Source: Mesorhizobium sp. SARCC-RB16n
GTDB taxonomy: Bacteria; Pseudomonadota; Alphaproteobacteria; Rhizobiales; Rhizobiaceae
Direction: 5' to 3'
Length of the DNA: 35,758 nt
Assembly (NCBI RefSeq): GCF_008520305.1
Contig: NZ_ML703304.1
Coordinates: forward strand, 1-35,758
Positions 1-35,758 of this stretch are shown in pieces. The notes beneath the pieces are model-generated. The model was given only the letters and a program-made list of their open reading frames with translations. It did no database searches and was not told the DNA's origin. Made by a program: the position numbers and the translations under genes. Position 1 is the first letter of the stretch. Each line of letters starts with the position of its first letter.

Positions 1-229
1 GGAAGGAGCGCATTGACAGAGGCGATTAGAGAACCTGATGGGACACGACCCCCCTGCTCTCTGCCGACCGCGCTGAATAGGCTGTCAACGAAGATGACAT
101 CGGCGCGCCAGTAGTCAGTTCGCTCTATTAGCGAAGAGTATCTTCGCCGGCAGACGATCACCGTCGCATGATGTTTGCCCGACGTGATTTTCCGATCTTG
201 AATAGTCGCCGATGATGTCTTAACAAAGC
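1..229. other. no gene seen at left edge
   Basis: No open frame with a ribosome binding site or recognisable product was found on either strand. A TTGAAT at about 199 could be a weak -35 element for the RNA candidate that follows, but no convincing -10 box sits at the right distance. Confidence 0.5.
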
Positions 230-325
230 AACGCATCGAGTGTTTACCTTCCACTCGGTGGATGCGTTCCCGTCGAAGGTTGCGACCTTCGTATTTGGCC
301 GGGCCTCTCAAGGCCCGGTTTTTTT
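230..325 (+). ncRNA. candidate small structured RNA
   Basis: Three hairpins follow one another in noncoding DNA and end in an intrinsic terminator. Hairpin 1 pairs AACGCATC and GAGTG (230-242) with CACTC and GATGCGTT (252-268), with a four-base bulge. Hairpin 2 pairs CGAAGGT (274-280) with ACCTTCG (285-291) around a TGCG loop. Hairpin 3 is the terminator at 299-325. This is the usual layout of rhizobial trans-acting small RNAs. I cannot assign it to a named family. It could instead be the 3' end of a longer transcript that starts outside the window. Confidence 0.5.
299..325 (+). terminator. intrinsic terminator
   Basis: CCGGGCC (299-305), a six-base loop and GGCCCGG (312-318) form a perfect 7-bp GC-rich stem followed directly by seven T residues. 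It would end + strand transcription from the left edge or from the RNA candidate. Confidence 0.85.
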
Positions 326-714
326 CCATTTTTCGACTCGCTTAACATGTTTCTTGGACCCTAGTTTCCCAGAGGAACGATTGCCCCATCTCCGTTAGTA
401 TGCGAGGTCGGCTCGCACGATGGCCGTCTGCCGCCTTTTGCGTTAAGTCCTCGTCCACAGGCGATCAATGGAACATTGGTCAGACTCGGCCAGAATAGGG
501 TCGGAGAGAACACTTATCATCTCGTTTTCGCGTCAACTTCGGACAGCTTCGCCGTTAGTGCGAAATGTCGAAGCCTAAATTAAATAGCCGGCTCCGACGT
601 ATGGAACGCAACAAAAATGGAGTCAGATCCACTTGCCACAAAGTCTAAAACGTGAAATGTTGATTTAAGCTTTTGTATCCGGAAACACACAAAGGCGGTG
701 TTTGGAGGCGTATA
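326..714. other. intergenic region before the repressor-like gene
   Basis: About 390 bases without a supportable gene. The right end becomes AT-richer and should hold the promoter of the gene at 715. A GGAGG at 704-708 is that gene's ribosome binding site. No repeat or terminator was seen here. Confidence 0.5.
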
Positions 715-981
715 GTGTATTTCCCAAGATTTCTGGTTGGCGCGACAGCGGCGCTGGCGGTTTTTCTGATTTGGAGCTATCATGTTACTGGCTCAATCTG
801 GTTTTCGTTAATTTGGGGCGCGCTGGCTGCCGTGGTTCTGCAACTCGGATATTTCCTGAGCATTGCCTTCCTTATCTATCGTCACGGAGCGGGAGCAGCC
901 TCTGAGGGGTCACCTGCGAGCGAAACCCCCATAGTTCCAATTGAGCGGGATGGGATAGTTCATTGGTCTCATTGGGATTGA
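715..981 (+). CDS. SyrA/ExoX-like exopolysaccharide production repressor, small membrane protein
   Basis: An 88-residue protein starting at GTG 715, chosen because GGAGG at 704-708 lies six bases upstream; an open frame extends to a TTG at 673 without such a site. The N-terminus MYFPRFLVGATAAL runs into two hydrophobic segments (about residues 6-22 and 28-50), followed by a short hydrophilic tail. Small inner-membrane proteins of this type (SyrA, ExoX, PsiA) lower or modulate exopolysaccharide synthesis in rhizobia after transcription of the exo genes. The next gene, mucR, is also an exopolysaccharide regulator, which fits. The family call rests on size, topology and the YFPRFLVG opening, so it is likely but not proven. 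Confidence 0.65.
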   Translation: MYFPRFLVGATAALAVFLIWSYHVTGSIWFSLIWGALAAVVLQLGYFLSIAFLIYRHGAGAASEGSPASETPIVPIERDGIVHWSHWD

Positions 982-1339
982 AGACACCCCGCATCTTGGC
1001 TCCGCGAGAAGTGGCCGCGTCGGCGACCTGGCCAATGTCGGCAGTCTCTCGTCCTTGAGAAGAGCGTATTGTCGGCCACAACGTCGCGTGCTGACGATGC
1101 GGTACTCTGCCCGGGACAACGCGGGCCACCGCCGCAAAAGGACGCAGCACTTGCGAGGTGTTACAATGGATAATCCGACCACTCGCTGAAGCTACCCATC
1201 GGTCTCATTACGGCATGCTCCATTTCCACTGGACGAGCATCGCCCATGTCGCTCCCGAGGCAATCATTGCTTTCGGCAGCGGGTGTCACTATTGGGTGAA
1301 ACTTCGCCGACTGCTAATCATGCCATAAGGAGTGTTTCC
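982..1339. other. intergenic region upstream of mucR
   Basis: No supportable gene was found in about 360 bases. At 1287-1300 the sequence TCACTATTGGGTGA resembles the palindromes TCACCC-N4-GGGTGA at 11312-11327 and 33718-33733, with two bases missing from the left arm. It lies about 40 bases upstream of the mucR start, so an operator role is possible but unproven. AAGGAG at 1327-1332 is the mucR ribosome binding site. Confidence 0.4.
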
Positions 1340-1804
1340 GTGACAGAAGAAGCCAACAACACCATTGCTGCCCTGATCGAACTCACCGCCGATGTCGTCT
1401 CGGCGTATGTCTCGAACAATCCGGTTCCGGTCGGTGAACTCCCAGCCCTGATCGGCCAGGTGCATGCAGCACTGAAGGGCACGGCCGGTGGCGTCGCGTC
1501 TGCAAAGCCGGAGGCTCTCAATCCTGCCGTGCCGATCAAGAAATCGGTCACGCCGGACTTCATCATCTGCCTGGAAGACGGGAAGAAGTTCAAATCCCTG
1601 AAACGCCACCTGTCGACTGACTACGGACTGTCGCCGAACGATTACCGTGCCAAATGGGGTCTGCCGGCGGACTATCCGATGGTCGCGCCAAACTACGCAG
1701 CCGCACGTTCGGCCTTGGCCAAGACGATGGGCCTCGGCCGGAAGCCCAAGGAACTGGAAAAGGCAGCGCCTGCGAAGCGGACCCGCAAGGAGGCCGCGGC
1801 CTGA
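1340..1804 (+). CDS. mucR: MucR/Ros-family transcriptional regulator
   Basis: A 154-residue protein starting at GTG 1340, with AAGGAG seven bases upstream; the open frame runs further back to 1283 without a site. The N-terminal half (TEEANNTIAALIELTADVV) is the MucR oligomerisation region. The C-terminal half carries the prokaryotic zinc-finger fold: Cys77, Asp80 and His90, then YRAKWGLPADYPMVAPNYA. MucR proteins bind AT-rich DNA and control exopolysaccharide, motility and symbiosis or virulence genes in Rhizobiales. The position usually held by the second zinc-binding His (HLxTHY) is Asp94 here (HLSTDY). The protein may therefore fold without normal zinc binding, as reported for some Mesorhizobium Ros homologues (the Ml proteins). 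Confidence 0.92.
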   Translation: MTEEANNTIAALIELTADVVSAYVSNNPVPVGELPALIGQVHAALKGTAGGVASAKPEALNPAVPIKKSVTPDFIICLEDGKKFKSLKRHLSTDYGLSPNDYRAKWGLPADYPMVAPNYAAARSALAKTMGLGRKPKELEKAAPAKRTRKEAAA

Positions 1805-1863
1805 TTGATCGCCGCGGTCGTTCTGGCATAGCAGTTACCCGCCCCTCTAGGCCGAATATGAAA

Positions 1864-1891
1864 AGGGAAGGCGGTAAGCCGCGCCTTCCCT
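1864..1891 (-). terminator. probable terminator between mucR and cspA
   Basis: AGGGAAGGCG (1864-1873) and CGCCTTCCCT (1882-1891) form a perfect 10-bp stem around an eight-base loop. On the - strand it is followed by a short T-rich run (TTTCAT), so it best fits the end of the cspA transcript. It may also help stop mucR readthrough on the + strand, where no T run follows. Confidence 0.55.
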
Positions 1892-2043
1892 CGCAAACAA
1901 ACTGGCTTCACATGTAATCCCGGGAGGCGCGCAGCAATCCTGCCGCCTTTCGATTTAGCCATGTTCGCGCACGCGCTTGTCGAGCGACCGTCGGTACATC
2001 CGTCACTTGCGCGCCGCCCCTCCGACCTGTTCCGGAGGCGAAG

Positions 2044-2256
2044 TCAGCTTGCTTTGCTGAGACTGCCTGCTGAAGACTTGCCGCTGCGGCGGTCCTGTTC
2101 AATCTCGTAATTGATCTTCTGGCCGTCGGCGAGGGTCGGAAGCCCCGCACGCTCGACGGCGGAAATGTGAACAAACACGTCTTGGCCGCCGCCATCGGGC
2201 GTGATGAAGCCGAAGCCCTTGGTGCTGTTGAACCATTTGACGGTTCCAGTCGCCAT
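2044..2256 (-). CDS. cspA: cold-shock domain protein
   Basis: A 70-residue single cold-shock domain with the two RNA-binding motifs KGFGFI and VFVHIS and the usual opening [14 protein letters not shown]. Such proteins bind single-stranded RNA or DNA and act as RNA chaperones in the cytoplasm. The ATG at 2256 has AAGGAAG seven bases upstream. The C-terminal tail ([13 protein letters not shown]) differs from the usual SGK.SAxxL ending but the length is normal. About 280 bases upstream hold no gene and could form the long 5' leader common in cspA genes. Several cspA copies are normal in rhizobia. Confidence 0.93.
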
Positions 2257-2534
2257 TCATTTCTTCCTTTGTTCCAGTTGCATATTAGGCAGGCTTATAG
2301 CCAAACCGATTGACGTCGTGACTTGGAGATAGGCGCAGCAAAAGCAAGAAATCGCAAGGGGTCCTGGAGTCCGGCGATGGGCTTTGCGAAGAAGCAATAG
2401 TCAGGCGGGGGTCGAGGCCGCAACTCAAGCCATCGACCAGGTCCGGTGCTTCCGAAAACGCCTCCGGACGGGAAGCTTTGTGAAAGCCGCTCGCGTGTTG
2501 TGCAACCAAAGCTCCGGTTGTTCCAGAGTTCGGC

Positions 2535-2849
2535 TCAACTGATATCATCGGCGCGAACAGCTGCATCCGGCGTTTGGTCTTGGACGGCGGAACGCTCCCG
2601 TCTGATCGCATCGCAGGATTCGGTGAAGGCGACGGTCAGGAGATGACCGAGGGGTTCAAGCCCATGAGAGGCCGCCAACTGGCGCATCTCGTCCATGCGG
2701 CAGATAATGAGGCCCAGTGCTTTCACGCGGTCCTTCGCTCGTTCCTGGTCCGTCATTCCAGCGAGCAGGCTTGCGTCGGCAGTCGGTGAAACTGGAGGTG
2801 TGCTGGCGTCAGTCAGTCTGCGGCCAAAGGTCCTGCGATCCCGGTTCAT
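2535..2849 (-). CDS. small conserved-looking hypothetical protein
   Basis: A 104-residue protein that starts 12 bases after the nadC stop, with GGAG just upstream of its ATG, so it is probably cotranscribed with nadC. Residues 35-85 look helical (ERAKDRVKALGLII, then HGLEPLGHLLTVAF). No catalytic motif, signal peptide or membrane segment is visible. A partial second copy of its coding sequence (VAFTESCD) lies at 4118-4149 in the opposite orientation, which shows that the gene had a paralogue. Function unknown. Confidence 0.6.
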   Translation of the reverse strand: MNRDRRTFGRRLTDASTPPVSPTADASLLAGMTDQERAKDRVKALGLIICRMDEMRQLAASHGLEPLGHLLTVAFTESCDAIRRERSAVQDQTPDAAVRADDIS

Positions 2850-2861
2850 ATGTCATCTCCA

Positions 2862-3743
2862 TTAGTTCAGGTGCCTGTTGCAGTTTCGGTCGGTCGGCAT
2901 GTCGAGGCCGATATCGAGGATGGGGGCGCTGTGGGTTAGCCAGCCGACCGAGATAAGGTCAACGCCAGTTGCCGCGATGGCCGCGACATTCGCGCGTGTT
3001 ACGCGACCGGAGGCTTCAGTCACCGCGCGGCCGCCGACCATCGCCACAGCCTGGGAAAGCTCATCGACAGCCATGTTGTCGAGGAGCACGGCGTCGACCT
3101 TCGCCTGGAGCGCCATCTCGAGCTGTTCGAGCGTGTCGATCTCGACCTCGATTTTGACCATGTGACCGACCGCGCCGCGCGCCCGCTCGATTGCGGTGCG
3201 AATGTCGCCGGCAAGGGCGACGTGGTTGTCCTTGATGAGCACGGCGTCGTCGAGTCCGAAGCGGTGATTGGCGCCGCCACCGGCGCGAACGGCGTATTTT
3301 TCTAACGCACGCAGACCCGGCGTCGTCTTTCGCGTGCAGATGATCTTTGCCTTATGACCGCGCACCGCGTGGACAAGAGCGGCTGTAGCGGTGGCAATGC
3401 CGCTCAGCTTGCACAGAAAATTGAGTGCGGTCCGCTCCGCTGTCAGCAGGCCGCGTGCCGGCCCATTGACGATCGCGATGGTCTCGCTGGCCGAAACCTT
3501 GCCGCCCTCGGCACACCGCAACTGTATGTTGATTCCGGGATCGACCAGAAGGAAGGCAAACATCACTAGGTCGAGCCCGGCAACAACGCCGCCCTGCCGG
3601 GCGTTCAGCTCAAACGTCGCCTTGCAATCGGCAGGGATGATCGCGTCGCTCGTGATGTCACCGGCTCTGCCCAGATCTTCCAGAAGGGCATTGCGGACGA
3701 TGGGCTCCATAAGGATCTGCGGAAGTGGTGCAAGGGATGTCAT
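2862..3743 (-). CDS. nadC: nicotinate-nucleotide pyrophosphorylase (carboxylating)
   Basis: A 293-residue enzyme of normal length. It turns quinolinate and PRPP into nicotinate mononucleotide, CO2 and pyrophosphate, the third step of de novo NAD synthesis in the cytoplasm. Visible family motifs are EDLGRAGDITSDA, RTALNFLCKLSGIAT, RKTTPGLRALEKYAV, GGGANHR and KDNH. The ATG at 3743 is preferred because GGAG lies eight bases upstream; the frame stays open to 3794. In rhizobia nadC normally follows nadA and nadB. Here nadB is reduced to a fragment and nadA is absent from the window, so NadC would depend on quinolinate made by genes elsewhere. Confidence 0.95.
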   Translation of the reverse strand: MTSLAPLPQILMEPIVRNALLEDLGRAGDITSDAIIPADCKATFELNARQGGVVAGLDLVMFAFLLVDPGINIQLRCAEGGKVSASETIAIVNGPARGLLTAERTALNFLCKLSGIATATAALVHAVRGHKAKIICTRKTTPGLRALEKYAVRAGGGANHRFGLDDAVLIKDNHVALAGDIRTAIERARGAVGHMVKIEVEIDTLEQLEMALQAKVDAVLLDNMAVDELSQAVAMVGGRAVTEASGRVTRANVAAIAATGVDLISVGWLTHSAPILDIGLDMPTDRNCNRHLN

Positions 3744-3813
3744 ATCAAAAGCTCCGTTCGGTTGCTTGCCAGTTGAGCGCGACGGCATTCTCAAAGGCGC
3801 TGGACAGCGTCAG

Positions 3814-4059
3814 TCACGATGGGAGGGCGGCAGCATCGCGCCACGCACCGTGAAGTCGGACCTGTGCGAGCCGCGGCTCTCCTCGCGCCGCAGTGCCGAG
3901 ATCGCGATCAGCTGCGCCTTCGCTATTCGCTGGTAAGCGTCATCGGCCCACGCGAAGCATCGGGCGGAGAGGCGGCAACCGTCATGCCGTGACGAGCGAT
4001 GCGAGGGCCGTTCTCTCGTTGATGAGGCCGCCGAGGTAGCAGGTCGCCAGAACCACGCG
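3814..4059 (-). pseudogene. nadB: remnant of L-aspartate oxidase gene nadB
   Basis: Directly upstream of nadC the - strand encodes the typical NadB C-terminus, RREESRGSHRSDF (NadB consensus ..REESRG.H.R.DF), ending at 3814. Further upstream, in another frame, VVLATCYLGGLINERT resembles the internal flavin-binding motif VVLATGGxGGLY.xT of NadB. The two pieces are much closer than in the roughly 510-residue enzyme and in different frames, so the gene has suffered a large internal deletion and a frameshift. The position matches the nadA-nadB-nadC order known in rhizobia. Confidence 0.7.
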
Positions 4060-4117
4060 GCACGAGGGCAATCAGCCAGAACGCCGACTATGCACCCCTA
4101 TAGGCTATCGGTTGGAT

Positions 4118-4149
4118 GTCGCCTTCACGGAATCCTGCGACGTGATCAG
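4118..4149 (+). repeat. inverted partial copy of the 2535-2849 gene
   Basis: These 32 bases match the reverse complement of 2602-2633 at 29 positions. The reading (VAFTESCD.IR) is conserved, so this is the surviving piece of a paralogue of the gene downstream of nadC rather than a random match. It lies at the edge of the degraded nadB remnant and marks a rearrangement boundary. Confidence 0.6.
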
Positions 4150-4208
4150 AAACGACCGCTTCCCGACGGGAGTAACGGACCGATGCCGAATTCCCTGTCG
4201 GGACACTC

Positions 4209-4700
4209 CTAGGCGGCGCGGCCGCTTAAGGGATTGCGCAGCGAAAGCGTCACCGGATCGAAGAAAGACTCTGCTGAGGCAAAGTTGCCAAAATGGTCTG
4301 CGTCGAAGGCAAGCGCATCGCGTGGCGGCAGTGCTGCCGAGAAGAGAAATCCCTGTGCGATGATGCAACCAAGCGATCGCAGGATCATGCGATCCGCGTC
4401 CGTTTCGACCCCCTCCCCCACGACCTCAATCCCTAGCGTCTGCCCAAGATCGATAACTGCCTTGACGAGGGCCTGATCCTTTACGGAACTGGCAAGCCCA
4501 CCGACTAAGTCCTTGTCGATCTTGATCTTGCTGATACGGCTGTCCTTCAGCGAAACCGCTGCCTTGCGCTTCTCAGTCTGACAATGGATGTCCCGGAGCA
4601 ATATATCAGCGGCCTCGCTGACATCGAGCACGGTGCGCTCGGAGCCTGGGCGACCGCCCTGAATGATAGCCGCCCGCTCGAACCTGCTAATGCCGACCAT
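4209..4700 (-). pseudogene. truncated EAL-domain (c-di-GMP phosphodiesterase) fragment
   Basis: The 163-residue frame contains only the C-terminal half of an EAL domain: SRISKIKIDKDLV, then ALVKAVIDLGQTLGIEVVGE with GVET, and the closing GCIIAQGFLFSAALPP. The EAL signature itself and the DDFGTG metal-binding loop are missing, and the first 50 residues do not look like the family. Full EAL domains need about 240 residues. It is probably an inactive remnant of a cyclic-di-GMP phosphodiesterase. No ribosome binding site was found near 4700. Confidence 0.65.
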
Positions 4701-4843
4701 CTCTCCCCATCCCTAAATAGTCACCGAGCGCTCGCAGCACTCTGCATTTGTGTGTAGGCGATCCCCTCCTAGCCCCGCCCGTCCATATCAAGCGCTTTTT
4801 GGTTTTGGGGCCTCGGCCCTGACCAGCCCGCGAGCGTCTCAGG

Positions 4844-5392
4844 TCATCCAGCATGAGCGTGATCCAACAATTTGGTATTTTGGGGAGCGTCAGTGCGGCG
4901 TTCGCCGTCTGCCCGATCTATGCCTTCCACAGTGATGGCAAGCATCCCATTCTCAGTTTTTGCTAGCCAGCCTTTTGACTTCAAATACCAGAGGTGGAAC
5001 TCAAGGTGCTCACGCGGACACCCAGATAAGCGCTCGAGTTCTTGATCACCTATGCCAGGATTGTTTACGTCTTGTCGGCGTCTCACATAAAGTAGGGACA
5101 GCACCTTCATCTGAATGCTGCTGTCCCTTTCGACGCCCTCTGTGCTCATCTCCACTTCGGACAAATGATGGCGGCGATTTAGGTGATCCTTGTACCGAAT
5201 GTCGTACTGCGCACGCTTAACCGGATCCTTGAGTGTATCGTGAGCTTCCACGATGCCGCTGAAGCGTGACCCGTTTCCTGTCTCCTGGTTGTCTGGGTGG
5301 TACCGCATTGCGAAATAGCGGAATATCCGTTCGATCGTTTCCGAGTTGGCGTTCGGGCTGATCTCTAACAGTTCATAGTAATCAATAAACAT
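4844..5392 (-). CDS. J-domain (DnaJ-like) protein with C-terminal helical domain
   Basis: A 182-residue protein starting at ATG 5392 (MFIDYYELLEISPNAN). Residues 3-68 form a J domain with the HPD motif in MRYHPDN and a helix IV ending KDPVKRAQYD. J domains stimulate the ATPase of DnaK-type chaperones. It lacks the Gly/Phe and zinc-finger parts of DnaJ, so it is a specialised co-chaperone. Residues 95-165 (IQMKVLSLLYVRRR, GDQELERLSGCP, LWYLKSKGWLAKTENGMLAIT) look like a winged-helix fold, which could bind DNA or a protein partner. The frame is open to 5443 but those residues do not belong to the J domain. Confidence 0.8.
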   Translation of the reverse strand: MFIDYYELLEISPNANSETIERIFRYFAMRYHPDNQETGNGSRFSGIVEAHDTLKDPVKRAQYDIRYKDHLNRRHHLSEVEMSTEGVERDSSIQMKVLSLLYVRRRQDVNNPGIGDQELERLSGCPREHLEFHLWYLKSKGWLAKTENGMLAITVEGIDRADGERRTDAPQNTKLLDHAHAG

Positions 5393-5873
5393 TGCGGTGT
5401 TTCCATTGAATGCGGACTGCGCTATCGCTGCCCAAGGCTGCATCTGAGAGATCGACCTAGCCTCGGTACGATATCAAGAGGAGAAAAACTGATCGCGCCT
5501 CGTCGCGGGGCGGCCGAACTAAATAACCGCAATTTCAGACCAAGTGCGCTCAGCCAGCCGATACAGTTCTGAATTATCTTGTCGGGCGGGTTACTGGTTT
5601 GGCGGAAACCATTAAGCAATAAAAGAGGCCGGAACCCTAGCGTGGGCGGCAGGAGGTTCCATTTAATCGCATTACCGGGGGGGGAGGGGTTTGCGAACCT
5701 CTTATTCCCTGTGTTGGGCAGGGAATTCGTCATCATCATTTTCCGTCTATGCTTTCGCCATATGGAAGACGCTACTGACCGTGGCGGAAGATGCATTCAT
5801 TCGGAGCTTTTGATTCTCGCACCTTTCTTTTGAGACTGGCGAATTTCAGGGAAGTACCCTGTTCAAATATCTA
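5393..5873. other. intergenic region between lyase and J-domain genes
   Basis: About 480 bases without a supportable gene. Open frames on both strands here have no ribosome binding site and odd composition. A G-rich run (GGGGGGGAGGGG, near 5680) stands out. The J-domain gene promoter should be here. No clear terminator for the lyase gene was seen. Confidence 0.4.
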
Positions 5874-7250
5874 TTACCTGGCAACTCGTTTACAGGACGA
5901 CGGCCACTCCAACTTCCCGTTCGGTCCTATCCGTGTGATTAGGCAGGCAAGAGCATCTCGGGCGCCGAGCAGCCTGAAATCGATCCTTTGGAGTGCCGCG
6001 GGATCGACATATGAGATTTGCGGCACTAGCTCCGGTCGGTTTTCCGAAATAATTTCATGGCCAAACGCTAAATTGCCTTGCGACCGGATAGCGGCCTGTG
6101 ACTCGTGAAGGGAGATGGATACACCGGGCGACGTTGTTGTTGTGAGGCCTTCGGCTGGATCACCAGAAAATGGCACACCCACGAACAGATTGTTCTGAGC
6201 TGAAACCAAAGCGCCGTTGCTTGCAAAAATAGCATAGGTCGAGCCCGAAGTTCCATTCCCCCGATCGAATGGGGTGAAGGCAAAAACATTGTTGGTAGCA
6301 TCCAGCAACACACGGCCGAAGACCCGCGGCTGTCTCTGCCCTGCCCATTCGAAGAAATTGGCAAAAAGCGTCACTTTATAGAGCGGCGCTAGCGGCAAAG
6401 AGCTGCCATTCGCATAGTCGGGGCAGTCAACGGGACCAGGCGTTGCATTGCCGCATCCGTCCGTTCCCATGAGCATAGCTTTATCATGATGTCCAAATCG
6501 GTTGAATGCGATCGTCATTCGCCCCCCAGCGTCAGGCATGGGCTTACCCACGCCCGACGTAATATCGAGCTCGCCATCGCCGCATGCCTCAAAGTCATTA
6601 TAAAGGAACGCCAGCCTATCGACAGAGCCAGAAACCGTTATACAATCCCGGAAGTCCTTGCCATCTGCTCGTCCTTTGTTTTCACCCGTATAAGCATATT
6701 TTCTGAGTGTAATTCCAGAGATAATGATATTTGTTCGGTTAGCCACAATTATAAGTGCAACATTCGCATCAGCAATAAGTGTCACTCCGGTACAGACTCC
6801 GTCGATCGTCGTGTTATCGCTTGGACGTAAAGCGGATTGGAGCCTAATCATGTGGCCTTTCAGATTTGGAGAAAATACGATGCGAGTAGCAGTTCGATGC
6901 TTATATCCATATTCGACAGCCTCTCGAAGAGTACCGGGCAGCGATCTGGTTCTGGGTTCGTTGTCTTGATCGGAATTAACCTCGAGAACTACTCCTCCCT
7001 GTCCGCCGCTCGTTTGTGCTTCCCCTGCAAACCCTGGAATTTTCTCGACATTTGTCGGCTTTTTACGACAAGTAATATCGCCATCTTCCATTTTCGCCGC
7101 TTGTAGTTTAGCAGAATTTACAAGCGACATGGCTCGATCTTGTGCAAACTCATCGAGTGTAGGAGCTGAGATTGCGACCTGAGGCATCAAAAAAGCCCAC
7201 AGCGCAAACAGGCGGCAAGAGGCAACTAAGACATTGAGATATTTCGCCAA
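5874..7250 (-). CDS. secreted polysaccharide lyase, pectate lyase family 1-like
   Basis: A 458-residue protein from TTG 7250, chosen because AAGGAGGG lies just upstream; an ATG at 7280 has no site. The first 29 residues (MAKYLNVLVASCRLFALWAF..) form a signal peptide. The rest is a right-handed beta-helix lyase: REAVEYGYKHRTATRIVF, NTTIDGVCTG, NIIISGITLRKY, AFNRFGHHDKAMLMG, and ANFFEWAGQRQPRVFGR, the last equivalent to the HxxF...RxPR substrate-binding region of pectate lyases. The substrate is probably an acidic, uronate-containing polysaccharide. Lying at the end of the capsule run and on the same strand, it may trim or depolymerise the capsule itself rather than plant pectin. Confidence 0.75.
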   Translation of the reverse strand: MAKYLNVLVASCRLFALWAFLMPQVAISAPTLDEFAQDRAMSLVNSAKLQAAKMEDGDITCRKKPTNVEKIPGFAGEAQTSGGQGGVVLEVNSDQDNEPRTRSLPGTLREAVEYGYKHRTATRIVFSPNLKGHMIRLQSALRPSDNTTIDGVCTGVTLIADANVALIIVANRTNIIISGITLRKYAYTGENKGRADGKDFRDCITVSGSVDRLAFLYNDFEACGDGELDITSGVGKPMPDAGGRMTIAFNRFGHHDKAMLMGTDGCGNATPGPVDCPDYANGSSLPLAPLYKVTLFANFFEWAGQRQPRVFGRVLLDATNNVFAFTPFDRGNGTSGSTYAIFASNGALVSAQNNLFVGVPFSGDPAEGLTTTTSPGVSISLHESQAAIRSQGNLAFGHEIISENRPELVPQISYVDPAALQRIDFRLLGARDALACLITRIGPNGKLEWPSSCKRVAR

Positions 7251-7619
7251 GCACGACCCTCCTTCTTGTAAAGGCCACATCGACTATGTGTATGACTTTT
7301 CCCCCGCCCTGAAAGGCCGGCGGCTTCAGGTGAATTGCCACCACGATCGCCTACAAAATGATTGGCATCCGGCGCGAGGCGTATCCATGCGGACAGCTCC
7401 GCCTGGCGACCACGCCGGGTCCGATTAGCGCTGATCTATGCCCCGGAACTTGGAATCTTCAGCGGCCGCCGATGGAGCTGAGGAATGCAACAGTTGCCAC
7501 GTTGAGCTCTCTGCATCCATTCTACCAAGCTACGATCGATCGCGGACACCCTTTACTCTTTACTGTGTGCTCTCGTCGCCCACTGCCCCATGGAGGGCTG
7601 CGCTGACCTGAGAGTACCA
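7251..7619. other. gap between acyltransferase and lyase genes
   Basis: About 370 bases with no supportable gene. It must carry either a promoter for the lyase gene or a transcribed spacer if the capsule operon reads through. AAGGAGGG near 7257-7264 is the lyase ribosome binding site. No strong terminator hairpin with a T run was seen. Confidence 0.4.
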
Positions 7620-9182
7620 TTATATGTTGCGCCAGATTCCGCCATTGAGACGTAGATTTTCCGGCCCTGCGGACAATACATTCTTTACTTCTTCAAAGAA
7701 GGCCTGCTGCCAGCGTGTTGAAAACTGTCTCAGCCCCTCGCCTGTATCGGCGGCCGGTAGCCTCTTGACAACAAAACGAAACTGATTTTCTACCCATATT
7801 GGAGAGGTGAAGATCGTAGGTACCTTGGTCTTGTATGAGAGCATAGCGCAAAATGGGGAATATGTTATAGACCTGCCTTCCCAAGTGATACGCGGCGCAT
7901 TGGGTGACATCGCTCCGTCGGCGGCAAGGGTGACGAGACAGCCAGAACGCAATGAATCGACGACACGTTGTGCCACTTGGACTTCATTTAGATCGGCCGT
8001 GGAGATCAAGCTATCCGTAAAGCTGGCGGTCGAGATGCTTGGTGTCGACGACAGCCACCTGTAGGGCTTTCCGAACGAGTGGATGGCGATAGGGCCTGCA
8101 AACATTGGGCCGATATGCGCGCTGACTAGTAAAACCCCTTTGCCTTCGTCACTGGCCTCAATGACAGCATTTCTATTGGCATCGCTGACGTTGAAATAGG
8201 TGGCAATCTCTCCGGCTTTATCAATACAGCATTCCAGCCAGTCTTGAATAAGCTTGTCTAGCAGATGTCCCCACTTTGCGCGCCGATCCCAGTCCTCGCG
8301 GTTGTGTGACGGCGGGCATCCGAGCTTCCGGGTGACGATTTCCCACGCCCAGTCAAGCCGCTTTTGCGGCAGTTTAACGCTGTCCAGACGCGTATGGAGC
8401 GTTGCCAGGCCTTCAGAAAACGTCTTTCCTAAATTATTCTGCCGTTCGCTCACTATAGAATCATACAGTTCCTTTGCCTCAGCATCCCGCCCGACCTGCA
8501 ACAGCAAAGCGACTGCGCTGCGCCTGTTTGTTACGGAAGGATCGAGCTCCATAACAGCCAACATCTCGGTGCATGCCTCTTCAAGGCGATGTGCATGCTT
8601 GAGAGCTCGAGCCAACAGAAGCCGGGTATTGGTTGTGTTCGGCCTTTGCGACACGATGGGGGCGAGGACATTGGCGGCCTCTGCGTACCGCCCGGCAGAC
8701 AGCAGAAGTTCACCGTAGGCGCGGAGAAATATGCCGTCGTCCTTCGCAAAATCTTTAGCCATCTCGAGGATCCCCAATGCTTCTGAGATTGGTCTATGGC
8801 TAGCGAGAGCAGCGCGAGCTGCCGCTTCGGCAAGACGAGGTTCAACGTTTCCGTTAACCTTCAGAAGGGTGCGGGCAAAGGCGTAGGCGTCGTCTGCCCG
8901 ATCAGAGCTAAGCAAATGGCGAATGGCCAACACGGCAACTTCAGGCGATGCCTTGCCCTTCGCGACCACGTTGTCGACCAGTCGCGTTGCGGCATCGTTG
9001 CGTTTCCCCCTCAAAAACGCTTGCAGCGACACTTGCGCAAGTCTTGGAAACTCCGCAGCGTAAGACATGTGGGCAAGAGCAAGGTTGATCGCTTCTTCGA
9101 TATTGCCTGACTGGCCGGCGCGCAAAATGCCGACTGATGCCGCAGCGACGGCTCTCGCGTTTTGGCTGATCTCGACAGTCAT
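7620..9182 (-). CDS. TPR protein fused to LPLAT-type acyltransferase domain
   Basis: 520 residues. Residues 20-260 are helical repeats of TPR type (EEAINLALAHMSYAAEFPRL, DDAYAFARTLLKVNG, GRYAEAANVLAPIVSQRP). Residues 340-520 resemble lipid A/lysophospholipid acyltransferases (HtrB/LpxL): KGVLLVSAHIGPMFAG, AADGAMSP and a closing GGIWRN. The expected HX4D/E catalytic pair appears as His356 followed at +5 by Phe361, so the usual acidic residue is absent. The enzyme may use another residue or bind without acyl transfer. The start ATG overlaps the stop of the upstream glycosyltransferase gene by four bases, which means translational coupling. It probably acts on a capsule or lipid-linked precursor at the inner membrane. 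Confidence 0.65.
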   Translation of the reverse strand: MTVEISQNARAVAAASVGILRAGQSGNIEEAINLALAHMSYAAEFPRLAQVSLQAFLRGKRNDAATRLVDNVVAKGKASPEVAVLAIRHLLSSDRADDAYAFARTLLKVNGNVEPRLAEAAARAALASHRPISEALGILEMAKDFAKDDGIFLRAYGELLLSAGRYAEAANVLAPIVSQRPNTTNTRLLLARALKHAHRLEEACTEMLAVMELDPSVTNRRSAVALLLQVGRDAEAKELYDSIVSERQNNLGKTFSEGLATLHTRLDSVKLPQKRLDWAWEIVTRKLGCPPSHNREDWDRRAKWGHLLDKLIQDWLECCIDKAGEIATYFNVSDANRNAVIEASDEGKGVLLVSAHIGPMFAGPIAIHSFGKPYRWLSSTPSISTASFTDSLISTADLNEVQVAQRVVDSLRSGCLVTLAADGAMSPNAPRITWEGRSITYSPFCAMLSYKTKVPTIFTSPIWVENQFRFVVKRLPAADTGEGLRQFSTRWQQAFFEEVKNVLSAGPENLRLNGGIWRNI

Positions 9183-11176
9183 AGCGCGTCACCTTCGCAG
9201 TCTCCTGCGAGCAATCGGACAGTACGAAGTACCATGGCTTCAGTCGAGAACCGCTCCTCGGCAATCAGGCGAATTTTGGCTGATGTCTGCGAGTCGGCCT
9301 GTTTGAATGCAAGAACCTCGTCTACCTTGTCACAGCATTCCTCCATATCCACGTGTTCTACTGTGGATAGGACGCAGCCCGTGACACCCTCCACTACCGT
9401 GTCGGCCGCGCCGCCAGCAGGGGTGGTGACAACCGGAACACCGCATAGCTGCGCTTCGATAAGAGCATTGGGCAAGCCCTCAAACCGGGAAAGCAGCACG
9501 AATGCATCCATTTTGCGTAACCAGAAACCGACGTTGTCGGACAAACCAGTGAATAGCAGGCGATCGGCAATGCCGAGGCGGGCGGCCTTCTCTTTTGCCT
9601 CCTTAAGCATGCGCCCACCGCCGACAAGTACAATATTCGTCTTTGGGTGGCGCTGCAGGTAAGCATGCGCGAAATCTATCCAGAGAGAAGGCCGCTTATC
9701 GGTATCGAAACGAAAGACGCTGCCTATCGTGACAGTCGCATCGGCGTTCGACAATTGCAGTCCCTCCCACAATTCTACGTCTCTGTCAGCATCCGGAAGC
9801 GAGGGAACCAAAACGCCATTGTGCACTATGCTAAAATTCAAGTTGTCAACTTTGAGCCAGTCGATATAGGCCTGAACTGCCGCCTCGCTATTGGAGGAAA
9901 ACCGCACGCCAGGTGTAACTGCGAGTGCCCGGTACATATCGCGATAAGCAGGATGGAACAGGTGTACCCGCAGTGAAGGTGGCAAGCCGCGAACAGAAAT
10001 TACGATCCGCGGCACACCCGCTATCAGCGCTGCTAAAGCGGCAAACAGGACCGCCCCATCCTGCCAGATAAAGGCGACTTCGATCTTCTCATCTCGAAAA
10101 TAATTTACCATTCTTCGGATGCCGTACACGGCAGCCTTAGGGAGCATCGGCAGAAGCATTGATACTTCGGGATCGCACAACGCAAGGTCCTGATTTCTTA
10201 TTGCTAGAAAATCATCGATCTCCCGTGTCTCCACCTCGTTGCGACGCACAGCTGGCAGAAAGAAGTCATACCCCTCCGCACTCTTAAGCGATTTGAGCAC
10301 AACATGGCACGGCTCGGTCAATACGACCCCCGCGAGCGGTCTTTTGTTCCGGAAAGCATCGGTCAAACGAATGCCGACGCGCGCTATCTGGCGTTCGGCG
10401 CCTCCCGCAGCCAAGCTCCCCGTAATAAGGGAGACTTTACCCAATCTGTTCGTTGCGGGCGGCTCCTCGCGCCTGGACGCGTACTTCTCGATCACAAGGG
10501 CAAGCGCTAACCCCGACGTGTCCCGGGACTGCAACGTCTCGTCGTCGTAGCGTTTAGCAAGGACAGCCATGCCGTCGCGCAAGTCCTTAATGAACTGCCC
10601 GGAGGCGTGCGACCCCACTGTAGCGGGGTTAAGGCCGTCCAAAACTGACAACGCCGCGAAGCTGTTGCCCCACTCTTTAAGGCGCCGCGCATAACATATC
10701 CTTCCGCGCGTATCCTCAGGAAATCGCTCTATAAGCCGAGTAAACAAGGATTCGGCGGCATCGTTTTTACGCAGTTCGCAGTACAGTTCTCCCTTTTCCA
10801 ACAACTCATCCGCCGCTTCCGGCACAGATGGCAGGACAGCTTCGATGAAATCGCAAGCCTCGTCCAATCGCTTTTCTCGGTAGAACCACCGAACGATGTA
10901 TCGCAAAGGTTTGAGTTCTTTGGGAAACCTCTCATGCAATTGGAGCCACAAAAAGAGCATATCATGCCTTGTGCGACACAATTCCAAGGCGAGCACGTGG
11001 TTGTAGTTGACATCGAATTCCAGCGGATAAACGGATACCAGTTCCCGAAGGCGAGGCTCCACGCGCCGCGCACCCGTGGCGGTTCCAGTTTCCTGCATCA
11101 ATTGCTTGATTTCATGAAGATATTCGGCGTTTTGGAGGGATGACCCGCCTAACAGCGCTGCATTCACGTCTAGCAT
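9179..11176 (-). CDS. TPR-glycosyltransferase family 4 fusion protein
   Basis: 665 residues from ATG 11176, which has AAGGA upstream; the frame is open to 11266. Residues 1-230 are TPR-like helical repeats. From about 245 a GT-B glycosyltransferase begins (LITGSLAAGGAERQ), with IWQDGAVL near 371, an acceptor/donor loop NGV near 453, FTG near 552 and the family-4 motif SRFEGLPNALIEAQLCGVPV near 563. Such enzymes transfer sugars from NDP donors during polysaccharide assembly in the cytoplasm. The gene at 11568-13658 is a paralogue with the same order of parts. The repeats may dock the enzyme to the assembly complex. The donor and linkage cannot be read from sequence. Confidence 0.85.
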   Translation of the reverse strand: MLDVNAALLGGSSLQNAEYLHEIKQLMQETGTATGARRVEPRLRELVSVYPLEFDVNYNHVLALELCRTRHDMLFLWLQLHERFPKELKPLRYIVRWFYREKRLDEACDFIEAVLPSVPEAADELLEKGELYCELRKNDAAESLFTRLIERFPEDTRGRICYARRLKEWGNSFAALSVLDGLNPATVGSHASGQFIKDLRDGMAVLAKRYDDETLQSRDTSGLALALVIEKYASRREEPPATNRLGKVSLITGSLAAGGAERQIARVGIRLTDAFRNKRPLAGVVLTEPCHVVLKSLKSAEGYDFFLPAVRRNEVETREIDDFLAIRNQDLALCDPEVSMLLPMLPKAAVYGIRRMVNYFRDEKIEVAFIWQDGAVLFAALAALIAGVPRIVISVRGLPPSLRVHLFHPAYRDMYRALAVTPGVRFSSNSEAAVQAYIDWLKVDNLNFSIVHNGVLVPSLPDADRDVELWEGLQLSNADATVTIGSVFRFDTDKRPSLWIDFAHAYLQRHPKTNIVLVGGGRMLKEAKEKAARLGIADRLLFTGLSDNVGFWLRKMDAFVLLSRFEGLPNALIEAQLCGVPVVTTPAGGAADTVVEGVTGCVLSTVEHVDMEECCDKVDEVLAFKQADSQTSAKIRLIAEERFSTEAMVLRTVRLLAGDCEGDAL

Positions 11177-11567
11177 TGTCTGTCCTTGGGAAGCATGATG
11201 TCCAGTTGGCCAACAAGCGATGACAACAATTCTGATATGTTGGAAAAACCGTAAGTCATCGGCCACGCCCGCGACCGCCCGTAGGAAATCTCTACGGGAT
11301 GCTGGGGAGCTCGCATCACCCTATTGGGTGAGCGATATTCAGTCGCACGGCAAAGAAAAGGAGGTGGTGCCCGCTGCTAGCAGATGAACCAGATCTGACT
11401 GCCTCGACGTGCGGATCGTCATAATGCCCTTCGTCTGGGTGCATACAGTTTCGGGTCACACCGAGAGGTGTCCACGAGTGCGGCATTCGCCTAAAAAGGT
11501 TCGGGTAGGCAGCCTCACCTTTTGCCTACGCCACATCGTCAGGGCCCTGCCGGATTCCGAGGCCTAT
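11177..11567. other. gap between paired glycosyltransferase genes
   Basis: About 390 noncoding bases inside an otherwise compact operon. It contains the repeat at 11309-11365 described separately. No terminator with a T run and no supportable gene was found. An internal promoter for the 3' part of the locus could lie here. Confidence 0.45.
11309..11365 (+). repeat. copy of the 33715-33772 element (5' part of a decayed small gene)
   Basis: GCATCACCCTATTGGGTGAG, then ATATTC, CACGGCAAAGAAAA and GAGGTGGTGC parallel the sequence at 33715-33772 (GCATCACCCAGTTGGGTGAG, GATATTTGCC, GCGGCAAGGAAAAC, GAGGTCGCGC). The shared start is a palindrome, TCACCC-N4-GGGTGA. At the 33.7-kb copy the element runs into a frameshifted small gene. 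Here only the first part survives, so this looks like a fragment of the same gene family with its upstream operator-like palindrome. Confidence 0.55.
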
Positions 11568-13658
11568 TCAGTTAAGGTAGGCATCGAGAGTTAGTGCGAG
11601 CATCTTATCAATTGAAAAGCGCTCGGTAGCGTATTCACGAATTTTCTGCGCCAGCACGTTCTGCTGAGCGAGAGGGCGGCTCCAGGAGTTCAACGCTCCT
11701 GCAATCTGTTCCGGATTCAGCTGATCTATGCTGGGTAGCAGCGTTCCCGTTTTTCCGTTTTCAAAAGTTTCCGCAGAACCTCCTGCTGGCGTCGACACCA
11801 CAGGCAGCCCGGAGTATTGGGCCTCGATGAGGACATTGGGCAAACCCTCATGCCGCGAGAGCAACAAGAACACATCCATCTGCGAAAGCCAAAAGCCCAC
11901 ATTTTGCGACCGTCCAGTGAAAAGAACTCGATCTGCAATCCCTAGTTCTTGAGCATGGTCCCTTGCAGCGCTACGGAGTGGGCCGTCCCCGACCATTATG
12001 AACCGCACGTCAGGGCGGGATGAGGCCAGGGCTGCTGCGGCATCGAGCCACTCTAATGGCCGCTTATTGTTGTCAAACCGCATTGCTGAACCCACCGTAA
12101 AAAGGCTGCGGGGGCTATTTTGATCAAAGGCCCGCGCCATCGCCAAAGTTGGCTCCTCAGCTTCCAAAGACAACGGCTCTAGACCGTTCGGGATTACGCG
12201 CACGGTTCCGCTGGGTAGATCGAGCCACTCTTCATAACGCTTGGCGGCGGCGAAGGAATTAGAGACAATCACAACACCCGGTGCGGATAATAGTAATCGG
12301 TAAACTGTCTTATATTCAGGTTTGTTTCGTTCGGCTCGGTCGACAGGCGGCAAAGTACGCACACCCAGCACTATGCGAGGTACGTTCGCGAAAAGCGCTG
12401 CTAGCCCCAAGGCCAAGACAGAACCGTCCTGCCAGATGTGAATGACATCCGGCGATGCCTGACGCAGGACATCCGCCGCCTGAGCCAGTCCCTCACGCAT
12501 AGGAAACGGAAGATAGGGAAGGCAATGAACTATGCTCCGCAAGCATGACCATCCCGGCCGGCCAGCAAATTTTTCGAATCCCACATATTCGTGAACGTTA
12601 AATCCTGCATGGGAGAACTGCGGAGCAAAGAAATCCGAGCCTGAACGCGAATTGAGGGATCGACATAGAAATTGAACAGGACCGAGTACATCGTGCCCGT
12701 CGATTGAGCGCCCCGCATTCATGGCCGATTTGATCGAAAGCGCTGTATTGGTCAATTGACGCTCCGCACCTCCGGAGCCAAGGCCGCCATTAACCAGTAT
12801 TAGGTGACCCAAAAACCCCTTGTTGCTTGCCGCTGGCGTGGATCGAAGACGGTTTGCCTCTTTGAAGACGTGATTTAAGAGAAACTCCTGAGGGTCAACT
12901 TCGGTGACGTTGTTGCCTTCTATCGCTCTTTCTAGAGCAGATACATTTGCGTCTACCTGTGCGGCGATACTTATATTTTTTTCTGTGAGACCGAAGCGGT
13001 ATTGACATGCGCTAATTATCTCTCGTGCTCGCATTGGTTGGCTCATCGACAAGTACAGTTTCGCGACTTCCAGAGTGATGGACTCTGAAGCATCCTCTAA
13101 ATCAGCTACTTTCGAAAGAGATTGCTCTGCGTCTTCAAAATCTTTTAGCTCTATCAAAGCGCGCGCAAATACGAACAAGTCTTCTGATTGCTTAGGTTCT
13201 TCAGAGTAGCGTTCATCGTGGATCTGGCGTCCGGCATCGATCCCCCCCAGTCGTATGGTCCAGCGCAGGAATCGTACGTAGGCATGGCGCGATCTAGGAA
13301 ATCGAGAATCAATGCCGCGCCAGACCGCTAGTGCACGCGGGTCTTGGAACCTCTCGAGTACACGCGCTGCCATCTGTTGCAGCCTCTCGTCACTCGGGAA
13401 GCGCGTGATCTCTCCAAGAAGATAGGAGAGGGTGTCAGGCAATTCGGCCATTTCTCGCAGCGAGCTGACTCGACTTTGTGCGGTGGCAATCGCCTGGGCA
13501 TCAGGCCGAAGAGCAATTCGGGTTTCTTGTATTCCCTGAAGAACTGCGGCTGTCACGGGATCGCCGTCATATTGCACAACAACAGTCTTTGCCTTTTCGG
13601 TTCTCTTAGCGCTCCCCCACCAAATTTTAGCCGTGGACAACATGTTGGGCCAATCCAT
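11568..13658 (-). CDS. helical-repeat glycosyltransferase family 4 protein
   Basis: 696 residues. Residues 60-270 are helical repeats. From about 285 comes a GT-B fold: HLILVNGGLGSGGAERQ at 285-301, IWQDGSVL near 408, NGL near 491, FTG at 580-582 and SRHEGLPNVLIEAQYSGLPV from 601. It is a paralogue of the 665-residue protein encoded downstream: both share the GGAERQ and IWQDG motifs and the same layout. It probably adds a different sugar of the same repeating unit, or acts as a partner. ATG 13658 has no strong ribosome binding site. The role is inferred from family and locus. Confidence 0.85.
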   Translation of the reverse strand: MDWPNMLSTAKIWWGSAKRTEKAKTVVVQYDGDPVTAAVLQGIQETRIALRPDAQAIATAQSRVSSLREMAELPDTLSYLLGEITRFPSDERLQQMAARVLERFQDPRALAVWRGIDSRFPRSRHAYVRFLRWTIRLGGIDAGRQIHDERYSEEPKQSEDLFVFARALIELKDFEDAEQSLSKVADLEDASESITLEVAKLYLSMSQPMRAREIISACQYRFGLTEKNISIAAQVDANVSALERAIEGNNVTEVDPQEFLLNHVFKEANRLRSTPAASNKGFLGHLILVNGGLGSGGAERQLTNTALSIKSAMNAGRSIDGHDVLGPVQFLCRSLNSRSGSDFFAPQFSHAGFNVHEYVGFEKFAGRPGWSCLRSIVHCLPYLPFPMREGLAQAADVLRQASPDVIHIWQDGSVLALGLAALFANVPRIVLGVRTLPPVDRAERNKPEYKTVYRLLLSAPGVVIVSNSFAAAKRYEEWLDLPSGTVRVIPNGLEPLSLEAEEPTLAMARAFDQNSPRSLFTVGSAMRFDNNKRPLEWLDAAAALASSRPDVRFIMVGDGPLRSAARDHAQELGIADRVLFTGRSQNVGFWLSQMDVFLLLSRHEGLPNVLIEAQYSGLPVVSTPAGGSAETFENGKTGTLLPSIDQLNPEQIAGALNSWSRPLAQQNVLAQKIREYATERFSIDKMLALTLDAYLN

Positions 13659-13708
13659 TACGTTTCTAATGGTCTGCTAATAGTGCGAACCGGACAGCCC
13701 TTCCGTGA

Positions 13709-13722
13709 GCGCGCATGCGCGC
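13709..13722. repeat. perfect 14-bp palindrome in intergenic DNA
   Basis: GCGCGCATGCGCGC reads the same on both strands and lies in the 210-base gap between two glycosyltransferase genes. It is alternating purine-pyrimidine. It may be chance in GC-rich DNA; no function is assigned. Confidence 0.3.
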
Positions 13723-13868
13723 CGCAGAGAAGGATGTTTGACCCGCCGAGATTATTCTGTAGAGCGGTGATAGCGTGGACGGTCGAGGTCAGCTGCACAC
13801 AGGCCAAGTCCAAGACCTGGCGCCTGCCGCAGCAGGCTTCGAAGGCTGTTGCGCGACAGGATGCGGCC

Positions 13869-16256
13869 CTACCGCATTCGTGTGGTGTCGACTCCGGAAG
13901 GAACTCGGACTGCACTTCCCTCGCCGAGCGCCGGCGTGCCTTGCTCGACAGCCAGCAGCGTATCTCCCTCCACTTGGCACTGACCTTGTGCTCGTGGCTC
14001 GACGCGGTCGAGGTCTCCTTTGGAAAATTGTCGGCGCGTCGCAGACTCCCGTAAGGAGTCTTCCACCCTGCCGCCGGCCTCTATGCTGCAATCATCCGCT
14101 TTCTCTACTAAGCGTTTTGCGGCCGCTGTCACGGTCATGCCGTAGGCTGCCTCACATGCAGCTTGCGTAAGTTGTTCCAAGCTAGCCGGCTGCAGGATGA
14201 AGGTCGAGACGGCGTCAACCATCGCCGCGACCATTTCCTCTCCAAAAGCGTCAATTGTTTTTAGGTTAGGCTGCATCGCGCTTGCGACAGGTCCTGCCGC
14301 AAGTACAGGTCGCCCATGCGCCAAGGCTTCTGCTATTTCGAAGCGTGACCGCCCGCAATAACGTGTAGCTGGCATGGCTGGGATGACGATCAAATCAATC
14401 GCCGCAAAGGCAGCTGCGATATGTCCGTTGCGGGGTCGTCCAGGGAATAGGCATCGATCGCCGTGGCCTCGAGCTTCCAGCTGATCACGAATCCGGTGGA
14501 AGCGCGTGCCGACGCCAAAAATGAGGAGCCGTACTTGATGCCCGCGCTTGATCAGTTCATCCACGATTGCCGGAAAAGCTTCGAGGTCCACATCGTCATA
14601 GGCATCACCGATATATCCGATGACAAACCCGCCCTGGAGAACAGGCGATGACGACCAGTCGGGCCGATTGTCGTCGACATTGAACTGGAAAACGGCTTCT
14701 CCAATCGGAAGAACTTTATTAGCCACGCCGACTTCGGCTAAGCGGTCGGAAAAGAAGTCGTCGCGCACTAGGAGGGTATCAGCCTCGGCCAACAGAGCAT
14801 TTTCCAGCCCAATAAGGATTGCTTCCCGCTCGCTGGCTGGGCTGCTCTTCGCTCGTGTCATAGTCGTGCAATCGAGAATGAGGCGAGATCCGTTGAGGCG
14901 CGCTGCAATCGCCGCCGGGTAGGCAAACTCGATCGAGCTTGGTGCGACAACAGCCCCGGCGTTCGCTGCAGCGATCCTCTCGGCTAGCAATTCGCTGGCA
15001 TCCCAAGAGTGTGCGTCGAGAATGCTGCCGTCGATTTCGATGGCCGGGAGCCGGAAGTGAGCAATACCCGCCACTGTCTCCTTGCTAAGTTCGATACGGC
15101 CTGATTTGTCGATTGAAGGGTAGCCGGGGACGGTCACTATCTTCACTTCGTTCCCGGCCGTCTGAAAGGAACTAGCCAACGCAAGTCCGCGCAAGCTGGA
15201 AGCGGACCAGTGGCCGGGGAGAGATTTCGGCCAATAGAGCATGATGGAGTTGAAACGGCCCTTTTGGCCAGCGCAGCGCTGCGGCAAAGAGAGCCCAGTC
15301 GTTTCGAGCCTAGCAAGGGCGTTTAACTCCTCGAAGCGTCTAAGTTCGCTTGTGTTGAAGTTGACACCGGTGGCTATCGCCGATCGCATCACCTCGGCAG
15401 CCTCTTTGACCACGCCAACGTCTGCGAGAACGAACGCGAGATGTTTAACTCGCCACTGTTGTGGATCAGCTGCCAGCGCGGCCTTGGCCAGAGCAACGGC
15501 CGCGGGAATATCGCTGAAGCGAGCACGACGCGATAGTTCCAAAAGCACGCGCGACAAAATACCTGCAGGCAACCTTTGATCGCGAACCCAATGCTCGGCG
15601 GCAAGCCAACCATCTAGTTCGGCGATGGCCAGCGCCCGTTCGGCATGCTGGAGAGCCTCGGCTGCTAAAAGATCGACACCAAGCTCGGGTGGCGCATCCG
15701 CCTTATCCTTCATCGCTTGTTCTTGGGCGGCACGGAATTTGGCCGGAAAGGAAAAAACGCGTCTCCAGTCGCTTTTGACCGCCAAGATCTCTTGGCCTAG
15801 GGCGAAAATTGGGCTGTTGCGGAGCGTTTCGAGCTTATTTGTCGCCGTTTTGATCTGGGCCAATAGGTCGAGATTGAGAACGTCGACATTCCTCTTTGCC
15901 TGTTTATAGGATTCCAGTTCCTTCTCAATCTGGCTCGCTCGCACGGAGACATCGCTTCTCGAGATTTCGATTTTCAGCGCATGGATATCGGCCTGGAGTT
16001 CCCGGATACGCTCGTGGTCGATGGCTTCTTTCCGGCTAGCGGACTCAATCCGCACTTCATAAGCTTGTCGTTCTGCTAAAGACAGCGCAGCTGTCTGCGC
16101 TGTCTTTAGAGGCTCCTCATTCTTGGCGCCTTCGGTCAGCGGCGGGAGATTCTCGTCGATCAAGCGCGAAACCGACTTCGTTCCGAGGCCTTCGCCAAAC
16201 AGACTATTGAGCGTACGGCCGCTTTGACGAGCCCCATGATCTTTCGATCCTGCCAT
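13869..16256 (-). CDS. large glycosyltransferase with coiled-coil and helical N-terminal regions
   Basis: 795 residues from ATG 16256 with GGAGGG eight bases upstream. Residues 55-150 are charged and heptad-like (coiled coil: RIRELQADIHALKIEISRSD). Residues 190-310 are TPR-like. Residues 330-720 look like a GT-B transferase: GHWSASSLRGLALASSFQTA, PSSIEFAYPAAIAARL, GYIGDAYDDVDLEAFP, CLFPGRPRNGHIAAAFAAID and RFEIAEALAHGRPVLA. The order matches large capsule glycosyltransferases. The last 70 residues are polar and Arg/Glu-rich with no family resemblance, so a frameshift past the natural stop is possible. It probably helps build or modify the repeating unit. Confidence 0.72.
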   Translation of the reverse strand: MAGSKDHGARQSGRTLNSLFGEGLGTKSVSRLIDENLPPLTEGAKNEEPLKTAQTAALSLAERQAYEVRIESASRKEAIDHERIRELQADIHALKIEISRSDVSVRASQIEKELESYKQAKRNVDVLNLDLLAQIKTATNKLETLRNSPIFALGQEILAVKSDWRRVFSFPAKFRAAQEQAMKDKADAPPELGVDLLAAEALQHAERALAIAELDGWLAAEHWVRDQRLPAGILSRVLLELSRRARFSDIPAAVALAKAALAADPQQWRVKHLAFVLADVGVVKEAAEVMRSAIATGVNFNTSELRRFEELNALARLETTGLSLPQRCAGQKGRFNSIMLYWPKSLPGHWSASSLRGLALASSFQTAGNEVKIVTVPGYPSIDKSGRIELSKETVAGIAHFRLPAIEIDGSILDAHSWDASELLAERIAAANAGAVVAPSSIEFAYPAAIAARLNGSRLILDCTTMTRAKSSPASEREAILIGLENALLAEADTLLVRDDFFSDRLAEVGVANKVLPIGEAVFQFNVDDNRPDWSSSPVLQGGFVIGYIGDAYDDVDLEAFPAIVDELIKRGHQVRLLIFGVGTRFHRIRDQLEARGHGDRCLFPGRPRNGHIAAAFAAIDLIVIPAMPATRYCGRSRFEIAEALAHGRPVLAAGPVASAMQPNLKTIDAFGEEMVAAMVDAVSTFILQPASLEQLTQAACEAAYGMTVTAAAKRLVEKADDCSIEAGGRVEDSLRESATRRQFSKGDLDRVEPRAQGQCQVEGDTLLAVEQGTPALGEGSAVRVPSGVDTTRMR

Positions 16257-16325
16257 GTTGAAATCCCTCCGACCCGATTTTGCGTGACGGCATGCACAAG
16301 TAGATGAGCGCAGTCCGTCGGGCCT

Positions 16326-17717
16326 TTAAGCCGCTGTTGCCAAAGCGGTGACGATTTGCTCTGCAATCTGATTTCCAGGCTCCACGGAGAGACACTTCCT
16401 CGCGGCTGCAACAGCCCCCGCATGATCGCCAAGTTTTTTAAGGCTGCGAGCTAATCCGATCCATGCCTTTACATTAGATCCGTCCACCGATGCCAACCGC
16501 TCATAGTAAGACGTTGCTTGTTCGAAATTGGTCACCTTGAAGGAATATTGGGCGAGATTAGTCAACGCAAATTGATTGTTCCCATCGATATCCAGCATCA
16601 GTTCCGCCAACTGGGTAGCTTCCTTTACGTTTCCCTCCTTCATTAAGCGTTTGTAATCGCGGATGGCACCACGGTAGACCCGTTCCTGAATGTCATCGTA
16701 TTTGGACAAGTCCAACGAGGATTTCTTGAGGACGGAAAACCGATGAGCCGCCAAAAGATAGTTGTGCGCGCGCAGGAAGTCCCTGAGCTGATAGAACACA
16801 GCACGCCGGGTTGCTTCACCGATCTTATCATCGGGCACCGAGGCACCCACGCGTGCCAAAAGCACAAGGGCGTCCAGTTCCTGGCTAGTCAAAAGCGCCA
16901 ACCGCAACACGCGACGCACCACGGACGGATTTTCAGGGGTCAGGCGCACCAAACGGGCCCATAATTCCAGCGAGGCCTCGTGATGTCCGCCTTTTTCATA
17001 CGCTGTCGCCAATCTTTTCAAAGCCGTACTGTGATCGGGACTGAGTGTCAGGACGCCGTGCCATGTTCGAATATAGCTATTTGGATCCGCGTCGAAGTTG
17101 GCTTCAACAGCTTTTACGGCCGCGGAATGAACGATTTGGCGCAGCCTTCGCTTTATCTTGGCATCTTCAGGACTGAGGCGCAGCCCCAACTGCCAAAGCC
17201 TGGCCGCTTTCTCTTCGTTGCCTTCATTTTTTGCTTGTAGGCCTTCGGCGGCCAATTGGGCGGCGATGCGGCGTGATAAGGCTTCGCGCTGTTCGGTTTT
17301 GACGGCGTTTTCCGGTAGAATTAGCAGTAAAGTGGCTGCATCCTCCCACCTTCGTTTCGTGGCGAGCTGCTGAGCCGCACCTTGAACATCAGGCGCGGCA
17401 ATGGCCACTGCGGCGCGCGCAGTTTCGACAAGGTCCGTATCGTCACCTCTACGAATGGCGGCCTTCAACTGGAGTTTCAGCGCATTCTGGTTGTCGGGGA
17501 TCAGTGCCAAAAGCGTCGCTGCAGCGTTTCCGACGCGGATATAGTCTCGCAATTTCCAGGAGATCTTCAACTCCGTATGGGCATTTGCGACACATTCAAA
17601 AAAACCGGGATCGGTCGACGGACTGGTGGGGGCTAACATGTTTTCAACGGTCCTCATTTGAGTTTTAGCCTGGTATTTCCGTGGCTTGGATTTCATGTGA
17701 CCTAAACCTACTTTCAC
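16326..17717 (-). CDS. tetratricopeptide-repeat protein
   Basis: A 463-residue protein built almost wholly of TPR-type helices: ALKRLATAYEKGGHHEASLELWARLVRLTPENP, then NFEQATSYYERLASVDGSNVKAWIGLARS and GDHAGAVAAARKCLSVEPGN. No signal peptide or membrane segment is visible. It begins at GTG 17717 directly after the stop of the upstream gene (TAA then GTG); an ATG at 17696 is an alternative. It is probably a cytoplasmic scaffold for the capsule enzymes, whose own N-termini are also TPR-like. No enzymatic motif was found. Confidence 0.8.
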   Translation of the reverse strand: MKVGLGHMKSKPRKYQAKTQMRTVENMLAPTSPSTDPGFFECVANAHTELKISWKLRDYIRVGNAAATLLALIPDNQNALKLQLKAAIRRGDDTDLVETARAAVAIAAPDVQGAAQQLATKRRWEDAATLLLILPENAVKTEQREALSRRIAAQLAAEGLQAKNEGNEEKAARLWQLGLRLSPEDAKIKRRLRQIVHSAAVKAVEANFDADPNSYIRTWHGVLTLSPDHSTALKRLATAYEKGGHHEASLELWARLVRLTPENPSVVRRVLRLALLTSQELDALVLLARVGASVPDDKIGEATRRAVFYQLRDFLRAHNYLLAAHRFSVLKKSSLDLSKYDDIQERVYRGAIRDYKRLMKEGNVKEATQLAELMLDIDGNNQFALTNLAQYSFKVTNFEQATSYYERLASVDGSNVKAWIGLARSLKKLGDHAGAVAAARKCLSVEPGNQIAEQIVTALATAA

Positions 17718-20051
17718 TTATTGGTAGGGAAAATCGACGATCTCTGAGCAAGCCCAATCATACATTTCAGTATTGTCGTGCGGGTCTATGTAGTAAGGAA
17801 CTTTCGCACGAATGCCGCTCCGCGCTCCTTCGTGTCGGCCGCAATTGGTGCCAGTTATGCGTGCAGCTATGAAAAGCCTGCATCCGCCCTGGCTTAACGG
17901 GCCCGACAAATGGACTTCCACAAGTTTGTCGTCTCGAGCGGATATAGCCAAAGAAGTTATCTCTGGGCTCGGCGAGCCCATTCCAACTACATCGACACCA
18001 ATCCCGGCCCCTAAGCTTGATATGTTAACGCGTTCATCGTCTCGCTCCAAAGTGATTGCTCTGGAATATTCAAGACCGATCACATTTGCTCGTAGCAATC
18101 GAACATGACAGACGCGTAACGGTTCAAGTCCAGGTCCGAAGAGGTCGTCAAGTAAATAACGCCCGAATTGAAAGCCAATACGGCGGTAGCCAATCGCTTT
18201 CAAATGAGCCGAGCGACCTTCCGAACGACTTTCAGGCTCATGATGGTAAACAGGTCCAATACACCGTATGTGCGGCTCAGCTTTTGCCACCCGAAGCTGT
18301 GACCAGACACTTTCGGCGATTATTCCCGGCCGCGATGCTCCCCGATTGGCTTGATATGTGAGCATAGGGACGGAATCCACCTGTCCGGTGAGGTGCCGAA
18401 TATCGGCGTCGTATTGCTGCCTGAGCAGGATCAGCCCTCGCTGATAGGAGTCACCGGGCGTTCCCCGTCCGGCGTCGGACTCACCGTGTGCGAGACATAT
18501 CGCTAGCATCCGGACACGTTTGCCGTCGGCACTGGCGAATTCCACTGCTTTCGCTACCAAGCGCATGACCTCCAGATGCTGTGCAGATCCTCTAAGCAAG
18601 CCGTCGGCGCTTCCTTGATTAAGCCCGCTCAGCGTTGTGCCCCCGCGGCCAACAGACGCAAACACCACGGTGGGCTTCCTTCCGAACCGGGCTTCGCAGG
18701 TTCTCAGAAAGTAGTCGGCCAAGCCGCCGCAGGGGGTTTCCTTTGTCGAACCCGTCGCCCGTTCAAACAGGTCAACCAGCTTAGACACGCGCCTCCCGCG
18801 AGGCGCAGAACCGGCATCAAACATCAACGCGCGCCCAGGATGTTGAGGTGCGGTGGTACAAGGCGCGTCCCCTGCCTCATCGTTATTGCCACCCAAGGCC
18901 CAGGACTGGCCGACGACAACGATCATGTTGAGCACACGAGGGTCGAAATCGAAGTGAGACGCCGTTCCCGGGTGATAAACGAGATCCCCTGCGCTTCCTA
19001 TGCCACTTTCTATCCCCCGCTGAAGCACTCCGGCATCTTTAGGGGCCGTCCCAGGACCAACCGTCGAGTTCTTCTCTTCGCGCCCTTCGACGTTGCTGGA
19101 TTCTCTGAGACGCTTACTTGAGATCTGTGTTGGTTCGTCGTTTTCGAGGTCAGTTGGAACGAACGTCGTCTCAATCAGGTCGTCCGGCGTCCCTCTCCCG
19201 GCGACCCTGCAAATGAATTTATACAGATGGTTGGCGATCTCGGGAAAAAAGGCAGGATTCCAATGGCGGCAATCATCGGCGAGAACACGTTTCACGCCAT
19301 GGCGCGCTACAAAAGGAGCAAAATCCATCTCATGCGCTTTTAGCCGACGTGCGACCTCGATCGATTGATCCTTAAGTTCAGTTGGCCAGGAGACAGGCCT
19401 TCCGTCGGGCATGTACCTAAAATTGTGATGGACCATCGCAAGAGGGACATCTAGCGTTTCCCTAATACGTCCAACGTAGTTGGTCATTTCATCGACGTTC
19501 AATTGCCGTGTGGTGGTCCTTCCAACCAAATCGTGCAGCCATTCGAACTCTTCCGTTACGGGAACCAATTCGAGAAGCTGGGCCGCATACTTGGCGCGAT
19601 CCTTTTCGTTCTGTTTAACGAGAGAAGACCTCCACTTAGCGACTATTCTTGAGGGCACATTGAGATGTTCGAGTTCAGGAAGGATAATTTCCTGAAACCG
19701 ATTTGTATTTACAACAAATCCATCGTACAGAATATCGATAGATGTACTCATCTCAACAATGATGATGTCTGCTGTATATGGGATCGCCATCTGGGCTTTA
19801 TTAGGCTCTCGGCTGCTGTCGAGATAGCAGAACCGCCGGACATGCTGCGGGATTGTTTTGCTCCCGGTTAAAAACTCGAGGAGCTGGACAGCGCTCGCGG
19901 CAGAAATGGAGAACGGCGTCCTGAGGAAGCCCATTTCCTTGTATATGCCTCCTAATTTATTGTTCTGATGCAGAGCAGAAATCAGGTTATTCAGGAGGCA
20001 ACCGCCAAACGACAGTGGGCGAATGTTATCCAATGCTATAGTTCCTTTCAT
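17718..20051 (-). CDS. two-domain protein with C-terminal sialate O-acetylesterase-like domain
   Basis: 777 residues from ATG 20051; the frame also opens at TTG 20060. The N-terminal half (to about 290) opens with LSFGGCLLNN and contains DIIIVEMSTSIDIL and VPLAMVHHNFRYMPDG, ending DCRHWNPAFFPEIANHL; it resembles GSCFA/WcbI-like capsule proteins but I cannot fix the family. After a polar linker (about 300-365) comes a carbohydrate-esterase domain: MIVVVGQSWALGGNN (GQS block), AICLAHGESDAG, and a late YHHEPESRSEG with HLKAIGYRRIG. Such domains remove, or in some systems transfer, O-acetyl groups on sugars. In this locus it probably tunes capsule acetylation. No signal peptide is visible, so it would act in the cytoplasm. 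Confidence 0.6.
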   Translation of the reverse strand: MKGTIALDNIRPLSFGGCLLNNLISALHQNNKLGGIYKEMGFLRTPFSISAASAVQLLEFLTGSKTIPQHVRRFCYLDSSREPNKAQMAIPYTADIIIVEMSTSIDILYDGFVVNTNRFQEIILPELEHLNVPSRIVAKWRSSLVKQNEKDRAKYAAQLLELVPVTEEFEWLHDLVGRTTTRQLNVDEMTNYVGRIRETLDVPLAMVHHNFRYMPDGRPVSWPTELKDQSIEVARRLKAHEMDFAPFVARHGVKRVLADDCRHWNPAFFPEIANHLYKFICRVAGRGTPDDLIETTFVPTDLENDEPTQISSKRLRESSNVEGREEKNSTVGPGTAPKDAGVLQRGIESGIGSAGDLVYHPGTASHFDFDPRVLNMIVVVGQSWALGGNNDEAGDAPCTTAPQHPGRALMFDAGSAPRGRRVSKLVDLFERATGSTKETPCGGLADYFLRTCEARFGRKPTVVFASVGRGGTTLSGLNQGSADGLLRGSAQHLEVMRLVAKAVEFASADGKRVRMLAICLAHGESDAGRGTPGDSYQRGLILLRQQYDADIRHLTGQVDSVPMLTYQANRGASRPGIIAESVWSQLRVAKAEPHIRCIGPVYHHEPESRSEGRSAHLKAIGYRRIGFQFGRYLLDDLFGPGLEPLRVCHVRLLRANVIGLEYSRAITLERDDERVNISSLGAGIGVDVVGMGSPSPEITSLAISARDDKLVEVHLSGPLSQGGCRLFIAARITGTNCGRHEGARSGIRAKVPYYIDPHDNTEMYDWACSEIVDFPYQ

Positions 20052-20178
20052 CGGCGTCAATCACCCTGGTTGGCAGTCCACCGCCAATTCGCCCGTGACG
20101 TCTGCTTAGCCCGCCAACCGACCCGGCGAACTGCATCTGCGCATTTCGCCAAAGGTGAATGGAAGGCTTTATTCTGGA

Positions 20179-20781
20179 TTATTGTGGATTGCGGACTAGC
20201 ACGCGAATCGGACACTCTGTATCGGATTGGCTCTGAAATCCCAGAGACATATGCAGCTTTATGACGATCGCATTTGAAGCTGCTACGTGTAAGCATATGG
20301 GAGTATTCGCATAACGGTCAATCACATGATGCATCAATCGCCGCGCCACTCCTTTCCCCCGGGCCGATTCGGCCACGGCCATGCGAGGAAGATACTTCCC
20401 TGCCTGTGATGCAAGAGGCTCAACGTTTGAGCCATGGCCTTCGAGGGTTCTTTTAAAATCCTTCCTCGCGTCCCGATCCAGGTGCCGAACGATGTCCAAC
20501 ATTCCTGTCCGCTGGCACAAATCCAGTTCGCCCGCGTTGATGACTGACAGAAGACCCAAAACCGAGCCTCCTTCCCAAAGGGCCCAGGTTTCGGAAAGTT
20601 CGGTCGACGGAGAATCGATCTGATCGGCTAGAATGAGGTTGAGCTTCCGTCGATCGATCGGAACCCTGTCATACAACTCGGGCAACGCTTGAAATACGAG
20701 GTCGCCCAAAAACGCCTTTCCGTCTTCCGAAAAATCGTTCTCAATTTCCCGCTTAGTTAATCGCCTGAACAAATGATCCAC
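20179..20781 (-). CDS. GNAT-family N-acyltransferase
   Basis: 200 residues from GTG 20781 with GAGGG just upstream. The GNAT acyl-CoA binding motif is RMAVAESARGKGVARRLMHH (about 133-152) and motif B is AASNAIVIKLHMSLGF (167-182). GNAT enzymes move acyl groups from CoA or carrier proteins to amines. The next gene upstream in the operon encodes an acyl carrier protein, and the one before that an adenylation enzyme. This enzyme is therefore a candidate for transferring the carrier-bound acyl or aminoacyl group to an amino sugar. That link is inference from gene order. Confidence 0.8.
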   Translation of the reverse strand: MDHLFRRLTKREIENDFSEDGKAFLGDLVFQALPELYDRVPIDRRKLNLILADQIDSPSTELSETWALWEGGSVLGLLSVINAGELDLCQRTGMLDIVRHLDRDARKDFKRTLEGHGSNVEPLASQAGKYLPRMAVAESARGKGVARRLMHHVIDRYANTPICLHVAASNAIVIKLHMSLGFQSQSDTECPIRVLVRNPQ

Positions 20782-20824
20782 CGTCGCCCTCGTCTCATAG
20801 CATATAAACTTCTATTGCCGCATA

Positions 20825-20855
20825 ATTGAATAAGTATCCAAGCTACTTATTCAAT
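20825..20855. repeat. strong AT-rich hairpin at the end of the carrier-protein gene
   Basis: ATTGAATAAGTA (20825-20836) and TACTTATTCAAT (20844-20855) form a perfect 12-bp stem with a seven-base loop. One arm covers the last codons and stop of the acyl carrier protein gene. No T run follows on the - strand, so it is not a classic terminator. It may protect the mRNA 3' end or lower expression of the downstream GNAT gene. Confidence 0.6.
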
Positions 20856-21094
20856 AGTTTCTCTTTGAGAACGTCGGAAAGACCTCCGACATTTTCAAAA
20901 TTAACAATCTCCGCGCCGCTGAAACGAACGTCGAATGCCTCTTCAATCATTGCAATGAGGCTAACGTGCGCCATACTGTCCCAGCCAACTACATCCTCCG
21001 CGACGGTCTCGCGTGCAATTTCCGTGTCATTGTCAGGGAACTCGCCGTTAATAATATCTACGACTTTTTGGAACAGGCTGCTGTCGTCCATCAT
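20843..21094 (-). CDS. acyl carrier protein-like (phosphopantetheine) protein
   Basis: An 83-residue carrier protein. The prosthetic-group site is Ser40 in VGWDSMAHVSLI, which fits the (D/W)DS(L/M) consensus. The WDS form is common in carrier proteins working with stand-alone adenylation enzymes, such as DltC-like proteins. Helices before and after have the usual spacing. The ATG overlaps the stop of the adenylation gene by four bases, so the two are translated together. It should carry the group activated by that enzyme on a phosphopantetheine arm in the cytoplasm. Confidence 0.9.
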   Translation of the reverse strand: MMDDSSLFQKVVDIINGEFPDNDTEIARETVAEDVVGWDSMAHVSLIAMIEEAFDVRFSGAEIVNFENVGGLSDVLKEKLLNK

Positions 21095-22578
21095 GTGCGC
21101 TCCTTCTTCATAACAAGATTATCCTCGAACCAAGCCGCAGCGGCTGTGCGGTCAAGCTTGTCATTCTCGCTGCGCGGTGCTCTCGGGATCTCCAGGATCC
21201 ATGTCGGTACAGCATGGGCTTCGACAATTTCTGACAAGGCTACCTTCAGCTTTCGCTCGTCAAGCAATCCTAGGCCATTAGATTCCACCACGGCCGCCAG
21301 TCCATCGCCTCGCTTAAATACGATTGCCACAGGCCACCCGCATTGCCGAATGGCGGAAACGACCTCATCGAGTTCGATCCGGTACCCCTTTACCTTCACC
21401 TGGAAGTCAATTCGCTCTTTGAAGAACAAGCGGTCGCCGCGGATTTCCGCCCAGTCACCCGTTAAATACCCGCGTTCACCCGACAATTCGTCTAGTTCGC
21501 GAAACTGCTGCTCGCTCTTTTCCGGATCGTTCCAGTAGCCCTCGGCAAGTTGAGGACCGCTAATCACAATCTGGCCTTCGTTGGCAGAACTGCCGCCGAC
21601 AAGCGAAATCTTCATCCCTTGTATGGAGCGACCGAGGGCAGCGGATGTGTGGCAGTAGGACGCGTAGTTGTCGGGCGTCAGGACTTGCTCAGTCACTGAG
21701 ATTGTAGCTTCTGTGGGGCCATAGGTGTTTTGGGCAAGGGCCTCTGGCACCGCGGCAAAAATGGCGTCCAGCTGCTGTCTAACGAGCGGTTCGCCGCAGA
21801 AATTAAAAAGCCGTACACTCCCGAGATTGTTCGCTGTCACTTGCCGTGCGCGCATCATTAAACTAACCGCGCTGGGCGTCGAGTTCCAGATCGTGATACC
21901 TTGTCTCGCAATAAATTCGGCCGGCAGCATTCTGTCGCCCTCATCACGCAAGGGGTGAAGGGAAGCGCCATGACATAATGCCCCGAATATATCGGTCATG
22001 CTGATATCGAAAGCTAAGTTGGGCTGTTGAGAAATACGGTCTTGCGGAGTAATACTTAGGCTTTCCAGCCAATCAACGTAGTTAGCTAAAGCGGCACGCG
22101 AGACCATTACCCCCTTTGGATCGCCTGTAGATCCGGAGGTGAACATGACATAAGCTAGATGATGACGCGTTCCTTTACCCAAGAAGCAGCGATCTGTGTT
22201 GATGGAGTCTGGATCCACGACCTTCAAGTTCGGAACCGCATCGGCAATTTCCGCCGCCAACTTTGGCTTGGCGACTACTATATTGGGTTGCAACCGATGC
22301 AGGATTCGCCGAAGCTTTTGTATTGGTGCAGCTGTGTTCAGCGGCGTGTGAAAGCCCCCAGCTAATCCGGCCGCCAGGATGCATGCATAGGCATCGGCTT
22401 CCTGAGGGAGCGCTATCGCAATTCTGGGCTGTTCGAACGACGAAAAAATTTCGGCGTAGATTCGGACTCGTTCCTCAAGCCAAGCGTAGGAAAATTGGCG
22501 CGCGCCAACGTCTATAGCCAGACGCTCGGGATAACGAGAAGCCATTGATAGAAATCGGTCGACTACATCCAGAAGCAT
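21091..22578 (-). CDS. AMP-forming adenylation enzyme (NRPS A-domain/DltA-like)
   Basis: 495 residues from ATG 22578, with GGGGA upstream; the frame is open to 22641 but the extra residues are not typical. Adenylation motifs are in order: MFTSGSTGDPKGVMVS (P-loop, about 145-160), FCGEPL, YGPTEATIS (286-294), YLTGDW (372-377), IDFQVKVKGYRIELDEV and the late catalytic Lys474 in ENDKLDR. It activates an amino or carboxylic acid with ATP and loads it on a carrier protein. The four-base overlap with the carrier gene makes the pair clear. The substrate pocket (FDISMTDIFGALCHG region) resembles amino-acid activators, but which acid cannot be read safely. Confidence 0.88.
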   Translation of the reverse strand: MLLDVVDRFLSMASRYPERLAIDVGARQFSYAWLEERVRIYAEIFSSFEQPRIAIALPQEADAYACILAAGLAGGFHTPLNTAAPIQKLRRILHRLQPNIVVAKPKLAAEIADAVPNLKVVDPDSINTDRCFLGKGTRHHLAYVMFTSGSTGDPKGVMVSRAALANYVDWLESLSITPQDRISQQPNLAFDISMTDIFGALCHGASLHPLRDEGDRMLPAEFIARQGITIWNSTPSAVSLMMRARQVTANNLGSVRLFNFCGEPLVRQQLDAIFAAVPEALAQNTYGPTEATISVTEQVLTPDNYASYCHTSAALGRSIQGMKISLVGGSSANEGQIVISGPQLAEGYWNDPEKSEQQFRELDELSGERGYLTGDWAEIRGDRLFFKERIDFQVKVKGYRIELDEVVSAIRQCGWPVAIVFKRGDGLAAVVESNGLGLLDERKLKVALSEIVEAHAVPTWILEIPRAPRSENDKLDRTAAAAWFEDNLVMKKERT

Positions 22579-22697
22579 GCCATATCCCCGTGTAAACGAT
22601 AAGGTTTCTATCGCGATGTCTTGGTTCCTCACCAAGGTCATTCAAGCTGATGATTTTTGTTCGCCCAACGACACAGCAGGCCGTAGGTGACGAGCTT

Positions 22698-23855
22698 TCA
22701 GTTGGCGAAAGTGACACCGCGCAACGAGCCAGCTGTCGACGTAACACCCCGGATCATACTTATAAATTTGTTGAATTGGACTACAGGCGAGTTTGCGACG
22801 TATATTATGTCTTTATCGCGAATGGCAAGTTGCTGCGCGTAAAAGTAGTTATTTGCTTTATCGAGCCGCAGTCGATAGATGACTGGGACGGTTTCAGAGC
22901 CAGCAAGATGCTTTGAGTGTGGCCTTATAGCCCGAACTAAGCTTGCAGACTCGCGGCGAAAAAGAAATATAGCACTGGTATCTGCTTGCGCGTCTTGAAG
23001 CCCGCCCGCTCTGGCGATTGCTTGGAGCAACGACATGGGTTCTTTGTCGATTGGGTAATCTTTTTGCGCCGTAACGGCACCAAGCGCTACGAAGATCGGC
23101 GGGTCTCGATAAACGTAGATATTGTCACCCGGATATACAAAGACGTTTTGTGTTGGATTTTTAAGGATCGTGTCTAGAAGAGTGACTTCGCTGAGCGTGC
23201 CGCGCGTGAGGCGAACCTTGGTCTCCTGTGGCATCGTCCTAACGCCTCCAGATTGGGCGATAACGTCTAGTAGACGGTCACCTTTCAGAGAAAGCGGGAC
23301 CCGCGCCGATCCAGTCGCGTCGCCTGAGACCGTTGCGGTAGCCGCGCTGCCCAGCGTTGAGACGATGACCTGTGGCTCAACGGCTTTATTTGCGAGCCGC
23401 GCCTCTATCGCCTTCGCCAGGGAATTAGGTGTGCGGCCTGCAGCAATGATACGGCCTGCGTAGGGCACACTGATTGATCCATCACGGTCTACAGTTTGCT
23501 GTGGAAGCGAAATGTTATGCGAACTTCCCGTGGCCGCGCCTTGAGCTGATGATCCGGAAAATAGCCCGCCGGAGGCCGCTTCGAAGATCGTTACAACAAT
23601 CTGGTCTCCGACCGTGAGTTCCTGTGAAGGCGCGGGCCGATGACGGGAGAATTGACTGGCAAGATCACCGGATGGGCAGTTGCGCAGCGCAGCCAGGGTG
23701 GCATCAGTGATATCGACCACCTCATAGGGCGCAGAATCGGCGCCTTGACCCTGCGCATTAATTACTGCGGTGGCTGTTGGCCCTGACGCCGGCAAATTAG
23801 CGCAGCCCATCAACAGCCCAGGCAACAGCAACAACATGTGTTTTCTTCTTGTCAT
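22698..23855 (-). CDS. outer-membrane polysaccharide export lipoprotein (Wza/KpsD type)
   Basis: 385 residues from ATG 23855; the frame is open to 24053 but a lipoprotein signal starts here. MTRRKHMLLLLPGLLMGC is a signal peptide with lipobox LMGC, so Cys18 is lipidated. A polysaccharide export domain follows (LTVGDQIVVTIFEA, VDRDGSISVPYAGRIIAAG, AIEARLANKAVEPQVIV). Two SLBB-type repeats follow, at RVPLSLKGDRLLDVIAQSGGV and FVALGAVTAQKDYPI. It would form the outer-membrane channel that carries the finished capsule out of the cell, together with the KpsE-like and ABC transporter proteins encoded upstream. Confidence 0.9.
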   Translation of the reverse strand: MTRRKHMLLLLPGLLMGCANLPASGPTATAVINAQGQGADSAPYEVVDITDATLAALRNCPSGDLASQFSRHRPAPSQELTVGDQIVVTIFEAASGGLFSGSSAQGAATGSSHNISLPQQTVDRDGSISVPYAGRIIAAGRTPNSLAKAIEARLANKAVEPQVIVSTLGSAATATVSGDATGSARVPLSLKGDRLLDVIAQSGGVRTMPQETKVRLTRGTLSEVTLLDTILKNPTQNVFVYPGDNIYVYRDPPIFVALGAVTAQKDYPIDKEPMSLLQAIARAGGLQDAQADTSAIFLFRRESASLVRAIRPHSKHLAGSETVPVIYRLRLDKANNYFYAQQLAIRDKDIIYVANSPVVQFNKFISMIRGVTSTAGSLRGVTFAN

Positions 23856-24088
23856 CACTTGTAAATTTCCCCGGCCCCAGCCTGCCATACCGTTGGGCTT
23901 TCCATAGCGTGGATCCTTGTGGAGCAGACGGAGGTAAATGTAGAAGAAGGCACTCGGGACCGGCTGTCGGGAGCTACGGTCAAGCTGGTTGAAACCTAAG
24001 CAGTTATGTTGGCGCCCGGATGTTGCATGACTCTGTCCGCGCTGGAGCGACACTTCGCGCCAATTTGACTGCTATCAATCCGCTAATG

Positions 24089-25312
24089 TCACGCAGCGAA
24101 TCTTGACCGAACCATACTTACGATCAAAGAGCCGAAAAACGCGAGGCCGACACCAATGATCGATGCGGCCAGCAGACTGGTGAACGGGTTGGGATAGGTC
24201 GGTCTCCCGTCCGCCCTGGGATCGGCAATCACAATGACGTATTTTTGCTGGCGGAGAGCGGCTTGCCGAGCGTAGTCGAGAGCCTGGCGGGCCGATGTCA
24301 AATTGCTTTCGGAATATCCCAAGGCAGCATTCAAACCTTCATAACGGGAGATCAGGTCTGCCGTCGATCCACTGGGCCCACCCCTGCGCTTTCGCATGTC
24401 CGCGATTCGTTCGGTAAGAGTCTTAATTTCGGTGAGGAGAGGTCGGCGCCTGGGGTGATCGCTTGCGCCGGTCGCGTCGATATTGGCCAGCTCGTTTTCA
24501 GCAGCTGTAAGCTGTGATTCCATTTGACCAATCAATCCGTCGAGCATTGTCACGTCGGCCGTCGGATCGACGATCCCGGTATCACTCCGCCATTTAGCCA
24601 TCTCCTGTCGGGCTTCTGTCGCGCGCTTCTCTGCACCGGCCAATTCTTGCTCGCTGAACCGTAAAGCATCGGCACGAGCGCGCTGGTTCATTTGATCCGC
24701 AAACTCCTCGGTCATGCGAACGAGAGTGGAGGCTAAGAGCACCGAGTCCTCCGGCTTAAAAGAGCTGACATTCAGGACGACAATTTGTTCCAGTATATTG
24801 AAACGCGCGGCTACGCGCGCGCTATAGGCATCAAAAAGCTGATCGTCATTCGCATTCTGAGGCAGCCGCACCAGAGGATCGGAATTGGGTCTGATAAATA
24901 GTTTGCGCACGTCAACCCGTTGCTGGAGCCTTGCCAAAGCCTCGCGCGAAACCAGAAAGTCCCGAGCCGCATATCCATCGACATATCCCTCCATCGGGCC
25001 GCTGCCTGACGAGAACAATGTGTTGACAGGCGTCGTCACCTGAGCATCCGCCCCCCCGCGGATCGCGAACCTCACCTCCGTCGTATACATTGGGGTGGCG
25101 AACAAGAAGACGAAGATTGATGTCGTCAAAATAGGAGCAACTACGCAGAGAACTGCCGCCCAGACCCCCCATTTTGACCGAGCGCGCGTTAAGCGGCGCA
25201 ATTCGACAAATCGACGCTGCTCGTCTCTCCCTACGGGCAAGACTGGGAAGGTCGGAGAATCCGCATCAGAGAAGGTCGTCGGTAAGTTCGTTGTCGAACT
25301 CCTTCTGAACAT
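24089..25312 (-). CDS. KpsE-type capsule export inner-membrane protein
   Basis: About 407 residues from ATG 25312; the frame is open to 25369 and the true start is uncertain. A cytoplasmic N-terminus leads to a first membrane segment (GVWAAVLCVVAPILTTSIFV). A long periplasmic part with coiled-coil helices follows (FSEQELAGAEKRATEARQEM, MLDGLIGQMESQLTAAENEL), and a second membrane segment (LLAASIIGVGLAFFGSLIV) ends the protein. This is the layout of the KpsE/RkpR co-polymerase family, which links the ABC transporter to the outer-membrane channel. Its start overlaps the end of the KpsT-like gene by 47 bases, which argues for coupled expression. Confidence 0.85.
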   Translation of the reverse strand: MFRRSSTTNLPTTFSDADSPTFPVLPVGRDEQRRFVELRRLTRARSKWGVWAAVLCVVAPILTTSIFVFLFATPMYTTEVRFAIRGGADAQVTTPVNTLFSSGSGPMEGYVDGYAARDFLVSREALARLQQRVDVRKLFIRPNSDPLVRLPQNANDDQLFDAYSARVAARFNILEQIVVLNVSSFKPEDSVLLASTLVRMTEEFADQMNQRARADALRFSEQELAGAEKRATEARQEMAKWRSDTGIVDPTADVTMLDGLIGQMESQLTAAENELANIDATGASDHPRRRPLLTEIKTLTERIADMRKRRGGPSGSTADLISRYEGLNAALGYSESNLTSARQALDYARQAALRQQKYVIVIADPRADGRPTYPNPFTSLLAASIIGVGLAFFGSLIVSMVRSRFAA

Positions 25313-25967
25313 CGTAAGAGGCAGCACGAGGCGGATACCGATCAAGGGCCTTTTTGAGATCATTCGCAATTGCCACTCGTCCCCTGTTAACGATAATAGC
25401 CCTATCGCAGTATCTGTTCAGATCAGCGACACGATTGCTCCCGGCGATTAGCATCTTCCCGCTCGACTGCCGCTCAAATAGGGTGTTCCACAGATAGCTA
25501 AAGCGGTCTTTAAGAAACGGGAATACGCCCTCGACTATATACATATCAAACGGCGGCAATAGCGCGGCGGCTAGTCCGAATTCATAACGAAATTGCGCCG
25601 GCCAGTGGTCCACTTTGCCGTCGATATGCCTGGGGTCGGTAACAATCATTTCGATTGCCGCATTCGATACATGCATGTCCAGACCGTAAAGCCTGCATAT
25701 CAGGGCGATCACATGTCGGCCGGTGACGTTGCCGCGCAAAAATGCTGGGCGACCAATCGGCCACGATGTTAAGCCGATGAAACTCACCCTCCCCATCTGC
25801 GGCGGCCTGAGCCCGGCTAAAAGATCAATTGCCGGCTTCTTCGCAAGCGGATCGCCTGTAAGTAGGGCATAGCGTCCAGTCGGAATGTCGAGATCGACTG
25901 ATGACGCAATCTGCCGACGAATGCCAGCAATCTCAGGCCCATCTGAAGTCCGCTGGAAGGCTATCAT
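25266..25967 (-). CDS. KpsT-like ABC protein with degenerate ATPase motifs
   Basis: 233 residues that align along their length with KpsT capsule-export ATPases (DLDIPTGRYALLTG, SWPIGRPAFLRGNVTGRHVI, CRLYGLD, RYCDRAIIVNRGRVAI). Yet every catalytic motif is altered. Walker A (GRNGAGKST in KpsT) is TGDPLAKKPA at 37-46, the signature SSGM is WPAQF (122-126), Walker B LIDE is IVEG (144-147) and the H-loop His is missing (AGSNR, 175-179). It should not hydrolyse ATP. It sits between a KpsM-like permease and a KpsE-like gene, exactly where kpsT belongs. It may be a structural partner, or the organism may supply an active ATPase from elsewhere. Confidence 0.8.
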   Translation of the reverse strand: MIAFQRTSDGPEIAGIRRQIASSVDLDIPTGRYALLTGDPLAKKPAIDLLAGLRPPQMGRVSFIGLTSWPIGRPAFLRGNVTGRHVIALICRLYGLDMHVSNAAIEMIVTDPRHIDGKVDHWPAQFRYEFGLAAALLPPFDMYIVEGVFPFLKDRFSYLWNTLFERQSSGKMLIAGSNRVADLNRYCDRAIIVNRGRVAIANDLKKALDRYPPRAASYDVQKEFDNELTDDLL

Positions 25968-26104
25968 CTGGCCGCTAACCTTCTGCCCCGCAGCGGATCT
26001 GAATGTTGTCGATCCAAAGTGAGTCCCGGCGCGACGATCGTAACCCCTGCCACGAGTGACACAAAGTCCACCCCTTTGGGTCCGTTATCACTGCGAGACA
26101 CCAA
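25964..26104 (-). CDS. possible small open frame coupled to the KpsT-like gene
   Basis: A 46-codon frame from TTG 26104 (about ten bases after AGGAG) ends with TGA overlapping the ATG of the KpsT-like gene (ATGA). It reads VDFVSLVAGVTIVAPGLTLD in the middle. The four-base overlap and the ribosome binding site right after the permease stop hint at real translation. It may equally be leftover DNA; no family was recognised. Confidence 0.25.
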   Translation of the reverse strand: MVSRSDNGPKGVDFVSLVAGVTIVAPGLTLDRQHSDPLRGRRLAAR

Positions 26105-26117
26105 AGGCGTCAAGCTC

Positions 26118-27371
26118 CTAGACGGGCTGGACATGTCGGCGGAACCACCCTTCCAGAATAAGAGCAGAACAAATCAAGGAAACTACCGCAAGCCAAAAAT
26201 ACGAAGGCCTCGCGTCGGTGCATGGATATGAGTGGAAATAAGCACCGCGTAAAAGTTGCATGCCATGGCTCAACGGATTCCAAAGTACGTACTTCCTATA
26301 TACCTCTGGCAATTGCTCAGAGACATAAAACACAGACGAAAACATCTGTAACAAGCGCTCAACGGCACCCGTTAGTCGCGCAAAAAAAGGCCATACTCCA
26401 ATGACAACACCAAATATGAAGCCGATGCTAAGTCCACATAGCCACATACCTACAAAATAGAGCGCGGCAATAAGAACGTCATCGGGCAGAGAAATTAGAT
26501 CTAGGTAGCGGCCGACGCAAAAAAGTAGGCTTATTGAAAACATATAGACAATCAAGTACAATATTGCGGTAGTTATTCCCTGATGAAATGGTGATACCAT
26601 TGGAAGATTTAACATTACTCTATTGTGCGCTATCTGACCACTAACCCGGAAGATCGTCATCCGGCAGGCTACCCAAGTGCCAGAGCCGAGCAGTGCAAAT
26701 GTCGGGACGTCCATATTGAGAATGTAGTGAGTGCCAATTAAAAGATATACTGAACTGATAATAGCAAGCATAATCATTGGCTGAATTAGCAGCCATATAA
26801 TTGAAAAAGGCCCATCACCGTTTATAGTGTGAAAGTTATGAATGAAAAGAGCCCATATTATTGTTATTGATTTGATAGGATGACTACCATTCGTTTTATG
26901 TCCAATTGTGTTTTGATGCGTAACCATTTCCAGGTATCTCAGAGTCCCTTCCTGTTCCTGGACCAAAGCGGTGTATTCTGCATCCTTTTTTGCGACAAGC
27001 GCCTCTCGCTCCGCGCGAATTTCGACTGAATTGCGGCGTGCCTGGATGTTCAATTTAGCTTGCTCGTTCTTCTGAAGGAGCTCGCTCAATTCAGCTGGTT
27101 CATATCCCGCAGCCCAAACGTCGACACCAGCTCGGATGTCATGTTCCAAAAGGCGGATTGTCTGTCGTAGTATTCTAAGCTCGACATCCTGCAGCTCCTT
27201 GTCTAGCGGAGCACGCATGTTCTCCATCGCGGTCTTGAGTTGCTCTTGAGCTCTTTCGTAAATTTCCCGCCGCTCGGCCACCTTGCCATTGGAGCTTCTT
27301 GATAGAATTCGAAGAATTATCTTCAAATATGGAATTCTTTTCGGCGGTTTGCCATCAGCTGCCGATTGCAT
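26118..27371 (-). CDS. KpsM-like ABC-2 permease with N-terminal coiled-coil extension
   Basis: 417 residues; ATG 27371 has GGAGG upstream. Residues 1-160 are an extra region: PYLKIILRILSRSSNGKVAE, RREIYERAQEQLKTAMENM and long charged helices (about 60-155). From about 170 comes an ABC-2 permease of capsule export type with about six membrane segments (GDGPFSIIWLLIQPMIMLAI, ILYLIVYMFSISLLFCVG, FVGMWLCGLSIGFIFGVVIG) and the family-typical FSSVFYVSEQLPEVYRKYVL and NPLSHGMQLLR. Usual KpsM proteins have about 260 residues. It would carry the lipid-linked capsule across the inner membrane. The DNA coding the membrane part is unusually AT-rich. Confidence 0.88.
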   Translation of the reverse strand: MQSAADGKPPKRIPYLKIILRILSRSSNGKVAERREIYERAQEQLKTAMENMRAPLDKELQDVELRILRQTIRLLEHDIRAGVDVWAAGYEPAELSELLQKNEQAKLNIQARRNSVEIRAEREALVAKKDAEYTALVQEQEGTLRYLEMVTHQNTIGHKTNGSHPIKSITIIWALFIHNFHTINGDGPFSIIWLLIQPMIMLAIISSVYLLIGTHYILNMDVPTFALLGSGTWVACRMTIFRVSGQIAHNRVMLNLPMVSPFHQGITTAILYLIVYMFSISLLFCVGRYLDLISLPDDVLIAALYFVGMWLCGLSIGFIFGVVIGVWPFFARLTGAVERLLQMFSSVFYVSEQLPEVYRKYVLWNPLSHGMQLLRGAYFHSYPCTDARPSYFWLAVVSLICSALILEGWFRRHVQPV

Positions 27372-27479
27372 TCCTTATCCTCCACGGGTCAGGTTGCCAC
27401 CAACTGAATCTCGCGTGAAGCAGGCACGGCATCTGTTCGGGATTTCGGGTTTCTTGGATGCTGAGAGCACAGCCTTGTG

Positions 27480-28514
27480 TCAAAGAAGTCCGCTAGCGCC
27501 GAAATGTGCCTGATACCAATCCACAAATCGCCCGACGCCGTCTGTTACGGATGTGGCCGGACGGTATCCGACGGACCGCTCCAGCGCCGACGTGTCTGCA
27601 AATGTATCAGGCACGTCGCCGGCCTGCAGCGGCAAGAGTTCGATTACCGCCTTGCGGCCGAGCGCGCTTTCCAGCGCCTCGACATAGGCGGTCAGCTTCA
27701 CCGGGTTGTTGTTGCCGATGTTGAAGATGCGCCAGGGCGCGCTGCTGGTCGCCGGATCCGGATGGCTGGAATCCCAGGCCGGGTTGGCCGCGGCGGGGCT
27801 GTCGCTGGCGCGGATCACGCCCTCGGCTATATCCTCGACATAGGTGAAGTCACGCGTGTGGTTGCCGTTGTTGAACAGCTTGATCGGCTCGCCGGCCAGG
27901 ATGCTCCTGGTGAACAGGAACAGCGCCATATCAGGGCGCCCCCAGGGACCGTATACGGTGAAGAAACGCAGCCCCGTCGTCGGCAGGCCGAACAGATGGC
28001 TGTAGCTGTGCGCCATCAGTTCGTTGGCGCGCTTGGTGGCGGCGTAGAACTGCAAAGGGTGGTCGGCCGGGCGATGCTCGGAAAACGGCATGTCGGTGTT
28101 GGCGCCATAGACACTGGAAGTGCTGGCATAGGTCAGGTGCCCGACACGGCTGCTGCGGCAGGCCTCGAGCATGTTGGTGAAAGCAACGATGTTGCTCTCG
28201 ACATAGGCGCGCGGGTTTTCCAGGCTGTATCGCACACCTGCCTGGGCGGCGAGATGGATCACCCGGTCCAAGGCATGGTCGGCAAAGCACGAGTCAACGG
28301 CGGCGCGATCGGCAAGGTTGGCGCGGATGAAATGGAAGCCGCAATTGGTTGTCTTGTTGAGTTCCCGGAGGAGGCTCAGGCGCCCTTCCTTGATGGCTGG
28401 ATCGTAATAGGCGTTGACACTATCGAAACCAATGACCTCATCGCCGCGCGCTAGCAATCGCTTCGCGACATGATAGCCGATGAAGCCGGCCGCGCCGGTG
28501 ACCAGAACCTTCAT
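27480..28514 (-). CDS. NAD-dependent epimerase, UDP-glucuronate 4-epimerase type
   Basis: 344 residues from ATG 28514. An extended SDR fold: [20 protein letters not shown] (NAD-binding glycine motif), [43 protein letters not shown] and the catalytic FYAATK. The FDSVNAYYD and [13 protein letters not shown] signatures are typical of LpsL-type enzymes, which turn UDP-glucuronate into UDP-galacturonate. A related N-acetylhexuronate substrate is possible because the upstream gene is a TviB/WbpO-like dehydrogenase. Its ATG shares one base with that gene's stop (TGATG), so both enzymes are made together and probably supply an acidic sugar for the capsule. Confidence 0.9.
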
Positions 28515-29788
28515 CAGAAACGCCCGTCCGTATGTTCCCGAGGGAAGATGCCTTTTATATCGTAAATGACTCCGGGATCTCTGCACAGCGCCTTCAGCCC
28601 GGCAACGCCAAGCGTCTGGAACTCCCTATGCCCGACCGCCACGACGATACCGTCATAGCCGCCCTCAGGAATGCTTCTGGTGCTGGAAAGGCCGAGTTCA
28701 TGCGCGCATTCCGCGGGCGAAACCCAAGGGTCCCAGATATCTATGGCGGCATTGTATTCCTGGAGGCGGCTAACGATATCCGCGACTTTGGAATTTCGCA
28801 GATCCGGGCAGTTTTCCTTGAAGGCCGCGCCCATGATCAAAATCCTGCTGCCGACGACCGAAATGCCCTTCCGCATCATCAGGCGCGCTGCCTGGTCAGC
28901 CGCATGCTGACCCATGCCATCATTGATGCGGCGACCAGCCAGTATCACCTCCGGATGGTAGCCAAGTTCTTGCGCCTTGTGAGTGAGATAGTAGGGGTCG
29001 ACGCCTATGCAATGGCCCCCAACTAGCCCGGGCGTGAAGCGCAGGAAATTCCATTTGGTGCCTGCAGCAGCCAACACCTCGGATGTGTCGATTCCCAGTC
29101 TGTCAAAGATCAGCGAAAGCTCATTCATTAGGGCGATGTTGAGATCGCGCTGCGTGTTTTCAATGACCTTGGCGGCTTCCGCAACCGCGATTCTGCCGAC
29201 CAGATGCGTCCCGGCAGACACGATCGAAGCGTATAGCGCGTCTATTGCATTGGCTGCTTCCGGCGTCGAGCCACTGGTCACCTTCACGATTGTCTGCAGG
29301 CGGTGCTCGCGGTCACCTGGATTGACACGTTCAGGACTGTATCCCAGAAAGAAATCCTTATTGAAACATAAGCCTGAGGCTTTTTCGATTAGCGGAGCGC
29401 AGATCTCCTCTGTACAGCCCGGATAGACTGTTGATTCAAAGACAACGACAGCGCCCGGCGAAATCGCTTCGCCCACTGTCTTGGATGCCGCGACCAAGGG
29501 CCCCAGATCGGGGCGGTTGGCCTTGTCTATCGGCGTCGGCACGGTGACGATGAAGATGCCGCAGGATTTGAGTTCAGCCCTGTCGGAGGTGAAAACCAAA
29601 CCTGTGGCAGCGCACATCTCAGCATGGTCAGTCTCGAGCGTGGAATCTTCGCCGCGCCTTAAGGCGGCCACCCTCTCCTCGTTTATGTCGAAGCCTACAA
29701 CATCTCGCCGTGCGCCGAAGGCGACGGCGAGGGGAAGCCCGACGTATCCAAGCCCAATAACCGCAATTTTTTTATCATCCAGATTCAA
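28514..29788 (-). CDS. nucleotide sugar dehydrogenase (TviB/WbpO-like)
   Basis: 424 residues starting at TTG 29788 with GGAG seven bases upstream. The NAD-binding motif is [18 protein letters not shown]; further motifs are [38 protein letters not shown] and the catalytic Cys260 in [14 protein letters not shown]. The enzyme oxidises C6 of a UDP-hexose or UDP-N-acetylhexosamine to a uronic acid in two steps. The sequence resembles UDP-N-acetyl-glucosamine/galactosamine dehydrogenases more than plain UDP-glucose dehydrogenases. It is the first gene of the capsule run, and an ops-like element lies in its leader. Confidence 0.9.
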
Positions 29789-29840
29789 TTTTCCGCTCCG
29801 GCTCTTCGACTATTCGTGGCCTATCTAACGTAGCCAACCC

Positions 29841-29872
29841 ATGGCTACCGCACTTCCGGGTGAACCAGGAAG
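29841..29872 (-). promoter_or_regulatory. ops-like element in the capsule operon leader
   Basis: On the - strand, CTTCCTGGTTCACCCGGAAG can form a hairpin and is followed directly by TGCGGTAGCCAT. The GCGGTAGC core is shared with the enterobacterial ops element (GGCGGTAGCGTG), the site where RfaH joins RNA polymerase. It lies about 53 bases upstream of the start of the sugar dehydrogenase gene, the first gene of the operon. A near-copy is present at 32727-32759. An RfaH-type gene lies 0.5 kb upstream. Confidence 0.65.
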
Positions 29873-30238
29873 TTAGTTACGATATCGCGGGCTTGGAATT
29901 GACGAACGTGGCAGACAACACAAATACAAAGCACGTATTATGTCTTATCGTTCCGCCATTGCTTCCTGACAAATCGTGCTAAGGACTACAGACGTCCTGT
30001 GACAATTATATAACGAAGCAAGTGAAACCTTCCTCTTACTTTATCAAAGCCGCGAAGAGGTGGTGATTGCCTTATTGAAAGGCTGTGGACCTATCGGAAC
30101 GATCCCATGGGCGGTACGGCAGATCCCCAATGGGTCGTTCATACCCCCTTCCAGTACTCGCGCGTCCATTGGAGCGGAGCCACTCGGCATCGCGAAGAGA
30201 TTTGCATCGCAGGGGCGACCCGGCACACTCCGGCGCCC

Positions 30239-30262
30239 CACGCTACCGCACTCCGGGTGCGC
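30239..30262 (-). promoter_or_regulatory. ops-like element downstream of the antiterminator gene
   Basis: On the - strand this reads GCGCACCCGGAG followed by TGCGGTAGCGTG. The last 12 bases match the E. coli ops consensus GGCGGTAGCGTG at 11 positions. It lies 66 bases past the stop of the RfaH-like gene and 450 bases before the first capsule gene. The CACCCGGA-GTGCGGTAGC portion is shared with the other two copies. Confidence 0.65.
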
Positions 30263-30327
30263 TGACCGGCCGGACGTTGGAACTTGAGCGAGCAGCCGCG
30301 CAGGAAGCGCAGCCTTCCTTCTGCTGC

Positions 30328-30846
30328 CTACGCCGGCAACAAGTTTAGTGTCGTCGTGCGCACAGGTACGCGCGCACCCAGAAATTCCAAGAGCACGGTC
30401 ACCCGGCCTTTGTCGTCGAGGTCAGCAAGAGCGCCTATCTGCCTGGCAAACGGCCCGCCGACCAATTCCACCCGATCTCCCGGCTCGAGTCCGGCGCTGA
30501 GATCAATTATGTCACCTGCCCCGACCCTTGACCTAAGTGCATCGATGAAGCCTCGCTCCACAGTCGCGGGTGCTTCGCCGTTCGTGAGAATCTTGATGGC
30601 GCCGTACGTCCCGTTAACAGACCGCCATCGAGCACCCTCAGCGTGCTTCAGAAAGAGGTAGCCTGGAAACAATGGGATCGTACGAACAGATGTCTTGCGA
30701 GCGTGACATACGATCCGCCGCATCCTCGGCAGGAACACGCAGAACCCCTGATTATCTAGGTTGACTGCCGCAACAGCTTCTTTCCGTGCTTTCGTGGCGA
30801 CTACAAACCACCCACCTGGAGTCACAAGGCCACGCAGATTTTCCAT
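30328..30846 (-). CDS. NusG/RfaH-family transcription antiterminator
   Basis: 172 residues. Residues 12-110 form an NGN domain: GGWFVVATKARKEAVAAVNL and TIPLFPGYLFLKH, the hallmark of NusG and RfaH. Residues 118-172 form a KOW domain (EPGDRVELVGGPFARQIGAL). It is a paralogue-type protein rather than housekeeping NusG, judging from the divergent NGN and its place at a capsule locus instead of beside rplK and secE. RfaH-type factors bind RNA polymerase paused at ops sites and prevent termination in long, poorly translated operons. Three ops-like repeats lie nearby on the same strand, and the capsule run downstream exceeds 20 kb. Confidence 0.88.
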   Translation of the reverse strand: MENLRGLVTPGGWFVVATKARKEAVAAVNLDNQGFCVFLPRMRRIVCHARKTSVRTIPLFPGYLFLKHAEGARWRSVNGTYGAIKILTNGEAPATVERGFIDALRSRVGAGDIIDLSAGLEPGDRVELVGGPFARQIGALADLDDKGRVTVLLEFLGARVPVRTTTLNLLPA

Positions 30847-31245
30847 GGTAATTGATGGTCCTGACCGCCGCTTCAGATCTCGTCACGTTTCGCACGCCTG
30901 AACATTCCGAAGTAAGTCGTCATCCCACCGTGCCTCCCGCATCTGGATGCCGTGCCGGACGGGCGACGGACCTCGAATACCACCCCCCGGCGGCAACGCT
31001 TGGTCTCCTAAGCGAGGTCTACGCTCCCGTCGTCATCCAAAAGGACGACGGGATGCGATTACTTGGCGATGCTTCCAGAAAACTGCAGCAACATGGGCAA
31101 CCGGAGGCAAGTCGTCCCTTTATATTAGCGCATCATAAAATACATGGATCGGCATGCGGAGCATATGAGCTCCACGCGAGTTGAAGCTTCGCGGTGCAAT
31201 ATGGCTCCGCCAGGGCTCTGTCCGGCGTATCCGGCAAAGGGCAAG
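30847..31245. other. spacer between LuxR and RfaH-like genes
   Basis: About 400 bases with no supportable gene. It contains a perfect inverted repeat: CCCGTCGTC (31026-31034) and GACGACGGG (31044-31052), loop nine bases. No T run follows on either strand. It could end the LuxR transcript or fold in the leader of the RfaH-like gene, whose promoter should be here. Confidence 0.5.
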
Positions 31246-32475
31246 TTATCGTCGACGTCCAAGGGGCTGACCCGGCCCATGCCGGATCCTGTCGTCCGGC
31301 TCCGATCGGTGCTGTAGGCCTGGGAGGACGAGGCGCTGTACCACGGCCATGAGCTCGGCATGGCGCCCGACTCCCATCTTCGCGAAAATGCGCGAGCGAT
31401 GGGTTTTTGCAGTGGTGATGCTGATGCCGAGGCTGTCTGCCGCGTTGGGCAGGCTTACGCCTGCGGACAAATGTTCGAGCATGCGGGTCTCAGCAGGAGT
31501 CAACCTGAACATCCGCGCGACGGTTCCCATTTCGGCTCCCGATGGCGCGTCGGCCGCAACGATGAAGACGGCGGCTGTGGCCTCGGCGACGAGCCGGGTG
31601 CGCGCGCCTCTCGCAAGCGGCAGCACATGCGCCGTCGCCACCGTGCTGCCACCATGGACAAGCGGCACACCTATGCCTTTGCGGCCGATGCCTATCTCGT
31701 TACGGTGGGACAGTTCGATCGCGCGGAGCAACTCGGTGGTTGCACCCGGATGTCGAGCCGCGATTTTACCCGCCTGCGAAATGATTGGTAAGCGCGACGC
31801 CAGCATGACCCGAGCCGGCTCGTTGGTGTGCAGGATGCGCCCGGTGGGCCCGACGATGACGACCCCTGCGGCGACATTGTCCAAAGTTTCGCCGAACGCC
31901 GCGTTTTCCAGATTTTTCACGTCGATCAGGTCACTGATCGTTATGGCCCGACGTAGATGTGGGGCAAGTACATGGAGGATATGCCGATCCCGATCCGCGA
32001 TCATCCCCTGGCTCTCGTGCCGATAGAGATCGAAAGTGACGAACCGATCAGCTTGGCGGATCAGCACCAAGTGCATTGAGTCCACATACCCGCACGACGG
32101 CAATATTTCCTGGGCCCAACGCGTGCTGCCAAAAACGTTTGGAGCGTCCTGCATGGGTGAAAATGGCACGTCCAGGTCACGCACCCAAAAATCCGGCAGG
32201 CTGACCCAGGCGCCAACAGTATCGACGCCGTACTCGGATATTCCGTTGATTATCTCCGGCTCGAACTTCCACGACTCGAGTATGCGAACTGTCGGCGGAT
32301 CGATACTATTTGCGGTGATCATGCCTGCACAGCATCCCGTCGCCGCTCCGATCATAGCTATGGTCGGCGGCCAGCGAGAAGGCTCTATCGTACAGTCGTA
32401 AATGGCCCCTACCGACTCCGAGAGCAACATCGGATCGATCACCGAAACATCGGCTTCTTGCCCTGTGCGTGCCAC
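31246..32475 (-). CDS. LuxR-family transcriptional regulator
   Basis: 409 residues from GTG 32475 (AGGGGGGAG just upstream); the frame is open to 32622. The C-terminus is a LuxR/GerE helix-turn-helix: RLTPAETRMLEHLSAGVS, NAADSLGISITTAKTHRSRI and FAKMGVGRHAELMAVVQRLV. The middle (about 195-310) looks PAS-like (LDNVAAGVVIVGPTGRILHT) and may bind a signal. The N-terminal 190 residues have no autoinducer-binding motif that I recognise. It lies upstream of the antiterminator gene on the same strand and has an ops-like element in its leader, so it may control, or be controlled with, capsule genes. The ligand is unknown. Confidence 0.85.
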   Translation of the reverse strand: MARTGQEADVSVIDPMLLSESVGAIYDCTIEPSRWPPTIAMIGAATGCCAGMITANSIDPPTVRILESWKFEPEIINGISEYGVDTVGAWVSLPDFWVRDLDVPFSPMQDAPNVFGSTRWAQEILPSCGYVDSMHLVLIRQADRFVTFDLYRHESQGMIADRDRHILHVLAPHLRRAITISDLIDVKNLENAAFGETLDNVAAGVVIVGPTGRILHTNEPARVMLASRLPIISQAGKIAARHPGATTELLRAIELSHRNEIGIGRKGIGVPLVHGGSTVATAHVLPLARGARTRLVAEATAAVFIVAADAPSGAEMGTVARMFRLTPAETRMLEHLSAGVSLPNAADSLGISITTAKTHRSRIFAKMGVGRHAELMAVVQRLVLPGLQHRSEPDDRIRHGPGQPLGRRR

Positions 32476-32726
32476 CGCACTCCCCCCTACAAAGAATTGT
32501 TTGCGCAGCTTCAGCCCGGGGCCGCCACCCCGGAATGCAGACCATCTGATCGCTTGATCGCGGCTCGTCTGTCCGCATTTGGCGCAGACGCGCGTCACCA
32601 AACGGCAGAGTTTCAGCTGCAACAGGCAGCTGGAAGCCAGCCTACCGCAGCATTTTGCAGTATTCTCGCGAACTGTAACGGATTGTTTCGGCGCGATAAC
32701 TTCGGTCCACCCCTATGGACAAGAAC

Positions 32727-32759
32727 ACAGCTACCGCACTTCCAGGTGAAGCCCGGAAG
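32727..32759 (-). promoter_or_regulatory. ops-like element upstream of the LuxR gene
   Basis: The - strand reads CTTCCGGGCTTCACCTGGAA followed by GTGCGGTAGCTGT. It parallels the element at 29841-29872, including the CTTCC..GGAAG inverted repeat and the GTGCGGTAGC core. It lies about 250 bases before the LuxR start codon, in the likely 5' leader. This would place the regulator gene in the same antitermination regulon. Confidence 0.6.
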
Positions 32760-33716
32760 GTTTAATGGCCTGTAAGGACCTAATTAAAGCCGCACGCGAA
32801 AATCGCTTGGCGACAGTGCTTCCGCATTTAGGTGGGAGTCAAAAGGATCTCAAGAAATATTATTCTTTTGAATCGCGTTAAGCGGATAACATTTCTGCTT
32901 ATCATCCGCAAAAACAAGCAATTCAGAAATGAATGGTCTATTTGAACTACCCGCCTGAATCGTCATCTGATCTCAAAAAGGGGAACCTGCGCTTTGGCCC
33001 AGTCGACGTCAGGGAGAGCAAGTGACGTTCATGCCCTCCAGCGGAAATGTCGAGTTGAATCAGACAACTCGGTCAAAGATGCACATGCTTTACAGCACGC
33101 CAAGCTAGCGAACAGAGCGTTCCGCTGCCAATGTATCCGAGCGATACGACGCCGAAGTAGCGAAAGCAAGCGCCGGTTGCGACTCTTTAGCGGATACAAT
33201 CGATTAATAAATGGGCGAAAAGTGGCGTCTAGATAGAAAGAGTGAGGAGCAGGACCTCGGCGTCTGTTAACGATGATCTGGGAGGCCTGACCTTCGCCGC
33301 CCGGCCTTGTTACGCCAATTCTAGGGATCATTTGTGCGAGGTAAACCGAAACTCCGAAACTGCCCCGCCGACGCGCCCTCAAGGCCAGCCCAATAGATGA
33401 GGCGCAAGAGAAGCTGATGCTGAGATGGCCGATTGGCTCCAGAAAGCAGGGTGCTTCGTGGTCGACATGTTCATAGCTCTTGCTGTCGCTTGAGACGAAC
33501 AGCTCATGACGCAGCTTACCGCCCGCCAGCGGTTCCTCGATCTGCGCAACGGTCACCACGCGGTCGGCCGACGGAGCAAATGCCTCCGTCGGCCATCGAT
33601 GCCTCACCTCGTTCATAGGATCAACCGCGGTTGCGTCGATCCTCTGTCCCAGTAAAGTCATCTCCTCGCCCCCGCGACGCGCCCCATGAGACTTTTATGG
33701 CACCCCTGCGAGCGCG
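32760..33716. other. region without a convincing gene
   Basis: Nearly 1 kb with open frames on both strands, but none with a good start site or family resemblance. The longest, 33029-33661 on the - strand, is Arg-rich and has no motif. Small inverted repeats are present: CGAGTTG/CAACTCG at 33051-33071 and GCGGAT/ATCCGC near 32880-32910. The DNA between 32770 and 32950 is AT-rich. It looks like degraded or transferred sequence. Confidence 0.4.
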
Positions 33717-33743
33717 CATCACCCAGTTGGGTGAGGCCGATAT

Positions 33744-34029
33744 TTGCCGCGCGGCAAGGAAAACGAGGTCGCGCAACCGCCGCCGCCGAATGCGAAGAAC
33801 GCGAGCGCCGTCGAAGTTTTGCGGGCATTGGCTGAGCTGGGGCAGCACAGCAACTTGCTCTCCAAACGACGTGGAAGAACCGGATGCGTGGGGGCTTTTG
33901 CTCGCCGATTTCGCCCGCCATGCAGGAAAGGCCCATGCCGCTGAAGGTGTGCCCGAAGGTCAGGGACTCGATAGAACCTTGCAGTTATTCCACAGGGAGT
34001 TTGCTGCACCCACTGACACGCCATCGTAG
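33744..34029 (+). pseudogene. frameshifted small gene, DUF5076-like
   Basis: The first frame reads PPPPNAKNASAVEVLRALAE. From about 33865 the reading continues in another frame as DVEEPDAWGLLLADFARHAG, KAHAAEGVPEG and DRTLQLFHREFAAPTD. Joined, these pieces look like the small (about 100-residue) proteins I associate with the DUF5076 family, with a single frameshift near 33860. The upstream palindrome TCACCC-N4-GGGTGA and this gene's first codons recur at 11309-11365. Family naming is tentative; the broken frame is seen directly. Confidence 0.5.
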
Positions 34030-34125
34030 GTCAGCTTGGCGAAAGCTCTTCCGCTTCTCGTCAGAAATCAGCCGGAGCGATATGGTTCCGGGCGACGGTG
34101 AAGGGGAAGCGAAATGCTTATCCGC

Positions 34126-34722
34126 CTATACTGCCCGTCTATAGGTCCACAGCTGCGCGGGCGGGATATTGCGGACGACGAAATCGTAGTGAGACACAGC
34201 GTAACGGTCGGGCATTTTGATCACCGGGGACAAAGGCCCGTAGGTAATCTGAATTACAGGTCTCCCAGCAGGAATTCGGGCGAGCAAATCCTCGAGCAGA
34301 GCGACGCGCCGCTCCATCGGAAAGCTCAGCAATGGCACCGCGCTTATGACACAGTCGAATAGTTCCGCGCGTCGCTCCGCCAGGACTTCACTCAAGGCAA
34401 ACGCATCGCCCAGGCGAAAATCCACGCCTGGAAAGCGTCGAGTCAAGCGATCATAGAAATCCTTCGAATATTCAACCGATACCAGTTGATGCGGCTCGAT
34501 GCCTCTTTCAAGGATAGCTTTGGAGATAACTCCGGTGCCCGCGCCAAGCTCAAGAACTGCCATCCCGGACCCGGGATTTATCACACTCGCCATCCGGCGC
34601 GCCGCATGGACCGATGTTGGCATGAGGGCGCCCACTCTTTTCTTGTCCTTTTGCCAGCCCCTGAAAAATTGCACCTCTTCCTCAAACTTCCTGCCGAGGC
34701 GCTCCTTCAACCGAAAGACCAT
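34126..34722 (-). CDS. pmtA: phospholipid N-methyltransferase PmtA-type
   Basis: 198 residues from ATG 34722 (AGGGAG six bases upstream; frame open to 34743). It opens with KERLGRKFEEEVQFFRGWQ and has GALMPTSVHAARRMA and the SAM-binding motif VLELGAGTGVISKAIL, followed by VSVEYSKDFYDRLTRRFPGV and FDCVISAVPLLSFP. This matches the Sinorhizobium/Rhodobacter type of PmtA, which methylates phosphatidylethanolamine to phosphatidylcholine with S-adenosylmethionine at the inner membrane. Phosphatidylcholine matters for rhizobial symbiosis. No link with the capsule locus is apparent. Confidence 0.85.
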   Translation of the reverse strand: MVFRLKERLGRKFEEEVQFFRGWQKDKKRVGALMPTSVHAARRMASVINPGSGMAVLELGAGTGVISKAILERGIEPHQLVSVEYSKDFYDRLTRRFPGVDFRLGDAFALSEVLAERRAELFDCVISAVPLLSFPMERRVALLEDLLARIPAGRPVIQITYGPLSPVIKMPDRYAVSHYDFVVRNIPPAQLWTYRRAV

Positions 34723-35011
34723 GTCCACTCCCTGCTTCCGCAATTTGTCTGGTCATTTTGACGGCGCACGTTTGTACAAATCCTGCGGTATTTACAAGGC
34801 GGGTCATGACGTAGCGCCCGTCAGATCGGGATTTGCTGATCGAACGAACGGTCGGGACTGGGCTACGAGGCGGTCTTCGCCCCTCAGGCCGAGCGCTTGC
34901 ATTAACTCCGTGGGCACAGCACGGACTTGGGACGACAAATCCCGCTGCCGGGCAGTTGCCTCCCGTTGTTGGCGCGCTATCGTAGCGCGCGATGCGTCGC
35001 CTGGAGGATTC

Positions 35012-35179
35012 ATGCGTCAAAAGACCAAGTCATTTGTCATAGAGATCAGGTCATCCCGAAAACCCAAGCCGAATGACCCGAAAAACTCGATCTGGGGAAA
35101 GCTGGACCTCACGCCCGATCAGGACAATCCGGCGGGCAGAGAAGTAACCGAGCTGCGTCCAGTCGGCGACAAAGACTAA
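35012..35179 (+). CDS. small hypothetical protein, 55 residues
   Basis: ATG 35012 has a perfect GGAGG at 35003-35007. The product (MRQKTKSFVIEIRSSRKPKP, then NSIWGKLDLTPDQDNPAG) is basic at the start and acidic at the end, with no membrane segment. The strong ribosome binding site and orderly composition suggest a real gene. No function or family is assigned. It is divergent from pmtA. Confidence 0.6.
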   Translation: MRQKTKSFVIEIRSSRKPKPNDPKNSIWGKLDLTPDQDNPAGREVTELRPVGDKD

Positions 35180-35570
35180 CTCCGAAATCTCCTGCCCCGA
35201 CACGTCGGGGACCCCGCGGGAAGCTACCAGGCGCTGCCAGCCAGATCCGTTATCAACGGGCAGGTTGGCGTTGGGTGTGCGGACAGGTGTCGAGGTCGCC
35301 CGGAAGAACCTTTCTATCGTCCATTTGCCCAACTAGACGATCTTAATGTCGGTTGGGCCAAGCTCGGCCACGGGGGTGCAGGGACAATCCGAGACACCTC
35401 CCCGCCAGTCAGTCCATCCGCATCGGCAGCTGGTCTACGATGGACCGCCTATCCCTAAATTACCTGAGAAATTTTGCCGCCACCGGGTCATCCTTTTGGA
35501 TGGCGACCTGGGCGATTCCGCCGCTTATCAGACGGAACCCATTTCAATGCCACATAAGGGAACTGTTTGC
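35180..35570. other. intergenic region upstream of glmS/nodM
   Basis: About 390 bases without a supportable gene. CCCCGA-CACG-TCGGGG at 35196-35211 is a six-bp GC hairpin just after the small gene, without a T run; it may be a weak terminator. No nod box was recognised upstream of the aminotransferase start. AAGGG at 35556-35560 is its ribosome binding site. Confidence 0.45.
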
Positions 35571-35758
35571 ATGTGCGGCATCATCGGAATTGTCGGCCAA
35601 CAGCATGTTGCGCCGCTCATCGTCGATGCGCTGAGGCGGCTCGAATATCGCGGCTATGACTCTGCAGGCGTCGCCACCATCGAGAAGGGCGAGCTTGGCC
35701 GCCGCCGTGCCGAAGGCAAGCTGATCAACCTCGAACGCCGGCTCAAGGATGAGCCGCT
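35571..35758 (+). CDS. glmS: glutamine-fructose-6-phosphate aminotransferase, N-terminal part (cut by window edge)
   Basis: The first 62 residues of a Class II glutamine amidotransferase: MCGIIGIVG with catalytic Cys2, then [14 protein letters not shown] and [13 protein letters not shown]. The full enzyme (about 608 residues) makes glucosamine-6-phosphate from fructose-6-phosphate and glutamine, for peptidoglycan, lipid A and amino-sugar capsules. Rhizobia may have a second copy, NodM, for Nod factor synthesis. The N-terminus does not separate the two, and the absence of an obvious nod box slightly favours glmS. Confidence 0.88.

Follow-up and report, generated by a model that had tools for sequence, protein, structure and literature searches.

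We have established a short element at a capsule operon of Mesorhizobium sp. SARCC-RB16n, together with its position and strand, its covarying hairpin in relatives and its tie to a NusG paralogue encoded nearby or elsewhere in the genome. The element very probably serves to recruit this specialised paralogue, which would make the pair the alphaproteobacterial equivalent of RfaH and JUMPstart/ops; that all three copies are transcribed, that polymerase pauses there, and that the paralogue is loaded and antiterminates is what we infer. RfaH acts with ops in E. coli and other enterobacteria, where its targets are long surface-polysaccharide operons.

The capsule operon and its three elements

The window (the whole stretch of DNA analysed, 35,758 nt; GCF_008520305.1, NZ_ML703304.1 positions 1-35,758) carries polysaccharide export and assembly genes on a single (minus) strand. 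ORF calls, Pfam and NCBIfam give an operon of some 22-24 kb, which may be extended by an ORF without a Pfam match (5874-7280, minus strand). The NusG paralogue stands at its head with elements on both sides, and elements 2 and 1 sit between the paralogue and the capsule genes (Table 1). A first-pass annotation had put the operon at 20 kb and on the same strand as an RfaH-like gene and the repeats; apart from the size, Pfam and NCBIfam bear this out. A promoter and terminator scan did not rise above shuffles (six promoter sites against 4.5), so that no transcription start was located. A tRNA search found no tRNA gene.

Table 1. Coordinates of the features in the window, with the evidence for each
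Feature	Position	Strand	Details
Element 3, upstream of LuxR-type gene	32722..32768	-	hairpin 32739-32759, then core GCGGTAGC 32730-32737
LuxR-type (GerE) regulator gene, start uncertain	31246..32622	-	Pfam GerE E 3e-8
RfaH-class NusG paralogue, 172 aa	30328..30846	-	NGN and predicted beta-KOW; Pfam NusG E 4e-14
Element 2	30234..30280	-	core 30242-30249 (GCGGTAGCGTG, = E. coli ops 2-12); weak hairpin 30252-30274
Element 1, capsule operon leader	29836..29882	-	hairpin 29852-29873, then core 29844-29851
Nucleotide-sugar dehydrogenase (TviB/Ugd type), operon gene 1	28514..29788	-	Pfam, NCBIfam
NAD-dependent epimerase	27480..28586	-	Pfam, NCBIfam
KpsM-like ABC-2 permease	26118..27371	-	NCBIfam KpsM 64 bits, Pfam ABC2_membrane 24.3 bits, both below cut-off
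Probable export ATPase (VexC-like), weak	25266..25967	-	NCBIfam; no Pfam match
BexC/CtrB/KpsE-like export protein	24089..25369	-	NCBIfam, 178 bits, below model cut-off 437.5
Outer-membrane polysaccharide export protein (Poly_export/SLBB)	22698..24053	-	Pfam
Remaining co-directional operon	7620..22641	-	AMP-binding enzyme, GNAT, unassigned ORF, TPR protein, three glycosyltransferases, TPR protein

The pattern CACCYGGA(A)GTGCGGTAGC is present in three copies, all on the minus strand. GTGCGGTAGC itself occurs exactly three times in the window and on that strand only (29844-29853, 30242-30251, 32730-32739); with one mismatch there are six sites against 2.18 expected. The longer CACCNGGAN{1,3}GCGGTAGC matches only the same three places (29844-29862, 30242-30259, 32730-32748) and has no match in 100 shuffles. 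The exact pattern search and the shuffles thus uphold the earlier description of three minus-strand sites with a common CACC.GGA(A) motif in noncoding DNA. All three are intergenic: The core of site 1 begins 63 nt ahead of the dehydrogenase ORF (29788), site 2 lies downstream of the paralogue stop (30328), and site 3 upstream of the LuxR-type ORF (32622), whose homologue in locus L007 has 384 aa. A homologue of element 3 occupies the corresponding position in L007 (8071). Element 3 scores 46.7 bits with covariance model R2, but is among its eight training sequences, and element 2 scores 25.6 bits with R1, but belongs to that model's training set.

The core GCGGTAGC is identical in all three copies to positions 2-9 of E. 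coli ops, including C3, G5, T6, and G8, the ops bases named in the cited passages of a study in which RfaH recognition is by DNA (PMC5995543). Since relatives were picked on this core, its invariance among them is due to selection of the sample. At the positions of the pause consensus T11-G12, T11 occurs in 34, G12 in 23, and T12 in 38 of 61 distinct elements. Eight of 10 elements fetched from a second paralogue subgroup have C at core position 6, and across four loci we found no clear covariation rule between this base and the residues at the R23/R73 positions.

Immediately upstream of the core, sites 1 and 3 have inverted repeats that the first-pass annotation lacked; at site 2 the hairpin is on a par with shuffled sequence (z -0.13). 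Across relatives the hairpin covaries, with seven of eight pairs changed on both sides, and its stability has a mean z of -2.7 over 67 elements. In the hairpin alignment 95% of cells are paired, compared with 33%-56% when it is slid; A6 and A7 were fitted to the structure of the model. The aligned elements share TTCACCC, and the hairpin is followed by the core, with no U-tract. The E. coli rfbB leader has the same order of hairpin and then GCGGTAGC. In the second subgroup, the predicted hairpin stops 4-9 nt ahead of the core in eight of 10 elements, and the second elements of that subgroup fold poorly (-5.6 to -7.9 kcal/mol).

Linkage of element and paralogue across genomes

In 60 of 86 loci with relatives of the paralogue, the paralogue gene is followed at 0-300 nt by an element in its own orientation; on the opposite strand the same range gives none (0.09 expected). 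The pattern is missing within 300 nt of the paralogue in the other 26. In a class sample of 385 genomes, 30 of the 32 with an element at E ≤ 1e-3 also have the paralogue (P = 2e-19, Fisher's test). Element genomes without it number two at this threshold and nine at E ≤ 0.01, and 58 of the 88 paralogue genomes have no element match at E ≤ 1e-3 (40 at E ≤ 0.01). Out of 20 loci fetched from this search, 17 were absent from the training loci.

Within the genus (146 genomes, searched whole, many of which had also given training sequences), R3 elements above 30 bits occur in 37 genomes, every one of which belongs to the 39 whose paralogue scores at least 200 bits. Nearly all of these strong elements (37 of 38) lie 37-115 nt after the paralogue on its strand. 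The training sets of R1 and R3 consist of elements adjoining the paralogue, and because the strains are related the counts are not independent. The search of other Mesorhizobium genomes that the first-pass annotation proposed finds the motif with the paralogue in 37 of 37 strong-element genomes. Rather than being widespread without a NusG paralogue, it stands alone in none of these 37 and in two of the 32 class genomes. The link between protein and sites, previously a conjecture, now has the support of position (60 of 86 vs. 0) and of class-wide co-occurrence (30 of 32).

Looser patterns did not discriminate. CACCN{5,7}GCGGTAGC matched 20 of 20 genomes, mostly by chance, its reversed control being even more frequent; models R1 and R3 were therefore used. 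TCACCN{4,7}TGCGGYAGC matched 140 of 146 genomes, so that its genome tally is uninformative, and we followed up only matches that adjoin the paralogue or have the form TCACCCGC..TGCGGCAGC. Among the matches listed, a string of this form also occurs in a genome outside the second subgroup (G063, C1:362099).

The element is also found away from the paralogue. Of 17 genomes whose paralogue locus has no element, 11 have one elsewhere (E ≤ 0.02) and six have none. Several of 13 such elements precede MocA, DegT, ABC-2, Ugd, or FkbM genes and one stands before a flavin reductase; for four the script picked no co-directional ORF downstream. In the second subgroup at least eight genomes have a second element elsewhere, among the matches listed, and three of the four proteins scanned after it are Wzy_C. 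Nucleotide-sugar and polysaccharide enzymes are the commonest families after the element, among the best 25 of 91 families. The copies away from the paralogue suggest that the element may act on separate transcripts too, which favors its reading as a recruitment signal.

The paralogue and known antitermination systems

Pfam confirms as NusG-type the ORF that had been called RfaH-type. Its best NCBIfam model is RfaH (TIGR01955), at 72.4 bits below the cut-off of 144.5, and the LoaP model is not reached (47.2 bits vs. 125). A PDB search with a profile of 50 relatives ranks RfaH top (93.1 bits; best NusG, 71.4), while the window protein alone scores higher with a NusG entry (8f5g, 36.7 bits) than with RfaH (33.5), and Foldseek places NusG structures first and RfaH fifth. 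The AF2 model (mean pLDDT 84.6) has an all-beta CTD, with predicted strands at 125-128, 137-143, 148-155, and 158-165, and does not show the alpha-helical autoinhibited CTD of RfaH. The residues with which RfaH reads ops are mostly replaced among the 50 relatives (K10 kept in five, H20 in 23, R23 in 25, R73 in four), while Q24, N70, T72, and G74 are each kept in all 50; the equivalent of the autoinhibition residue E48 is E in three. Judged by these aligned residues, the family is without most of the ops-contact and autoinhibition residues of RfaH.

The system thus resembles RfaH/ops in its core, in the top PDB match of the family profile, and in its long polysaccharide operons. It differs in that the paralogue gene adjoins its own element in 60 of 86 loci, in the rarity of the R73, K10, and E48 equivalents, in the predicted beta CTD, and in the TTCACCC hairpin ahead of the core. 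A stem-loop followed by GCGGTAGC in polysaccharide leaders also characterizes JUMPstart (RF01707) of gamma-Proteobacteria, as the cited passages describe it (PMC2864571). The Rfam JUMPstart model exceeds its cut-off in none of the 385 class genomes, with a positive E. coli control; G353 and G496 have sub-threshold matches of 24 bits. In the window region and eight loci, Rfam gave only a weak JUMPstart match (site 2, 21 bits vs. 35 needed; none in the eight loci) and chance-level ones.

In Bacillus, LoaP with the dfn RNA hairpin likewise pairs a NusG paralogue with a hairpin in the leader RNA. There, in the account cited, the hairpin is of the UNCG type with no discernible pause (PMC12691694); here an ops core comes after the hairpin, and polysaccharide operons are the targets. 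Monomorphic beta-RfaH homologues share with our paralogue the beta-KOW and a gene beside a long operon; according to the cited text they are selected in cis and do not need ops (PMC13015549), whereas a conserved ops-like element accompanies the gene here. UpxY of Bacteroides shares the encoding beside long operons, as stated in the passages cited (PMC7819879). The best reading is a JUMPstart/ops-like signal for a distinct RfaH-class antiterminator. The first-pass view of an "independent or little-described" system finds support, except that "independent" overstates the case, since the core is the same as in enterobacterial ops.

Mechanism, alternatives, and significance

In the mechanism that we propose, polymerase in the leader would make the RNA hairpin, with its arms around TTCACCC, and then reach the ops core GCGGTAGC, where it would pause and expose the non-template bases of the core. 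The paralogue would be loaded at the paused polymerase, displacing housekeeping NusG, and ride through the long polysaccharide operon, fending off Rho and pausing. Element 3, ahead of the LuxR-type regulator and the paralogue, might allow self-activation. More tentatively, at somewhat less than an even chance, the system may be class-wide in Alphaproteobacteria: a constitutively open beta-KOW RfaH-class factor, free of autoinhibition, reading a bipartite signal of RNA hairpin (TTCACCC) and non-template ops core, with the element as an exchange junction for regulator cassettes and polysaccharide operons. Such a reading would combine RNA hairpin and DNA core, where RfaH uses DNA and LoaP uses RNA. 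A variant compatible with the recruitment signal, that the paralogue reads non-template DNA alone and the RNA hairpin has no role in recognition, is a serious minority possibility. The E. coli rfbB leader also has its hairpin and GCGGTAGC, yet RfaH recognition is by DNA in the passages cited (PMC5995543), and the sequence is retained at site 2 and in the second subgroup despite a poor or displaced hairpin. Compensatory changes in seven of eight pairs, however, indicate selection on pairing, and K10 and R73, needed by RfaH for DNA reading, are mostly replaced.

The element could instead be a double-stranded operator of the neighboring LuxR- or MarR-type regulator rather than a transcribed elongation signal, given the LuxR-type genes in the window and L007 and the match of the MarR_EPS model to 19 of the 22 scanned proteins that are encoded upstream of the paralogue (24 picked, two left out). 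We regard this as improbable: The neighboring regulator varies by lineage while the element is constant, elements near the paralogue never lie on the strand opposite to it (60 vs. 0) and come after regulator genes and before operon genes, and neither an ops core nor a covarying hairpin would be expected of an operator. A self-sufficient attenuator or pause in the leader, needing no NusG paralogue, would suit the stable, conserved hairpin and the pausing of diverse RNA polymerases at ops-like sequences described in the cited text (PMC7593976). It is slightly less credible still, since it leaves unexplained both the genome-wide co-occurrence with the paralogue and the elements elsewhere in paralogue-bearing genomes, and the hairpin is followed by a core, not a U-tract. 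Homology between the window and L007 stops ∼35 nt beyond the core of element 2, and that with L002 and L003 begins at the hairpin of element 1; these breaks, at elements 2 (L007) and 1 (L002), would fit a mobile repeat, or a hotspot of recombination, that borders polysaccharide cassettes. The fixed strand and position with respect to a single protein family, 38 strong matches over 37 genomes, and conserved pairing make that the most doubtful explanation of all. A tblastn search found no remnant of a second-paralogue pseudogene between elements 2 and 1. Element 2 had a single 20-nt blastn match in plasmids, inside an MFS gene and taken as chance, and phage records gave two distant matches.

The recruitment-signal reading provides a candidate signal, with covariance models, loci, and a list of neighboring genes, as well as targets for controlling capsule and exopolysaccharide in rhizobia and in Alphaproteobacteria more widely. 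It also opens to experiment the questions whether ops recognition came before fold-switching autoinhibition, and whether the hairpin next to ops, present in E. coli JUMPstart as well, serves a function.

Elements and gene order in the window

By pattern search of the whole window, GTGCGGTAGC occurs exactly three times, always on the - strand, and the longer pattern CACCNGGAN{1,3}GCGGTAGC picks out the same three places, all intergenic, with no match in 100 shuffled windows. The three - strand repeats in noncoding DNA claimed by the first-pass annotation are thus borne out. The - strand order is element 3, LuxR-type gene, NusG paralogue, element 2, element 1, and capsule genes. Genes for an AMP-binding enzyme and for a protein of 780 aa lie within the capsule operon. 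The window ends in the start of a GlmS-like ORF, and a glmS copy is also close to the paralogue in plasmid locus L004.

Coordinates of elements and genes in the window
Feature	Position	Strand	Remark
GlmS-like ORF start	35571-35758	+	judged by eye
Phospholipid N-methyltransferase PmtA	34126-34743	-	350 bits
Element 3	32722-32768	-	longer pattern at 32730-32748
LuxR-type gene	31246-32622	-	
NusG paralogue	30328-30846	-	172 aa, RfaH class
Element 2	30234-30280	-	longer pattern at 30242-30259
Element 1	29836-29882	-	longer pattern at 29844-29862
Capsule operon	after element 1, down to ~7620	-	nucleotide-sugar dehydrogenase, epimerase, ABC export genes, glycosyltransferases; to 5874 with an ORF lacking assignment
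AMP-binding enzyme	21091-22641	-	inside capsule operon
780-aa protein	17718-20060	-	inside capsule operon; no Pfam match

The likeness between the window and L007, a Mesorhizobium locus, runs from ~32935 to 30208 and stops ~35 nt past the element 2 core; beyond that break L007 has a nucleotidyl transferase instead. Homology to plasmid loci L002 and L003 starts at the element 1 hairpin (~29874) and continues into the dehydrogenase leader. From these alignments, a regulator cassette seems to have been joined in the window to a capsule operon already equipped with its own element, which would explain the two consecutive elements. In a Mesorhizobium-type genome (G089:C1:7124799-7125847), one paralogue copy contains an internal TGA and a C-terminal fragment stands apart from it. 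An element follows each of the two, with equal scores, so the junction has apparently been duplicated in tandem.

Linkage of element and paralogue

A tblastn search with the paralogue gave 87 plasmid records, six of which were taken as loci (L001-L006). Four of these come from Mesorhizobium and Bradyrhizobium plasmids, and in three of the four (L002, L003, and L004) the element lies directly 3' of the paralogue; none directly follows it in the Bradyrhizobium plasmid locus L001, nor in L005 and L006. In L002 and L003 the same dehydrogenase follows as in the window. In L004 (8845-16477) it precedes a sugar transferase gene and genes for pseudaminic acid, which shows that the element is not bound to one polysaccharide. 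Against 72,556 plasmid records, blastn with element 1, a search insensitive to diverged copies, matched the five paralogue-encoding Mesorhizobium plasmids; element 2 gave one chance-like match.

A genome scan with a five-sequence alignment supplied the best 80 of 84 loci (L007-L086). We sought the pattern CACC N4-8 GCGG[TC]AGC 0-300 nt after the paralogue match in all 86 loci, and found it on the same strand in 60 and on the opposite strand in none; given ten further matches elsewhere in these loci, 0.09 would be expected. Among the 26 loci without it in this interval, four (L029, L065, L068, and L070) have the pattern 1.35-1.6 kb further on, and in L009 it precedes the paralogue by 2.9 kb and lies on the opposite strand. 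The core is GCGGCAGC in three of the 60 (L026, L036, and L067), and that of L071 is GCGGCGCC. A Chloroflexi-labelled contig, probably misbinned (L041, 7928-8480), bears a nearly identical copy of the L032 element.

Covariance models trained on elements adjoining the paralogue extend this to whole genomes. In 146 genomes of Mesorhizobium, the genus of L007, many of which also gave training sequences, model R3 exceeds 30 bits in 37, all within the 39 with a paralogue of at least 200 bits; the co-occurrence that the first-pass annotation proposed to check in other Mesorhizobium is therefore found in every strong-element genome (37/37). The remaining two of the 39 have a weak adjoining match (G031, 21 bits) and none adjoining (G049). 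All but one of the 38 matches above 30 bits fall 37-115 nt downstream of the paralogue; the exception, in the genome of L007, precedes the LuxR-type gene. Across 385 genomes of the class, 88 of them with a paralogue at ≥80 bits, model R1 at E ≤ 1e-3 finds 32 genomes, 30 with the paralogue (P = 2.4e-19, Fisher) and two without (G285 and G385), and leaves 58 paralogue genomes unmatched; at E ≤ 0.01 there are 57, 48 with the paralogue and nine without. Seventeen of the 20 loci fetched from this search were absent from the training loci. The element is real, recurs in the class, and is linked to the RfaH-class paralogue.

Comparison with ops and RfaH

In 67 elements, the 32 nt before the core have a mean folding z of -2.7 (62 below -1) and a mean energy of -13.2 kcal/mol, compared with -7.4 in shuffles. 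In a model-fitted alignment of 74 matches (A6), at least seven of them chance-looking and away from the element, 95.1% of cells are paired against 33-56% when slid, and both sides have changed in seven of eight pairs; the values for 46 matches (A7) are 96.5% and six of eight. Element 2 of the window has a weak hairpin. In the E. coli rfbB leader, a hairpin stops 1 nt before GCGGTAGC. TTCACC is retained where the core-side arm does not pair with it, and may therefore also be recognized as sequence.

Against PDB, the family profile scores higher with RfaH (93 bits) than with any NusG (at best 71); for the window protein by itself, the top match is a NusG entry, 8f5g (a NusG-RNA complex by its Foldseek description), and Foldseek also places NusG structures above RfaH. 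Among the base contacts of RfaH, Q24, N70, T72, and G74 are kept in 50/50 family members, whereas K10 is kept in 5/50, H20 in 23/50, R23 in 25/50, and R73 in 4/50; for E48 the count is 3/50. Residues H48, A49, and W74 are invariant and peculiar to the family. The AlphaFold2 model (mean pLDDT 84.6) has a predicted all-beta CTD. Since monomorphic RfaH homologues with a beta CTD are reported, in an excerpt of PMC13015549, to work without ops, an attached element is notable.

The Rfam JUMPstart model (RF01707) reached its cut-off in none of the 385 class genomes (14 controls, E. coli the sole positive), with sub-threshold matches in G353 and G496. Among the open-licence publications listed, no title or abstract opening describes an alphaproteobacterial ops element.

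Downstream genes and elements away from the paralogue

Among 87 proteins in first or second place downstream of the element (100 picked; 13 dropped because they were the paralogue, a regulator, from the window, or a second copy), the 25 of 91 families listed include Epimerase and GDP-mannose dehydratase (22 each, overlapping sets), bacterial sugar transferase (nine), DegT aminotransferase (eight), and UDP-sugar dehydrogenase (five). Upstream of the paralogue, 19 of 22 proteins scanned (L015, L016, L020, and similar loci) match MarR_EPS (TIGR04176), the first member below cut-off; this slot holds the LuxR-type gene in the window. The MarR_EPS-matching gene is a possible second partner in the system.

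An element match is missing from 24 of the 86 loci; setting aside three plasmids and four variant-core loci, we searched 17 genomes and found 13 matches elsewhere in 11 of them (E ≤ 0.02), most of which form a predicted hairpin ahead of the core (the folds of L124 and L125 are poor). A co-directional ORF follows in nine of the 13 (none was picked for L119, L122, L125, and L127). Family scans of these nine and of L110, from the class search, gave MocA (two), DegT, ABC-2, asparagine-synthase type, Ugd, FkbM, and an ABC transporter, eight proteins compatible with surface polysaccharide; the other two are a flavin reductase and a protein without family.

A second Mesorhizobium paralogue subgroup (~160-182 bits, 22 genomes) has a variant element in all ten loci fetched (L133-L142), with core GCGGCAGC in eight, that is, with C at ops position 6; in E. 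coli, T6 is the flipped base read by RfaH (excerpt of PMC5995543). The predicted hairpin stops 4-9 nt short of the core in eight of the ten and right at it in two. All eight genomes of this subgroup among those listed have a second, poorly folding C-core element of the form TCACCCGC..TGCGGCAGC (L143-L150); in six of them it shares a contig with the paralogue, at a distance of 17-28.5 kb and on the opposite strand. The string also occurs in G063, outside the subgroup, among the genomes listed. Wzy_C follows in three of four cases scanned. In the six genomes with the opposite-strand arrangement, two facing operons are apparently governed by one factor.

Elements elsewhere in the genome are explained by a diffusible factor reading the element, and not by simple read-through from the paralogue gene. 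By analogy with RfaH, we infer how element and paralogue would work together; the element itself is a new variation on the ops/JUMPstart theme.
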